Positions 1 through 64,000 of a stretch of 64,000 nt of DNA are shown here, in pieces (position 1 is the first letter of the stretch; every line of letters begins with the position of its first letter). Source of the DNA: Thiocapsa rosea (GTDB taxonomy: Bacteria > Pseudomonadota > Gammaproteobacteria > Chromatiales > Chromatiaceae); assembly GCF_003634315.1 (NCBI RefSeq), contig NZ_RBXL01000001.1, positions 4,506,501 through 4,570,500 of the forward strand, written 5' to 3'. The position numbers and the translations under genes were made by a program. The notes beneath the pieces are model-generated. The model saw nothing but the letters and a program-made list of their open reading frames with translations, was not told the DNA's origin and did no database searches.

Positions 1-78
1 CAATATGGTGTGGTGTGTCTATCATGCCGGGCTGTTGTCCGCGGTGATCTATTTCAATCACCCGGAGGAGGACGGGGC

Positions 79-1104
79 ATGATGGCACGCATGATCGGTG
101 GCCCGCTCCTGATGCTTGGGATGCTGCTGTGCGCATCCCCGAACGTCTTCAGTCAGGGTGTGCGGGAGGGTCTGTTCTTCGGCGTGGGTCTCGATGGTGA
201 TCGGTTGACGGAACAGCGCCTGATGGCGGTTCGCGATGCCACGGGGATTGCGCCTTCTCTTGTGGTCATCTTCCAACAGTGGCCGGGGCCCGATACGCCG
301 GATGCGGGCCGCTTCCCGCTCACGAGCGTCCAAGCCATCGGGCAGGCCGACGCACTGGCGTGCGTGACCTGGGAGCCCATGTTCCTCGTGCAGGGCGGCG
401 AGCGAGCAATCGCGGCGGATGCGATTCTCGGTGGCGGCTATGATGATTATCTGCGCCTGTGGGCGCGCGCGGCACGCGACTACGGGCAACCTGTCCTTGT
501 GCGGTTTGCACATGAGATGAACCTCGCGCGCTATCACTGGGGAAGCGACGCAGAGGGCTACGGCCCGGAATCACCCGCGCGTTACCGCGCCATGTTCCGC
601 TATGTTGTCGAGCGTTTCCGAGAGGAGGGGGCGGACAACGTCTTCTTCGTGTTCTGCCCGAATTCCGAATCTGTTCCGCATCCCCAGTGGGACGGCGCGA
701 CCTGGAATACAGCCAGCGCCTATTATCCGGGCGACGATGTCGTGGATATTCTCGGTGTCGACGGATACAACTGGGGAACCACGCAGACCCTCGCCGAACA
801 CGGATGGGAAAGCCGATTCAGTTCATTCGCCGACATTATGCGGCCGATGTTCGATGAGCTCCGAGGGCTCAACGCAGAGAAGCCGATCGTCGTGTTCGAG
901 ATGTCCAGCGTGGTGCAAGGCGGGGATAAGGACGCATGGATCAGAGCAGCCGTCGAGGACATGATGGTTTGGGGGATCTCTGGATTCGCCTGGTTCGAGG
1001 TCGACAAAGAGAACGACTGGCGCCTCGCAACCGGCGTCAACCCGGATTTGGCTGACTGGCTGCGCGAGCGTGTGCAAAGACACGCGCGAACCCTTCTCGA
1101 GTAG
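79..1104 (+). CDS. Secreted GH26-like glycoside hydrolase
   Basis: A predicted 341-residue exported protein. The ATG at 79 follows a strong GGAGGAGGA ribosome site and opens a signal peptide (MMARMIGG, a hydrophobic stretch, then ANVFSQG-like cleavage region); an earlier in-frame start at 10 would add a non-secretory extension. Seen motifs fit the (beta/alpha)8 clan of family 26 beta-mannanases and relatives: RFAHEMN about residue 145 with the candidate acid/base Glu, FVFCPNSE, DILGVDGYNWG and KPIVVFEMSS with the candidate nucleophile Glu. Expected role is hydrolysis of a beta-linked polysaccharide outside the cytoplasm; the actual substrate (mannan, mixed glucan or an exopolysaccharide) cannot be read from the sequence. 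It stands alone, with no carbohydrate cluster beside it. Confidence 0.8.
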   Translation: MMARMIGGPLLMLGMLLCASPNVFSQGVREGLFFGVGLDGDRLTEQRLMAVRDATGIAPSLVVIFQQWPGPDTPDAGRFPLTSVQAIGQADALACVTWEPMFLVQGGERAIAADAILGGGYDDYLRLWARAARDYGQPVLVRFAHEMNLARYHWGSDAEGYGPESPARYRAMFRYVVERFREEGADNVFFVFCPNSESVPHPQWDGATWNTASAYYPGDDVVDILGVDGYNWGTTQTLAEHGWESRFSSFADIMRPMFDELRGLNAEKPIVVFEMSSVVQGGDKDAWIRAAVEDMMVWGISGFAWFEVDKENDWRLATGVNPDLADWLRERVQRHARTLLE

Positions 1105-1137
1105 GCGCACGGCGCGGCGGCGCGGCGGCGCGCAAAA

Positions 1138-1160
1138 AATGATAATCGTTCTTGTTGCTA
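1138..1160 (+). promoter_or_regulatory. Fur-like operator candidate upstream of katG
   Basis: An AT-rich island in an otherwise very GC-rich spacer holds AATGATAATCGTT, which matches the left half and centre of a Fur box (GATAATGATAATCATTATC) but only about half of its right arm. It lies about 250 bases before katG. Iron or peroxide control of katG is common, but this match is weak. Confidence 0.25.
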
Positions 1161-1161
1161 A

Positions 1162-3639
<2,478 letters not shown>

Positions 3640-3648
3640 GCAAGAGCC

Positions 3649-3683
3649 GCTTGGGCCGTGGTTGGCGTTGGCCTGGCCCAAGC
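3649..3683 (+). terminator. Hairpin after katG
   Basis: Ten bases after the katG stop, GCTTGGGCC and GGCCCAAGC form a perfect 9-bp stem with a 17-base loop. No T-run follows, so it is only a candidate terminator. Confidence 0.45.
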
Positions 3684-3774
3684 GCGCGAATCAGTTGCCG
3701 AGGCTCTACCGGCAGAGCCGCAATCAGGAAATGTCGTTGTCGTCATCGGATTCCGGACGAAACGATCCTTCCTT

Positions 3775-3866
3775 CGAGTGCGTCGCCTTGACCGCGACCT
3801 CGCGGGCCGTCGGGCCGGCTGAAGAGGACGACTGCACCTCGTCTATCCCGGGGGGTGTCGCCGCTT
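3775..3866. repeat. Dispersed repeat, copy 1
   Basis: About 90 bases nearly identical to 44029-44119, including the core GAAGAGGACGACTGCA...TCGTCTATCCCGGGG. An inverted part-copy lies at 43884-43917. The stretch between katG and the tRNA (3684-4046) otherwise shows no convincing gene. The copy sits in a convergent intergenic space. Confidence 0.8.
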
Positions 3867-4046
3867 CGCGACGATCGTCGGCGTTACTTCCGACCCATCG
3901 TCTACGCAGTTGGGATGTCGATTCCCGGAAATCGCCTTAAGGAACGGACAGGGAGCGAGCGGCCTGCTGAATCGCTATTTGGAGGCGGTCGGTATCCCCG
4001 ATCGCGATGTCGTGCCGAATCGGATGATCCAAGCCCTTGAAAGTGT

Positions 4047-4131
4047 TGGTGCGCGAGGGGGGACTCGAACCCCCACGGATTGCTCCGCTGGAACCTAAAT
4101 CCAGTGCGTCTACCAGTTCCGCCACCCGCGC
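4047..4131 (-). tRNA. tRNA-Leu(UAG)
   Basis: The minus strand folds as a class II tRNA: acceptor GCGCGGG pairs with CTCGCGC (one G-T), discriminator A, and an encoded CCA at 4047-4049. The anticodon stem CTGGA/TCCAG encloses loop TTTAGGT, giving anticodon UAG (reads CUA). It has a long variable arm, the T-arm GGGGGTTCGAGTCCCCC, and the leucine D-loop with GGTAGACGCA. Length is 85 bases. Confidence 0.97.
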
Positions 4132-4183
4132 GCGCCGCTATTCTACTGCGGATCCGAGCAGAAGGTTAACTTTGGACACAGCG

Positions 4184-4211
4184 GCGAAAGGCGCCCGAAG
4201 GCGCCTTTCGC
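4184..4211 (-). terminator. Terminator-like hairpin after soxL
   Basis: A perfect 12-bp stem, GCGAAAGGCGCC with GGCGCCTTTCGC, closes a four-base loop that reads TTCG on the minus strand. It lies between the soxL stop and the tRNA gene. It has no T-tract but is very stable and may stop transcription of the soxXAKL operon. Confidence 0.6.
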
Positions 4212-4258
4212 GTCATACCGCCGTTCGCCGCCCGGATGCCCGAACGGCGCGATCCCGA

Positions 4259-4933
4259 TTAGGGCTTCACGGTCGTCAGACCGACGCTGACCCAATCCTG
4301 CATGCCGCCGCGGTACCACTTGAGTTTATGCACCGGGTAGCCGAGACCGACCAAGGTCTTGATGTTGTCGGTGGACTGCCCGCACCAGATGCCGTTGCAA
4401 AAGAGGACAAGGGTCTTGGCATTGGTGAAGTCCCAGGTGTTGTTTTCGGCGTCGAAGCGGCCGCCGAACTCGTCTCCGAGGATCTGCCGGAAGGCTTCGG
4501 CTTGCTCGGGTGTTTCGAAGGTTCCGGCGGCATCCGAGCTGATCATGTGCCAGGGGATATTCATCGCACCGGGGATGGTCCCGCGCATGACCCAGTCGGG
4601 GGTGCGGGAATCGACGATAAGGATGCTCTCGTCGCCATTGGACTTGCGGCGCAGGTAGTCCAGGACTTCGAGTTCTCCGATGGTACCGACGCCGGGGATA
4701 GCGACGATCGGTTGTACGCAGAAAGGCGGGCACCCGCGGTCGGTCTTCTGGAACATCGCGGGAAGGGTGGCGTCACGGTCGTGGCCGCGCTGGATGGTCA
4801 CGGTCTGGCCGTTGTGAACGACATCTATGCTCTCGATGTTCGCGGAGATCCGGTTGTCGGCCGCGAGCAGGGTGCCCGGCAAGGCGCTCGCAAGGACGAT
4901 CCAGAGTGTTGCAGTGGTGGTGTGTTTCAGCAT
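4259..4933 (-). CDS. soxL: SoxL, periplasmic rhodanese-like sulfurtransferase
   Basis: A 224-residue exported protein with one rhodanese domain in its C-terminal two thirds. The start at 4933 follows AAGGAGACC; a longer reading would precede the signal peptide MLKHTTTATLWIVLASALPG. The candidate active-site loop LFCNGIWCGQS has the persulfide-forming Cys and a second Cys four residues on. Its place as the last gene of soxXAKL, reading away from soxB, matches the Allochromatium vinosum order, where SoxL is a rhodanese thought to accept sulfane sulfur or release it from SoxYZ. The biochemical role is inference from that locus. Confidence 0.88.
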   Translation of the reverse strand: MLKHTTTATLWIVLASALPGTLLAADNRISANIESIDVVHNGQTVTIQRGHDRDATLPAMFQKTDRGCPPFCVQPIVAIPGVGTIGELEVLDYLRRKSNGDESILIVDSRTPDWVMRGTIPGAMNIPWHMISSDAAGTFETPEQAEAFRQILGDEFGGRFDAENNTWDFTNAKTLVLFCNGIWCGQSTDNIKTLVGLGYPVHKLKWYRGGMQDWVSVGLTTVKP

Positions 4934-5000
4934 TGATGGTCTCCTTAATCCGATTTGAGAGGGTCGGCCGTCACGGGTCTGATGCGCCCCTGTCATCCCG

Positions 5001-5552
5001 TTACTGTGGTTTCTTCACGTACGTCGGGAAGGTCGCCCCTTGCTCCCTTATGGCTTGCTCGTAGCCCATCTCACCCTGGCGCTGAGCCTTGCGCGCGAGG
5101 GCCGTTGCACCGGCGAAATCGCCCGAATTGGCAAGCTCCTGCGCCTCCTTGATGAGTTTTCCGGTATCGCGCCACTCGCCGCGAACCGAGCTCGCCTTCT
5201 TACGCGCGGCCTCGGCCGCGGCGATCGCCTCCTCGGCCTGTTTCGCCGCGTCGGTGTCGACAGTCGCGCCTTGAGCCTGCTCGACGGCGAAGGTGTCTTG
5301 CTTCATCGCCCGGAGGGCGAGCTCGCGCGCCTTTGTAAACTGCCGCTCGGGCATGATCGCCTCGGCCTCTTTGATCATCGCTGCGGTCTCGGCGGACGCG
5401 ACGCCCGCTGTTTCGGCGAGGGCGTGTGCCGCTTTTGCCTCGTCGATCGCCTGCTCGGCTTCGGATCTGTGGGTTGCCCATGCGCTGGTGACGGGCAGGG
5501 CGACCAACAGGCCGCCGATGAGGATCGTTCTGAATACTCTGCGAATCGACAT
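5001..5552 (-). CDS. soxK: SoxK-like SoxAX-binding protein, duplicated
   Basis: A 183-residue helical exported protein. Residues 1-27 are a signal peptide ending TSAWA. Two copies of one helical hairpin follow: HRSEAEQAIDEAKAAHALAE...RQFTKARELALRAMKQ at about 28-95 and QAEEAIAAAEAARKKA...GDFAGATALARKAQRQG at about 105-170. SoxK (SAXB) binds SoxAX and stimulates its thiosulfate-conjugating reaction. Known SoxK proteins are, to my knowledge, nearer 100 residues, so this looks like an internal duplication. It follows soxA after an 85-base gap that carries a strong hairpin. The same domain is fused to a second SoxA at 36458-37657. Confidence 0.8.
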   Translation of the reverse strand: MSIRRVFRTILIGGLLVALPVTSAWATHRSEAEQAIDEAKAAHALAETAGVASAETAAMIKEAEAIMPERQFTKARELALRAMKQDTFAVEQAQGATVDTDAAKQAEEAIAAAEAARKKASSVRGEWRDTGKLIKEAQELANSGDFAGATALARKAQRQGEMGYEQAIREQGATFPTYVKKPQ

Positions 5553-5584
5553 CGTGTTGGGACTCCTCTCGTGCGCTCTCCAAG

Positions 5585-5609
5585 TGGGCGCGCCGTCGGG
5601 GCGCGCCCA
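5585..5609 (-). promoter_or_regulatory. Intercistronic hairpin between soxA and soxK
   Basis: TGGGCGCGCC and GGCGCGCCCA form a perfect 10-bp stem with a five-base loop inside the 85-base soxA-soxK spacer. It may protect the upstream soxXA message from decay or partly terminate, lowering soxK and soxL relative to soxXA. Confidence 0.5.
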
Positions 5610-5637
5610 GTGCCTTCAGCGGCGTTATTGGCGTGCG

Positions 5638-6477
5638 TTACTTGCGTGCACCCGGCCCATTGAGTTCCAGGCCATTATTCAAGTAGGTCATGAAGAACTC
5701 GAGATTGCGATACTCCTCGCCCTGAAGCGGGAAGGGTGCCGCGCGCACCTGGTCGTTGCAGCCTTCATAGCGGCGATGCAGCGTGCCCATTTCGCCCCAC
5801 TTGGAGCGATAGACCGGCCAATGGGTGGTATGGCCGAAGGCGGGGCTCAGGATCTCGGTCCGCAGGGACGTGCCCGAATTGCCGAAGTGGCAATGGCTGC
5901 ACGAGAAGTTGAACTGGCCCCGGCGCGCGAAGTAGAACTCCTTGCCCGCCTCGTAGGCAGCAATCGCTCGAGGGTCGTCGGCAGGAATTTCGACGTTCGT
6001 AACCTGGCCGCGTGACTCGTAGGCCATGTAGGCCGTGATGTCCGCCATCGGACCCTTCGCGTACCCGAGCGGCTTCTCGCCGTTGGCCTCGAGGCACTCG
6101 TTGATGGCGAGGGGGAGGGTGATGACCATCCCACGGTCTTTGTCCCAGTAGGGGTACTTGCCGACGATGGCCGGACCATCCGGGAAGCAGTCCGCATAGG
6201 TCTTGCCGTTGGCGAACGGCGTGTTCCACATCTCCTCGCCGGCACTGAGCGCGTTCTCGTAGGGCGGGAATTCCTCGATCGCCTCCCAGTTTTCGCGCCC
6301 CACCGGGTCAACTGAATAGACGCCGTTGGCGAACTCCTGGAGGGGTACGGTCGGGAAGCGCTCGGTAAAATAGGCTTGGAAGGTCGCCTTGTCTTCCTCG
6401 GGTGTCGAGGCGAGCGCCGGTATCGAGATTGCGCAGGCGAGACCAAGAGCGGTGAACGACAGCAATAACTTAGACAT
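5638..6477 (-). CDS. soxA: SoxA, monohaem cytochrome c subunit
   Basis: A 279-residue SoxA with signal peptide MSKLLLSFTALGLACAISIPALAS. There is one haem site, CSHCH at about 190; the N-terminal haem site of dihaem SoxA is missing and two cysteines (ADCFPDGP and NECLEANG) remain, as in monohaem SoxA where they form a disulfide. EGCND near the C-terminus holds the conserved catalytic/axial Cys. With SoxX it oxidatively joins thiosulfate to SoxY in the periplasm. Second gene of the operon, 25 bases after soxX. Confidence 0.95.
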   Translation of the reverse strand: MSKLLLSFTALGLACAISIPALASTPEEDKATFQAYFTERFPTVPLQEFANGVYSVDPVGRENWEAIEEFPPYENALSAGEEMWNTPFANGKTYADCFPDGPAIVGKYPYWDKDRGMVITLPLAINECLEANGEKPLGYAKGPMADITAYMAYESRGQVTNVEIPADDPRAIAAYEAGKEFYFARRGQFNFSCSHCHFGNSGTSLRTEILSPAFGHTTHWPVYRSKWGEMGTLHRRYEGCNDQVRAAPFPLQGEEYRNLEFFMTYLNNGLELNGPGARK

Positions 6478-6501
6478 TTGTATTTGCCTCAGGGTCGCTC
6501 A

Positions 6502-6882
6502 TTAAAGTGTCCAGATATATTCGACGACGTCGGCAAATTCCTGATCGGTCAGGATCTCGTACTTGCCGAACGGCGGCATGGCGGCCTCGGGCGCCTTCAC
6601 GGTCGCATCCCAGATCTGGCGGGCGAGGGCTTCCTTGCTCGGGTAGCGGGTCTGCATGGCGATCAAGGCCGGGCCGATGGCCCCGGGGCTCTCGGCACCG
6701 ACGATCATATGACAGGCGAGACAGTTGCCTTTGCCGCTGTCTTCGGCAACGAGCTTGCCTGCCGCGGCATCCCCCTTGAGGTCCATTTCGGGCATGTCGA
6801 CCGCCGTGGCGACGACGGCGATTGAGCATAATCCAAGGCCGAGTGCGATCGCGCTCGCTCGGAACGGGCGTAGGGACAGCAT
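6502..6882 (-). CDS. soxX: SoxX, monohaem cytochrome c subunit
   Basis: A 126-residue SoxX. The start at 6882 follows AGGAGG; a further in-frame start upstream would break the signal peptide MLSLRPFRASAIALGLGL. Haem binding is by CLACH at about 53, and MPPFGKYEILTDQEFADVVEYIW near the C-terminus supplies the axial Met. Partner of SoxA in the thiosulfate-conjugating complex. First gene of soxXAKL and divergent from soxB. Confidence 0.94.
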   Translation of the reverse strand: MLSLRPFRASAIALGLGLCSIAVVATAVDMPEMDLKGDAAAGKLVAEDSGKGNCLACHMIVGAESPGAIGPALIAMQTRYPSKEALARQIWDATVKAPEAAMPPFGKYEILTDQEFADVVEYIWTL

Positions 6883-7222
6883 GGGTGTAGCCTCCTGAGA
6901 TCTCTGCTGTAACGACATGGGCTCGGAGTTGCTCCGGACCCTGATTTCTTGTCTGATCTCCGCGTCGTCGCGCGGTCGCCCCGCGGTCGTTTGGTAACGC
7001 CGCGATGTTCTGTCGAAGGAATCCTAGCACGTCGAAATGAAAATGTCCGACTCCCAAGGTGCGACGCGAAACCGAGGGTTTTGACGAGACGACGGTTTGA
7101 CCCGCGACGGGCTCGGCGATGGCATTCGGGACCGATGACCGGGCATACTAGTCGGGATTCATCACGCCGTCGGCCCACGCGGCAGGGGGCACAATTGCAG
7201 GCAAACGGAGGACTCAAAAACA
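6883..7222. promoter_or_regulatory. Divergent soxX / soxB promoter region
   Basis: A 340-base gene-free space between the start codons of soxX (minus) and soxB (plus). It must hold the promoters of both transcripts. I see no clear sigma-70 boxes or a convincing palindromic operator by eye. Confidence 0.5.
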
Positions 7223-9001
7223 ATGTCACTTTCAAGACGTGAATTCATGCGACTCATGGGAATTGCCGGTGCTGCCGGGATGTTCCCCGCGTCGGTCTTC
7301 GCGGCAAAGCGCATGCCGGCCGATCTCTACGAGGTCCCGAAGTTCGGCAACGTCACCCTCCTGCACATCACCGACACACACGCGCAATTGAATCCGGTCT
7401 ATTTCCGCGAGCCGAACGTCAACCTCGGCATCGGTCCGGCCTTCGGAAAGGCTCCGCACGTGGTCGGCGAGGCGTTTTTAAAGCACTTCGGGGTCGATCC
7501 GGGCGGGATCGAGGCGCATGCCTTCACCTTCCTCGACTTCGACGCCGGTGCAGAGCAATACGGCGCAGTCGGCGGCTTTGCACATCTCAAGACGCTGGTG
7601 GATCGCGTCCGCACCGAGCGCGGCGACGGCAACAGCCTGTTGCTCGACGGCGGCGACACCTGGCAGGGCTCGGGGACCGCCTACTGGACCCGCGGCATGG
7701 ACATGGTCGGCGCCACCAACCTGCTCGGCGTCGATGTCATGACCGGCCACTGGGAGTTCACCTATCTCGACGAGGAGGTCATCAAGAACGTCGGCGAATT
7801 CAAAGGCGACTTTGTCGCTCAGAACGTCAAGGTTCGAGAAGAAGCGCTCTTCGACTACCGTTTCGCCGACTTTGCAGGCTTCGACGAAGACCTCGGCCGC
7901 GCCTTCAAGCCCTACACCATCAAAGAGGTCGGCGGCGTGAAGGTCGCGGTGGTCGGGCAGGCATTTCCCTACACACCGATCGCCAACCCGCAGCGCTTCA
8001 TGCCGGACTGGACCTTCGGCATCGACGACGGCTCGATGCAGGAGGTCGTCGATCGGGTGCGCGAGAATGAGAAGCCGGACCTGGTGGTCGTGCTTTCGCA
8101 CAACGGCATGGACGTGGATCTGAAGATGGCCTCGCGCGTGACCGGCATCGACGTCATCTTCGGCGGCCACACCCACGACGGCATGCCGGCGCCGACCATC
8201 GTCGAGAACGCGTCCGGCAAGACCCTGGTCACCAACGCAGGCTCCAACGGCAAGTTCCTCGGCGTGATGGACATGGAGGTGAAGGACGGCAAGCTGGTGG
8301 ATTTCCGCTATCGCCTGCTGCCGGTCTTCTCCAACCTGCTCGCCCCGAACGCCGAGATGGTCGAGTACATCACGGGTGTGCGTGCGCCCTACAAGGCCCA
8401 ACTGGAAGAGGAGTTGGCGACCGCGGAGGAGACGCTGTTTCGTCGCGGCAACTTCAACGGCACCTTCGATCAGGTCATCTGCGACGCACTGCGCAAGGTC
8501 AACGACGCCCAGATCAGCCTCTCGCCGGGCTTCCGATGGGGAACGACGGTGCTGCCGGGTCAGAAGATCACCATGGACAACGTCATGGATCAGACCTGTA
8601 TCACCTATCCGGAGACCTACCGGCGCGAGATGACCGGCGCCGAGATCAAGCTGATTCTCGAAGACGTCTGCGACAACCTCTTCAATCCGGACCCCTACGT
8701 GCAGCAGGGCGGTGACATGGTCCGCCTCGGCGGGCTGGACTACGTCTGCGATCCGGCCGCTTCGATGGGCGATCGCATCCTGGACATGGCACTCGACGAC
8801 GGCACCAAGATCGAGGCCGACAAGTCCTATGTGGTTGCCGGCTGGGCAACGGTCGGCAGCCAGTCGCCGGGCGAGCCGATTTGGGAAACGGTCGCGACCT
8901 ATCTGCGCGACATCAAGACGGTCAAGATCGAGAAGCTCAACACGCCGAAGCTCAAAAACGTGGCGGGGAATCCGGGTATCGCGGATTATCCGTTCATGTA
9001 A
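7223..9001 (+). CDS. soxB: SoxB, thiosulfohydrolase
   Basis: A 592-residue SoxB, the dimanganese enzyme that hydrolyses sulfate off SoxY-bound cysteine S-thiosulfonate. A Tat signal (SRREFMRLMG, hydrophobic stretch, AAGMFPASVFAAK) directs the folded metalloprotein to the periplasm. Metallophosphoesterase motifs are clear: LLHITDTHAQL, LLLDGGDTWQGSG, GHWEFTY in place of the usual GNHE, and VIFGGHTHDGM; the 5'-nucleotidase C-terminal domain follows. The ATG at 7223 has GGAGGAC upstream. Single gene divergent from soxXAKL, the same order as in purple sulfur bacteria that form sulfur globules. Confidence 0.97.
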   Translation: MSLSRREFMRLMGIAGAAGMFPASVFAAKRMPADLYEVPKFGNVTLLHITDTHAQLNPVYFREPNVNLGIGPAFGKAPHVVGEAFLKHFGVDPGGIEAHAFTFLDFDAGAEQYGAVGGFAHLKTLVDRVRTERGDGNSLLLDGGDTWQGSGTAYWTRGMDMVGATNLLGVDVMTGHWEFTYLDEEVIKNVGEFKGDFVAQNVKVREEALFDYRFADFAGFDEDLGRAFKPYTIKEVGGVKVAVVGQAFPYTPIANPQRFMPDWTFGIDDGSMQEVVDRVRENEKPDLVVVLSHNGMDVDLKMASRVTGIDVIFGGHTHDGMPAPTIVENASGKTLVTNAGSNGKFLGVMDMEVKDGKLVDFRYRLLPVFSNLLAPNAEMVEYITGVRAPYKAQLEEELATAEETLFRRGNFNGTFDQVICDALRKVNDAQISLSPGFRWGTTVLPGQKITMDNVMDQTCITYPETYRREMTGAEIKLILEDVCDNLFNPDPYVQQGGDMVRLGGLDYVCDPAASMGDRILDMALDDGTKIEADKSYVVAGWATVGSQSPGEPIWETVATYLRDIKTVKIEKLNTPKLKNVAGNPGIADYPFM

Positions 9002-9466
9002 CGCCCCGGGGTCTGCGGCTCAACGCCGTCCGACCCCGCCCCCGGCCCGCGGCGGATCGCCTCGTTCAGGTGTCCGTCGCGGGCCACCCCCGCCGTCTAC
9101 CCGATCCCCGCTAAAACAGCGCGACGCGAGCATACCCTTGGCAGGCGTGTGCGGTGTCGACGTCGTTGCCGACAGCTTACAAAACGATCCCCGCGCAGCG
9201 CCTTCGGATTTTACAATCCTTCGGATAGACAGAAAGAATGCATGGGTCGTTGACGCCACCTCGCCCGACCAACACAATCGCGCGTCCCCGGTCCCGCCGA
9301 TCGCCTGATCGGGTCACCTCATCGGGGACACCGCGCCCCTGTCCGCCGAGACCTCCCGGGTGCCGTAGGTCCGGATCTCATGTGCCGTCATTGCGACGCC
9401 GATCGATGGTGTCTCTTCCGGCGCGCGTCGGACGATCAAAAACAACCGCCTCCAAAGGTACCCTTA
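9002..9466. other. Gene-free spacer after soxB
   Basis: About 465 bases between soxB and the DUF485 gene. No open frame here has a ribosome site or a recognisable product. Presumably it contains the soxB terminator and the promoter for the downstream pair, but I cannot mark either. Confidence 0.5.
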
Positions 9467-9775
9467 ATGAAGCAACACACGGTCGATGCCATTACGGCAC
9501 ATCCGCGTTATCGGGAGCTGATCGGCGCGCGTAAGCGCTTCGCTTGGAGCCTGACCGCAACCATCCTGATCATCTACTACGGGTTCATCCTCGTTATCGC
9601 CTTTGAGCCGGAATGGCTGGCCATTCCGGTGGCCGAAGGCTGGACCATGACCGTCGGCATGCCGGTCGGCATCCTGATCATCTTGAGCGCCTTCATCCTC
9701 ACGGGGATCTATGTGGCGCGTGCGAACGGTCAGTTCGATCGTCTCACCAAAGAGATCCAGGAGGATTTCGAATGA
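9467..9775 (+). CDS. DUF485 membrane protein (YjcH-like)
   Basis: A 102-residue protein with two transmembrane helices (about 25-48 and 60-83) and the family's basic N-terminus [19 protein letters not shown]485 proteins are encoded just before ActP-type symporters and are thought to be small partners of them. The stop overlaps the start of the next gene (ATGA), so the two are translationally coupled. The start at 9467 (MKQHTVDAI) is preferred to an upstream one lying in non-conserved sequence. Confidence 0.88.
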
Positions 9776-11505
9776 CACGTCTCGGAATCTGGGGCGTGTT
9801 TGCCGCCCTGATGGTCCCCTTCGGAATCGCCGCCGCGCCCGCCTTGACGGGCACCGTCGTTCAGAGCAGCGTGAACGTCACGGCCATCGTCATGTTCGGC
9901 ATCTTTGTCGGCGCGACCCTGGGCATCACCTATTGGGCATCCAAGCGGACACGCTCCGCGAGTGATTTCTACACCGCCGGTGGCGGCATTACCGGCATGC
10001 AGAACGGCTTGGCCATCGCCGGCGACTTCATGTCCGCGGCCTCCTTTCTGGGTATCTCCGGCCTGGTCTTCGCGACCGGGTACGATGGACTGATCTATTC
10101 CATCGGCTTTCTCGTCGGCTGGCCGGTGATCATGTTCCTCATGGCCGAGCAGATCCGCAACCTCGGCAAGTTCACTTTCGCCGACGTGACCTCGTATCGC
10201 TTCGGTCAGACCAAGATCCGCACCATGGCGGCCACCTCGTCCTTGGTCGTGGTTGCCTTCTACCTGATCGCTCAGATGGTCGGTGCGGGCAAGCTGATTC
10301 AGTTGCTGTTCGGGTTGGAGTACTGGGTCGCCGTCGTTTCCGTCGGGCTCCTGATGATGACCTACGTCATCTTCGGCGGCATGACCGCAACGACTTGGGT
10401 GCAGATCATCAAGGCCATCCTGCTGCTCTCCGGCGCGACATTTATGGCCGTGGCCGCGCTCGCCGCCTTCAACTTCTCCCCCGAGGAGATGTTCAGACAG
10501 GCTGTGGAAATCAGTCCCAAGGGCGACGCCATCATGGGCCCAGGCTCCTTGGTCAAGGATCCGATCAACGCCATCTCGCTGGGTCTGGCCCTGATGTTCG
10601 GTACCGCCGGTCTGCCGCATATCCTCATGCGGTTCTTCACCGTTCCGAATGCCAAAGAGGCCCGTAAATCGGTCTTCTACGCCACGGGTTTCATCGGCTA
10701 TTTCTACATCTTGACCTTCATCATCGGCTTCGCAGCGATCGTGCTGTTGTCGCAGAACCCGCAATTCTTCAAACCCGAGGCACTTGCGGCAGACGGCTCC
10801 GTGATCAAGGATCAGTTGATTACCGGCCTGTTGGGCGGTACCAACATGGTTGCCATCAACCTGGCCGAAGCGGTCGGTGGAAACCTCTTCCTCGGCTTCA
10901 TCTCGGCGGTCGCCTTCGCGACCATCCTTGCCGTGGTTGCAGGTCTGACCCTCGCCGGAGCATCGGCGATCTCGCATGATCTTTACGCCAACGTGATCGC
11001 CCGCGGTCGCAGCAACGAGAAAACCGAGATCCAGGTCTCGCGCATCGCGACTCTGGCCCTTGGCTTGCTCGCGATCGGCTTGGGCATCGCGTTCGAATCC
11101 CAGAACGTCGCCTTCATGGTCGGATTGGCCTTCGCGATCGCGGCGAGCGCGAACTTCCCGGTGCTGGTGGCCTCGATCTTCTGGAGCAAGATGACGACGC
11201 GCGGTGCAATGATCGGCGGTTTCGCCGGGCTCTTCAGCGCGGTCGGCCTCACGGTCGTCTCTAAGGCGGTCTGGGGCGACGTACTCGGCTTCACGGCGGT
11301 CAATGCAGAGGGTGTTGCAGTTCCGGTCGGGCTGATCCCGCTTGACAACCCGGCGATCATCTCGATCCCGATCGCCTTCTTCTGCATCTGGATCTTCTCG
11401 ATCCTCGACAACTCCGAGCGCGCCAAGATCGATCGGGCGGCCTATCCCGCCCAGCGGATCCGTTGCGAAACCGGCATCGGTGCAGAGGGCGCAGCAAGCC
11501 ACTAA
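9772..11505 (+). CDS. actP: ActP-type cation/acetate symporter
   Basis: A 577-residue sodium:solute symporter with about 13 membrane helices and an N-terminal signal-like segment. The SSS-family core [14 protein letters not shown] and the early segment [21 protein letters not shown] are typical of the acetate permease branch. It would take up acetate or a related short-chain acid in the inner membrane, useful for photoassimilation. The substrate is inferred from family and from the coupled DUF485 gene. A start upstream in the preceding gene is rejected because of the ATGA overlap. Confidence 0.87.
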
Positions 11506-11519
11506 CCGACGATGAAAAC

Positions 11520-11673
11520 GTAGGATGGGTAGAGCAAAGCGAAACCCATCCTCCCTGCTCCGACGCCCGAAACCGAAGCACAACGTAGGATGGGTAGAGC
11601 AAAGCGAAACCCATCCTCCCCGCTCCGACGCCCGAAGCCGAAGCACAACGCGAAGCGAAACCCATTCCCCCGC
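11520..11673. repeat. Tandem 65-base repeat with the GTAGGATGGGTAGAGC motif
   Basis: Two near-identical 65-base units at 11520-11584 and 11585-11649, each starting GTAGGATGGGTAGAGC, then GAAACCCATCC. A third truncated unit begins at 11650 with GCGAAGCGAAACCC. Each unit contains a short self-complementary GGATGGGT/ACCCATCC stem. Related arms form the 116-base elements at 45042 and 54298. Confidence 0.85.
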
Positions 11674-11689
11674 GCTGCGGGGGCATTCT

Positions 11690-11748
11690 CAAGGCGCCGG
11701 GTGTCCGTTGACTTGCCGAGTGCAGATCAACGGACACCCGGTGCCTTG
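11690..11748. terminator. Long 22-bp hairpin between actP and sspA
   Basis: Arms at 11690-11711 and 11727-11748 pair at 21 of 22 positions around a 15-base loop, starting CAAGGCGCCGGG on the left. It could be a bidirectional terminator, a cruciform or the remains of an inverted-repeat element. No T-run is present. Confidence 0.6.
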
Positions 11749-11834
11749 CATACTGACCACACCTAAGGCTTACTTGGCTGCCACGAACGGCGCCCCGTCG
11801 ATCTCGACACCCAACACGCCATCAGCCAAACACC

Positions 11835-12986
11835 ATGCAGCCGCTCTACTTCGACACCGCCGCGACCACCGCGGTTGACCCCGACGTCATCGAGGACATG
11901 ATCGATGTTCTGCGCAACGTCCCCGGCAATCCCTCCTCGACAACCCACCCGCAAGGCCGAGACGCAGCGCAACATGTCGAGGCCGCGCGCGCGACGGTCG
12001 CCGCAGAACTCGGGTGCGACACCGACGAGGTCATCTTCACGGCCGGTGCAACCGAGGCGAACAACCTCGCGCTGCGCGGCATCGCCTTGGGATACCGTGC
12101 GCAGGGGCGACATCTGGTCACCTCCGCGATCGAACACAAGGCCGTACTCGCCTGCTGCCATGGGCTGGAGTCCGACGGCGTTGAAACCACGTATGTGAAG
12201 CCGAGCCGCGGCGGCTGGGTCACACCCGAGTCCATCGTCGCGGCCCTACGTCCCGAGACCCTTATGGTCTCGCTGATGCAGACCAACAACGAGACCGGCG
12301 TCATGCAGCCGATCGACGAGGTCGCCTTAGCGGTCGCGGAGGCCGGTGTCCTCTTCCATGTCGATGCGGCGCAAGGCGCGGGTAAATTCGCGATCGACCT
12401 GACACGGATCCCAATCGACCTTCTGTCGCTCTCCGCGCACAAGTTCTACGGCCCCAAAGGCGTCGGCTGTCTCGTCGTGCGCGACCGCCGGCATGTCCGG
12501 CTTCGCCCCCTAATGGAAGGCGGAAGACAGGAATACGGACTGCGCCCGGGAACACTCGCGACCCATCAGATCGTCGGCCTGAGCAGCGCGCTCACCCGCG
12601 TCGCAGCACGACGCGAGCAGGACCTCCGGCTTCTTGGCGGGCTGAAGCAGCGCTTCCTGCAACGCCTCGGCAAGGACCTGCGCGTTCACATCAACGGCGA
12701 CCCGGCCCGAACCTCGCCCTATATCCTCAACATCTCCTTCGAGGGCGTGCCGAGCGACGCACTCATCAATCAGCTCGCCGACGCGCTCGCGATCGGCTCC
12801 GGATCCGCCTGCTCCTCCGGCGCCGTCGAGCCCTCCCACGTCCTTCGCGCGATGGAGGTCGAGGAGGGGACGCTTTACGGAGCCGTCCGCATCAGCTTCG
12901 GCCGCGACCACACCGAAACCGAGATCGACCAAGCCGCCGCCTCCGTCCGACAGGCCATCGCCCGCATTCGAGCCATGGGAGATTAG
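11835..12986 (+). CDS. sspA: Cysteine desulfurase, SspA/DndA-like
   Basis: A 383-residue PLP-dependent class V aminotransferase-fold cysteine desulfurase. Cofactor Lys is in LSAHKFYGPKG, preceded by FHVDAAQGAGK; the persulfide Cys is in SGSACSSGAVEP near residue 322. It takes sulfur from L-cysteine. A housekeeping IscS/NifS role is possible because the enzymes look alike. The position at the head of the phosphorothioation island, with no iscU or nif genes near, points to SspA, the sulfur donor for SspD. It is separated from sspB by a nuclease or regulator relic on the other strand. Confidence 0.85.
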   Translation: MQPLYFDTAATTAVDPDVIEDMIDVLRNVPGNPSSTTHPQGRDAAQHVEAARATVAAELGCDTDEVIFTAGATEANNLALRGIALGYRAQGRHLVTSAIEHKAVLACCHGLESDGVETTYVKPSRGGWVTPESIVAALRPETLMVSLMQTNNETGVMQPIDEVALAVAEAGVLFHVDAAQGAGKFAIDLTRIPIDLLSLSAHKFYGPKGVGCLVVRDRRHVRLRPLMEGGRQEYGLRPGTLATHQIVGLSSALTRVAARREQDLRLLGGLKQRFLQRLGKDLRVHINGDPARTSPYILNISFEGVPSDALINQLADALAIGSGSACSSGAVEPSHVLRAMEVEEGTLYGAVRISFGRDHTETEIDQAAASVRQAIARIRAMGD

Positions 12987-13130
12987 CCGGCATCCGACCG
13001 GGTACGCCGACTTCAGTCGGCTGCAGTGGGGCGGACTTCAGTCCGCCGCGAATGCGCGCTCGGGCAACTGAAGTCGCCCGTACCCCCCTGGGGCAGCCGG
13101 ATGAATCCGGCGTACCGGGCGGTCGCGGTC
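12987..13130. repeat. Short palindromic repeats between convergent genes
   Basis: GCCGACTTCAGTCGGC and GGCGGACTTCAGTCCGCC follow each other closely after sspA, then CAACTGAAGTCGCCCGTACCC and GGATGAATCCGGCGTACC. These are self-complementary dispersed motifs lying between convergent genes and could act as terminators. Confidence 0.6.
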
Positions 13131-13243
13131 GGCGACCTGGACACTGCCGATGTGGCCGAAACGAGGATCGAGGCACCCTCAGGAATCTCTCACGGAGACA
13201 CGGAGACAGGAGCGCACAAGGAAAGGACGCATCATCCCCACGA

Positions 13244-13588
13244 TCAATCCTCCCCATGGGGTGACGGCGCCGCAAAGATCGTCAGTTTGAGCTCGGCATC
13301 ATCGATCAGCCTGAATTCCGGTTTTTTTCCGGATAACTTCTCGCTTTCGATCAGAATGATCGGCACGCCCTCGCCACGCTTATCCATGTCGGAAATCAAT
13401 TTCATTTTTTCGAGAAATTCCCGATCGTCCTTAGGCGAGATCACGGTCTTGAATCGGTTCCAGAGTTTAGGGTTCAAGTCATTCAACGCTGTGCCTGGCA
13501 CCGTCTGTTCGTCGAAGCGAATAAGCCGCGCCTGACTGCGTTGTTGGAACAATCGCGCCAAGACATCCGGCTTCATATTCTCGTACAT
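13244..13588 (-). pseudogene. Probable fragment of an AlbA_2 (Schlafen-type) DNA-binding protein
   Basis: An open frame of 114 codons. GGAGA lies seven bases before its ATG at 13588, so it may still be translated. Residues 8-40 (ARLFQQRSQARLIRFDEQ, TVPGTALNDLN) resemble the link after the divergent AAA-4/AlbA_2 domain, where ..LFQ..., R.DE.PVPG..L.DLD recurs; the N-terminal AlbA_2 fold and the C-terminal winged helix of such proteins are missing. The tail matches nothing I know. I call it a remnant between sspA and sspB, but a small intact gene is possible. Confidence 0.45.
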
Positions 13589-13860
13589 GACTGATCTCCA
13601 TTCCCGGAACAGGCACGACATTAGACCGAAGCCCGGCAACTGCCAAGCGTACGCGATAACCACCCGACACGGCGCCGCATGACCGGGAGCGTCGTCCGAC
13701 GATCTCAAAGGGTCGACATCGTCACACCCGTGTACCTTGGCGCCGCCTCCGGGTTGCTGTACTCTTCGTTCAAAAGGTCGCAGGGGCCGTTCGCACGGGC
13801 CCTGCGTAGGAACCGCCTCTCAACACTGATGTTGACCCGCCTCGTGAAACCCTCCGCCCC

Positions 13861-14763
13861 ATGAAGCTCAATCGCGCCAAGGCCACCTTCGGGCGCCACG
13901 AGACCTTCCCGCTGCGTTACGGCTGGCTGCCGAAAGGCTTCGAGGCGCTGGCGGAGGATCCCGAGATCTTCGCGCGGCCCGAAGACGCCATGATCCGCCT
14001 CGGTGTCGGGCGCAACATGGTCAACGCCATCCAATACTGGCTGCAGGTCACCGGGTTGGTCACCTTCGACAGCGGGCGCGGCAAGCCGACACGGCTCGGC
14101 ACGACCTTGCTCGGCTCGCGCGGCGACCCCTATCTGGAAGACGACGCCACACTCTGGATCCTCCACTGGCTGATCGCCTCCAACGCCGAGTCCGCGACCG
14201 GATTCTTCTGGTTCTTCAACCGCTTCCCCATGCCGCGTTTTCGCGATACCGATGCCCTGCGCGCCATCGGCGAGTTCTCCGAGCAGGAGCTGAAGGCGCC
14301 GCGATCGGCGAGCACCTTGAAATCCGACATCTCCACCCTGTTGCGTATGTATGCTGCCGAGGCGGGGCGCACCGACGAGCATCTCGACTCGCCCTTCGCG
14401 CAGCTCGGGCTTGTGGAGAGCGATCCCGACGCCGGTTATCGCAGCCTTCGCGGCACACGCCCGGCATTGCCGCCGGTGGCCCTGCATTTCGCGCTCGCCC
14501 AACGCTTCGCCGCGGAGCCCCAACAGCCGGCCCTGCCGATGCGCGTCGTCCTCTACAGCGCCGAGGGCTGGGCCGCCCCCGGTGCGGTGTTCCGCCTGAC
14601 CGAGGACGGACTGATGACCGGACTCGCCCGCGTCGTCGAGCAGGATCCCCGTAGCTACGAGCTGCGCGACACCGCCGGCGTGCATCAGCTCTACCGACGC
14701 GGCGAGGTCGTCGACCCGATCGACATCCTCTCGCAGCACTATCGCGGAAGGGCCCCCGCATGA
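13861..14763 (+). CDS. sspB: SspB-like DUF4007 protein (DNA-nicking component)
   Basis: A 300-residue DUF4007 protein. Seen features: FGRHETFPLRYGWLPKG at the N-terminus, a winged-helix segment (AMIRLGVGRNMVNAIQYW), and DPYLEDDATLWILHWLIAS followed by FFWFFNRFP, all diagnostic of the family. DUF4007 is the domain of SspB, the nickase that works with the ATPase SspC and the PAPS-reductase-like SspD to insert single-stranded phosphorothioates. The short reading frame opening at 14760 (ATGA overlap) codes only 13 residues and suggests the next operon gene was lost or replaced by the damaged Rpn gene. Confidence 0.85.
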   Translation: MKLNRAKATFGRHETFPLRYGWLPKGFEALAEDPEIFARPEDAMIRLGVGRNMVNAIQYWLQVTGLVTFDSGRGKPTRLGTTLLGSRGDPYLEDDATLWILHWLIASNAESATGFFWFFNRFPMPRFRDTDALRAIGEFSEQELKAPRSASTLKSDISTLLRMYAAEAGRTDEHLDSPFAQLGLVESDPDAGYRSLRGTRPALPPVALHFALAQRFAAEPQQPALPMRVVLYSAEGWAAPGAVFRLTEDGLMTGLARVVEQDPRSYELRDTAGVHQLYRRGEVVDPIDILSQHYRGRAPA

Positions 14764-14797
14764 GCGTGCTCTTCAGCGTCGACCGTGCAATGTTCCC

Positions 14798-15524
14798 ATG
14801 ACGCGCAAGCACACCTCGCCGCGCCACCACGATCACAGTTACCGTCAACTGTTCTCGCATGTCGACGGCAGTGCGAATCGCCAACTATGCGACCCTGCTC
14901 TACCAGGATCTGATCGCTCAAGGCGCATTGAGCCGGAGCGGACGCTTGCCGCCGGTTCTGCCGATCGTGCTCTACAACGGCGAGCCGCGCTGGACGGCGC
15001 AGACCGAGTTGTTCTCTCTGATCGAGCCCGTTCCGGGTGGACTGGAACGCTATCGACCACAATGGTCCTACCTGTTGTTGGACGAGGGGGCGATCGCGCG
15101 TGACGACGCCTATCCGCCGGAGGTCCGCAATCTGGTGGCGGCGTTGTTCCGCTTGGAGAAGGCGCGCGATGAGGCGACCTGGCTCGCCGTCTACGCGCGC
15201 CTCGTCGAGCTGTTGGACAGCTCCGCGCTGGACAGCCTCAAGCGCGCCTTCGGGCGCTGGATCTACCGAAGCTTCATCCGCAAGAAGCGCACCGGAATCC
15301 AACTTCCGAGCATTGATGACTTCAACGAGGTACATGTCATGTTGCAGCAACGCGTCGAACAATGGAACGCGGAGATTCTTGAACGGGGGCGACAAGAAGG
15401 CCGCCGTGAAACCGCCCTGGAGCTGATCCGGAAAACCGATTTCGACAACGCGACCATCGCGGACATCAGCAAGCTGCCCTTGGACGAGATCCAAGCGCTA
15501 CGCGATCTGCCGAGCGCACATTGA
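14798..15524 (+). pseudogene. Rpn/YhgA-type nuclease gene with core deletion
   Basis: The start codes MTRKHTSPRHHDHSYRQLFSH, the usual first 20 residues of an Rpn (PF04754) PD-(D/E)XK nuclease. About base 14860 it jumps, in another frame, to AVRIANYATLLYQDLIAQG and then PPVLPIVLYNG, which normally stand some 80-100 residues later. The catalytic core (D..ExK region) is therefore deleted. The C-terminal part stays open for 221 codons from ATG 14859 to 15524 and includes the helical tail ILERGRQEGRRETALELI. A truncated C-terminal product is conceivable, but no nuclease activity is expected. It splits sspB from sspC. Confidence 0.8.
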
Positions 15525-15646
15525 GAACGCAGGGCGCGTGACAGGCTCCGAAAGTGATCGAGGTCGACAGTGACGCGGTCCGAGACGTCATGGAACCGGA
15601 CACCATCATCCAACCAGCGAGACAACAAGCCCAGAAGGACCGCGAC

Positions 15647-18600
15647 GTGACCACATTGGATCGTGCTATCCACATCGGCACCGCCTATACCCGCTCGATC
15701 AACCTGACGCGCGATGCCGACGCGCCCGATCTGATCCGGGCCTATGTTCCGACGTCGCGCGCCGCACAGGCGTTGGAGCGCATGGCGGACGGTCTTTCCG
15801 CTGGCGCGCATCAGCGAGCACTGGCGCTGATCGGCCCCTACGGCACCGGTAAATCGGTATTCGGCCTCTTCGCCGCCGCCGTCTTGTCGGCACCCAAAGC
15901 TGAGCAGCATTCCGCGGCGATGGCGGTGCTTGAGACCGCCGCCCCCGATCTCGCCACCCGTTTTGGCACCGCCCACCCGAACGGCCGCGGCTACTTGCGG
16001 GTCGCCATCAACGGCATCCCGGACTCGCTGATTCGGCAGTTGATGCTCGGCCTCGCGCTCGCCGTCGAGCAAGCCGGCTTGCCTGCCGCATTGGTCGACG
16101 ACGTCCTCTCCGCGGCCCAACCCGGGACGCCGATGGATCATATCCTGCACCTTGTCGGACGCGTGCAGCGCGCTTGGGCGCATGCCGGCGGATCGGGCGT
16201 GCTGATCGAGATCGACGAGCTCGGCAAGTTTCTCGAATACGAGTCTTACCACCCGCAGCATCGCGAGATCCATCTGCTGCAACTCCTGGCCGAGCACGCA
16301 CAAGTCGCGAGCGTTGCCCCGCTGTATTTGCTCGTCATGCTGCATCAGGCGTTCGAATACTACAGCCAGCGGCTCGGCAAGCAATTGCGCGACGAATGGC
16401 AAAAGGTCCAAGGCCGTTTCGAGTCCATCGCCTTCATCGAGCCGGCCGAGCAATCGCTGCGGATTGTCGGCGCCGCCTTCGAACGCACCGCGCCTCTGCC
16501 GCCGACCCTGTGTGCGCAGCTCGATCGGATCACGGATGCGCTCGAACGGCATGGCGCACTCCCCGTCGGCCTGGACAGGGCGCAGGCCCGTGCCCTCTTC
16601 GAGCTCTGCTACCCCCTGCACCCCATCACGCTCCTCATCCTCCCGACCCTCTGCCAGAAGGTCGCGCAGAACGAGCGCACGCTCTTCTCGTACCTCGGCA
16701 GCGCCGAGCCGTTCGGGCTGCGCGAGCGCCTCGGCCGCTTACGCATGGGCGATTGGATCGGCCCCTGGGAACTCTACGACTATTTCATCCTCAACCAATC
16801 CGGCAGCGTCTCGGACCCCTTGACCTACCATCGTTGGGTCGAGGTCATCACCGCACTGGAGCGCTTCGACAGCGCCCCCGACGATCCCGCTGTGAATGTC
16901 CTCAAGACCATCGGCCTACTCAATCTCATCGGAGCGCAGCGTGGGCTCAAGCCCAGCGAGCCGCTCTTGCGCCTGCTGTTCGACGAGGCCGCGCCGCAGC
17001 TGCTGCGACGGCTCGAAGCCGTCTCCACCATCCATTTCCGCAGCTACAGTCAAGAGTGGCGGGTCTGGCAAGGCAGCGATTTCGATCTCGCCGCCGCCCT
17101 GCGCGAGGCCACCGCCGAGCAAGCGCAGCTTTCGCTGGTCGACACCCTGAACGCGCTCGCCCCGCTGCGGCCGCTGGTGGCGCGGCGGGCGACCATCGAA
17201 AGCGGCACGGTCCGCGCCTTTACGCCGCGCTTTACCGCCTCGGACCGCTGGCCGCCGAAGTCCATCGACACCGATCCGACCGCCCGGGACACGCTCGATC
17301 TGTGGCTCTACCTCGCCGAAGCACAAGAGGAGCCGACCCTTGAGGGCGCGCCCTTTAGAAGCGTCGTTGCGGTGTGTCATTTCACCGAGCGCCTGCATGA
17401 GGCGGTCGCGCAATGGATGGCCTTGCAGGATCTGCCGACGCGTCACGCGGCGCTCCACCACGACCCTGTCGCGCAGCGCGAGCACCGCGCCTGGCTCAAC
17501 AACGCCGAGCTTGAGACCCTGCAGCTCATCCGCGCACTGCTCGACGAGCCCGAGGCGCTGCGCTGGTATTGGAAGGGCAGGGAACGTCCGGCCCAAGAGC
17601 GTCCGGTGAAAGATCGGCGCGACCTCCAGATGCAGCTCTCGGCCTGGGTGCAGGACATCTGCTATCCGAAGTCGCCACGTCTGCGCAACGAGCTCATCAA
17701 CCGCGATCGTCCCTCGCCGAGCGCCAATCTCGGCCGTAAGCGGCTGATCGCCGCCATGCTCGAAGCGCCCGATCGACCCCATCTCGGCATCGAGAAGACA
17801 CCTGCAGAGAAGAGCCTTTATCTCTCTCTGCTCAAGCAAAGCAATCTGCATCGTCGCGTCGCCGGCGAGACGGGTTACGCACTCCATGTCCCATCGGACC
17901 CGGATCCCTGTCGTCTAAAACCCCTCTGGGAAGAAATCGACAAGATCCTCGGGGCGGTCGGCGACCGTCAGGTCGGGTTGCCCGAGATCTACGCCCGACT
18001 GCAGCACCCGCCCTTCGGCGCCAAGCTCGGCCCCCTGCCGGTCTTGATCATCGCCTATCTTCAGGCGAACCGCCGCGAGGTCGCCTTCTACCAGGAAGGC
18101 GCCTTCTGCGAAGCGCTGACGGTCGAGCAAGCCGAGCTGCTGTGTCGGCGCCCCGAGCTTTTTGCCCTGGAACGCTTCGATCTCGGCGGACTGCGCGGCG
18201 AGATCTTCGATCGCTACATCAAAGACATCGTCGGACGTGTTCGCGCGGACGCAACCCTGCTCGATATCGTGCGTCCGCTGGTACGATTCATCTCAGGTTT
18301 GCCCGAGTACACCCAGCGCTGCAAGACACTCAGCCCCGAGGCGGCGCAGGTGCGCGACGCCTTTCAGGGCGCGCGCAGCCCGGGGGCCTTGCTGTTCGAA
18401 GCACTCCCGCGCGCCTGCGGCATCGCCATCGACGACTTTGCGACGGCCGATCCAGCGCGGGTCGAGCCATTCATCGTGCGACTGCGTGAAGTCTTCAGGG
18501 AGCTAAACGACGCCTATCCGACTCTGCTCGACCACTGGCAGGCCGAGCTGGCCCGGGTGCTGATCGCTGCGCCGATCAAGGATCTCGCAGCCCTGCGCGC

Positions 18601-19102
18601 CGCCGTGACCGAGCGTTATCAGGGTCTCGATCGCTTCACCCCCGACCGCATGGGCCTCGGTGCACTGATCCGACGTCTCTGCGACACCGTTCACGACTCC
18701 GACCAGGCTTGGCTCGAATCCGTTGCAACCCTGCTCGGCAAGATGCCCCCGACCAAGTGGCACGAGGAAACCCGTCGACTCGCCGAGTTGCGTCTGCGCG
18801 ATCTCGCCAACCAGCTGCACGATCTCGAACGACTCCGACTCGGCAAGGTCAACAACCACGATCCCGTCCCCGACGGACACAACGGCGATCCCCTGCTCAT
18901 GAAGACCGTCGACCGCCGGCATGGCGAAATCAGCCGTGTCATCCATCTCTCGGACGCGCAGCGCAAATCTGCGACCGCCCGTGCCGAACACATCGCAGCG
19001 ACCCTCGCCGACGTCCCCGAAAGCGATCGACTCGCCGTCCTCGCCATGCTCTGGGAGCGATTCGCTCGGACCGAACCCACAGGAGAATCCACCTATGAAT
19101 GA
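15647..19102 (+). CDS. sspC: SspC-like large P-loop ATPase
   Basis: About 1151 residues from the GTG at 15647, which has AGAAGGA seven to eight bases upstream; ATG 15590 and GTG 15554 are in-frame alternatives. Walker A is GPYGTGKS at about 63-70 and Walker B is VLIEIDELGKFLEY at about 185-198. The remainder is a long helical region without a motif I recognise. The architecture resembles BrxC/PglY-type ATPases. Between sspB and sspD it is best read as SspC, the ATPase of the SspBCD phosphorothioation complex. It overlaps sspD by eight bases. A paralogue with a nearly identical Walker B block is at 31079-35566. Confidence 0.78.
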   Translation: MTTLDRAIHIGTAYTRSINLTRDADAPDLIRAYVPTSRAAQALERMADGLSAGAHQRALALIGPYGTGKSVFGLFAAAVLSAPKAEQHSAAMAVLETAAPDLATRFGTAHPNGRGYLRVAINGIPDSLIRQLMLGLALAVEQAGLPAALVDDVLSAAQPGTPMDHILHLVGRVQRAWAHAGGSGVLIEIDELGKFLEYESYHPQHREIHLLQLLAEHAQVASVAPLYLLVMLHQAFEYYSQRLGKQLRDEWQKVQGRFESIAFIEPAEQSLRIVGAAFERTAPLPPTLCAQLDRITDALERHGALPVGLDRAQARALFELCYPLHPITLLILPTLCQKVAQNERTLFSYLGSAEPFGLRERLGRLRMGDWIGPWELYDYFILNQSGSVSDPLTYHRWVEVITALERFDSAPDDPAVNVLKTIGLLNLIGAQRGLKPSEPLLRLLFDEAAPQLLRRLEAVSTIHFRSYSQEWRVWQGSDFDLAAALREATAEQAQLSLVDTLNALAPLRPLVARRATIESGTVRAFTPRFTASDRWPPKSIDTDPTARDTLDLWLYLAEAQEEPTLEGAPFRSVVAVCHFTERLHEAVAQWMALQDLPTRHAALHHDPVAQREHRAWLNNAELETLQLIRALLDEPEALRWYWKGRERPAQERPVKDRRDLQMQLSAWVQDICYPKSPRLRNELINRDRPSPSANLGRKRLIAAMLEAPDRPHLGIEKTPAEKSLYLSLLKQSNLHRRVAGETGYALHVPSDPDPCRLKPLWEEIDKILGAVGDRQVGLPEIYARLQHPPFGAKLGPLPVLIIAYLQANRREVAFYQEGAFCEALTVEQAELLCRRPELFALERFDLGGLRGEIFDRYIKDIVGRVRADATLLDIVRPLVRFISGLPEYTQRCKTLSPEAAQVRDAFQGARSPGALLFEALPRACGIAIDDFATADPARVEPFIVRLREVFRELNDAYPTLLDHWQAELARVLIAAPIKDLAALRAAVTERYQGLDRFTPDRMGLGALIRRLCDTVHDSDQAWLESVATLLGKMPPTKWHEETRRLAELRLRDLANQLHDLERLRLGKVNNHDPVPDGHNGDPLLMKTVDRRHGEISRVIHLSDAQRKSATARAEHIAATLADVPESDRLAVLAMLWERFARTEPTGESTYE

Positions 19103-19886
19103 CGAGACCCCCGCCAAGCCCGTCCGTCATCTCCTCGGTTTATCCGGCGGCAAGGACAGCTCCGCCCTCGCCATCTATCTGCGCGACCGAATCCCTGATA
19201 TGGAATATTTCTTCGCGGATACGGGTGCGGAGCTTCCCGAGACCTTGGAATATATCGATCTGTTGGAAGATTATTTGGGGAAGCCGATTGCGAAGCTGAA
19301 TGCGCGACGAGATTTTGACTACTATCTCAAGCTGCACAACAACTATTTACCTTCACCGCGACAGCGTTGGTGTACGATCAACCTGAAACTGCTCCCGTTT
19401 GAAAATTACGTCGGAGACGACGATGTCATCTCCTATATCGCCATTCGTGCTGATGAGCCCGCGCGTGCCGGATACCTTTCGACCAAGCCAAACATCAAGA
19501 CATGCTTTCCTTTTAAGGAAGATGGGCTCAACAAGGAAGACATTACGCACATCTTGGAAGAATCCGGGCTAGGTCTACCGAAATACTACAGTTGGCGAAG
19601 TCGATCCGGATGTTACTTCTGTTTTTTTCAACGCCATGAAGAGTGGGTCGGGCTTCAAAAAAATCATCCCGAGCTTTATGAGCGAGCGAAAGAATACGAG
19701 AAAAGCGAAGACGAATCGGGGAAAATCTACACCTGGAACCAAGCGGGCACTTTGGACGAAATCGTCAGCCGTGCTCAGCTCGCACCTGAAAAGAAAAAGA
19801 CTATGTCGCGCCCGAAGAAACTGATTGATCAGTTGACGGATCCCGATGAAGATCCGGATGATGCGTGTCTTATCTGTACGCTTTAG
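19095..19886 (+). CDS. sspD: SspD-like PAPS-reductase-family sulfurtransferase
   Basis: A 263-residue adenylating enzyme of the PAPS reductase/PP-loop ATPase superfamily. The PP-loop LGLSGGKDSSALA is at about 15-27. Cys in RQRWCTINLKLLPF and the pair GCYFCFFQRH are candidates for sulfur handling or an Fe-S ligand set; the C-terminus DDACLICTL adds another CxxC. ATG 19095 follows AGGAGA and overlaps sspC. SspD activates backbone phosphate with ATP for sulfur transfer. It is much shorter than DndC (about 500 residues), which supports Ssp over Dnd. From about 19190 the sequence turns markedly more AT-rich than sspB/sspC. Confidence 0.85.
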   Translation: MNDETPAKPVRHLLGLSGGKDSSALAIYLRDRIPDMEYFFADTGAELPETLEYIDLLEDYLGKPIAKLNARRDFDYYLKLHNNYLPSPRQRWCTINLKLLPFENYVGDDDVISYIAIRADEPARAGYLSTKPNIKTCFPFKEDGLNKEDITHILEESGLGLPKYYSWRSRSGCYFCFFQRHEEWVGLQKNHPELYERAKEYEKSEDESGKIYTWNQAGTLDEIVSRAQLAPEKKKTMSRPKKLIDQLTDPDEDPDDACLICTL

Positions 19887-19888
19887 TC

Positions 19889-22291
19889 ATGGATCGGATG
19901 GAAAATTTATTTGCTAAAGTGCGAGTTCAGGTCGGTCAAGGTGGCACTCCCCATCGACACAAACCGTTACTCCTTTTACTCGCACTCGGTCGATGTTGGA
20001 ATGGCGAACGGCGCATGGAGCGCTTCAGTGTATACGATCATGAGCTCAGAGCATTATTTGCTCGTTTCTACCCGTATGCGCTTGAGCATTCCAATACCCA
20101 TTATCCCTTCGGTCGTTTGGAAGGCGACGGTTTATGGGAGATCGAGGACAGCGAGAATCTCAAGCGGACAAGTGTCGGCCATTTGTCGAAATCCGAATTA
20201 TTAGCGCGCGACATCCATGGTGGATTCACGGCTGACGTTTTCGAGGCGCTGACTCTGGATCGATCGATCGCCTATCGGATTACAACGGACCTTATATCGC
20301 AATTTTTTGACGCCTCCGAGCGTTCTAGCCTTCTTGCATGCATCGGAATGCCGACCTCTTGGGAAATGGAGAGCAATTCCGAGAACGAATGTGCAGACGA
20401 TTCCGAACGCAAAACTGAAGAATCGACTCGGAATCTGCTTGTCGCTCCCTTTCCATCAGGAGCGCAGCATGAGATTCAAGGAGCAACTAAGATGAATCAA
20501 AATGGACTCATTTCGTATTTTAACTCATTGCACAATATCGGTGCTTCGGGAGCGAATGCGCTTGCAGAATCTCAGGCGCTGAACGAGTATTTCTCCGAGA
20601 TTTATGAGCCGTTCGAGATTGTCGATGCAATTTGCGATGTCTTAACTGCTGGTCGAGATCACGTCGTCGTGCTCACAGGACATGCAGGCGACGGCAAGTC
20701 GACCGTCGCACTCGACGTCCTCAAGAGAATCAGGGGCCTTTCTCCTAAAGACCCGCTGACGAGCGCTCTTAAAGAAGTGGAGATCATCTCGCATCCTGCT
20801 TCGGGTAGTCGAGTGATCCATATCCTTAAGGACATGAGTGAGTTAAGTGCTGCCGTGCGCCTGCAGAAGCTCGAACAGAGCTTTGAAGAGCCGGGGTCAT
20901 GGCTGATTGTCAGCAACACGGGGCCTTTGCTCAATACATTACGAGAGTTCTCAGAGCGACGCGAGGCATTGCCGGATATCGAGAGCCGGATCCTCGCGTA
21001 TCTCAATCGCCCCTACGCGAAGCACGATATCGAGTCGCATGTTCTGAAGATGTTCCCGAAGGATATGCTGATTCTGAACATGGCTCGGTTGGACAATGTG
21101 TCCTTAGGGGCCCGTGTCTTGACCCGGATGATCAACCACAGCGCTTGGGCGAAGTGCGACGCCTGCGTGGCTCAGTCGGCATGTCCATTGGTTTTGAACC
21201 GGCGGGCGCTGAAGGCGACCGAAGGGGGTGCCGAAGAGCGTGTTCGGTGGATTTATCAGCGACTCAACGCGTACGAGCAGCGACTGACATTACGGCAGAT
21301 GGTCGCACAACTCGCGTTTGCGATGACAGGCGGGATGACCTGCAAGGAAGCAAAGAACCTGGTTCTGGAATCGCCTTCGGAAGGCATCGAAAAGGGCACG
21401 GACGGTTTGGAAGGAGTTCTGTTTAGCGAAGGATTCTTCGGCTATCGAAATGGCAAACCCGTTCAAGAGGCCGGCGGTCTTACGGCTGTTCAGTTGCTTC
21501 GACGGCAGATTTTCGGCGGTCCGGTTGCTGTCGATTTCGAGCGGGAGTTGTCTTCATCGAATGGGAACGGTTGGGCGATCCTTTCCGAGTGGTTGAAACC
21601 CCTAAGCGAACGCTGGCGGCTGCGGGGTCAGGAATCCCCCGGAGTTCAATGGCGTTTTGCGCAAAGACGTATGTTGTATGTTTTCGGTCAACCGATCGCG
21701 AGCGGGCAAGCGGCCGCGGAAACGTACTGGGCGACGTTTCTCCAGTCGCCTCGCCTCCGCGATTTTGATCTGTGGGCGACTCGGCAGGAGCTGATCATCA
21801 GCCGCGGGGAGCGCGGCCGACTTTGTCGCGCTTGCTTACGGGTTCTTCTAGAGATCTTCTCGGGCTTCAGCGCCGGGCAGTTCCGTCAAGACCAGGAGCG
21901 CCTGTACCTGACATTGCGCCGGCCTGATCGAGCTGTCGTGCAGCCGACTCAGTTTGTGATGGCGACGCTGTCGTTTCAGGATTTTGACCTCGCTTACGAC
22001 GAACCCCGCCGTCTTCCCGTTCTCCAGTTTCGAAATGGCGTCGTCAAGCTACCGTTGACGTTACCTCTGCTCGACTTTATCGAAAATCGTATAGCCGGTG
22101 ATCTAGGAAGCGAGCTCGCTAGGATTCACCTTGCACAGTTGGAGTGGTTCCGCGCCGAGCTGCTCAGGGTGCTCGGCGGCAGTTCCGATCGATTTCGGAT
22201 TCAATTACTTCGCGCAGGGATCGATGGGCAGGTTCATGCGCATCGCTATCTTCTGGATAATGAACGGCAGGTGTTGGAGGTCGAGCAATGA
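19889..22291 (+). CDS. sspF: SspF/DptF with N-terminal phosphorothioate-binding SBD
   Basis: An 800-residue fusion. Residues about 1-155 match the sulfur-binding domain of phosphorothioate-dependent McrA-type nucleases: PHRHKPLLLLLALGR, then HYPFGRLEGDGLWEI, then HLSKSELLARDIHGGF. The His-Arg and Tyr-Pro-Phe elements line the sulfur pocket in that family. After a linker of about 45 residues comes DptF: LNEYFSEIYEPFEIVDAIC and Walker A GHAGDGKST at about 265. A Cys cluster, CDACVAQSACP, is near 430. ATG 20492 lies in frame behind AAGGAG with ideal spacing and could start DptF alone (about 600 residues). Starts two bases after sspD and overlaps sspG (ATGA). DptF belongs to the DptFGH restriction arm. 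Confidence 0.85.
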   Translation: MDRMENLFAKVRVQVGQGGTPHRHKPLLLLLALGRCWNGERRMERFSVYDHELRALFARFYPYALEHSNTHYPFGRLEGDGLWEIEDSENLKRTSVGHLSKSELLARDIHGGFTADVFEALTLDRSIAYRITTDLISQFFDASERSSLLACIGMPTSWEMESNSENECADDSERKTEESTRNLLVAPFPSGAQHEIQGATKMNQNGLISYFNSLHNIGASGANALAESQALNEYFSEIYEPFEIVDAICDVLTAGRDHVVVLTGHAGDGKSTVALDVLKRIRGLSPKDPLTSALKEVEIISHPASGSRVIHILKDMSELSAAVRLQKLEQSFEEPGSWLIVSNTGPLLNTLREFSERREALPDIESRILAYLNRPYAKHDIESHVLKMFPKDMLILNMARLDNVSLGARVLTRMINHSAWAKCDACVAQSACPLVLNRRALKATEGGAEERVRWIYQRLNAYEQRLTLRQMVAQLAFAMTGGMTCKEAKNLVLESPSEGIEKGTDGLEGVLFSEGFFGYRNGKPVQEAGGLTAVQLLRRQIFGGPVAVDFERELSSSNGNGWAILSEWLKPLSERWRLRGQESPGVQWRFAQRRMLYVFGQPIASGQAAAETYWATFLQSPRLRDFDLWATRQELIISRGERGRLCRACLRVLLEIFSGFSAGQFRQDQERLYLTLRRPDRAVVQPTQFVMATLSFQDFDLAYDEPRRLPVLQFRNGVVKLPLTLPLLDFIENRIAGDLGSELARIHLAQLEWFRAELLRVLGGSSDRFRIQLLRAGIDGQVHAHRYLLDNERQVLEVEQ
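20478..20494 (+). promoter_or_regulatory. Internal ribosome site and start inside sspF
   Basis: AAGGAG at 20478-20483 stands eight bases before ATG 20492, in the same frame as the fusion. The first residues from it, MNQNGLISYFNSLHNIG, begin just where DptF homology starts. A second, SBD-less product is therefore possible. Confidence 0.5.
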
Positions 22292-23886
22292 CGACGACAG
22301 ACGCGATCAACGAGAGCCTTCGACCTTTTCCCAAGAACGCCAATATCAGCGGTTCGAGTTCCGACAAGACAAATTCAGCAATTCGACTTTACGGGAGGCG
22401 GTTCTACAAAGACCAAACGCCGGTAGAGTATCTTGCCGAGTTTTTGTTGGTATTTGGTTCTCCGAAGCTGCAGGATGGTGCTGGCGAGTATTGTTTCGAG
22501 ATCCTGCCAGATCAAGGCGGGGCGTACGGTTACTGGCCGATGGATCGCATTGCATTAAAGCTATTTGCATTCTTCCCGACATCCAAACTCGAAACAAGGC
22601 ACACGGTACATCGTGCAGCCTATTTTAATGCTATTCAGATGCTTCGCGATGCGGTTGAAGGCAGCTCCGATCAAAAGGATGAAGCGATTCGCTTGGTTCA
22701 AAGCTTGCTCGGCGGTTTCGTCGGTATCGCTAAGAACCGGACCTGGGTTACTTACAGTTTTTTACCTGCTTCAAAAGCCTTGCTCGGACGTGAGCTTGAT
22801 TGGCTTCACTCTGCAGCGAAGAAGGATTCTGAATTAAAGGACTGGGCAGATGGCAAAAAACATTTTGCAACGGATCGCCATAATTTCATGGCTCGGGGCG
22901 GGGAGTTGTTGTTCTTACAACTCGCAAACCTGTTCTCCGAACCTGCCGCGCCGGAGTTGTTGAAGCTGATGCAGCGGGTCGAGTATCGGCATATCGGAGA
23001 CTTCAGTATCAGCGAACGTAAGAAGCGTGTTCAGCTCGGGCTCCGTTCGATTCTCGAGGACGCAATCCGGCCACTGAATGACCTGGTTTCTATGGTCGAG
23101 GCACGGCTTTCATCCTTTAAGCTTCAGGATGATGGAAAGGTTGCGTCCCTAGGCTGGACTCCATCCGTGAGTCGAACCGAGGCACTTCTGTTTGCAGTTG
23201 AAATCGACAACATCTGTTCGCTCAGCCTGAGTTCTTTGGAAAAACTCGATCTACTTCAAACGCTCTGCTGCATCCATGTTTTGAGAAGTCTTTGCTTTCA
23301 AGCGAGACGGGTCGATCAGGGCGAGGGCGACACCTTCGGATTCTGTGGAAACTATACCTGGATTACGAGTGATCCGGAGGGATCTTCAGGGTCTCCGATA
23401 AGACAGATGTCTCAGGCGTCTGTCTCGAAAATCGAGGCTTTACTCTATAGAGTTTTAAGGAACAAGCAATTTCAGGGAAAGGGCGCGAGTTCCGCCGAAG
23501 CGGACAAGCATGGATTCCAGATCTTTCGAAAGATATCAAAAGAGATCGGCCTAATGATACCGATAAAAGGCCCAGGGCAGCGATTCTCACTGAATCCGCG
23601 CTTGGTTCGGTTTTTGGTTGCAGCCCTCGTGCGTCCTGGAGAACACCTTCCGCTCGATAGGTTTTATGACCGTGTGTTCGCACACTACGGCATCGTGCTT
23701 GGAGGTCAGCCCTTGGCGGAGGCCCTCAAGTGGTCCAGCGCAGCTGGTCATCAGAAGAGTTACGGGGTCGATGTCAGTACCGGCTGGATCGAGGAAACGC
23801 TACAACAGGGTGGCTTTCTTATCGAACTTTCCGACGCCGTATCGATCGTGCACAACCCTGATGGAAACAGTGAGGCCCGAGGATGA
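22288..23886 (+). CDS. sspG: SspG/DptG restriction component
   Basis: A 532-residue protein encoded exactly between DptF and DptH, joined to both by ATGA overlaps. I assign it from position, size and overall character as DptG (SspG); I see no P-loop and no nuclease motif. It includes NKTNSAIRLYGRRFYKDQTPVEYL at the N-terminus, helical segments and LRSLCFQARR in the centre. DptG is needed for DptFGH restriction but its biochemical role is unclear. Composition is AT-rich like sspD and sspF and unlike the next gene. Confidence 0.78.
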   Translation: MTTTDAINESLRPFPKNANISGSSSDKTNSAIRLYGRRFYKDQTPVEYLAEFLLVFGSPKLQDGAGEYCFEILPDQGGAYGYWPMDRIALKLFAFFPTSKLETRHTVHRAAYFNAIQMLRDAVEGSSDQKDEAIRLVQSLLGGFVGIAKNRTWVTYSFLPASKALLGRELDWLHSAAKKDSELKDWADGKKHFATDRHNFMARGGELLFLQLANLFSEPAAPELLKLMQRVEYRHIGDFSISERKKRVQLGLRSILEDAIRPLNDLVSMVEARLSSFKLQDDGKVASLGWTPSVSRTEALLFAVEIDNICSLSLSSLEKLDLLQTLCCIHVLRSLCFQARRVDQGEGDTFGFCGNYTWITSDPEGSSGSPIRQMSQASVSKIEALLYRVLRNKQFQGKGASSAEADKHGFQIFRKISKEIGLMIPIKGPGQRFSLNPRLVRFLVAALVRPGEHLPLDRFYDRVFAHYGIVLGGQPLAEALKWSSAAGHQKSYGVDVSTGWIEETLQQGGFLIELSDAVSIVHNPDGNSEARG

Positions 23887-26800
23887 ATCTCTTCGTAGAC
23901 AGCCTGGCGGAATACCTCGCGGGCGAGTGGGACCGCGTGCTATCTGAATCCGACGGACCAAGGGAAGCCAGATTCATCATTCAAAGTCTTTCTCCTGTCA
24001 ACACATTCGATCTGTTTGCCACACTTGAGGAACATCGCGTCGCCTGGTCGAAGCACTCACGGATCGAGTGTCATTTCAAGGTCGCCGCTGGACTCTGGAA
24101 CGATTGGCGTCAGGAGTACAGTCAAGCCGATTTGGATCAAGAACTGGCGGCACATGGTGCGCCGGGCGCAGGCGACGAACTAGGTTGGATCGACTTAGAC
24201 GATCATCTGACCTGGTACAGGAATCGGACCCGCAGCCCTGAGATGGAGGGGCTTGTCGTTGTGTTGCTCGGTCTCAACCATGCATCCGATCAAGGCGGAT
24301 TGGCCAACTTTCACGTCGTTGACGAGGGTCGTCTGTGGCAACGTATGGAGACCGGATTCGCGCCCTGGATCGAGCGCATCAATAGTGATTTCGGGCTTTC
24401 GGCGAGTCAAACGGAAATCGAGCGTTTTGATTCGGTTTTGCAGGATCTGTTTCTGACACGGCCACGTCAGCTTGAGCGCCTATCGGGCTTCCTTCAAAAC
24501 GAGGTGATCGCTGACGGGCAGGATCTCTATGCGCTCTCGGATGTTGTCAATCGTTTCTATGCCAAATTACCCTTCTGGGAAATCCCTCCGTTCTTCGACG
24601 TGCAGCCGAGTCGGAAGAGCACCGGGCTTCTGAAGGATGCCGCAACTTTTATTTCGCATCAGCGGTTCAAAACAACATTCGAGCAGAAGAAGGCTTGGAA
24701 GAAGATCCAGGAGGCTCTCGACGAGGATCGGCTCGATCTGCCGGCGACACTGGACAATCTGCCGCTGTACGACAGCCCGAAGGCGTTCTCCGAGACCTTG
24801 TATGCCTTCATCCACGAGGCCGATACCAAGGCGCGGGAACGGCTGCTGCAAACCGATCTTGGACCCGTGCTGCGGTTGCTCAAGGCCAAAACCAATGAGG
24901 GGAAGGGTGGTACGCCCAAAAAGCCTTTCAATCTCAACGGCCAAAGTCTCGATGCCTTCCTACAGGCGATCTGGCTGACCCTGTTGGAGTTCCAGAAGCG
25001 TCGGGGCAGCAGCGCACTGGCCGAGACGCTCAAGTCGGTGCGGATCGAGCTGGTGGCTTTCAGGCATGACCTTCAGGCGGACGAGGACGCCGGTCTCGGG
25101 AAGGAGTTTTTGGCGAAGGAGCTGCTGCAAGGCTGTCTCGGCGGTATCGTCGAGGTTCTTGATCGGATCGAGTGGCGATTGCCGATCGACGGCGATCAGG
25201 TCGGGGCCGCACGCGATGACTGGGAGCGGGTGATCCCGATTTGCATGGATATGAATCTGGACGAACTGGCGTACGGAGTCAGCCGCGGGCGGCCACATTT
25301 GCATTTTAAGGTGATCCTGGAGACCGAGGAGGGGGAGGGCGACATGACGCGGCCCTTCCACTGGTCGATCGGTCCGAACCAGCCTGAACGGGTGAGGCGC
25401 CTGTGCGCGAAGACCGTGCTGGAGCGTTGGGACGAAGCGGGGAATCCGCATCGCATCTTGCCTGCGTTTCGCATCCCGTCGGTGGTGATGACGGCGCTCT
25501 ATTACGCCGCCGACGAGGACGAGGCGAATCGCCTGGTGAGTCAGGCGCTCAACGAGCTGAGCCTGGTCGATCTCCTGGACGGGGTGTCTCAGGATCTCTT
25601 CGATCCCTTATTGTGGCGGGCCGTGCTGACCCTTTCCGGGGCCTATCGAAACTTGCTGAAACGCTACTTGGAACAGGGCTACTACCACGCCATCACGCAC
25701 GATTTCTTGCCAGTGCTGCAGGCTTACCTGGCGCTGGCCGAGCAGGTGCTCGATCCAACGCTGTGCGGCAGCAGCGAGCTGCTGCGGCGCCTCTACAAGG
25801 CATTCCTGCTTGTCGATGAGGAGATGGCCGAGAACGACGGCTTTCTGCGCTCGGCGATCGTCTTTGGGATCAGCCCTTCGGTGTTGGAGCTAACCTTCGC
25901 ACGCCAACGCTTCCTGTGCGACGGCTTTCCGGAGGCCGCGGCCGAGCTGGCGCTGGGTCACGACGGCAAGTCCGCCTTCAACCAGTTGCTGAAGCTGGCC
26001 GAGATCCATCGGCCGCTGGCCGGTCTAGTGGTGGATCAGACCGGGCGTCTCTCGGCCGAGATCAAATCGTTCGGTCTGCTGCATCATCTCGGGCCGGAAC
26101 GCGACGGCGAGAAGAGCCTCGCGGTTCAGACGCTGCTGCGCGAGGAGGAGAGCGACGACGACGACAATGTCTCCGAGATCACACGCCCCACAGAAGAGAG
26201 CGAGGTGGTGGTGCGGGTACTGGAGGATTATCGCCAGCTTTATCCGTTCGCCGAGGACGGGATGCGCATCCTGGCCCTGCATGTCGAAGAGCTAGGCACC
26301 GTCCTGTCCGGGGTGGATCGCTTCCTGCGCGCCTATTTGAAGAGCACTCCGCGCGATTGGCCGGCCTTTCATTGCGAGGTGATGGTCTACTCGACCTCCT
26401 CCTCGCCGATGGCGATGGAGAGCCGGCTTTCGGCCTGGCGCCATCAACTCGCCGAGGCACATCGCGAAAGCGGGCGGCCCTTGGTGTTGTCGGTTGGTCA
26501 TCGGTTCGCGCCGGATCGGGGGCGGATGGTCGACCTACTGGCACAGGAGCGCCGGCTCTATGACATCGCCTTCCTGTTTCACTTTCTGGAGGGGGACCTG
26601 ACCGGCAAGGCCGAGCCGGCGTTGCCGTTCCAGTTCGATTTCAACGCAAGCAATATCGGGCAATTTCCGATTTGCGAATATCCCCGCCCCATCCAGGCCG
26701 GCGACCCCTGGCGTCGGCAGAGCCTGCTGAGCAATCGGCGTCTGCAGATCCAGACACGACACGCTGATCTCTCAGCGCGTCTGCGCAATGATCTGAATCC

Positions 26801-29720
26801 ACACAAGGATCATCTGATCTTCGGCCAGATCGACTACTCCCCTTGGCAGGAAGTGGTGGAGGCGCTGCATGCCAAGGCGCAATGGGTCGCCTGCATCGAT
26901 CCTTTCGTGGACAAACGCCTGCTGCGCACGGGGGAGGGGGACGAGCGCCGCAAGATCGTCGGCTTTACCTCCGGGCTGGGCGACTACGGCGAGCTGAATC
27001 TATCGATCTCGACGCAGCAGGACACCCTGGCGCAGCTTGCCGGTCTGGTCCGCGGTCAGTTGGCGGGCCTGATGCCCTATCAGGACGACGTCGCGCTGGA
27101 CGGCATGGCAGCCAAGGTGGTGAACGAGGCCGAGGAGGTGATCGGTCTCTCCGCGCTGCGTGCGGTAGTCGGCGACAGCGAGCGTGTGCGCGAGGTGGTT
27201 GGCTTCGCCGCGATCCGGCGCGCCTTGGCGGTACCGACGGCGGCCATGTCGCAACTGTTGCCGGTCGATTCGCTGCTGCACTGGTTTGCGGGGAGCGATG
27301 TCACCCACCGTCCGGATCTGTTGCAGTTGTCCCTGATCCCGCGCGAGAACGATCTGCCGCTGCTGCATGCGGTGGTGATCGAGTGCAAGTTCGCGCAACA
27401 GAACCCCGCGCATCTGATCAAGGCGAGCGACCAAGTCCAGGAGGGCCTGTCGCACCTGATGCCGCTGCTGGCACCGAACCGTGACGATCTGCGACGGGTA
27501 AGCTTCGATCGGCGCTACTGGTGGGCGCAACTTCAACGTGCCGTGACCTCGCGGGCGGTCGTGCAACTCTCGGAGATCGAGTGGCGTAAGCTCGATCGTG
27601 CCCTGGAGAACCTGGCCGAGGGCTATTACGAGATGTCCTGGCAGGGCGCCATCTTCACCTTCTGGACCAACGAACCCGGCCCGGAGCCCGTGCTGACCCC
27701 GATGGCGTTGCCGCCGGGCGTGGTCGCGGCGCCGTTCACTGTACCGAACGATTTCGCGGTCTGGCATGTGGCCCTTGGCCATGAGGGGCTGACCGCACTG
27801 TTCGCGGAGGATGCACCGCAGGGCTCGGTGGCCCTAGGGGAGCAGCGTATTGCGATTCGCTCGACGGTTAGGCGCGCCGATGAAGAAGCGGAGCTGGCCG
27901 AGGCGCGGACCGACGTTGCCCGGGGGGATGCTGAGGATCGGCCGTCTGTGGAGAGCGAAGGGACCTCGGCATTACTGCCTGCGGCGGAAGGCGCGGACAC
28001 GTCCGCGACCGATACGCCGATTCGGGCGGTGCGGCGGACGGCGATTACGCCGGCCTCGCGCGACGCGGACTCGCGAGCTGTGCTGTCGGGCGAGAGCCCG
28101 GTTCGTGCGTCCGGGACTTCGCCGGAGCGCGAAACCCCGACAACCACGGCCGAGCGTTCGGACGACGGTGAGACGGTTCCGGATACCTCGAGTGGTGTCG
28201 TACGGCGGATCATGCGTTGGCCGCTGTTCGGGCGGAAGACCAGTGAAGGGGAGACGGAACCCGCGCCGACGAGTGATCCCAGGATCGCGAAGGAGTCGGG
28301 GAGGGGACATGTGGTCCGGCGTATGGAGCCGTTGAAACCCGCGGTGAAGGTGCCGCCGGTCGACACGGTGCGATACGGTCGCGATGCGACGGTGCCCGTC
28401 CATGGCGCGTCGAACGACGGGGGCTGGGATCCCGAGCGGATGGTGGCTACCCCGCCAGGTGAAGGATCACCCGCGCGGGCCGGACCGGCCGTGATGTCGA
28501 ATCAGGCCGCACCGGGGGCGCCTGTCAAGGTTGATCCAATCGTTAAGTGCCCACCGCCTGCGGCCGACCCGGTTCCGGAAAAAATCTTGATCGGCACCAA
28601 GAGCAACGGTGAACCGGTCTATTGGCATTACGGCGATAAGCGCCTTCAGAACCGCCACCTCTTGGCCTTCGGCGCCTCTGGATCGGGCAAGACCTATGGT
28701 ATTCAATGCCTGCTCGCCGAGATGGCCGCCCAGGGATTGCGCTCACTCATCGTCGATTACACCGACGGATTCCTGCCGAATCAGGTCGAAGAGCGCTTTA
28801 CGGCGATCGCCAAGCCGCGGAACCATTACGTCTTCACCGAGAAGCTGCCGCTGAACCCCTTTCGACGTCAACGCCAGGTCATCGACCCTGCTTTACCGGC
28901 CGTCGACGAGAAACCCTATGACGTCGCCACGCGGGTTTCGAGCATCTTCACCTCGGTCTTCGAGACCATGGGCGATCAACAACAGTCCGCGCTGGTGCGC
29001 GTCATCGACGCCGGCATCACCGCTTCCAGCACCTTCTCGTTGCCAAAGCTCCTGGACGGACTGCGCAGCGATGGTCAATACGGCGAGAGTCTTGCCAATA
29101 AGCTGGAGCCCTTGATCAAATCCGAGCCTTTCCGCGAGGGTGCAGACTCGGCCTGGGCCGAGATGCTCGCCTCACCAGACGCCTGGGTCCATGTGCTTCA
29201 GCTCAAGGGGCTGGCGCGCGATATCCAACGTCTCGTCACCGAGTTCACACTCTGGGACCTCTACGACTACGCGACCAGCACCGGGAGTCAGTATCGACCC
29301 ATTCCGGTCGTGCTCGACGAGATCCAGAACCTGGATCACCGCAGCGACTCACCCATCGACAAAATGCTGCGCGAGGGCCGCAAATTCGGCCTCTCCCTGA
29401 TTCTGGCCACACAGACCACGAGCCAATTCAACCAAGAGCAACGCGACCGCCTTTTCCAGGCCGGCCATAAGCTGTTCTTCAAACCCGCCGACACCGAGAT
29501 CGACCGTTTCGCCACACTGCTCAACCAAGCAACCGGCGAGAGCAAGGCCGAATGGAGCCAACGTCTCGCCAAGCTGAACAAGGGTCAATGCTGGTCGCTG
29601 GGTGGTGTCCTGACGTCCGGCGGCACGCTTCAGACGAAACCAATTCTGGTCAATGTCACTACGCTGGAGGAACGGGGATTGGGCGGGGCGCTTGAGTTGC
29701 CGCCTTACTCCCTTGCGTGA
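23883..29720 (+). CDS. sspH: SspH/DptH, HerA-FtsK-like restriction ATPase
   Basis: A 1945-residue protein. The N-terminal about 1300 residues are largely helical without a clear motif. Residues about 1320-1560 are a low-complexity linker rich in Ser, Thr, Pro, Glu and repeated RR pairs. The C-terminal about 380 residues are a HerA/FtsK ATPase: LAFGASGSGKTYG (Walker A about 1597-1604), SLIVDYTDGFLPNQVE, PIPVVLDEIQNLDHR (Walker B about 1809) and ILATQTTSQFNQ (sensor/Arg region). This layout and the position after dptG identify DptH, the ATPase of the DptFGH arm that damages DNA lacking phosphorothioate. From about 24.7 kb it is much more GC-rich than sspD-F-G. Confidence 0.87.
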   Translation: MNLFVDSLAEYLAGEWDRVLSESDGPREARFIIQSLSPVNTFDLFATLEEHRVAWSKHSRIECHFKVAAGLWNDWRQEYSQADLDQELAAHGAPGAGDELGWIDLDDHLTWYRNRTRSPEMEGLVVVLLGLNHASDQGGLANFHVVDEGRLWQRMETGFAPWIERINSDFGLSASQTEIERFDSVLQDLFLTRPRQLERLSGFLQNEVIADGQDLYALSDVVNRFYAKLPFWEIPPFFDVQPSRKSTGLLKDAATFISHQRFKTTFEQKKAWKKIQEALDEDRLDLPATLDNLPLYDSPKAFSETLYAFIHEADTKARERLLQTDLGPVLRLLKAKTNEGKGGTPKKPFNLNGQSLDAFLQAIWLTLLEFQKRRGSSALAETLKSVRIELVAFRHDLQADEDAGLGKEFLAKELLQGCLGGIVEVLDRIEWRLPIDGDQVGAARDDWERVIPICMDMNLDELAYGVSRGRPHLHFKVILETEEGEGDMTRPFHWSIGPNQPERVRRLCAKTVLERWDEAGNPHRILPAFRIPSVVMTALYYAADEDEANRLVSQALNELSLVDLLDGVSQDLFDPLLWRAVLTLSGAYRNLLKRYLEQGYYHAITHDFLPVLQAYLALAEQVLDPTLCGSSELLRRLYKAFLLVDEEMAENDGFLRSAIVFGISPSVLELTFARQRFLCDGFPEAAAELALGHDGKSAFNQLLKLAEIHRPLAGLVVDQTGRLSAEIKSFGLLHHLGPERDGEKSLAVQTLLREEESDDDDNVSEITRPTEESEVVVRVLEDYRQLYPFAEDGMRILALHVEELGTVLSGVDRFLRAYLKSTPRDWPAFHCEVMVYSTSSSPMAMESRLSAWRHQLAEAHRESGRPLVLSVGHRFAPDRGRMVDLLAQERRLYDIAFLFHFLEGDLTGKAEPALPFQFDFNASNIGQFPICEYPRPIQAGDPWRRQSLLSNRRLQIQTRHADLSARLRNDLNPHKDHLIFGQIDYSPWQEVVEALHAKAQWVACIDPFVDKRLLRTGEGDERRKIVGFTSGLGDYGELNLSISTQQDTLAQLAGLVRGQLAGLMPYQDDVALDGMAAKVVNEAEEVIGLSALRAVVGDSERVREVVGFAAIRRALAVPTAAMSQLLPVDSLLHWFAGSDVTHRPDLLQLSLIPRENDLPLLHAVVIECKFAQQNPAHLIKASDQVQEGLSHLMPLLAPNRDDLRRVSFDRRYWWAQLQRAVTSRAVVQLSEIEWRKLDRALENLAEGYYEMSWQGAIFTFWTNEPGPEPVLTPMALPPGVVAAPFTVPNDFAVWHVALGHEGLTALFAEDAPQGSVALGEQRIAIRSTVRRADEEAELAEARTDVARGDAEDRPSVESEGTSALLPAAEGADTSATDTPIRAVRRTAITPASRDADSRAVLSGESPVRASGTSPERETPTTTAERSDDGETVPDTSSGVVRRIMRWPLFGRKTSEGETEPAPTSDPRIAKESGRGHVVRRMEPLKPAVKVPPVDTVRYGRDATVPVHGASNDGGWDPERMVATPPGEGSPARAGPAVMSNQAAPGAPVKVDPIVKCPPPAADPVPEKILIGTKSNGEPVYWHYGDKRLQNRHLLAFGASGSGKTYGIQCLLAEMAAQGLRSLIVDYTDGFLPNQVEERFTAIAKPRNHYVFTEKLPLNPFRRQRQVIDPALPAVDEKPYDVATRVSSIFTSVFETMGDQQQSALVRVIDAGITASSTFSLPKLLDGLRSDGQYGESLANKLEPLIKSEPFREGADSAWAEMLASPDAWVHVLQLKGLARDIQRLVTEFTLWDLYDYATSTGSQYRPIPVVLDEIQNLDHRSDSPIDKMLREGRKFGLSLILATQTTSQFNQEQRDRLFQAGHKLFFKPADTEIDRFATLLNQATGESKAEWSQRLAKLNKGQCWSLGGVLTSGGTLQTKPILVNVTTLEERGLGGALELPPYSLA

Positions 29721-29870
29721 TCGAATATCAACGAAACTGGGCTGCGGTGAGTCGAGCGATCCTCAGTGGGAATTCCTCGTAATCAATATTGAAAAGCAAG
29801 ACTCGTGAAATGGAAAGGCGATGCCCTCAATATCGATGTTCTACGGATTGATCATCTAGAGGTGATGCGA

Positions 29871-30119
29871 ATGAATTCTAGAGTATCAAGCGTCGTCCCA
29901 CTTTCAGGCTACAAACTGCATTTGGAGTTCAGCAGCGGGGAAACGGGAGTGTACGATTGTTCCGATCTTCTTGAGATCGGTGTATTCAAGGAACTGCAAG
30001 ACGAGAATTATTTCCGAACCGTAAAGGTCCTGGATGGCACAGTGGCTTGGCCTCACGACCAAGACATCTGTCCCGATACACTGTATTTGGACTCAAGAAA
30101 AACCGCCGAACCCGGATGA
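29871..30119 (+). CDS. DUF2442 domain protein
   Basis: An 82-residue protein matching DUF2442: RVSSVVPLSGYKLHLEFSSG, then FKELQDENYFRTVKVLDGT and WPHDQDICPDTLYLDS. ATG 29871 has GAGG eight bases upstream; ATG 29865 and a longer start at 29805 are in frame. DUF2442 genes often lie beside DUF4160 genes in toxin-antitoxin-like pairs, but no DUF4160 gene is here. Role in the island unknown. Confidence 0.75.
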   Translation: MNSRVSSVVPLSGYKLHLEFSSGETGVYDCSDLLEIGVFKELQDENYFRTVKVLDGTVAWPHDQDICPDTLYLDSRKTAEPG

Positions 30120-30156
30120 AAACACCGCTCTGGACGCCGATGAATATAAGCTGCAG

Positions 30157-31029
30157 ATGATGCTGAAAGCGCTGCCTTTTAACTTCCCGTGTACATTCCT
30201 GCCTGATCGACGTCTGTTGGGGCAGCTCCTTGCGTTTGCCGGACGTGGCGGCGGAGGCGACATCGGGACGATCAGCGCCGAGACCGGGATTCCGACCGGG
30301 AAGATGACCGGGAAAGTCGAACCGATGATCCATTACGCAAGCGGGATGGGGTTGGTAACCGCCGCGAAATCAAAGGGGGTCTGGCAGATTGCGCGTACGT
30401 CGCTGGGGGCGATGGTTTCGCGGGAGGACGCCTTTCTGAGCGAGCCGCTGACCATGTGGCTCATGCATCTGCTGCTGTCCCGCCGTCTGGGGATCGTCGC
30501 TCCGGCGACGGGCGTCGCTGATCCCTGGTTCGTGCTGTTTGCGGAGGGACGGTTTCGTTTGGGCGAGCGCTTCGATCTAAACGCCTATCTAAATCTCCTC
30601 ACCGAGCGACATGGCGCGAAGCAATATCTGAAGCCGCTGGCGGGTCTAGTCGCGCGCATGTACAGCGAACAGACGTGCTTCGCAGACGCTGCAATCTTAA
30701 GTACCTCTGAGAATGCCGCAGGCGAGCTGCTCTTCAGGCGCGAATCGGCGCCGCTTGAGACCGCCTTTTTTCCGGCCTATGCGGTCTTTCTGTGGCTGAT
30801 CTGGGACGAAGCCTTCGGGGACGTCGAGCAGGTGAGCTTCGATGAGCTCGCGCACGAAACACGCATCCTTTCCCTGTTGGGTTGGGACGGTGCTCAGGCG
30901 GCTACATGGCTCGACTGGCTGGCCGACCAACACCTCGCGCAGCTCGACCGCTACACTGGGAGCGTGGTGTTGCTCAGACTGGTGAAGACGGGGCAGGTGA
31001 TCGATCGCCTCTATAGTGAATTGGTCTAG
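30157..31029 (+). CDS. Second, divergent DUF4007/SspB-like protein
   Basis: About 290 residues from ATG 30157; upstream in-frame codons overlap the DUF2442 gene and lack a ribosome site. It follows the same plan as SspB: FPCTFLPDRRLLGQLLAFAG, a winged-helix-like SAETGIPTGKMTGKVEPM, then WQIARTSLGAMVSREDAFL, EPLTMWLMHLLLSRRLG and DPWFVLFAEG, parallel to the LG..L...DPYLED..TLWILHW...FFWFFN block of the first copy. I infer a distant DUF4007 paralogue. It directly precedes the SspC-like ATPase, with a 49-base gap, which repeats the SspB-SspC pairing. Confidence 0.6.
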   Translation: MMLKALPFNFPCTFLPDRRLLGQLLAFAGRGGGGDIGTISAETGIPTGKMTGKVEPMIHYASGMGLVTAAKSKGVWQIARTSLGAMVSREDAFLSEPLTMWLMHLLLSRRLGIVAPATGVADPWFVLFAEGRFRLGERFDLNAYLNLLTERHGAKQYLKPLAGLVARMYSEQTCFADAAILSTSENAAGELLFRRESAPLETAFFPAYAVFLWLIWDEAFGDVEQVSFDELAHETRILSLLGWDGAQAATWLDWLADQHLAQLDRYTGSVVLLRLVKTGQVIDRLYSELV

Positions 31030-31078
31030 CTGAGTGGTAGTCTATCGCTCTGATACGGATTTCTTAAGGGAGAAGACG

Positions 31079-34000
31079 GTGAAGATCGGAAGTCTGGTTC
31101 GGTTCAATGATGAGCGATTCTTCGAAGGCGCGGTGCAGTTGCGATGGGTGCAGGATCGCTGGCCGCAAGCACAGCAAGCAGCGAGTGCCTTTGTCTTCCA
31201 CGGCCCTCGCTATCACGGTGTGGCCGAGGCCGAGCTAGACGGCATCGAGCGCGGCTATCGGCTGAAAGACACGGCGAGCGTCGTTGCCGATCTGCTGGAT
31301 TCGATTGTCGGCGGGCTGCGCGGCGAAGAACACAACCCCTATGCGCTGGCCGTTGCGGGCTACGGCACCGGTAAGTCCCACCTCTCGACGGCGATCGCCT
31401 GTTTGCTCGGTGAGCCGGATGGGGCAACCGCAGGGCGCATCGTCGCGAACCTGACCCAAGCCGACGCCGAGATCGGGCGGAGGGTGACCGAGCGGGTCGC
31501 TCAGTTGCGCAAGCCGGTTCTGGTGCTCTGTCTGGACGGCATGGCCGGCTTCCACCTAGGCAACGCCCTGATCCAGGCGGTCTTCGCCCAGCTCGATCGC
31601 TATGGTGTAGATCCAGGCGCGATTCGCGATCTGTCGCCGCGTTTTCAAACCGCCGAGCAATTCGTCGAGCGCAATTTCGACATCCGTGCCGAGGCCTTCG
31701 CGCGTCATTGTCCCGGCCTGAGTCGGGAGGAGATCCGAACGCGGCTGCGCAACAACGACGAGGCCATCTACACGCAGGTCGACGCCCTCTATACGGACGC
31801 GAACGGCGCGGCCATCCCGGTGATCGGGCAGGAATCAGCCCAAGAGTTGATCAATACGCTCTGCGAGGTCTATTGCGGACCTGACGGGGCCTTTTCGAGC
31901 GTGCTGATCCTCTTCGACGAATTCGGACGCTATCTGGAGTACGCGGCCGAGAAGCCGCAGCTCGCGGGCGACACGGCACTACAGCAGATCTTCCAGGGCG
32001 TGCAGGACAACAGTAATCGGGTCCGTTTTGTCGGCCTGATCCAATACGAGTTGAAGGCCTATCTAAAGCGTTTCGGCAGTGCGGATCTGCGGCAGCTGCA
32101 ACGCTACATCACGCGCTTCGATGCAGCCGAGAAGCTATATCTCTCGACGAATCTCGAAACCATCTTCGCGCACATGATCGGTAAGGACGAGGCTGGTCTT
32201 ACCGATGTCTGGCGTCGGGCGGGGGCGGATACGGCACAGCACACGAGCTGGCAGCGGATGTCTCGTGCCTTGCCCGGATTCGGCCGGTATCCGGTGTGGA
32301 GCGATCCGGAGCGCTTCGAGCAGGTCATCGCGAAAGGCTGCTGGCCGCTGCATCCGCTGGCGACCTGGTTTCTCACGCGTCAGCGCGACATCGTGCAACA
32401 GCGCTCGGCGCTGACCTTCATCAAGGATGTAATCGACCGCATCGGCGACGAGGACGCGCTCGTCGGGCAACGTCTGCGTCAGGTCAGCGCCGGTGAGTTG
32501 GTGCTGCGCAGCATGCTCCCGGAGATGATCGCCGCCGAGCGCGAGACCGGCTCGACGGTCGCCGAGACCCTGCAAGTCCTGCTGGAGAAGTTCCAAGGCC
32601 ACTTAGGCGCAGCCGAGGAGTTGACGCTGGCCGGTGTGGCGATCCTAGAGAAGACCCGTGTCGGGAAGCAGACGCGAGAGCAGGCGGATGCGCTCTTGTC
32701 CGAGGCCACGGCCTTAGATGCCGATACCCTGCACATGGCTGTATGCCGGCTGGGTGACGAGATGGGTGCATTGGAGTGGAACGGCGATCTGGGTCAATAC
32801 GAGCTGATCGCCGATGCCTCGACGCGGGGCCAGTTTCAGCAATGGGTGCGTCAACGCACGGCCGCCATCGGCACGGAGGCGGTGCGCGATCTGTTTGTCG
32901 GGCGTGCCGCGAAGGACGCCGAGATCGGCAATATCGCGACTGATTTCGGGCTGAATCAGAACATCGCTACCTCGGAATGGTTCTTCGAGGCCCAGCTCGC
33001 CAACCTGCAAACCCTGCCGAATGTCGTCAAGGCTGCCTTCCAAGACTGGCAGGCAGCTGCCTCGCCAAAGGATGCCCGCGGACGGGTGATCTATCTCTAC
33101 ATCCACGCAGATGATGACCCGGCCGCCGTGGACGAGACGATTTCGAACATCTTCCAAGCCGAGCTGATTCGAATCAAACAGTCCGCGGCACCGATCTGGG
33201 TTGTGGGGATCGCGGATCCGAAGCAGGTCATCGCGCATGCGCTCAAGCGTCTCTATCTGTTCGACGAGCAGGTCTCGGGCGAGGAGCGCGAGCGCTTTCG
33301 CCGCTTCTTGCCGGAGGAAATGCTGCGGGGTCGCGCCGCCCTGAAGGCGTCTGTGCAGGAGGCGATCAAGGAGCGAAGCTACTGGGTCGCCGGATTCGAA
33401 ACCGTCCCGGACGGGCGATTGAAGGCGGTCGGCGAGCGCATCTTCGCGCAGATCTATCCGCGGACGATTCCATTTCCGTTCGATGGGTTTGCGACCTCCG
33501 CCGGCGGTGGCCCGGCGGATGCCGCTCAGCTCACGCGCAGCCTGATCGCAGGTCAGGTCGACGGGACTTGGGTCCAGGCACAGCAGAAGCGGATGCAGAA
33601 TCGCGCCGGGGAGGTGCTGGCCCGAAGTTGGCGAGCACTTGCGCCGACGGGGAAGTTGACAGAGCCGGTCAATCCGGCGGTGAAGGCCGTTTTCGATGAG
33701 CTGCAGTCGGCGCATCGGGACGATCACAAACGCACCCTCGGGGCCTCCTATCAGGCTTTGATCTCGCCACCTTATGGTCTGAATACCGCGTCAGCGGGTC
33801 TCATGCTGGGCTTACTGATCGGCGGCGCTCACCCGCCGCGCCGCCTCGAGCAAAGTGGACAGATGATCGCGTCGGCCGACTGGCTCAGCGATGCCTTCCC
33901 GACTCAGCGTGGTAAGCACGCCTTCGATCCTGCGGTTCTTCGCAAGACCTCTCTGCGCTTTCTCTCCGAGGACGGCGAAGGACGCTGGCGCGCCTTACTG

Positions 34001-35566
34001 ACCCGCTGGGACACCGAGCCGAGCTACCGGACCCTGGTCGCGCTTGCGCATGAGGCTGAGCAGATGCAGCGTGTCGATCCGATGCCGGAGGTGTTGGAAG
34101 GCACCTACCGGTATCTGCGCGACAAGTCAACGGAAGCACAGGCGAAGCTGCGTCACTTCGGCATCGAGCTCAATGAGTGGGAGAAGAACATCGAGCGCGC
34201 CGAGCGTCAGAACAATGTCGGCGAGTTGCTGCGCCATGCGCTGTTGCTGCTGCGGCGAAGGGAAGAGGTCGAGGGGGCTGCCTGTTGGCCCGAGTCCTTC
34301 GGGGTCGACTGCGAGAAGCAGTTGGCGATCGTGCGCGAGCTGGTGTCCGAGAGGCTCGCCGATTGGATTCCGCGCCAAGGCTGTCACAACGCCGCCGAAG
34401 TCGCGACCTTCCGTCACCGGATCGAGAAAGCGATCGATAGCCTCAAACGGCTCGGTTTCCCCTCCGAGGCGGGTGCGCTTGAGGAGCAGGCGCAACGCGC
34501 GATCATGCAGGTCGAGAAGCGTCAGCACTTCAAGCTGACGCTGGACGAGAGCGACGATTATCCGCGGCAGCCCGCGCCGACCGACTCGACACCCGTGCGC
34601 GAGTTGCACGACGGGATCGCGAAGGGCGACGCATTGATCGATGCGCTAGACGGCGCGCGCTCGGCCTTGACCGAGGAGGAGATTCGCGCTCGCATGAAGG
34701 CGATCCAGGATCGTCAGCAGCGCCTGCGCGAGGCGCTTGATCGCCAGCGGACTCTACTCGGTGCGCTCTTTGCGGCCGTACCGAAGACCGAGAGCGCGCT
34801 GCAGGAGGCGCTTGCGCGGGTGAGCCGACTGCGCGAGATCTTCGTCGGCACGCGTGATGAATCCGAAGTGAGCGAGTTGGCGTTTCAGCTCCAACGGATC
34901 GCCGCCGATCTCGGGACATGGGAAACCGGCGACATGTCCCCCGAGCGGCTGGCCGAGATCTTCGGTCAGCAGATCGAGCATCAGTCGGCCGCACTGTCGG
35001 AGGAGCTTGCAGCACGCGAGATCGATCCCGCCTGGGATTTGGCCTCGGTGTATCAGGCGCTCGGCGTTGAACGCATTGATGCCGCGCGGCGACGCTCCGC
35101 CGACTGGCTGAGTCCGCGTCGAGCGCTGTCGGACAAGATCCCGACACTCGCCCGCGATGGCTGCGCCCGAATCGAGTCGGAGCTCAACGTAGCGCCGTCC
35201 TATCTGTCGATCGAAGACCGTGAAGTGGTCGAGCAACTCCTTGAGATGCTGGCGCTGCGAATCGCGATCCTCGACGGGCAGGCGCGGCAGACGCGCATCG
35301 AGACCTGGTGCCGAGGACTTCCCGAGATCCAGGAGATCGGGACACTCGACAAGCATCGGACGGAAGCCTTTTTGAAGGATCTGCAAAACCCGCCCGAGAT
35401 GCTGTCGCCGGACGAGCATGCCGTACTTGCACCGCTCGCCGAGGCGTTGAACGCGCATTACGATCAGATGAGCATGGACGAGATCATGGCGCGGATTGAG
35501 CGGTTGGGGATGGAGCGCCGGCAGGAATTGCTCGCGTGGCTTGCTGGGCAATTGGCGCCGTGTTGA
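31079..35566 (+). CDS. Second SspC-like large P-loop ATPase
   Basis: About 1495 residues from the GTG at 31079, with AAGGGAG six bases upstream; GTG 31034 is an in-frame alternative without such a site. Walker A is AGYGTGKSH at about 93 and Walker B VLILFDEFGRYLEYA at about 275, very like VLIEIDELGKFLEY of the first ATPase. Long helical parts with coiled-coil character follow (for example IRARMKAIQDRQQRLREALD). It resembles BrxC/PglY ATPases. It ends the island; no second SspD or PglZ follows. Possibly it shares SspD with the first set or serves an accessory function. Confidence 0.65.
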   Translation: MKIGSLVRFNDERFFEGAVQLRWVQDRWPQAQQAASAFVFHGPRYHGVAEAELDGIERGYRLKDTASVVADLLDSIVGGLRGEEHNPYALAVAGYGTGKSHLSTAIACLLGEPDGATAGRIVANLTQADAEIGRRVTERVAQLRKPVLVLCLDGMAGFHLGNALIQAVFAQLDRYGVDPGAIRDLSPRFQTAEQFVERNFDIRAEAFARHCPGLSREEIRTRLRNNDEAIYTQVDALYTDANGAAIPVIGQESAQELINTLCEVYCGPDGAFSSVLILFDEFGRYLEYAAEKPQLAGDTALQQIFQGVQDNSNRVRFVGLIQYELKAYLKRFGSADLRQLQRYITRFDAAEKLYLSTNLETIFAHMIGKDEAGLTDVWRRAGADTAQHTSWQRMSRALPGFGRYPVWSDPERFEQVIAKGCWPLHPLATWFLTRQRDIVQQRSALTFIKDVIDRIGDEDALVGQRLRQVSAGELVLRSMLPEMIAAERETGSTVAETLQVLLEKFQGHLGAAEELTLAGVAILEKTRVGKQTREQADALLSEATALDADTLHMAVCRLGDEMGALEWNGDLGQYELIADASTRGQFQQWVRQRTAAIGTEAVRDLFVGRAAKDAEIGNIATDFGLNQNIATSEWFFEAQLANLQTLPNVVKAAFQDWQAAASPKDARGRVIYLYIHADDDPAAVDETISNIFQAELIRIKQSAAPIWVVGIADPKQVIAHALKRLYLFDEQVSGEERERFRRFLPEEMLRGRAALKASVQEAIKERSYWVAGFETVPDGRLKAVGERIFAQIYPRTIPFPFDGFATSAGGGPADAAQLTRSLIAGQVDGTWVQAQQKRMQNRAGEVLARSWRALAPTGKLTEPVNPAVKAVFDELQSAHRDDHKRTLGASYQALISPPYGLNTASAGLMLGLLIGGAHPPRRLEQSGQMIASADWLSDAFPTQRGKHAFDPAVLRKTSLRFLSEDGEGRWRALLTRWDTEPSYRTLVALAHEAEQMQRVDPMPEVLEGTYRYLRDKSTEAQAKLRHFGIELNEWEKNIERAERQNNVGELLRHALLLLRRREEVEGAACWPESFGVDCEKQLAIVRELVSERLADWIPRQGCHNAAEVATFRHRIEKAIDSLKRLGFPSEAGALEEQAQRAIMQVEKRQHFKLTLDESDDYPRQPAPTDSTPVRELHDGIAKGDALIDALDGARSALTEEEIRARMKAIQDRQQRLREALDRQRTLLGALFAAVPKTESALQEALARVSRLREIFVGTRDESEVSELAFQLQRIAADLGTWETGDMSPERLAEIFGQQIEHQSAALSEELAAREIDPAWDLASVYQALGVERIDAARRRSADWLSPRRALSDKIPTLARDGCARIESELNVAPSYLSIEDREVVEQLLEMLALRIAILDGQARQTRIETWCRGLPEIQEIGTLDKHRTEAFLKDLQNPPEMLSPDEHAVLAPLAEALNAHYDQMSMDEIMARIERLGMERRQELLAWLAGQLAPC

Positions 35567-35586
35567 TGTCTACCCATGCCATGGGA

Positions 35587-35676
35587 GGCCGGATGCTCGG
35601 GGTTTGGAAGGACAAACCCCGGTCGGCGTAATAGATGGCCTTCGATCGGCTTCTGCTGGCCGGCGCCCGAGACGGA
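35587..35676 (+). pseudogene. 3' relic of a Uma2-family gene
   Basis: CCGGATGCTCGGGGTTTGGA and what follows code PDARGLEGQTPVGVIDGL, nearly identical to the C-terminus of the intact Uma2 protein at 40651-41250 (PDVQGLEGQTPVGVIDGL). Homology resumes after a five-base length change as WPAPE in another frame. Only the last 30 or so codons remain. Confidence 0.8.
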
Positions 35677-35682
35677 AGGAGC

Positions 35683-35745
35683 GACCCGGCATCAAACGGA
35701 TGATGATGCCGGGTCTTGGCCAAGATCCCCCATTCGCGGGGGATC
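35683..35745. terminator. Two adjacent hairpins between convergent genes
   Basis: GACCCGGCATCA pairs perfectly with TGATGCCGGGTC (35683-35715), and GATCCCCC pairs with GGGGGATC (35724-35745). They lie between the end of the ATPase gene (plus) and the end of soxX2 (minus), as expected for bidirectional termination. Confidence 0.6.
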
Positions 35746-35754
35746 AGCCTGGCG

Positions 35755-36429
35755 TCACTGGTTGACCGGCGACTCCGGATCGAGCAGATAGGCCATGATG
35801 TCGGCAATCGACTGCTGGTTCAGGAAACCACTGGGACCGAACCGCGGCATATTGGTGCAGGGGAAGGCAGAGTGCGAGTTGTAGATCACGTTATAGGTGT
35901 ATTCCTTGATCGCGTCGCTGGTGCCTCGAATTCGACCGAAACCGACGAGGCTCGGACCGATCGTGCCACCCGTGCGATCGGTTCCGAGCTGATGGCAGTT
36001 GTAGCAATTACCGCCGATGTCGTTTTTGTCGTGATCATCGACGTTATGGCCGATTCGGAAGCCGAAACCGGACCAAGCCAAATCACGACCCCGCTTCCAA
36101 TCACCGAGTTTGATGCCGTCCTCGGGATAGACAATCGTCTCGCGCGCCTGCTTACTGACCTCAAGCAGCGTCTCCATGTCCGGTCTGCCGCCGCCGACGA
36201 CCGAACAGATCTTCTGTAATTCATCCTGCACCATGCGTTGGCGCGCGGTTCCGCCTTCCTGGACTTCCTGTTCCAGATTGGGGTTACCGGTCTCTAAAAT
36301 GAGGTACTCGGCGAGTTCCTCAGGCGTCATCTTGGTGTAGTCAACTTCATCGGCGATGGCCGTGATGGCAGGGATCGAGAGGGCGGCGAGACCCATCAGA
36401 ATAGCCGCCGGAATACTCTGCTTAAACAT
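35755..36429 (-). CDS. soxX: Second SoxX, long form
   Basis: A 224-residue monohaem cytochrome c with signal peptide MFKQSIPAAILMGLAALSIPAITAIA. The haem site is CYNCH at about 143; CTNMPRFGPSGFLNQQSIADIMAYL supplies the axial Met, the SoxX pattern. It is about 100 residues longer than SoxX1, the extra part lying before the haem domain. AAGGAGA precedes the start. It follows the SoxK-SoxA fusion by 28 bases, so the order here is (K-A)-X, unlike X-A-K-L at the first locus. It should pair with the fused SoxA in a second SoxAX. Confidence 0.85.
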   Translation of the reverse strand: MFKQSIPAAILMGLAALSIPAITAIADEVDYTKMTPEELAEYLILETGNPNLEQEVQEGGTARQRMVQDELQKICSVVGGGRPDMETLLEVSKQARETIVYPEDGIKLGDWKRGRDLAWSGFGFRIGHNVDDHDKNDIGGNCYNCHQLGTDRTGGTIGPSLVGFGRIRGTSDAIKEYTYNVIYNSHSAFPCTNMPRFGPSGFLNQQSIADIMAYLLDPESPVNQ

Positions 36430-36457
36430 GCTTGGAATCTCCTTCAGGCGTCGACGA

Positions 36458-37657
36458 TCAGCGCTTCATATCGGGCAGGATTGCCGGCTGGCCGCGAGCC
36501 GCATCGGTCCAGTAACTCAACAGTGCAATGCTCGCGTCGGAGCCAGGCATCGGCCCTGCCTGCCGCATTTGCCAATAGCATTCCATCAGGCGGTGTTGGC
36601 TACTGCGCACATGGTCGTGACCCACGCGAAACGCCGGCCAGGAGATCGCCTTGGTCCACTCCTGCGGGATATTCTTGTTCGGCAACACCGAGGCACGAAT
36701 GCGCTTGCCGGTCTCGGCATGGCAGGTACTGCAGGCAAAATCCGCCTTGCCGGCACGGCGATAGAACATGACCTCACCGGCATCGCGCAGGGCCTTCTCC
36801 ATCGGATGATCCAGCGGTAGATTCCAGGCGAAGCCACTGGATTGGCTGGCGATATAGGTCTGCAACTTCATGTGATCGGAACCACTGCCGTGGCGCTGTG
36901 CCACCTCGGGATCATCCGGACTGAAGCCTTGCAGCGTGACCATGCAATGCACGAGGCGGGTCTCGAGGTCCATGACCTTGCCGGTGTCCTCGAAATAGCG
37001 CGGTAGTTCGACGTAGGCCCCCTCCAGAACGCCCGGTCCCTTTCCGAAATCGCATTCCTCGAGCGAGACGTTGTTTGGCCCACGGGGCTCGCTGAACAGC
37101 GTCTCGCCATCCATCGCGACCCATTGTGCCGGGCTGTCGGGCATCATCATCAGGTTCTGTTCGCTCTGCGTTAGATAGTCCGATGAGGTCAGATCAATCA
37201 GCCCTTGGAGCACGTCCAGCGGCTCTTGGAAGCTGCCAATGGCGGCTTTCGCGGCTTCGCCTGCAGCGGCCCGTGCCTCCTGCTTGGCAAGCATGTCCAT
37301 CGCCATGGCATCCTGGCGTTGCGCCCACTGCGCATACTGGAGTGCCCGCGTGTATTGGCGCGACGGCAACACCGACTCGGCCAGTTCGATCATTTCGTTG
37401 GTGGGGCTGTCAGTGATACCGGCGGCGACGGCCTCCTCGCGTGTCTCCTTGGCCTTGGCGATGGCGGACTCGGCCTCTTCACGCGTTGTCGCCCAGACGG
37501 TGAGCGGGATCAGCGCGACCAGCAGCAGGATCAACGCACTGCGCCCGAAGCGCCACGCACGGCCGCTTGGCAGCGGAGCCTGTTGTTGTCGATTCGCAGT
37601 GTTACCCGACACTTCGTTGTGCGACCGGGGCGGCTTTGGCGGTGACTTTTGCAACAT
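36458..37657 (-). CDS. soxA: SoxK-SoxA fusion protein
   Basis: A 399-residue chain joining two sox functions. Residues 1-37 are a basic Pro/Gln-rich tail, 38-55 a membrane segment (ALILLLVALIPLTVWA), about 56-130 a SoxK domain (TTREEAESAIAKAKETREEA...RQYTRALQYAQWAQRQD), which is plainly related to SoxK at 5001-5552, and about 150-399 a SoxA domain. SoxA features: EECDFGKG and VHCMVTLQG cysteines of the vestigial first haem region, haem site CSTCH at about 310, and LMECYWQMR with the conserved catalytic/axial Cys. GAGG lies upstream of ATG 37657. The long N-terminus may make it membrane-anchored rather than soluble. It is expected to conjugate thiosulfate to SoxY. Confidence 0.85.
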   Translation of the reverse strand: MLQKSPPKPPRSHNEVSGNTANRQQQAPLPSGRAWRFGRSALILLLVALIPLTVWATTREEAESAIAKAKETREEAVAAGITDSPTNEMIELAESVLPSRQYTRALQYAQWAQRQDAMAMDMLAKQEARAAAGEAAKAAIGSFQEPLDVLQGLIDLTSSDYLTQSEQNLMMMPDSPAQWVAMDGETLFSEPRGPNNVSLEECDFGKGPGVLEGAYVELPRYFEDTGKVMDLETRLVHCMVTLQGFSPDDPEVAQRHGSGSDHMKLQTYIASQSSGFAWNLPLDHPMEKALRDAGEVMFYRRAGKADFACSTCHAETGKRIRASVLPNKNIPQEWTKAISWPAFRVGHDHVRSSQHRLMECYWQMRQAGPMPGSDASIALLSYWTDAARGQPAILPDMKR

Positions 37658-37726
37658 TGAAACCTCGTTTCAGCAGGATCGTTATTCTCACTGTCAGTCA
37701 GGATGGCGAACCCCGAACCAGAATCA

Positions 37727-37756
37727 ATCCTGCAAAAAACCAACCATCAATGTCAA
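37727..37756 (-). promoter_or_regulatory. Possible promoter of the second sox operon
   Basis: On the minus strand TTGACA is followed after 18 bases by CAGGAT, within an AT-rich spacer unusual for this genome. The -35 box is perfect, the -10 poor. The region lies 70-100 bases before the fusion gene. Confidence 0.3.
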
Positions 37757-37837
37757 GAAACAACAGCACATCAGAATGTTATAAAGCAATGATTCTTGAT
37801 TGATTTCCGCTATTTGCGATGACAGGCAGCTCGGCCA

Positions 37838-38452
37838 TCAATCCATCGTCAATTTGCCAAGGACGTCGAACCCGCCGCCCTCGGTCGGCGCGAGAACGAC
37901 AATCTCGGCAGGCTCGGTAAGCACGAAACTCAGGGTGTTGATGGTTTCCCGATGGGTGACCAGTGCCAGATTGTCACGCCCGGAAAAGTCGGCGATGCGT
38001 TCACGCACGTCCTCGATGAGCCAGGTTGCCTCGTCTTCGGGAAGCACGAGCGGATGGTTGAGCGGGGTCCAGGGCTTGGCATTGCCGAAGGCGAGCTCCG
38101 CCGTCTGCCGAGCGCGGCAAAGCTCGCTGCTGAGCACGGCCTCGACCTCCACTCCATGCTGCCGCAGCCGCTCGCCGAGCGCCTCGGCCTGCGCGCGCCC
38201 CTGCGCGCTGAGATTCTGCTCGCGGCTGCAATCGCCGTCTTGATCCAGATTCAACGCCACCTCGGGGGTCGCCTCCTCAGACTCCGCATGTCTGATCAGC
38301 ATCACCTTGCCGCCGTCGGCGAGCGCCGACCACAAGGCCGCGTCGTTCTGGGCCGCATCCGCCATTGCAGTGCTCTGCACGAACGCCTGGATCAAGACCA
38401 GTGCCAAGGCGCCGGTGTAGAAGCGGGTCAGGAATCTTTGTCGTACTTTCAT
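37838..38452 (-). CDS. Exported histidine phosphatase-family protein
   Basis: A 204-residue phosphoglycerate-mutase-superfamily protein with signal peptide (FYTGALALVLIQAFVQSTAMADA). The catalytic motif is LIRHAESE at about 52 instead of the canonical RHG; SSELCRARQTAEL and VTHRETINTL complete the active site. A periplasmic phosphatase of unknown substrate. It lies upstream of the sox fusion operon on the same strand, with an AT-rich 180-base gap, so co-transcription is doubtful. Confidence 0.83.
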   Translation of the reverse strand: MKVRQRFLTRFYTGALALVLIQAFVQSTAMADAAQNDAALWSALADGGKVMLIRHAESEEATPEVALNLDQDGDCSREQNLSAQGRAQAEALGERLRQHGVEVEAVLSSELCRARQTAELAFGNAKPWTPLNHPLVLPEDEATWLIEDVRERIADFSGRDNLALVTHRETINTLSFVLTEPAEIVVLAPTEGGGFDVLGKLTMD

Positions 38453-38486
38453 CCGCCTTCTCCTCTTTGGTGTTGTGATCAGGTTG

Positions 38487-38576
38487 AACGTTTAAACCGC
38501 GTCTCACCGAGATCGAGGATGTCTCCAAAGCCATACGCGAAGTGAGAATGACGCATATCGCTCTGGACGCGGTTTA
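38487..38576. repeat. Inverted-repeat element at the 3' end of the GGDEF gene
   Basis: Terminal arms TAAACCGCGTC and GACGCGGTTTA enclose about 65 bases containing GACGCATATCGC. The right end carries the stop codon of the GGDEF gene (minus-strand TAA at 38574-38576). A related element with the same right end lies at 46348-46439, again holding a stop codon. Confidence 0.75.
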
Positions 38577-40412
38577 GGCCACAACAGCAAACCGATAGGT
38601 CCCCCGCCCGGCAGCCTTGGCTTGGTACATGGCGAGGTCGGCCCGGTTGAGCAGCGCCTGCGCATCGTCGCCATGGTCCGGGAAAATGGCGATTCCGATG
38701 CTGCCCCCGATGCGCACGTTTTCATCCCCGATCGAGAAGGGTTCCCGAAGGACTTGGAGCAGCTTCTCGGAGATCGTCTCCAGGAATGCCCGATCCACGA
38801 TCTGAGCGATGACGACCACGAGCTCATCCCCGGCGAATCGGGCAACGGTGTCGGTTTCGCGTACGGAGCGCTGAAGGCGCTCGGCCACTTGACGCAGCAG
38901 GAGATCGCCCGCGTCGTGTCCGAGCGAGTCGTTCACCTGCTTGAAGTCGTCGAGGTCGATGAAGAGGATCCCGATGCGCGTGGCCTCGCGGCGGGCCCGT
39001 TTCAGCTCTTGATTCAGGCGTTCGAAAAGGAGGTTGCGGTTGGGCAGACCGGTGACGGAGTCGAAATTGGCGCGATAGAGTATCTCCTCTTCGGTTTGCC
39101 GCCGTTTGGTGATGTCGCGAAAGACGACCACCGCGCCGGTCGGGGTCTCCCCGAGCAGCATGGGCGTGACGGCGTATTCGACGGGGAACCTGCTGGCGTC
39201 CGCACGGCGAAAGCAATCGGTGTCCGAGACCTCGGCGCGACCGCTTCTCAGTGCGCGCAGCAGGGGTGCCTCGTCGGCCTGATCGACGGGGCCAGCCGCA
39301 GGTCGGCACAGGAGCAAGCGGTTGGCGTCTTGTCCTTGGATCTCGGTGCGTGGCAGGCCGAGCATGGTGGCTGCTGCGGCGTTGACGAACAGGATGCGCC
39401 CGTCGCGGTCGATACCGAAGATGCCGTCCCCGGCGGTCTCGAGGATGGATTCGTAACGCTGTGCCAGTTCGCGTCGCTCGTTCTCGTCGGCGGACAGGCG
39501 CCGGGCGAGGCTGCGCGCGCGAAAGGCGAACAGCAGGGTCAATCCGGCAACGCTCGAGAAGGCCAGCAGCGCGATGGGCAACACGCTTGCGATCATGGAT
39601 CCGCCGGGCGCCGACGGCGTCCAGGTCAGGATTCCCGCGGGGGTTCCGTCCATGAGCGACAGGGGCATGCGGACCTTGCCGGATTCAGGTGTGGCATCGC
39701 GGACAAGTCCGACGACGCCCATGATATCGCCGAGCTCCGGAAGAACCGTGTCATCGAACGCGAGCGCAAAGAGCATGACTGCGCCGGGTGCTTCGGCAGG
39801 CGAGACGAGATCCTCTTCGTGGAGGAATCGGCTGGCGGCCGCCAAATACAGGGTTCCGTTCAGCTCGATAAGCCCCGTTGTTGCCGATTGGAGAGGCAAG
39901 AAGGCGGGGGTGCGCCGCTCCGTGTTCAGCAACGCCTTCGCGGACGGACCGAAGGTGAGGTCGGACGGCGCGCTTCGGGTTCCGTCGGGGGTCGAGATGA
40001 AATAGATCCGGTCACTGCCGTCCACGGCGAGCGTGAGGGAGAGGTCGAATGTCGAGAGCGCATACTGACCGGGGTTGTCGTCCCACCACTCCGTGTCGCG
40101 CGCAACGAGCACACGCTCGATGGCTTCGTCCCAATAGGCATAATCCCTGACGTGGTTGGCGAGGTGGCGGCTCGTCATGAGGAGCAGCCCGTCGAACTGT
40201 CGCAGCGATGCTTCCGCAGCGGTTTCGTCTTGGATACGCCCCACGTGCAGAATCATCAGCACGGTGAGGGTCAGGCTGACGAGGATGGCGGCGATGACCA
40301 CCTTGATGAGGGTGCCGAGCGTCTGTACGGCCGAGCCATGCGGGTTTTTGGCCGATACGCCTTTCGGATCCAGCAACGTCGTTGTTCTCCGAAAGCCCTC
40401 GCGAGTCGTCAT
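38574..40412 (-). CDS. CHASE4-PAS-GGDEF signalling protein
   Basis: About 612 residues from ATG 40412 (GTG 40424 also possible). Two membrane helices (about 30-55 and 275-300) enclose a periplasmic CHASE4 sensor with DYAYWDEAIERVL; then a PAS domain (GIFGIDRDGRILFVNAAAATMLG) and a GGDEF domain (FDSVTGLPNRNLLFERL...FIDLDDFKQVNDSLGHDAGD). The signature reads RFAGDELVVV, so the motif is AGDEL rather than GGDEF. An RxxD inhibitory site (RETD) stands five residues before it. It may synthesise cyclic-di-GMP weakly or only bind ligand. The stop codon lies in a repeat. Divergent from nothing obvious; monocistronic. Confidence 0.88.
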   Translation of the reverse strand: MTTREGFRRTTTLLDPKGVSAKNPHGSAVQTLGTLIKVVIAAILVSLTLTVLMILHVGRIQDETAAEASLRQFDGLLLMTSRHLANHVRDYAYWDEAIERVLVARDTEWWDDNPGQYALSTFDLSLTLAVDGSDRIYFISTPDGTRSAPSDLTFGPSAKALLNTERRTPAFLPLQSATTGLIELNGTLYLAAASRFLHEEDLVSPAEAPGAVMLFALAFDDTVLPELGDIMGVVGLVRDATPESGKVRMPLSLMDGTPAGILTWTPSAPGGSMIASVLPIALLAFSSVAGLTLLFAFRARSLARRLSADENERRELAQRYESILETAGDGIFGIDRDGRILFVNAAAATMLGLPRTEIQGQDANRLLLCRPAAGPVDQADEAPLLRALRSGRAEVSDTDCFRRADASRFPVEYAVTPMLLGETPTGAVVVFRDITKRRQTEEEILYRANFDSVTGLPNRNLLFERLNQELKRARREATRIGILFIDLDDFKQVNDSLGHDAGDLLLRQVAERLQRSVRETDTVARFAGDELVVVIAQIVDRAFLETISEKLLQVLREPFSIGDENVRIGGSIGIAIFPDHGDDAQALLNRADLAMYQAKAAGRGTYRFAVVA

Positions 40413-40650
40413 TATATCAGACACTCTCGATCAGGCTTTGTCGTCTGCTCCGGTGTGGTGCGCAGTCGCCGCGAGACGGTTCGAGCGCCTGGGTGAACAC
40501 GCTTGCTGGGTCGCGTTTGTGCCGTAATCGGTGCTGAGCCGATGCGTTCGATGTAATTCTGTTCTACGTTGCTCTCGCTCGTCCAGCCTGCCTGTCGGCG
40601 TTATGATCAAGATCGCCCGGTGCCGATGCTGTTTCAACGGAGAAACTGCC

Positions 40651-41250
40651 ATGCCTCAAGCCGCACTCAAAACCGGTTCTTTCACCTACGGAGATTATTG
40701 TCTCTGGCCCGAGGACGAACGTTGGGAGCTGATCGACGGTGAAGCATTTGCGATGGCGCCCGCGCCGACGCGAATGCATCAGGACTTTGTCGTCGAGTTG
40801 GCTGCGCAGATCCACCCCAAGCTCGCGGACAGCGGCTGCCGGGTCTATGTCGCCCCCTTCGACGTGCGTCTGCCGAAGCACGACGAGGCCGACGCTCGGG
40901 TCGACACGGTGGTGCAGCCCGACGTCGCCGTGATCTGCGATCCGCATAAGCTCGATGCGAAGGGCTGCCGCGGAGCGCCGGATTGGATCGTCGAGATCCT
41001 CTCGGCGTCCAGCGCGGTCCATGATCAGGTCCGTAAGCGGGCACTCTACGAGCGTCATGGCGTACGCGAATACTGGCTGCTGCACCCGGTCGATCGGGTG
41101 CTGACCATCTATCGGCTCGGTGCGGACGGTGTTTACGGGAAGCCGGATGTGCAGGGTCTGGAAGGACAGACCCCTGTCGGCGTGATCGATGGTCTGGAGA
41201 TCCACTGGCCGGCTCCCGAGTCGGATCCGACGATGAGCTCGGGGGACTGA
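40651..41250 (+). CDS. Uma2-family PD-(D/E)XK nuclease-fold protein
   Basis: A 199-residue Uma2 (DUF820) protein. Motifs: WELIDGEAFAMAPAPTRMHQ at the N-terminus, VVQPDVAVICDP, then PDWIVEILSASSAVHDQVRKRALYERHGVREYWLLHP with the acidic and Lys positions of the restriction-endonuclease fold. Start 40651 follows ACGGAGAAA. Function of the family is not established; possible nuclease. It lies seven bases before the phosphorothioation-associated methyltransferase and may be co-transcribed. Its C-terminal coding end is copied as a relic at 35587. Confidence 0.82.
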   Translation: MPQAALKTGSFTYGDYCLWPEDERWELIDGEAFAMAPAPTRMHQDFVVELAAQIHPKLADSGCRVYVAPFDVRLPKHDEADARVDTVVQPDVAVICDPHKLDAKGCRGAPDWIVEILSASSAVHDQVRKRALYERHGVREYWLLHPVDRVLTIYRLGADGVYGKPDVQGLEGQTPVGVIDGLEIHWPAPESDPTMSSGD

Positions 41251-41257
41251 CGAACCG

Positions 41258-43894
41258 ATGGGTTCCGGAAAAACGGTCGCGGGACGGCGTTACCTGCATC
41301 AAACGCTACTGGACCGCGCCGAGCCTGAGTTGACGACTGGCGTGGCCGCGGCGTTGAAGATGCTTCGGGCGTCGGTCGAGCCCGCATTCAATGTCGTGCG
41401 CGTTGCCGTGGACGGCTCCGAGGTGGCCTTTCTCAACTATCCGGGCTTTTTCGAGAGCCCCTTCCCGGCACTGAAGGAGAGTTGGCGTGTGGATCGCGCT
41501 ACAGGGGAGACGGGCTATCGCACCTACGAGGATTCGCTGAATCCGCCCATCCTGCATCGCAAGGAGCTGTTGCTGCAGGACGATCATCCGGGCCGCGCCG
41601 AGTATGCGGCCTTGACCGAGCAGGCGGAGTCGATCGGGCTGTTCGACGACCCCAAGCGCATCGGTTATCGGCGTCAGTGGGAGGCGCTGGTCGCGGATGC
41701 CGGGTACCGGATCGAGGGGCATACGCTGGTTCCGATCGGCAACCTCGACGGTGCCGCGGGCGAGTCCACCGACGGGGACTTGACCGAGGCGGGGGAGGGC
41801 GGCGCCTTGTCTCGCGACGTCGTCGGACTCGGCGGCGCGCTCGATTGGGAGGCGGCGCGACACCGCACGGCGATGGTCCGCTACGGCTTCTCCGCGCCGT
41901 TGCAGACGCTGGCGCGGCATGGCTTTCTCGACGGCCGTTATGGTCTGTTCGACTACGGCTGCGGACGCGGCGACGACGTGCGCGGGTTGCGCGAGAACGG
42001 GCTGACCGCCTCCGGATGGGATCCCTATTTTGCGCCGGACGAACCGATTGCTTCGGCCGATATCGTCAATCTCGGTTTCGTGATCAACGTGATCGAGGAC
42101 TTCGACGAGCGGCTGGTGGCCTTGACGCGAGCCTGGTCGCTCGCCGAGCGACTGTTGGTCGTGTCGGTCATGCTCGCCAATCAGAACAATCCGCGCGGGG
42201 AGCGGTTTCGCGACGGCGTCATGACGCAGCGCGGCACCTTCCAGCGCTATTACTCCCAGTCCGAGATCAAGGCGTATCTCGAACAGGTGCTGGACGAGGA
42301 ACCCATCCCGGTCGCGCCGGGCGTGCTCTATGTGTTCCGCGACAAGGACGCGGAGCAGCGGTTTCTTGTGGAGCGCTACAGCCGCAGAAGCAATCGTCTC
42401 AGGGTGCCGAGCACACGCCCCGCGCCGCCCCCGCGCGAGCGGCCGGCTCAGCGCGATCGTGCCGCAGAGCGCTACGACGCCTATCGTGAGCCGTTGGAGC
42501 GCCTTTGGGAGACCTGGCTGCGTCTGGGGCGCACGCCGGACAAGAGCGAGGTCGATGACGCGCTGCCCTTGATCGAGGGCTTCGGCAGTCTCGGCAAGGC
42601 GTTGCGTTTCCTCGTCGATCAGAAGGGACAGGAGGACGGGGAGGCCGCACTGGCGCAGGCCGAACAAGCGCGCATCGCCGACCTGGAGGTCTATTTCGCG
42701 CTCCAGCAGTTCAGTCGACGGCGTGCCTACAAGCATCTGGACGCGGGATTGCAGCGCGACATCAAGGCATTCTTCGGCGACTACCCGGCCGCGTTGGAGG
42801 CCGGCCGCCTTCAACTCTTTCGGATCGCCGACACCGAGGCGATCGCCGCCGCCTGCCGATCCGCCGCCGAACATGGGCTGGGATGGCTCGATCCGGGCGC
42901 CTCGCTGCAACTGCACAGTCGATTGGTCGAGCAGTTGCCGGCGCTCTTGCGGGTCTATGTCGGGGCCGCGTCGATGCTTTACGGCGACATCCGCGAGGCG
43001 GATCTGGTGAAGATTCACATCGGCTCGGGCAAGCTCAGCTTGATGCGGTACGACGATTTCGAGGGCAGGGCGCTGCCGCGGATGGTCGAACGGGTCAAGA
43101 TCAAGCTGCGCGAGCAGGACATCGATTATTTCGCCTATGGCGAAGACTTCGAGCCGCCGTATCTGTATCGCAAGGCGCGTTATCTCAACGAGGAGTGCGA
43201 CGGGTACCCGGAACAGCTGGCGTTCGACGAGGCGCTCGACACGCTCGGCGTGCTGCCGTCGTCAGGCTATGGGCCGGCGCCGGGTGTTTTTGATGCGTTG
43301 CTGGAGCGACAACGTTGGACGATCGCGGACGGCGCCCTGGTGCGCTCGCGGACGATCCCCGAGCCGGATGCGCCCTGCGGGCGTTTTCTCACCTACCGTC
43401 AATTGGTCGAATGCGGCGAGACGCAGGCCGCCACCGGGCTGGCCAACCGCCCGGAGCAACCCGAGAGCTACACGGCCCTGTGTGATCTGGCCGCGCAGGT
43501 GCTGGATCCGGTGATCGAGTATTTCGGGATGATCCGCCTGACCTTTGGGTTCTGCTCCGCACCGCTCGCGAAGGCGATTCCGGGGCGCATCGATCCGAAG
43601 CGTGATCAGCACGCGGCGCACGAGCGCAATCGGCTGGGTCATCCCATCTGTCCGCGTCTGGGGGCCGCCGTAGATTTTCTGGTCGAGGACGAGGATATGC
43701 TCGAGGTGGCGCGTTGGGTCGTCGCCGAAACGCCCTTCGATCGGCTGTACTTCTACGGCAACGACAAACCGATCCATGTGAGTCATGGACCGGAGCAGAG
43801 CCGTCAGGTGGTGTTGATGCTGCCCGGCCCGAGCGGTCGGTTGGTGCCCAAGTGCGTGCCTGTCGAGCGGTTTCTCGACACCCTCCCGGGATAG
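41258..43894 (+). CDS. DNA phosphorothioation-associated methyltransferase
   Basis: An 878-residue protein of the family found beside dnd/ssp genes. The N-terminus reads GKTVAGRRYLHQTLL; the SAM-binding motif I is YGLFDYGCGRGDDVRGL at about 230, followed by ASGWDPYF and IVNLGFVINVIEDFDER. The Cys-poor C-terminal half contains helical parts and a segment SLMRYDDFEGRALPRMVERVKI. Target base or molecule is unknown. It stands 5.7 kb from the ssp island across the second sox set. Its last codons and stop TAG are supplied by an inverted repeat (43884-43917), so the original C-terminus may be altered. Confidence 0.82.
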   Translation: MGSGKTVAGRRYLHQTLLDRAEPELTTGVAAALKMLRASVEPAFNVVRVAVDGSEVAFLNYPGFFESPFPALKESWRVDRATGETGYRTYEDSLNPPILHRKELLLQDDHPGRAEYAALTEQAESIGLFDDPKRIGYRRQWEALVADAGYRIEGHTLVPIGNLDGAAGESTDGDLTEAGEGGALSRDVVGLGGALDWEAARHRTAMVRYGFSAPLQTLARHGFLDGRYGLFDYGCGRGDDVRGLRENGLTASGWDPYFAPDEPIASADIVNLGFVINVIEDFDERLVALTRAWSLAERLLVVSVMLANQNNPRGERFRDGVMTQRGTFQRYYSQSEIKAYLEQVLDEEPIPVAPGVLYVFRDKDAEQRFLVERYSRRSNRLRVPSTRPAPPPRERPAQRDRAAERYDAYREPLERLWETWLRLGRTPDKSEVDDALPLIEGFGSLGKALRFLVDQKGQEDGEAALAQAEQARIADLEVYFALQQFSRRRAYKHLDAGLQRDIKAFFGDYPAALEAGRLQLFRIADTEAIAAACRSAAEHGLGWLDPGASLQLHSRLVEQLPALLRVYVGAASMLYGDIREADLVKIHIGSGKLSLMRYDDFEGRALPRMVERVKIKLREQDIDYFAYGEDFEPPYLYRKARYLNEECDGYPEQLAFDEALDTLGVLPSSGYGPAPGVFDALLERQRWTIADGALVRSRTIPEPDAPCGRFLTYRQLVECGETQAATGLANRPEQPESYTALCDLAAQVLDPVIEYFGMIRLTFGFCSAPLAKAIPGRIDPKRDQHAAHERNRLGHPICPRLGAAVDFLVEDEDMLEVARWVVAETPFDRLYFYGNDKPIHVSHGPEQSRQVVLMLPGPSGRLVPKCVPVERFLDTLPG

Positions 43895-44119
43895 ACGACT
43901 TGCAGTCGTCCTCTTCCACGGGCCTCGCTCGCACGACCGTCGCGTCGGGCAACACCTGAAAGGAGAGGACGATCGCGAACGTATGAGTAAAACGGACACC
44001 GATGCCAAAGCGCGTTCAGCGCAGTTCTCGAGTGCGTCGCGTTGACCGCGACCTCGCGGGCCGTCGGGCCGGCTGAAGAGGACGACTGCAAGTCGTCTAT
44101 CCCGGGGGTGTCGCCGCTT
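43884..44119. repeat. Dispersed repeat in inverted arrangement (copies 2 and 3)
   Basis: CCCGGGATAGACGACTTGCA and following bases at 43886-43917 are the reverse complement of 44075-44106. The right copy continues as the 90-base element also seen at 3775-3866. The core GACGACT-GCA-AGTCGTC is itself a hairpin. It fills the space between the convergent methyltransferase and Uma2 genes and gives the methyltransferase its stop. Confidence 0.85.
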
Positions 44120-44127
44120 TGCTCAAC

Positions 44128-44919
44128 CTACTGTTCTGGTTTCCAGATGTCCTGATCGAACAGACTCGGTGCCTCTTGGACCTGCGTTGCAGCGATGAGC
44201 CAACGCCTCAACTGCTCTGGATCTTGCTCGCCCAGGATACGTTCGCGGGACGGTGGGTCGACGACGAGCCCTCGCTCGGAGAGCAAGGCGAGGATCGACT
44301 CGGCGATGCCTTGTGTGACTCCCGCTTGGCGCACGGCGTCTAAACTCTCGTAACCCTCGCGCTGCAGCAGATTGCGAAGCGTTGCGCGATGTGCGGCATC
44401 GCGGTCGTAGAGCGCCTCGATCGGGACCGGGTTACGCAGCAGACCAGGTGCACTCAGGATCTCGCCCGGACCGACTAGGCGCATCGTTTCGCCGGACCGA
44501 TAGACCTCGACCCGTCGCGGACCAATCAGACGCACCACCCAGACCTGCTGGGTGCCGCTTTGCAGCAGCTCCGCGATCTTGTCCTGCAACTCCTGCTCGT
44601 CCTGTCCGCGCGCGGCATATTCAACGGCCAATGGCGGCGCGCCCGGGATCCAGCCCCGTTCCGCGCCGGCGGGACCGATCGCGACGTCGGGTGCGCGCAA
44701 TGTACCCGAATCCGGGGTGAAGCCGGCATCGACACCGGCCCAGTCGACATCCGGATCGGTCTCCAGCGCCGCTGCGCCGATCAGATTCGTTCCGGCATGC
44801 TCGCGCCCGGAGGGCTCGCAATAGATGGGGTGACCGCTGGAGAGCTCGTAGCGGTCGCCCTCGCGGAGTTGGTCGACGCGAAACGGACCCTGTCGATCGG
44901 TGCGTGGTCGGTGCGGCAT
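44128..44919 (-). CDS. Uma2-family protein with C-terminal extension
   Basis: A 263-residue protein. Residues about 20-190 have the Uma2 fold: RYELSSGHPIYCEPSGREHA, LRAPDVAIGPAGAERGWIPG, PPLAVEYAARGQDEQELQDK and QQVWVVRLIGPRRVEVYR, with candidate catalytic Asp and Glu. The last 70 residues are helical (ATLRNLLQREGYESLDAV...ILALLSERGLVVDP). Distinct from the Uma2 at 40651; function uncertain. Alone on the minus strand. Confidence 0.75.
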   Translation of the reverse strand: MPHRPRTDRQGPFRVDQLREGDRYELSSGHPIYCEPSGREHAGTNLIGAAALETDPDVDWAGVDAGFTPDSGTLRAPDVAIGPAGAERGWIPGAPPLAVEYAARGQDEQELQDKIAELLQSGTQQVWVVRLIGPRRVEVYRSGETMRLVGPGEILSAPGLLRNPVPIEALYDRDAAHRATLRNLLQREGYESLDAVRQAGVTQGIAESILALLSERGLVVDPPSRERILGEQDPEQLRRWLIAATQVQEAPSLFDQDIWKPEQ

Positions 44920-45041
44920 CGGCGTCTCCGGGCAGGATGAATCTCTTGATATTCAAACTCAATGATAGACCAAGCGCAGCCGCCCCTTGTTCCTTGTCTG
45001 GCTTTACCCCTGACTCCGGCCATCGTCGTCTACCGAAACCA

Positions 45042-45157
45042 GTAGGATGGGTAGAGCGACAGCGAAACCCATCCAGACCGCGCCAAGGGCATCAGGCCGA
45101 AACCCGCAAACGCGGCGGTTTGGAGGATGGGTTTCGCTGTCGCTCTACCCATCCTAC
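45042..45157. repeat. 116-base inverted-repeat element, copy B
   Basis: Perfect 33-base terminal inverted repeats at 45042-45074 and 45125-45157, starting GTAGGATGGGTAGAGC. The 50-base centre CCGCGCCAAG...ACGCGGCGGTTTGGA is closely similar to that of copy C at 54298. It lies 23 bases beyond the 3' end of the dihydroorotate-dehydrogenase-like gene. Confidence 0.9.
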
Positions 45158-45179
45158 GCCTTCATCAAGGTTTAAGGTG

Positions 45180-46196
45180 CTACACCATCACACCCGGCGA
45201 GAAGCTGTAGCTGTCCAGGATGTTGACGTAGTTGGCGCGCTCGAGCTCAGCCGGGTTCGGGACCGAGATGGCGCTGACGCGGCCGCGGAAGTCGTCCACG
45301 GACTCGAATCCCTGCTCCTCCATCCAGTCTTGGATGCCCGCCAGGATCTGCGCGGTGTAGGCCGGTCCCTTGCCGAGGAGCGCGCTGCACAGGTGCACCA
45401 CGTCGGCGCCTGCGAGCAGGAGCTTGATGGCGTCGGCGGAGGTGTGCACGCCGCCGGTCGCACCGAGCGAGAGGCCGTCGAAACGTCCGTAGAGGATGGC
45501 GATCCAGCGCATGGCGAGTAGGGCCTCGGCGGAGGTCGAGGGGTGCAGGCTCGATTGCAGACGCAGACTGTCGATGTTGATGTCGGGCTGGTAGAAGCGG
45601 TTGAAGAGGGCCACACCGTTGGCGCCGGCGGCGGCGACCTGGCCGACGAAGTTTCCGATGGAGCTGAAGCTCGGGGAGAGCTTCATGTTGATCGGGATCT
45701 GGATGTGTCCGCGCAGCTCGCGCAGGAGCTCGAGGTAACGCTCCTCGACCTGAAGCCCGGTCTGGGTGACATCCCCGGCGACATAGTAGACGTTGAGCTC
45801 CAGGGCATCTGCACCGGCCTGTTGCAGCTCGGTGGCGTGTTTGATCCAGCCTCCGGGCGTGACGCCGTTGAGACTGGCGATGACCGGGATATCGAGTGCC
45901 TCCTTGAGCTTGCGGATGTTGTCCAGATAGCGCTCGAGCGCGCCCTCGAAGTCATGATGAACGGGCAGAAAACCGCTCTCGGCCTCGCCGAAACCGATGT
46001 CTTGATGGTGCAGGAAGCGCACCATGCTCTCGGATTCGGCGGTCACGGCCTCTTCGAAGAGCGACCACATGATGATGGCCGCGGCGCCGTGGTCTTCGAG
46101 CTCGCGCGCGATGGCGACACTTTTGGACAGCGGCGAGGCGGAGGGGACCAGCGGATTCTTGATCGTCAGCCCGAGATAGTTGGTCGTGAGATCCAT
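45180..46196 (-). CDS. Dihydroorotate dehydrogenase-like flavoprotein
   Basis: A 338-residue FMN-binding TIM barrel of the class 1 dihydroorotate dehydrogenase family: YLGLTIKNPLVPSASPLSKS, IPVIASLNGVTPGGW, ALELNVYYVA, IPINMKLSPSF and SLGATGGVHTSADAIKLLLAGAD. It carries no Fe-S motif. Such paralogues often stand beside nifJ and are not the main pyrimidine enzyme; the true substrate is unknown. GGAG lies eight bases before ATG 46196. It follows nifJ on the same strand after 240 bases that hold a repeat. Confidence 0.85.
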   Translation of the reverse strand: MDLTTNYLGLTIKNPLVPSASPLSKSVAIARELEDHGAAAIIMWSLFEEAVTAESESMVRFLHHQDIGFGEAESGFLPVHHDFEGALERYLDNIRKLKEALDIPVIASLNGVTPGGWIKHATELQQAGADALELNVYYVAGDVTQTGLQVEERYLELLRELRGHIQIPINMKLSPSFSSIGNFVGQVAAAGANGVALFNRFYQPDINIDSLRLQSSLHPSTSAEALLAMRWIAILYGRFDGLSLGATGGVHTSADAIKLLLAGADVVHLCSALLGKGPAYTAQILAGIQDWMEEQGFESVDDFRGRVSAISVPNPAELERANYVNILDSYSFSPGVMV

Positions 46197-46347
46197 AGGG
46201 TTTGCTCCGGCAAGGAATAAGGGGTCGCCCGTCGGTGATCGGCTGGAGTGGTCGTGGTCGGGGGCCGGGGCGACTTAACCCGGCCCCCGCGGAGGCGCGA
46301 TGCCTCTGCTTCCGCGATCCGCGGCTCCCGGCGATTGTCGAAAATGA

Positions 46348-46436
46348 ATAGCTCAAACCGCGCTGGCTCCAGCAGTTGTCGGAGCTGGCGCGGCCAAGCC
46401 AATCCATAAAACGACGCATATCGCACCGGGCGCGGT

Positions 46437-46439
<3 letters not shown>
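46348..46439. repeat. Inverted-repeat element at the 3' end of nifJ
   Basis: Arms AAACCGCGC and GCGCGGTTT enclose a segment with ACGACGCATATCGC near its right end, the same right-hand end as at 38487-38576. The nifJ stop TAA (46437-46439) lies in it. A strong inner stem is CTGGCTCCAGC...GGAGCTGGCGCGG. Confidence 0.7.
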
Positions 46440-50045
<3,606 letters not shown>

Positions 50046-50376
50046 CAGAGCGATCCCCGGATGAATAGGGTAGGTTAGACCGGCAACGCGGAGGGGCTGC
50101 GCTGTACTCCGACTCGGCGGCTGGCGCAGCCCGAAGCGAGACGGGAGCCGAGTAACGGCCTCAACTATAGCCCGAAACGCTGTTGGATTGACGGTCGTTT
50201 TCGTGTGCTTTCAAACGAATCGACCTCGGCATGATCCGGATCAGGTCGGTCCTTTTTGCACCTTGATGGTGCTGATCTCGGGATCCGCATGCGCGCGAGC
50301 GCCCGTTCATGACGATTGGGTTACGGTTCTATTTCTGGAACAATGCAGCGCGACTCATCGGCATGCGGATCGGAAC
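50046..50376. promoter_or_regulatory. Divergent nifJ / phosphate permease promoter region
   Basis: A 331-base space between two divergent genes. No confident promoter or operator is seen. Open frames running through it on the plus strand are upstream extensions of the permease frame with no ribosome site. Confidence 0.4.
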
Positions 50377-51966
50377 ATGGAGCTGACACACCTCAACGAG
50401 CTTGAAAAGGCGACCAAGAAGGGTCGGATACAGCTCTTTCGCCTCGGCATCGGCTTGCTCTTCATCATCGGGGTCATGCTCTACACCGTCGTCAGGGTCG
50501 ATGTCACGCACGGCGGCAGTCTCTTCATCGTGATCGCCGCCATGATCGGCGGCTACATGGCGATGAACATCGGCGCGAACGATGTCGCCAACAACGTGGG
50601 TCCGGCGGTCGGCTCGAGGGCCTTGACCTTGGGCGGCGCACTCATCATCGCGGCCATCTTCGAGGCGGCCGGAGCGATCATCGCGGGCGGCGAGGTGATC
50701 GGGACCATCCGCAGCGGCATCATCGACCCGAACCTCATCGCGAGCGCCGACACCTTCGTCTGGGTCATGATGGCGGCACTCTTGGCCGCCGCGGTGTGGC
50801 TGAACATCGCCACCGTCATGGGGGCGCCCGTCTCGACCACGCATTCGATCGTCGGCGCCGTGCTGGGTGCCGGGATCGCGTCGAGCGGGCTCGGGATCGC
50901 CGATTGGGACACCGTGGCGAAGATCGTCGCAAGCTGGGTCATCTCGCCTGTCATGGGAGGTGCGATCGGCGCCGGCTTTTTGTACTTGATCAAGCGCACC
51001 ATCACCTACCGCACCGACTTGGTTGCCTCCTCGCGTCAGGCTGTACCCTATCTGGTCGCCGCCATGGCGTTCGCCTTCGGCACCTACCTGATGCTCAAGG
51101 GGCTGAATCGGATCTGGAACGTGAACATCCAGCAGGCCCTGGGCGTCGGCGTCGTGCTGGCGATGCTGGTCTTCTGGGGCGCCCGCCCGATCATCGAACG
51201 TCAGGCCCGGCGGATCGGCAACTCCAAGGAAGGAGTCAATCAGCTCTTTACCGTGCCGCTGATCTTCGCCGCAGCCTTGCTGAGCTTTGCGCACGGCTCG
51301 AACGATGTCGCCAACGCCGTCGGGCCGCTTGCCGCGATCGTCGAGGTCGTCGGATCGGGCACCGGGGAGATCACGGCGGCGGCACCGATCCCCTTGTGGG
51401 TCATGATCGTGGGCGCGCTCGGGATCGCGATCGGACTTGGCCTGTACGGGCCGAAGGTGATCCGCACGGTCGGCTCGGAGATCACCGAGCTCGACCAGAT
51501 GCGCGCCTACTGCATCGCGATGGCGGCAACCGTGACGGTCATCCTCGCCAGCCAGCTCGGACTTCCGGTGAGCACGACGCATGTCGCCGTCGGCGCGGTC
51601 TTCGGTGTGGGTTTTTTGCGCGAGTATCTCAAGAGTCAATACGCCCGGATGCTCGAAACCATCAAATCGCATCATCCCGAGGGCGATCAAGCCGCCATCG
51701 ATGCCTTCCTTGCGAAATTCGCCAAGGCGTCGATCAACGAGAAGGGACGCATGCTGCGCGAGCTCAAACGCAAGGCCAAGCGCAGCATGGACCCGGCCCA
51801 TTTCTCCAAGCTCGAGCGCCAAAGCCTGCGCAAGGTCTATCGCCAAGAGCTGGTGAAACGCTCCCAGCTGCTCAAGATCGTCGCTGCGTGGGTGATCACG
51901 GTGCCCGCATCCGCGCTCATGGCGGCGATGCTGTTTTTCATGATCAAGGGGATGTTGATCGATTGA
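50377..51966 (+). CDS. pitA: PitA-family inorganic phosphate transporter
   Basis: A 529-residue permease with about 10-11 membrane helices. The duplicated PHO4/Pit signature is clear: GANDVANNVGPAVGSRA at about 65 and HGSNDVANAVGPLAAI at about 307, each with a matching STTH loop (APVSTTHSIVGAVLG, LPVSTTHVAVGAVFG). A hydrophilic stretch of about 85 residues (about 425-510) precedes the last helix. Transports phosphate, usually as a metal-phosphate complex, with protons. Start at 50377 (MELTHLNELEK) chosen as the first Met before the hydrophobic core. Confidence 0.92.
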   Translation: MELTHLNELEKATKKGRIQLFRLGIGLLFIIGVMLYTVVRVDVTHGGSLFIVIAAMIGGYMAMNIGANDVANNVGPAVGSRALTLGGALIIAAIFEAAGAIIAGGEVIGTIRSGIIDPNLIASADTFVWVMMAALLAAAVWLNIATVMGAPVSTTHSIVGAVLGAGIASSGLGIADWDTVAKIVASWVISPVMGGAIGAGFLYLIKRTITYRTDLVASSRQAVPYLVAAMAFAFGTYLMLKGLNRIWNVNIQQALGVGVVLAMLVFWGARPIIERQARRIGNSKEGVNQLFTVPLIFAAALLSFAHGSNDVANAVGPLAAIVEVVGSGTGEITAAAPIPLWVMIVGALGIAIGLGLYGPKVIRTVGSEITELDQMRAYCIAMAATVTVILASQLGLPVSTTHVAVGAVFGVGFLREYLKSQYARMLETIKSHHPEGDQAAIDAFLAKFAKASINEKGRMLRELKRKAKRSMDPAHFSKLERQSLRKVYRQELVKRSQLLKIVAAWVITVPASALMAAMLFFMIKGMLID

Positions 51967-51994
51967 TGCGGGCGAAGCCGTATGGACAAGCGCC

Positions 51995-52024
51995 GTAGGG
52001 TGGACAAGCGCAGCGCAGTCCACC
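51995..52024. terminator. Hairpin repeat between convergent pitA and rimI
   Basis: GGTGGAC and GTCCACC form a stem around AAGCGCAGCGCA, in a GTAGGGTGGACAAGCG motif common as a dispersed repeat. It lies between two convergent genes, which suits a bidirectional terminator. Confidence 0.5.
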
Positions 52025-52032
52025 AGCACCCG

Positions 52033-52524
52033 CTACAGCGCGCGCGCCAGCACGACCGCGTCCTCGCGCCCCTTGGCGGCGGGGTAATAGCCGGGCCGCT
52101 GGCCGATCTCGCAGAATCCCTCGGAGGCATAAAGCGCACGGGCACGGCTGTTTGACGCGCGCACCTCGAGGAAGGCGCTGTCCGCCCGGCGCGTGCGTGC
52201 GAACGTCATCAGATGGCGGAGCAGGCGGCGGCCGAGTCCTCGGCCTTGCCAATCGGGATGGATACAGAGATTGAGAATGTGACACTCGCCGACGGCGACC
52301 GCCATCGCGGCATGGGCGACGATCTCACCGTCGAGCTCGCCCACCCAGCAGGAGTAGCCGACCCGCAGACAGTCGCGGAAGATGCCTTCCGTCCACGGGT
52401 GCTCGTAAGCGGCGCGATCCGCTGCGCAGACGGTCTCGACATCCCGCTCGGTCATGGCCCTGAGGCGCAAGGCGAGGGGGAGGGCGGGCTCGGCGCAGGC
52501 TCTTTGCATCGTCGCTTCTTGCAT
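52033..52524 (-). CDS. rimI: RimI-like N-alpha-acetyltransferase
   Basis: A GNAT of up to 163 residues, close to RimI: LRAMTERDVETVCAADRAAYEHPW, GECHILNLCIHPDWQGRGLGRRLL (acetyl-CoA loop) and FLEVRASNSRARALYASEGFCEIG. It acetylates the N-terminal Ala of ribosomal protein S18. Starts at 52524 or 52509 are both possible. RimI usually neighbours tsaB or dnaI-type genes; here it is divergent from prfC. Confidence 0.9.
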   Translation of the reverse strand: MQEATMQRACAEPALPLALRLRAMTERDVETVCAADRAAYEHPWTEGIFRDCLRVGYSCWVGELDGEIVAHAAMAVAVGECHILNLCIHPDWQGRGLGRRLLRHLMTFARTRRADSAFLEVRASNSRARALYASEGFCEIGQRPGYYPAAKGREDAVVLARAL

Positions 52525-52711
52525 CGTCTAATCGGCTCGAATCATCTGTTTCGGGTGATGGTGCGGCGCGGTGGCGCGCACCCGGACCCCGCAGTATACC
52601 GACCGGAGCGTTCGCCTGAACCGCGAACGCGCGCTTTAGGTGAAGAGCAGGCGCTTCAAGTCTATAATTCCGCGGTTTAGTCGCACGCAGCCCGGACTGC
52701 ACAGATCCCCC

Positions 52712-54292
52712 ATGAGCGAGCTTCAAGACCAACTCAACCGGCGTCGTACCTTCGCCATCATCTCCCATCCGGACGCCGGCAAGACCACCCTGACCGAGAA
52801 GCTGTTGCTGTTCGGGGGTGCCATCCAGCTCGCGGGGACGGTGAAGGGACGCAAGGCGGCTCGGCATGCCACCTCGGACTGGATGGAGCTCGAGAAGGAA
52901 CGCGGCATCTCGGTGACCTCTTCGGTGATGCAGTTTCCCTACGGAGACAGCATCGTCAACCTGCTCGACACCCCCGGGCACCAGGATTTCTCGGAGGACA
53001 CCTATCGGACGCTGACCGCGGTCGATTCCGCCCTGATGGTCATCGACGTGGCCAAAGGCGTCGAGGAGCGGACCATCAAGCTGATGGAGGTCTGTCGCCT
53101 GCGGAACACGCCGATTCTGACCTTTATCAACAAGCTCGACCGCGAGGGCCGCGACGCCATCGAGGTTCTCGACGAGGTCGAGGATATTCTCAAGATCCAA
53201 TGCGCGCCCGTCACCTGGCCGATCGGGATGGGTAAACGCTTCAAAGGCGTCTACGACCTGCGCTTCGATCGGACGAATCTCTTCAGCGCGCAGCACGGCG
53301 GGCGTATCACCGAAGGCGAGGTCATTCAAGGGATCGACAACCCGCGCATGGACGAGGTGCTCGGCGACCAGGCCGACGAGCTGCGCATCGAGATGGAGCT
53401 GGTCCAGGGTGCGAGCCATCCGCTTGATCTGGATGCCTACATCGCCGGTCGGCAGACGCCGGTCTTCTTCGGATCGGCGATCAACAACTTCGGCGTGCGC
53501 GAGCTGCTCGACGCCTTCGTCGCGTACGCACCGCCACCGCGTCCACGCGCAACACTGCAACGCCCGGTGGATCCCGCCGAAGAGCCTTTTACCGGGTTCG
53601 TCTTCAAGATCCAGGCAAACATGGACCCGGCACATCGTGACCGGGTGGCCTTTCTGCGCGTCTGCTCGGGCAGCTACAAGAAGGGCATGAAGATGCGTCA
53701 CGTGCGCATCGGCAAGACCATTCAGGTCGCGAACGCCATTACCTTCCAGGCCGACGAGCGTCGCCACGTGGAAGAGGCTTGGCCGGGCGACATCATCGGC
53801 CTGCACAACCACGGCACGATCCAGATCGGCGATACCTTCAGCGAGGGCGAGGAGCTGAAATACGGCGGCATCCCGTACTTTGCCCCCGAGCTGTTCCGTC
53901 GCGTCGTCCTCAAGGATCCGCTGCGTATGAAGGCCCTGCAAAAGGGCGTGGTGCAGCTTTCCGAGGAGGGTGCGACCCAGGTCTTCAGGCCACTCAAGAA
54001 CAACGACATGATCCTGGGCGCCGTCGGCATCCTGCAGTTCGATGTCGCCGCTTATCGCCTGAAGGACGAGTACGGCGTCGAGGCCCTGTTCGAGCCCGCC
54101 AACGTGAAGACCGCGCGCTGGGTCGTCTGCGAGGACGCGAAACGCCTCGAACAGTTCAAGGAGAAAAACTACGAGAACCTCGCACTGGACGGCGACGACC
54201 AGCTGGTCTACCTGGCGCCGACTCGCGTCAACCTGGATCTCGCCCAAGAGCGCTGGCCCGACGTGCGGTTCCTTGCGACGCGCGAGCTGTAA
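52712..54292 (+). CDS. prfC: Peptide chain release factor 3
   Basis: A 526-residue GTPase. G motifs: [11 protein letters not shown] (G1), [13 protein letters not shown] (G2), [18 protein letters not shown] (G3) and NKLDREGRD (G4). It removes RF1/RF2 from the ribosome after termination. Length and C-terminus ([12 protein letters not shown]) match RF3. ATG 52712 begins [17 protein letters not shown] 116-base repeat starts five bases after its stop. Confidence 0.97.
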
Positions 54293-54297
54293 TACGC

Positions 54298-54413
54298 GTA
54301 GGATGGGTAGAGCCTCAGCGAAACCCATCCAGCCCGCGCCAAGCGCATCGGACCGAAACCCGGCAACGCGGCGGTTTGGAGGATGGGTTTCGCTGAAGCT
54401 CTACTCATCCTAC
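54298..54413. repeat. 116-base inverted-repeat element, copy C
   Basis: Inverted arms at 54298-54330 and 54381-54413 differ at two positions. Length, arms and centre match copy B at 45042-45157. It lies directly between prfC and the left dif-like junction. Confidence 0.9.
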
Positions 54414-54423
54414 GAGATCAGCA

Positions 54424-54442
54424 TGATTTCGCATAATGTATA
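54424..54442. other. Left junction of the dif-bounded element (half dif site)
   Basis: Nineteen bases TGATTTCGCATAATGTATA are identical to 57986-58004, covering the XerC arm and centre of the dif site. The expected XerD arm is replaced by CCGCGTCGCC. This is what integration by XerCD into dif would leave at one end. Confidence 0.8.
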
Positions 54443-54599
54443 CCGCGTCGCCATCGTCCCCGGATCCCTGTCAATACCACTGGAAGGGAAATCTAACCGA
54501 CCCTGCGAAGGTAGGCAACCCCTACACGGTCAAAATGTCCGGTTATGATGCCCCGTAAAGACCTTGGCATACCGCGCAAGGCCAACCAGGGGAGCCAGC

Positions 54600-55010
54600 A
54601 TGTCATTCGGGAAGAACATTCGGCGCATGCGCCAAGACAACGGCTGGACACTGCTCCAACTGTCCCAGCGGACCGGCATCAAGGTCGGTCATCTGTCGAA
54701 GCTTGAGCAGGACGAAGGAGACCCGAAGCTGTCGACGCTGCAGAAGCTCATGGATGCCTTCAGCTGCTCACCGGATGCCTTGTTGATGGACACCGACAAG
54801 ATGGACGCCGACGCCATCCTGAAGCTGCTGTTGGAACGCACGATGAACCTTGAACCCAGAAGCAAGGTGGCGTTGATCGAGGTCATCGACGGTTACTGTC
54901 GGGCGTGTGGCATGGAACAAGCCTTCGCGCCCGGAAACCGCCTGTGGCTGAACTTCTGGACGGAGCCGCCCGAGCGGATCGCGATCCAGAATGCGACGGA
55001 AGACGGTTAG
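54600..55010 (+). CDS. XRE-family repressor of the dif element
   Basis: A 136-residue protein with an N-terminal helix-turn-helix (FGKNIRRMRQDNGWTLLQLSQRTGIKVGHLSKLEQ) and a C-terminal part of unknown fold. AGGGGAGCC precedes ATG 54600. It is transcribed toward the replication genes from the other end, as expected for a phage repressor analogous to RstR/TlcR. The target operator is not identified. Confidence 0.82.
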   Translation: MSFGKNIRRMRQDNGWTLLQLSQRTGIKVGHLSKLEQDEGDPKLSTLQKLMDAFSCSPDALLMDTDKMDADAILKLLLERTMNLEPRSKVALIEVIDGYCRACGMEQAFAPGNRLWLNFWTEPPERIAIQNATEDG

Positions 55011-55467
55011 GGTAGGGAAGGTGAGGCAACAGGACGGGGCTCAGGGTGCGCAGCCCTTCGGGGTCCATACGTGGAGCGGCTACGCCGCGTTGGGTCGGTC
55101 TGCAAGGTCTATATGCTCCGGATATCGCATCGGTAGAGCACGGTTCGCCACGTGCTGAAAGGGCGTGCCATCGTCTGAGCATCGATCACTCGCGCTGTCA
55201 CCCTCACAGGAGACGCAGGAGCTATCGACACTTCTATAGACGATCCTCACCGAGCTGATCGACGCTCAGCCGAGGAGGGACGGCCTTTTAGGGTCATGCT
55301 GACGTCATCGAGTGCAGAGGGCACAACAGACAGGCACGTCACAACGGGCATGGATGGGCCTATCACGTGCGGTTGTGAAGAGGGGCCTTCAGGGAGAGGG
55401 GTTCGGGGGGCGTCGCTCGTCCCGAGAAACGATCCGGGGCTGAGATGCCCCGGGTCAACCGGTCCGA
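55011..55467. other. Gene-free stretch inside the element
   Basis: About 457 bases between the convergent repressor gene and the last small gene. Open frames here have no ribosome site or recognisable product. It may hold transcription stops or packaging signals of the phage; I cannot show either. Confidence 0.4.
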
Positions 55468-55704
55468 TCAGGGAAACGCCAGGAGCTCGAAGTCCGCCCA
55501 GTAGTCACGCGCTTGAAGCGGACAACAGAAGCCGACCGGGACCGAAGTCGGCTCGTTGCCAAAGGGGCCGATACCGAAGTCGCGTTCGATGTGCACGCAG
55601 AGCGCGGGGCGGAAGATGCCGCCGAGCCTGTCGAAGTAGACGCCGAACACCGAGCGATAGGGCGGAAGCGATCGAAGCGCGGGGGCTTGGGGATGGAGAT
55701 ACAT
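55468..55704 (-). CDS. Small hypothetical protein of the dif element
   Basis: A 78-residue open frame from ATG 55704, with GAGG nine bases upstream. It contains GVYFDRLGGIFRPALCVHIE and QARDYWADFELLAFP, a composition unlike a random GC-rich frame. No transmembrane helix, so not a coat protein. It is the last gene of the minus-strand operon. Function unknown. Confidence 0.5.
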   Translation of the reverse strand: MYLHPQAPALRSLPPYRSVFGVYFDRLGGIFRPALCVHIERDFGIGPFGNEPTSVPVGFCCPLQARDYWADFELLAFP

Positions 55705-55751
55705 GGTCAGGGCCTCGCAGGGTTGCAGGGAGGAAAAACGTAACAAGCCAA

Positions 55752-56045
55752 TCAGGCCGCGATGGCTTGCGGCTTGGTCGGCTGCTCCGCAACGAGCCGA
55801 TAGCGCTTGAGAAGCTCCAACAGCTCGATTCGTTGGGTTTCGGGTTCGATGGTATTGATCACAGAGAAGACCGCGCACGCGATCGAATGCAATTGCTCGT
55901 GATCATCGTCTTGACCTACCAACAACGCGTATTCGGCAGCGCCCCACAATTGATCGGCAGCAACCCGAAGCGACGCATCCAAACACCTCGACGACGCCAA
56001 AGGCCGGAGAATGCGAAAGGCAACACGTTCAATGACTCTACTCAT
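55752..56045 (-). CDS. Hypothetical protein of the dif element
   Basis: A 97-residue helical protein from ATG 56045, preceded by GGGGGAAA. It includes SLRVAADQLWGAAEYALLVG and a C-terminal helix RIELLELLKRYRLVAEQ. Place and size would fit a phage single-stranded DNA-binding or accessory protein, but I see no OB-fold signature. Function unknown. Confidence 0.55.
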   Translation of the reverse strand: MSRVIERVAFRILRPLASSRCLDASLRVAADQLWGAAEYALLVGQDDDHEQLHSIACAVFSVINTIEPETQRIELLELLKRYRLVAEQPTKPQAIAA

Positions 56046-56169
56046 GGTTTCCCCCTGTTGAAACGCTTGATGGACCACACCGACGCCACGCCGAAGCGCG
56101 CCGTTCGTTCCCCGGACACACACCCGAGCGCTTCGCGACAGCGCCGGAGTCCACCGACGCCGGACGCTC

Positions 56170-56195
56170 GCGCACGGCCCTGGTGGGCCGTGCGC
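56170..56195. other. Perfect 11-bp hairpin, candidate phage origin
   Basis: GCGCACGGCCC and GGGCCGTGCGC pair perfectly around TGGT in the 230-base gap below the replication gene. A second palindrome, GCACCGCGGTGC, follows about 80 bases later. Filamentous-phage initiators nick at hairpin origins; a terminator is the alternative. Confidence 0.35.
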
Positions 56196-56275
56196 AGCGC
56201 CCGGCTTGGCGGCCTGTTTGCGCCTTGCTGTGTTGCCCGGGTCAACACCGGTTCACGCACCGCGGTGCGCACCGG

Positions 56276-57316
56276 CTACGCCGCCCGCAACCTATAAAGA
56301 TCCGCCCAACTGTCGACCATGCGCGATTCAATCAAAGGACGGCGGAAGGGAACAACATTTCCGTGAGACAGGTCAGCGTCAGATAAGCCAGCATCCCGCA
56401 ACGCTTTTAGGTTGCGATACCACGCGGACTTGGATTGCATGTCACGAGCCTTGTCCCACCCGTACGCTTTGATCAACGCCCAACACGCATGAGCGGCTTT
56501 CGCCTGTCCGTCAGTCTCAACCACTGCTCTGATTCGCTCTTGAAGGTTCATTTCAGTTACCTTTGCATCGCCTAGCATTCTGTTAAAATACTCTGTCCAC
56601 TCTTTTTTCAATTCACTTGCACTCACCAACCACCACGATTTGCCCGCTCGTTCACGCCACCATTGAGCACCGAGGGTAAGCTCAAGCCGCAACAAACAAC
56701 CCGCCGCCTCGATCTCATCATCGGTATAGCGCCGACCCTGGTAATCCCTCTTTTTCATCAAATAACGCAGATGCGGACCCTTGGCGTAAGCCTTTCCCTT
56801 GCGGATCCGGCTCGATTTGCTCCAATACACCGTGTCCCCGGCCTGTTGTTCGACCCTATAACGTTGGCCCTCACAGTTTTTCAACACTGACAACGCGGCC
56901 CGCACATCGGGGAGACTGTCCAACAGAAGCATCCCGGTGACGTCGACCCGAGACACGATCCACTGTCCCACCGACGGGGAGCTCTGCAAGCCTTGGGCAT
57001 CGAAGACCATCGCCGCCATGCCGCGAACGCATCCTGAAAGATCCAACGCCGAAGCCGGCCCGGCTCCGAAAACCGCATCGCCATCACCGAAGACACGACC
57101 GGGCGAGCCCTGTATCCAAAGCGCGTCACCGCCGGGCTTGAAGTTGATCTGATGAGAGTCGGATCGTATGGAATCCCATGCGGTGGTTTCCCAACACAGT
57201 TCGCCGGTTTTCGGGTTGAAGCGCCGGATCCGATCGCCGAGACCGAGCAACGTCTCGCGGTCCTCCTCGCAGAGAAGATCCAAGGGCAAGCGAGCGGTAA
57301 TCCAGTCAACCAGCAT
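56276..57316 (-). CDS. Phage/plasmid replication protein, II/X family
   Basis: A 346-residue rolling-circle initiator of the filamentous-phage gene II/X (Phage_CRI) family. Seen: MLVDWITARLPLDLL, QINFKPGGDALWIQGSPGRV, VSRVDVTGMLLLDS with the metal/DNA-binding D-x-T block, and TVYWSKSSRIRKGKAYAKGPHL with the Lys/Tyr-rich nicking region. The C-terminal half (LRLELTLGAQWW) matches the X domain. The start at 57316 overlaps the upstream gene by 11 bases, so the pair is coupled; an extension to 57391 is less likely. Expected to nick and replicate the element's circular form. Confidence 0.85.
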   Translation of the reverse strand: MLVDWITARLPLDLLCEEDRETLLGLGDRIRRFNPKTGELCWETTAWDSIRSDSHQINFKPGGDALWIQGSPGRVFGDGDAVFGAGPASALDLSGCVRGMAAMVFDAQGLQSSPSVGQWIVSRVDVTGMLLLDSLPDVRAALSVLKNCEGQRYRVEQQAGDTVYWSKSSRIRKGKAYAKGPHLRYLMKKRDYQGRRYTDDEIEAAGCLLRLELTLGAQWWRERAGKSWWLVSASELKKEWTEYFNRMLGDAKVTEMNLQERIRAVVETDGQAKAAHACWALIKAYGWDKARDMQSKSAWYRNLKALRDAGLSDADLSHGNVVPFRRPLIESRMVDSWADLYRLRAA

Positions 57317-57863
57317 TGGCGACTCGGAGAACGGGACGCCCAGGACCCCGATCGGACGCTTCTCCAACCGTGTCAGCCGAGGCCGAAACATCGGCGCCCG
57401 AGACCCCGGATTCCCGCTCATGGGACAAAGTGCCCGTGTTACAGGTACGGGCACCGAGGGCGAGGAGGTCGGCGCTCACCGCCTGGACGCGTGCGCCGAG
57501 ATCGGCGATCGCCGCGGAGAGCTCCGCCGGGAGCTCCGCCACCGATCCGCCGGCGGCCGTTAGCTCTAACGCCTTCACGCGCGCGGCGAGCTGCCGGTTG
57601 ACGCGCTGATACTCGGCGACCTGTTGCCGGTAGAAAACGACGGTGAAGAACTCGCCGGGGCGAATCCCGCCGCGGGTGTAGCCAGGCGGGAACAGATAGC
57701 CGTTGTGGACTTCCCAGCCGTCCCAGCCTTCCCAGGGGACATAGCCCGCGAGGATCGCGAGCAACCGCAACGCGGTCGGGTCCGGTTGCCCGCTCACCAG
57801 CCAGCGCCGATAGGTGCGCTCGGAAACGCAGAGCAAGGCGGCCGTCTCTGCGTTGGAAAGCAT
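57306..57863 (-). CDS. DUF3653-like phage regulator
   Basis: About 185 residues from ATG 57863 (TTG 57878 possible). An N-terminal helix-turn-helix SNAETAALLCVSERTYRRWLVSG and then YVPWEGWDGWEVHNGYLFPPGY are typical of small phage proteins of inoviruses and related elements. A helical segment (QQVAEYQRVNRQLAARVKALEL) and a disordered tail follow. Probably a DNA-binding regulator or replication accessory. First gene of the minus-strand operon, just inside the right dif site. Confidence 0.72.
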   Translation of the reverse strand: MLSNAETAALLCVSERTYRRWLVSGQPDPTALRLLAILAGYVPWEGWDGWEVHNGYLFPPGYTRGGIRPGEFFTVVFYRQQVAEYQRVNRQLAARVKALELTAAGGSVAELPAELSAAIADLGARVQAVSADLLALGARTCNTGTLSHERESGVSGADVSASADTVGEASDRGPGRPVLRVANAG

Positions 57864-57987
57864 CAGGCGCTGTTGCAACGCCCGGAGCGTGGTCAGATTG
57901 GCCGCAAAGCCTTCCGCCAGAAGCTCAGCCTCAGACCAATCCGTCCTGTCCCTGAGCGGGTCCGGACGGCCCCGGTCCTTGTCCTTG

Positions 57988-58015
57988 ATTTCGCATAATG
58001 TATATTATGTCAATT
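57988..58015. other. dif: dif-like XerC/XerD recombination site
   Basis: XerC arm TTTCGCATAA, six-base centre TGTATA and XerD arm TTATGTCAATT follow the gammaproteobacterial dif plan (GGTGCGCATAA, TGTATA, TTATGTTAAAT in E. coli). It is the right boundary of the satellite element and probably the functional chromosome-dimer resolution site. Confidence 0.85.
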
Positions 58016-58065
58016 CAAGGATGCGCCAAGGCGCGGATGCCGATGTGGCGCCAAGGAAGCATCCG

Positions 58066-58202
58066 GCGAAGTAAATCTCGGTAATGTTTGCGAAGTAAAA
58101 AGGTGAAAAAGCCCATTTGCGAAGCAATAAGGTGAACGCTCGGAAGTAGCTGCGAAGTAAAAAGGTGAACGGGCCGCCAGTTTACGAAACAAAAAGGTAA
58201 AC
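58066..58202. repeat. Five iteron-like direct repeats
   Basis: Units of GCGAAGTAAAAAGGTGAAC begin at 58066, 58090, 58119, 58152 and 58184, spaced 24-33 bases; the first and last are degenerate (TAAATCTCGGTAA; ACGAAACAAAAAGGTAAAC). Such arrays occur at replication origins and as multiple transposase-binding sites at IS21-like ends. No transposase or Rep gene adjoins. The next 200 bases show nothing further. Confidence 0.8.
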
Positions 58203-58404
58203 CGGCCGATTGGTGTGCTGTTCAATCTCTGCACCTCAGTGCCTTGGGATTCGCACGCAGTTTCACCAACAGTATCTCAAGCATGTCGTCCCCTCTCCGC
58301 GCGCCTCAGCCTACGTGCCACCCCCGAGCAGGGGCGCCTGAAATCAGGTGCTTCTTGAACTGCTGGACCGACCAGCGCAGGACAACGCGGGCCTCCGTGA
58401 CCTC

Positions 58405-59409
58405 CTAACCGGCCGAAATCTCGGGTGGTCGCAACACCGCAAGGCGTAGTGTCTCCTCCAAGTGTCTTTGAGTCGCGTGAACAGCCGCGAGTTCTGCGTG
58501 CAGTCTGACATTCTCGGTTGTGAGCCGCTCCCGATCCAGCCGTAGCCTGTCGTCGCGATCACGAAGACCAGCACGTTCCGCCTCGGCTGATTCCAGTGAC
58601 CGAGTCACATCGTCCCGAGCCAGTTCCGCGCGCAGCGTACGCTCGCGTTCCAACCCCAATAGCTCGCTCCGCTCGTTTGCGAGTTCCTCCAACCTCGCAT
58701 TTTCTTGGCCGAGAGCCAGTATCCGTGACTCCAAGTCCGTTTCGTGTTGCTCCTTCCGAGCGAGCGTGATGCGGTGTTTGGCAAGACTGTCACGTGCATC
58801 CGCCAGCTGTGTTGCCAGTTTGTTCTTCTCGGCGATCATCGCCTTGAGATCTTGTCGCGCCTTATCGAGCTGCAGCAGCCAAGCTGCCTGATCGCGTTCG
58901 CGTCCGTCGCGTTCTGCGGTGAGCGCAAGTTGCAGCTGATCGCCCTCTTCTCGGGCTCGCATAATCTGCATCTCGGCATCGGCGACCTCGCCTTCGAGCG
59001 CAACGATGCGATCGGACTGCTCGCGCGCCCTCGCGTCCGCTTCGGCTGCCGCAGTTCGTGCTGCTTCAACCGCTGCGATGAGGTCGCTGTTCTCAAGTAC
59101 GACCGCGTCCAGTTGAACGCGCAAGTTCCGGCTGTCCATCTCGAGCCGAGTCTTCTCGGACGCCCATTGGCGCTGTGCCTCCTCGACCGCTTGCCCCCAC
59201 AGTTCCCGGACCGGCTTGACCAGCGCCTCAGGCAGTCTGGGCTCACGCAGGCGTTCGCCCACCTCCGCCCAGAATTCATCCAGAGCACTCAGGATGGTTT
59301 GTTGGGCCCCCTGCCCGATCGACTGCCGAACTTGCTCGGCGGTCGGACGTTGGCCCGCGCACAAAATTTCCATCGCCGACGCTTTCGCCCGATCTCGCGT
59401 GCTGGACAT
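58405..59409 (-). CDS. KfrA-like coiled-coil DNA-binding protein
   Basis: A 334-residue protein. The N-terminal about 115 residues fit KfrA_N (plasmid replication region DNA-binding domain): RAKASAMEILCAGQRPTAEQVRQSIG and ILSALDEFWAEVGERL. The rest, about 90-320, is an almost continuous coiled coil (AAAEADARAREQSDRIVALE and similar). KfrA proteins bind their own promoter and help plasmid maintenance. Chromosomal copies are common in integrated plasmid remnants. It adjoins the iteron-like array, hinting at plasmid origin. Confidence 0.8.
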   Translation of the reverse strand: MSSTRDRAKASAMEILCAGQRPTAEQVRQSIGQGAQQTILSALDEFWAEVGERLREPRLPEALVKPVRELWGQAVEEAQRQWASEKTRLEMDSRNLRVQLDAVVLENSDLIAAVEAARTAAAEADARAREQSDRIVALEGEVADAEMQIMRAREEGDQLQLALTAERDGRERDQAAWLLQLDKARQDLKAMIAEKNKLATQLADARDSLAKHRITLARKEQHETDLESRILALGQENARLEELANERSELLGLERERTLRAELARDDVTRSLESAEAERAGLRDRDDRLRLDRERLTTENVRLHAELAAVHATQRHLEETLRLAVLRPPEISAG

Positions 59410-59972
59410 GGTGTGGTGATCCTCCGCAAGGCTCGCGGCGTAGGCCTGAGTCCCAGGACGAGTCAGGCTCTCAGTGAAGAAAAACTCTAGAAACTATACT
59501 TCATATTTTCAGTGTCTTTCTCTAAATTAAATGGCATTAGTTACGATAACCGTTATTCTCAAGATCTAAAGGCTCTCAATCGACCGGCCCTCATCGCGAG
59601 CCACTGCGCGGTGAAGATGCAGCTCGTAGGACTTGTCTTCGCGGGCGGCTATTCTGAGGCGGAGCCGCCGTAGCGACCGTCTCGCCACGACCCAACCGCG
59701 CGCACGCTCACTCAGCATGTTGACCGCCCCGCGTGAACAGGCGGTCGGGAAACCGACCTCTCGTCTGACCGCAATCTTCCAGCCTCGCCATGCTTAGAAG
59801 CGGTCTCGCTCGGTGCCTATCGCCGGAATCCGCGACTCGCCCCGTGAAAACTCTCGGCGCGGCTCGCGGCTCCGCGGGTACAAGCCCGCAGCAAAGGCCT
59901 GATTGCTCGATGCGCTGACCCGTTCTCCCGGGGGTCGGCAATCTGCATAATGATTTCCGTCGTGTACGCCGA
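59410..59972. other. Gene-free stretch with AT-rich island and palindrome
   Basis: About 560 bases between the divergent KfrA-like and TIR genes. The part 59475-59575 is AT-rich and includes the palindrome ATAACCGTTAT at 59546-59556, a candidate operator for the KfrA-like protein. No gene is supported. Confidence 0.4.
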
Positions 59973-62804
59973 ATGGAGCTTGCCGTGACCACGCTCTTCA
60001 TCAGCCACAGCAGTCATGACAAAACCTGGGCGGAGACGATCCATGCGGCGCTGCGCGGGCGTGGATATCAAACGCTCTTTCTCGACTCCCATCCGGATGA
60101 TGGGATACACGCCGGCGCCAAGTGGGAGCGGACGCTCTGGCAACGGCTGCGTCAGAGCCGAGGTATGGTCGTGCTTTGCTCGCGCCATTGGCTCCGCTCG
60201 CCGTGGTGTGTCGCCGAGGCGATGATGGCGCGCGAACGCGGCAAGCCGCTCTTTCTCCTCGCCAAGCCGGACGTGATCGACGGGCGGATCGCCAAGGGCA
60301 ACGCAAGCGATGAGCCGGCGACGGTGCTCCCGGACTTCCTCAAGGACACCCAGTTCATCAGCCTGTCCGGTCTGTCGGATGAGGAGGTGCTCGAGCGTCT
60401 GTGGCGTGGTCTGGAAGCCGAGGGGCTCAAGGATGACTTTCCGCTCCCCGAGCGACCCTATCCCGGTCTCGGTGCCTTCCAGGAGACCGACGCCGCTATC
60501 TTCTTCGGGCGCGACGAGGCGATCGAGCGTGTCAGGGGTGTCCTCAACCGGCGCCGCAAACGCAACACCGCGGGCTTCGTGCTCGTGCTGGGCGCGTCCG
60601 GCTGCGGCAAGTCTTCGCTCGTGCGCGCCGGGGTGCTGCCGCGGCTCGTTCCAAGCGTGTCGGCTCACGCGGCCCGGACCGCCTGGGTCGTCGCCCCACC
60701 CTTCCTTGGAGGACGCGGCCTCGAGGGACTGGCGGCAGCCTTGACGCTTGCCTTCCCGGCGGACCATCCGGGACGCGTCGGTCTCCGGGATCGTCTCAAG
60801 GCGCTCGCGCTGGATACCGATGGGACCGCCGCCGCTGCCCTGTGCGAGATCGGCCACACCCTGCTGACCGCTCGCGGGCTCGCGGAAGGCCACGTCCTGC
60901 TGGTGCTCGACCAGCTCGAAGAGGTCTTCGGCACGGCGCCCAGATCGGACGCCCGGGCCTTGCTGCGGCTCCTGCTCGAGGCGAGCGCGGCCGAGTTCAG
61001 CCCGATCCTTATCCTCGCCACCATGCGCTCGGACTTCCTCAATGACTTTCAGCAATTCCCGGGTGCGGCGGAGCGCTACGAGGACGTCACCCTGGATCCC
61101 ATGCCGCCGGATCGCTTCGGCGAGCTCATCGAGGGGCCAGCCGGTCGATTCGGCCTCAGGCTCGGCCCCGGGTTGACCGAGCAGCTCGTCGCGGATACTC
61201 GCTACGACGATGCCTTGCCGCTCCTCGCCTACACGCTCGAGCAGCTCCACCAAAAGCACGGCGCCGGTGGCGAGCTCAGCGTCCAGCAGTATCGTGACCT
61301 CTTTCCCGCCATCGAGCGACGCAGCCCGGATGGCACAACCGCCGCCTACCGCGGGGTCGCCGCCGCGATCAAGCACACCGCCGACGCCGCCCTGCGCGAC
61401 CTGGGCTATCAGGGCCTTGGCGCCGACGATCCCCGCCTGCGCGACCTGCGCCGCGCCTTCTTCAGCCTTGCCCGGGTCGGCGAGGCCGGTCAGTTCACGC
61501 GGCGCACTGTGCTTTGGTCTCAGCTTCCGGCGTCCTGCAGCCGGGTTCTCCAGCACCTTGTCGAGCAGCGTTTGCTGGTCTCCGGCGCCGACGCAGGAGG
61601 ACGCCCGACGCTGACCGTCGCCCACGAGGCCTTGTTCCGGGTGTGGGATACGCTGCATGGCTGGCTGGCGACGGACCGCAAGGCCCTGGCCTTGCGTGCG
61701 CAAATCGAGGACGCGGCGGCGGATTGGGCGACCGCTGGCCGGACCGAGGGCCGACAGTGGCCGGAGGACCGTGTGCTGGATGCGGTGGCCGAGATCGGGC
61801 GCAGCGGCGTCTCGCTGGACGACGTCGGAGACCCCGAGACGGTGCGCGCCTTTCTTGGTCCGACCGATCACGGCGACTTGGAAACCCTGCCGGGGCTCGG
61901 CGCCGATCTGGACGAGGCCAAGGGCAGTGGACGCTACGGTGAAGCCTGGCGCCTCCCGCTCTCGCACGCGGCCCGGGCGAGTCTCGGAACGCGCCTCGCG
62001 CTGCTCGGCGATTGCCGGCCGGGCGTCGGGCTCGGCGCCGACGGTCTGCCGGACATCGACTGGTGCCGCGTCGCAGGCGGCGAGGTCGCGATCGAGATCC
62101 GCGAGAATCCGGACGGCCCCACGTCGGCCATCATCGCGACCTTGACCCGTCCCGTCGCCCCCTTCCGGATCGGGCGCTATCCTGTCACCATCGCGCAATT
62201 TCAGGCGTTTCTGGCCGATTGCTACCGCGCGGGCGAATGGCGCTTGCCACCTGGCTTTCCCGCCGACCCACCTGCCGACTATCCGCCACCCAAGCATCGG
62301 GCGCGGTACGGCAATCATCCGGCCGACAGTGTCAACTGGTGGGACGCCACGCTGTTCTGCCATTGGCTCGGGACACGGCTTGGCGCGGCGATCCGCCTCC
62401 CGACCGAATTCGAGTGGCAGCGCGCGGCGACGGGCGGCGAGCCGGGCCGGATCTATCCCTGGGGTTCGGATTGGGACCCGCTACGGGAGCCTTGGAGGGC
62501 CAACACGTTCGAAAGCGAGCTCGGCCGCTCGACAGCCGTCGGACTTTACCCCCTCGGCGGCTCGCCAACGGGGGCGCTGGACATGGCCGGGACCCTCTAC
62601 GAGTGGTGTTTGAACGCCTTCAACAAGCCCGACGAGACAGGACTGCAAATCGCGCAGGAAGACCGCCGGGCGGTGCGCGGCGGGTCCTGGGACGTCAACC
62701 AGATCAACGCGCGCTCGGCCGCCCGCTTCAGGAGCAGCCCGTACAACCGCTTCAACTACCTCGGTTTTCGGGTCTTGTGCGCGTCCCCCATCCCCGGGCA
62801 CTGA
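59973..62804 (+). CDS. TIR-nSTAND ATPase-FGE-like fusion
   Basis: A 943-residue three-part protein. TIR domain, about 1-140: TTLFISHSSHDKTWAETI, then SPWCVAEAMMARERGKP with the candidate NADase Glu at 82. nSTAND1 ATPase, about 160-560: PYPGLGAFQETDAAIFFGRD, Walker A LGASGCGKSSLVRAG at about 207, and HVLLVLDQLEEVFG (Walker B). FGE-sulfatase/SUMF1-like domain, about 690-940: PFRIGRYPVTIAQFQAFL, VNWWDATLFCHWLG, LPTEFEWQRAA and RAVRGGSWDVN. The FGE catalytic CRSA.R is ARSAAR here, so a binding rather than enzymatic role is likely. GTG 59985 behind GGAG is an alternative start. Predicted ligand-triggered NAD-depleting or signalling switch, possibly antiphage. Confidence 0.85.
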   Translation: MELAVTTLFISHSSHDKTWAETIHAALRGRGYQTLFLDSHPDDGIHAGAKWERTLWQRLRQSRGMVVLCSRHWLRSPWCVAEAMMARERGKPLFLLAKPDVIDGRIAKGNASDEPATVLPDFLKDTQFISLSGLSDEEVLERLWRGLEAEGLKDDFPLPERPYPGLGAFQETDAAIFFGRDEAIERVRGVLNRRRKRNTAGFVLVLGASGCGKSSLVRAGVLPRLVPSVSAHAARTAWVVAPPFLGGRGLEGLAAALTLAFPADHPGRVGLRDRLKALALDTDGTAAAALCEIGHTLLTARGLAEGHVLLVLDQLEEVFGTAPRSDARALLRLLLEASAAEFSPILILATMRSDFLNDFQQFPGAAERYEDVTLDPMPPDRFGELIEGPAGRFGLRLGPGLTEQLVADTRYDDALPLLAYTLEQLHQKHGAGGELSVQQYRDLFPAIERRSPDGTTAAYRGVAAAIKHTADAALRDLGYQGLGADDPRLRDLRRAFFSLARVGEAGQFTRRTVLWSQLPASCSRVLQHLVEQRLLVSGADAGGRPTLTVAHEALFRVWDTLHGWLATDRKALALRAQIEDAAADWATAGRTEGRQWPEDRVLDAVAEIGRSGVSLDDVGDPETVRAFLGPTDHGDLETLPGLGADLDEAKGSGRYGEAWRLPLSHAARASLGTRLALLGDCRPGVGLGADGLPDIDWCRVAGGEVAIEIRENPDGPTSAIIATLTRPVAPFRIGRYPVTIAQFQAFLADCYRAGEWRLPPGFPADPPADYPPPKHRARYGNHPADSVNWWDATLFCHWLGTRLGAAIRLPTEFEWQRAATGGEPGRIYPWGSDWDPLREPWRANTFESELGRSTAVGLYPLGGSPTGALDMAGTLYEWCLNAFNKPDETGLQIAQEDRRAVRGGSWDVNQINARSAARFRSSPYNRFNYLGFRVLCASPIPGH

Positions 62805-62844
62805 TCACTGAAGTGCCGCGTGCGCGGCACCAACGGCGCGTAGT

Positions 62845-62878
62845 CGTAGGTTGGGCCGACGCAGGAGGCCCAACAAGC
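62845..62878. repeat. REP element, left copy
   Basis: A 34-base sequence whose core GTTGGGCC...GGCCCAAC folds into an 8-bp stem. It is the exact reverse complement of 63503-63536. Confidence 0.9.
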
Positions 62879-62933
62879 ATTTTCGAGGAGCAAGCACCAT
62901 GGCTATCCAGAGCCGACATCGTGGGAGACGACC

Positions 62934-63465
62934 ATGCGATACCGCCGCGCCTTGATTGGCGGAGCGACCTATTTCTTTACCGTCAACCTTGCGAATCGGG
63001 GAAAGCCGTTTGCTTGTCGAGCACATTGAGGATTTACGCGCCGCCGTGCGCGATGTGAAGCGGACGCATCCGTTCGAGATCGTCGCCTGGGTCGTGCTAC
63101 CCGAGCATATACATGCGGTTTGGACCCTGCCGCGAGATGATCCGGACTATTCGATGCGATGGAATCAGATCAAAGGTGGCTTCTCGCGGCGCATTCCGCC
63201 AGGGGAACGCATTTCGGCAAGTCGGTCGAGCAGAAGAGAGCGCGGCATCTGGCAACGGCGATTCTGGGAGCACTTGATCCGAGACGATGAGGATCTCGAG
63301 CGTCACGTGAACTATGTGCACTACAACCCTGTTAAGCATGGTCAGATCAGACGGACGGCGGATTGGCCGTATTCGTCTTTCCACTGGTTCGTGCGTCGCG
63401 CGTGGCTGTCTCCCCAATGGGGAAGCGTTGTCGATTTTCAGGGTGAATTCGGTGAACGCGGATAA
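62934..63465 (+). pseudogene. Frameshifted REP-associated tyrosine transposase (RAYT)
   Basis: The ATG at 62934 reads MRYRRALIGGATYFFTVNLA, then shifts; removing one C near 62999 (GCCG) restores the frame SRLLVEHIEDLRAAV. The rest is a typical Y1_Tnp/RAYT: EIVAWVVLPEHIHAVWTLP with the HxH-like metal site, GIWQRRFWEHLIRDDED and VNYVHYNPVKHG with the catalytic Tyr. It is flanked by perfect inverted REP copies. Confidence 0.88.
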
Positions 63466-63502
63466 TCGCATGGTCTGGAAACATGGTCAGACCAGCGAGG
63501 TC

Positions 63503-63536
63503 GCTTGTTGGGCCTCCTGCGTCGGCCCAACCTACG
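63503..63536. repeat. REP element, right copy (inverted)
   Basis: Exact reverse complement of 62845-62878, about 38 bases after the transposase stop. Confidence 0.9.
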
Positions 63537-63611
63537 GCACTGAGCTCATCCGGCGGCTGCGCCGAGGGCAAGGCGGGCAGACCTATCAGTTCGCGGTAAT
63601 GGTTCCCGGCC

Positions 63612-63917
63612 TTGAACTCTTTCTCGCGCTACGCGCGCCTGTTCGAGTCCTGGGTCGAGCCCAATCTCGGCTTGCTGGATGAGGCCGGGCATCCCGAGCC
63701 GCGAATCGTCGCCATGGACTGCGCCTCGACCGCCGCGGCGGTGCTCGATCATGGTCTGCGGTGGGGCATCGAGCCGGTATTCTCGGTCCTCAGGAGGCGC
63801 AGTTTCGGTATGTAAGACACGCAACTGCGGTGCCCCGAACGGGTCGAGCGGCTGGTACTGATCACGACCCTGGCCATGTATTGGCGGCATTATTGCATAA
63901 TCAGCAAACGCACATAG
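63612..63917 (+). pseudogene. IS4-like DDE transposase remnant
   Basis: A 3' fragment coding RIVAMDCASTAAAV, DHGLRWGIEPVFSVLRRRSFG and, beyond an in-frame TAA at 63813, DTQLRCPERVERLVLITTLA. Functional relatives have Glu at the stop position (GFxLEDTQL), so GAA to TAA is likely. The 5' part and catalytic Asp region are absent. Confidence 0.75.
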
Positions 63918-64000
63918 TTATAGATCAATGGGTTACGCGGAGACCCATGGAAATTGAATGTCATGCGGGTCGGGTGGTCGCCGGGAGCTAACGGATTGCG

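Follow-up and report, generated by a model that had tools for sequence, protein, structure and literature searches.

A second DUF4007–ATPase pair beside a divergent SspFGH-type cassette in Thiocapsa rosea: a candidate DNA-scanning and loading module for restriction

Two DUF4007–ATPase pairs in one phosphorothioate locus

How is the attacking complex of a phosphorothioate (PT) defence system directed to DNA, and what is the role of a second DUF4007–ATPase pair in a locus that encodes a single SspD? PT is present at a minority of sites only, and the part of PMC8092258 available to us leaves open how the attacking complex is directed; communication between modification and restriction is likewise called an open question in the portion of PMC12707154 that we could consult. 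We analysed a window of 64,000 nucleotides from Thiocapsa rosea (NZ_RBXL01000001.1, positions 4,506,501 to 4,570,500), in which a writer pair (SspB–SspC) is followed by SspD, by genes F, G and H and by a second pair, here called B' and C' (Table 1). The reading we favour, with a probability of about 0.57, is that B'C' serves as the restriction-side DNA-scanning/loading pair of a divergent SspFGH-type PT defence system. This reading is backed by homologies, predicted folds, gene order, the co-divergence of C' with H, the sulfur-pocket residues, and the nuclease-like and Walker motifs.

Table 1. Genes, domains and motifs of the PT locus (positions in the window)
Feature	Position	Strand	Evidence
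SspA, cysteine desulfurase	11835..12986	+	PADLOC SspA E 1e-137
SspB, first DUF4007 protein, writer pair	13861..14763	+	Pfam DUF4007 E 9e-74; phmmer vs SspB 6juf E 2e-27
SspC, first ORC/Cdc6-type ATPase, writer pair	15554..19102	+	PADLOC SspC 1248 bits
SspD, PAPS-reductase-like sulfur transferase	18921..19886	+	PADLOC SspD E 2e-107
F, SspF-like NTPase, N-terminal sulfur-binding domain	19865..22291	+	PADLOC SspF E 7e-24
F sulfur-binding domain, aa 27-165; sulfur-pocket residues H32, K33, Y80, P81	19943..20359	+	NCBIfam NF045808
G, divergent SspG	22288..23886	+	PADLOC SspG E 2e-17, C-terminal part only
H, SspH-like, PD-(D/E)XK-like motif and DndH-type HerA translocase	23883..29720	+	PADLOC SspH E 4e-19, DndH HerA E 1e-58
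H nuclease-like motif PD...ExK (D1145, E1167, K1169)	27315..27389	+	P-D and E-x-K conserved in 6/6 aligned H
H HerA/FtsK translocase domain	28578..29450	+	
DUF2442 protein, inserted locally after H and ahead of B'	29805..30119	+	Pfam E 2e-15
B', divergent SspB/DUF4007-fold protein, pair 2, 290 aa	30157..31029	+	
C', BrxC/SspC-like ORC/Cdc6 AAA+ ATPase, pair 2, 1495 aa	31079..35566	+	
Walker A of C' (AGYGTGKS)	31355..31378	+	
Walker B block of C' (FDEFGRYLEY)	31913..31942	+	

Both genes of the second pair lie where the initial annotation had placed them. For B', a 331-aa ORF starting at 30034 reaches into the DUF2442 gene, and the in-frame ATG at 30157 matches the starts of its homologues; for C', a 1510-aa ORF opens at GTG 31034, and the homologues start with M/VKIGSL, which corresponds to GTG 31079. 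The absence of a second SspD was also borne out: one copy was found among window ORFs of at least 80 aa (own profiles, E 1e-4), and at the same settings PglZ and BrxL (profiles of two sequences each) had no match. The PADLOC release used throughout is that of 2023.

B' and C' are remote relatives of SspB and SspC

Standard family models see little of this pair. Pfam, DUF4007 included, gave no match for B', a PF13182 search of its own genome found SspB as the sole match and missed B', and PADLOC reported only SspB for it, at E 0.002; C' matched PADLOC SspC at E 2e-15. Profile–profile comparison (hhalign) aligned B' with SspB at 98.4% (E 6e-14) and C' with SspC at 99.5% (E 2e-21, 1026 columns), against a maximum of 0.14% for 11 unrelated control pairs in the same run. 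The AlphaFold model of B' (pLDDT 88, pTM 0.89) has SspB crystal chains (6lb9/6juf) as its top three Foldseek matches, with TM 0.66–0.70. For C', modelled over residues 1–1149, the top six structure matches are BrxC chains, with ORC/Cdc6 next; the best fold match is the Acinetobacter BREX BrxC (9zll, 9zdx, 9zn5), and four of the six chains come from complexes with BrxB and PglZ, while the model's quality (pLDDT 81, pTM 0.42) leaves the domain arrangement unsure. PDB searches by sequence only, with the B' and C' profiles, returned chance matches. Judged by sequence profiles and predicted folds, B' is a remote SspB and C' a remote SspC/BrxC, which upholds the remote homology that the initial annotation had supposed for both proteins.

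The ATPase motifs of C' are well kept: Walker A residues A, G, Y, G, G, K and S and Walker B residues F, D, E, G, R, L, E and Y are invariant in 10/10 aligned C' proteins. The two Walker B blocks that had first suggested the parallel are both present, FDEFGRYLEY beginning at residue 279 of C' and DELGKFLEY at residue 221 of SspC. B' has changed more at conserved positions. At 36 columns conserved in at least 8 of 9 SspB proteins, the majority residue of B' is the same in 13 and different in 23: R19 is replaced by D/E, N52 by G and M53 by K in 9/9 B' proteins, D156 by L in 7/9 and H13 by P in 6/9, while F16, G48, D89, H102, F119, Y164 and G273 are common to both. These columns bear on the proposal, made in the initial annotation, that B'C' uses the single SspD and places PT at a second motif. 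The retained SspB fold, the ATPase motifs and a lone SspD that could be shared count in favour of such a second writer; the 23 changed columns, despite the seven shared residues, argue against it, and with the gene-order and co-divergence data given below we consider it unlikely.

A phylogenetic tree groups C' with two BREX-4-like ATPases in one clade apart from 9 SspC proteins (bootstrap 99, SH-aLRT 97), these two ATPases being the whole BREX-4-like set and having long branches. The first tree had no outgroup and cannot by itself place C' nearer to the BREX-4-like ATPases; the outgroup-rooted tree uses one type-1 BrxC, a single sequence with a very long branch (hhalign against C' 0.17%), and omits the T. 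marina protein (partial, with a very long branch). A search for BrxP had 0 matches at E 1e-30 in 249 Pseudomonadota genomes, so canonical type-4 BREX ATPases are missing from the tree. C' is not SspC proper, given its separate clade and a gene that adjoins H, outside the SspBCD operon position; a recent duplication of the local SspB–SspC pair was rejected since the similarity is only remote and C' falls in its own clade. The deep separation of C' and SspC also weighs on the idea that B'C' restrains FGH, or couples FGH to SspBC via mixed rings, rather than loading it. C' and SspC are homologous, and BrxC has been called an oligomeric scaffold (PMC12839542) and is said to coordinate modification in the available part of PMC12707154, but B'C' coexists with distant SspC lineages, and we regard such a regulatory or coupling role as quite unlikely.

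Three candidate members of the C' family were rejected: G257 (weak match, 57 residues, E 1e-3), G632 (weak match, E 6e-6, a 1087-aa ORF of SspC size) and G655 (short stretches with stops). Among viral contigs, the C' profile gave 44 pattern matches, 0 of which were confirmed.

F, G and H form a divergent SspFGH set

The three genes had been labelled DptFGH; they match the PADLOC SspF, SspG and SspH models instead of Dpt/Dnd, the matches being partial and the proteins strongly divergent, with the exception of the HerA end of H, which is DndH-like, unlike the rest of the set. For G, the best SspG match is confined to about 120 residues at the C-terminus. In F, the sulfur-binding domain matches its NCBIfam model at E 5e-21, below the model's curated cut-off; the pocket residues used are those given in the accessible part of PMC6224610. 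This domain occurs on F in five genomes, three of which have the complete pocket of four residues, the histidine being asparagine in G001 and G006. F lacks the domain in three relatives, and in one NERD-kinase parts take its place. Because the domain is absent or replaced, or its histidine changed, in relatives, F cannot be a general PT reader of the module.

A five-gene unit, F-G-H-B'-C'

The order of FGH, DUF4007 protein and ATPase recurs in other genomes and not in a scatter of unrelated contexts: at least four gammaproteobacterial families keep the order F-G-H-B'-C', and each fetched locus with H and the downstream side in view has it on a single strand. Insertion of the DUF2442 gene between H and B' is seen in one relative as well (G001). 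Loci fetched via C' cannot alone show that FGH always has B'C', and searches starting from G are the fairer test: these gave strong matches in seven genomes, three of which lay outside the G profile, and H, B' and C' were present in 7/7. Two further, weak matches were set aside: G850 (29 residues, E 8e-4) and G781 (E 6e-7), the latter uninformative, being a canonical SspG beside SspABCD on a contig that ends inside H. B'C' accompanies canonical SspFGH in 0/3 loci.

SspD was found in 12/12 genomes with open B' and C' (one C' split near its end), and in 0/4 genomes in which the B'C' copies are frameshifted, truncated or on fragment contigs. As a point against the favoured reading, the degraded loci L021, L022 and G009 hold pieces of C', with H not in view. 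Annamia, a third plasmid relative, was left out because its locus is in short pieces. The distribution of SspD, together with the sulfur-binding domain of F, speaks against taking FGH-B'C' for a HerA/ORC-type machine that counters invaders independently of PT and simply stands beside SspBCD. Such a machine would agree with the finding of the unit with two different SspBCD lineages and has precedents in the available part of Rakesh et al. 2024 (PMC10853773), where DndFGH is argued to be able to act alone and HerA plus Orc/CDC6 capture systems are described; on balance we think it improbable.

Co-divergence ties C' most closely to H. Over 7 genomes (21 non-independent pairs), C' identity correlates best with that of H (Spearman 0.98), then with G (0.89), SspB (0.87), SspD (0.86), F (0.84) and SspC (0.74); SspC alone is clearly lower, with SspB and SspD on par with F and G. 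The fairly close tracking of SspB and SspD is what a second writer would also predict, but B'C' adjoins H rather than SspD, and of all these genes it is H that C' tracks best. Against the favoured reading, the writer of G283 has diverged barely further than the module (SspB 34% and SspC 32% identity, versus B' 34% and C' 38%).

Relation to BREX-4-like and other systems

Among the families compared, the nearest to B'C' is the second DUF4007–ATPase pair of BREX-4-like loci, found in Thermomicrobium roseum (NC_011961) and Pseudanabaena galeata (NZ_CP112879), which comprise SspBCD, a DUF4007 protein, an ATPase, PglZ and BrxL. As in the window, two DUF4007–ATPase pairs share one PT locus, pair 1 beside SspD and pair 2 beside the effectors. 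The effectors differ (PglZ, BrxL and a small extra protein there; F, G and H in Thiocapsa), and so does the order: pair 2 precedes the effectors in both loci, between SspD and PglZ-BrxL, whereas it follows them in Thiocapsa. That related pairs adjoin PglZ/BrxL is a further point against a second writer. Type-4 BREX is defined by PglZ and BrxL in the locus, and the two-sequence profiles of both had no match among the window ORFs; BREX BrxC, for all its similarity of fold, differs too, as similarity of a single type-1 sequence to C' is undetectable by hhalign. The suggestion of a restriction module built from modification parts was close as to the restriction module, while the parts are nearer to the BREX-4-like effector-side pair than to SspB–SspC.

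The SspABCD-SspFGH system of Vibrio anguillarum FF-93 likewise has F, G and H alongside an SspBCD writer (PMC8092258). Its SspFGH acts as a restriction cassette of three genes, so B'C' is not required for FGH action in general. Compared with canonical SspFGH, the Thiocapsa proteins are very divergent, with a DndH-type HerA, a sulfur-binding domain on F and B'C' added. HerA/FtsK capture and BRC systems, as described in the parts of PMC10853773 and PMC12839542 at hand, share with the window a HerA translocase, an ORC/Cdc6 ATPase and a DUF4007-type DNA binder; BRC has PglZ, DUF6079, a STAND NTPase and sometimes TGT/GNAT, whereas Thiocapsa has SspF/G and a full SspABCD writer. The ORC protein of the Orc/CDC6-HerA capture systems in PMC10853773 is marked by an inactive REase that lies between its AAA+ core and winged helix. 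A relationship to PbeABCD was rejected, PbeA being a PLD-helicase and PbeC SMC-like in the available text of PMC6459918; PADLOC, whose inclusion of Pbe models is unconfirmed, gave no Pbe-named match on the window.

Proposed role of the second pair

In the favoured reading, SspA–D would write PT, with SspB (a winged-helix DNA binder) and SspC (an ORC/Cdc6-type ring ATPase) choosing the site, and B' and C' would do for the attacking complex what SspB and SspC do for the writer. B' would contact DNA; C' may form an ATP-driven ring that loads H, with F and G, onto DNA; H would supply the putative PD-(D/E)XK-like nuclease and the HerA translocase. In the Thiocapsa lineage the sulfur-binding domain of F might read PT status and so tell self from non-self, and the system as a whole would probably restrict phage.

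If true, this suggests that writing and cutting each have their own scanner; a site-choosing pair confined to restriction would make the question of where the attack acts testable, and a shared effector-side module would link SspFGH and BREX-4-like systems. More tentatively, with the odds near even, a two-scanner design may be general to PT defence, with a writing pair (with SspD) and a separately evolving restriction pair (with FGH or PglZ-BrxL); FGH-B'C' would then be an unnamed five-gene module for different SspBCD writers, with a swappable reader/effector domain at the N-terminus of F. The five genes also provide a signature for survey tools, as Pfam and PADLOC detect B' and C' weakly.

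Layout of the island and its second SspB–SspC-like pair

In the window (host genome G000, 6.1 Mb) the island runs in the order SspA, SspB, a YhgA-like gene, SspC, SspD, F, G, H, a DUF2442 gene, B′ and C′, where F, G and H are divergent SspF, SspG and SspH, B′ is a divergent SspB/DUF4007-type protein and C′ an SspC/BrxC-like ATPase. F/G and G/H overlap by 4 bases each, and 49 bases separate B′ from C′, given the C′ start in the table. C′ closes the island, as initially annotated, since the genes that follow, cytochrome c-like and SoxA/TsdA-like, are on the opposite strand. The YhgA-like transposase-family gene is also found between SspB and SspC in Thiocapsa genome G001, and is missing at that spot in G008 and T. 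imhoffii (G006), of the same genus.

Coordinates of features in the window and in related loci
Feature	Sequence	Position	Remark
Defence island, SspA to C′	window	11835-35566	+ strand
YhgA-like gene	window	14859-15524	between SspB and SspC
Stretch of low identity to G001 (L037)	window	19300-24300	
B′	window	30157-31029	290 a.a.
C′	window	31079-35566	1495 a.a.
H–B′ cassette, G008	L051	1598-9697	
H–B′ cassette, T. marina	L015	622-8889	
H–B′ cassette, T. imhoffii	L016	1726-8754	
BREX-like genes, T. marina (G005)	L050	10093-19763	
F with N-terminal extension, G283	L032	6820-10953	NERD and kinase-like domains
BREX-4-like stretches	L029; L030	13859-22828; 13579-23929	plasmids of Thermomicrobiota and Cyanobacteriota

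B′ is distantly related to SspB, and C′ to SspC. Single-model searches place both near the floor: B′ matches PADLOC SspB at E 0.002 and has no match in a Pfam DUF4007 search; C′ matches PADLOC SspC at E 2e-15. Profile–profile comparison (hhalign, with alignments of nine B′ and eight C′ proteins) bears out the proposed kinship for both members: 98.4% for B′–SspB (E 6e-14, 265 columns) and 99.5% for C′–SspC (E 2e-21, 1026 columns), against at most 0.14% for 11 unrelated control pairs. The predicted B′ model (pLDDT 88.4, pTM 0.89) retrieves SspB crystal structures as its top three Foldseek matches (E 2e-6 to 7e-6, probability 1.00, TM 0.66–0.70). For C′ (residues 1–1149 of a 1510-a.a. frame; pLDDT 81.0, pTM 0.42) the top six are BrxC structures (best E 1.5e-7, probability 1.00, target-normalised TM 0.45–0.58), followed by archaeal and eukaryotic ORC/Cdc6. 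The Walker A and Walker B residues are invariant in all ten C′ proteins.

Relationship to BREX-4-like loci

The pair is no recent copy of the local SspB–SspC. Among the families compared, the nearest to both B′ (hhalign 99.55%, E 2e-22) and C′ (100%, E 1e-50, 1406 columns) is the second DUF4007–ATPase pair on plasmids of Thermomicrobium roseum and Pseudanabaena galeata, where the gene order is SspB–SspC–SspD, second DUF4007, small protein, second ATPase, PglZ, BrxL and cysteine desulfurase. These two are the only plasmid records, out of 72,556, matched by C′ (E 1e-5); the window SspC matches 67 (E 1e-3). No PADLOC model matches the large ATPase of these loci at E 0.01. In a tree of eight C′, two second ATPases and nine SspC with type-1 BrxC as outgroup, C′ and the second ATPases form one clade apart from SspC and the outgroup (bootstrap 99, SH-aLRT 97). 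This grouping is likely, not certain, because the outgroup branch is very long (3.4), the second ATPases are also on long branches, and the outgroup BrxC, as a single sequence, gave no hhalign alignment with the C′, SspC or second-ATPase families.

The pair travels with FGH

The order of FGH, DUF4007 and ATPase recurs in other genomes: wherever a fetched locus shows H together with its downstream side, H, B′ and C′ follow one another on one strand. Such loci are the window, Thiocapsa G001, G008, G006 and G005 (T. marina), G606 and G802 (from the family of a Competibacteraceae bin), L014 (an unclassified proteobacterial bin), L017 (Endozoicomonas), L018 (Thiodiazotropha), L019 (Arsukibacterium), L020 (Thiorhodococcus), genome G283 and a contig fragment of G528; the G-numbered genomes cover four families (f1, f31, f152 and f197). 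Inserted genes separate H from B′ in five Thiocapsa genomes, including the window, and B′ from C′ in G802 and L020. T. marina has an H shortened to 1015 a.a.; a search of its genome gave no G, and the part of the locus that was mapped contains no F. H is out of view in L013 (1.6 kb upstream only), L021, L022 and G009; in L021 SspC is followed, without an intervening FGH, by an incomplete B′ and a split C′, and L022 and G009 are relics. Short C′ remnants, some with stops, occur in G002, G004, G007 and G009 of the same genus, which suggests that the module has decayed repeatedly.

Because most loci had been fetched with C′, we also searched from the other side with a G profile, in 398 Pseudomonadota genomes, 11 of the genus, 39 of the G606 family and 75 of the G283 family (some shared). 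All seven genomes with strong matches (G000, G283, G001, G006, G008, G606 and G802, where G is in two pieces and C′ runs off the contig) have H, B′ and C′; G006, G008 and G802 were absent from the sequences behind the profile. C′ is rare: the 398 phylum genomes have it in full in G000 and G283, plus a weak match in G257, and 369 class genomes have it in G000, G606 and the G528 fragment, plus weak matches in G632 and G655. The PADLOC SspG model (388 genomes) finds G000 and G283 weakly, and canonical SspBCD–SspFGH loci in G128, G257 and G417, none of which has B′ or C′ in the 35–50 kb mapped.

Relation to the SspBCD writer

In seven genomes (21 pairs, not independent), C′ identity correlates (Spearman) with that of H at 0.98, B′ 0.93, G 0.89, SspB 0.87, SspD 0.86, F 0.84 and SspC 0.74; thus the closest tie of C′ is to H, and only SspC stands clearly apart. 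Between the window and Endozoicomonas, identities are 36% (SspB), 28% (SspC) and 56% (SspD) for the writer and 50% (F), 50% (G), 52% (H), 43% (B′) and 48% (C′) for the module. The contrast is small for G283, with 34, 32 and 52% versus 40, 43, 36, 34 and 38%. SspC proteins of Endozoicomonas and G283 group together in a separate clade, away from those of the window and Competibacteraceae (bootstrap 100, SH-aLRT 99), and their SspBCD genes lie downstream of C′ on the opposite strand, from which we infer that a single FGH–B′C′ lineage has become associated with two or more SspBCD lineages.

All 12 genomes in which B′ and C′ are open (C′ of L018 being broken close to its end) have SspD, the PAPS-reductase-like sulfur transferase: at the locus in the window, G001, G008, G006, G606, L017 and G283, and by search, positive in five of nine, in G005, L014, L018, L019 and L020. 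The other four searched lack a match (L013 carries a frameshift, L021 is truncated, and G528 and G802 are short contigs), and as drafts they make weak absences; these counts leave out the four same-genus genomes with C′ remnants. Vibrio SspFGH, according to PMC8092258, damages non-PT DNA and impairs cells without PT, consistent with the absence of SspD being confined to genomes whose module seems damaged or incomplete.

Nucleotide identity between the window and G001 drops from ∼91% to 48–64% in the middle of SspD, stays there across F and G as far as the beginning of H, and is 77–95% from that point to ∼28.6 kb. The G001 SspD, F and G proteins are nearer to those of T. imhoffii than to those of the window, and it seems that Thiocapsa species have exchanged an SspD–F–G block.

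Candidate reader and blade, and a possible division of labour

The NCBIfam model for PT-DNA-binding restriction enzymes matches F at its N-terminus (E 5e-21, under the curated cut-off), as does the ScoMcrA sulfur-binding domain (5zmo, E 5e-6). Of the sulfur-pocket residues listed in PMC6224610 (H116, R117, Y164, P165 and A168), F of the window keeps H116, Y164 and P165, has lysine for R117 (the usual and functional variant, according to that paper) and does not keep A168. The NCBIfam model also matches F of G606, G001, G006 and G008; the window, G606 and G008 have the full set of pocket His, Lys, Tyr and Pro, and asparagine takes the place of the histidine in G001 and G006. No such domain is detected in F of Endozoicomonas, Thiodiazotropha or Arsukibacterium, or in canonical SspF of G128 and G417. 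F of G283 carries an N-terminal extension of NERD nuclease and kinase-like domains, similar to MAD6/PglW. All six aligned H proteins keep P-D...E-x-K, followed downstream by a HerA domain that has Walker motifs; we read the conserved motif as a putative PD-(D/E)XK nuclease.

The best-supported reading is that SspB–SspC position the writer and B′–C′ the cutter. SspB–SspC would place the PT writer, and B′–C′ the cutter, for which F would supply the reader and H the blade; C′ would act for H, F and G as a scaffold, the part described for BrxC. Every step from DNA binding by B′ onward is our inference. PMC12839542 describes BrxC as a scaffold that forms oligomers and contains winged helices and an ORC/Cdc6 ATPase, and titles of structure entries place it in complexes with BrxB and PglZ.

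Parts of the two-pair idea are already known: PMC10853773 describes HerA systems that work with Orc/CDC6 and with an SspB-like wHTH protein, and PMC12839542 treats DUF4007 as the BrxA-like component in type-4 BREX and in BRC systems. We found no description of a second DUF4007–ATPase pair attached to SspFGH in the text of the open-licence PMC papers searched. Nor did we find SspF with a sulfur-binding domain described in those papers; PMC9239176 contains both terms.

Inserted and apparently replaced gene sets in Thiocapsa

A same-strand cassette of five to six genes lies between H and B′ in G008, T. marina and T. imhoffii. That of G008 encodes a DEAD-box helicase, three BrxC/BrxD-family (PF10923) ATPases, an unassigned ∼269-a.a. 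protein and a DUF4351 protein; the other two were equated with it by gene sizes and order only. In T. marina, the 1015-a.a. H comes directly after BrxL, a protein that matches PglZ marginally and a partial SspC-like ATPase, as if a BREX-like module had taken the place of F, G and the start of H.
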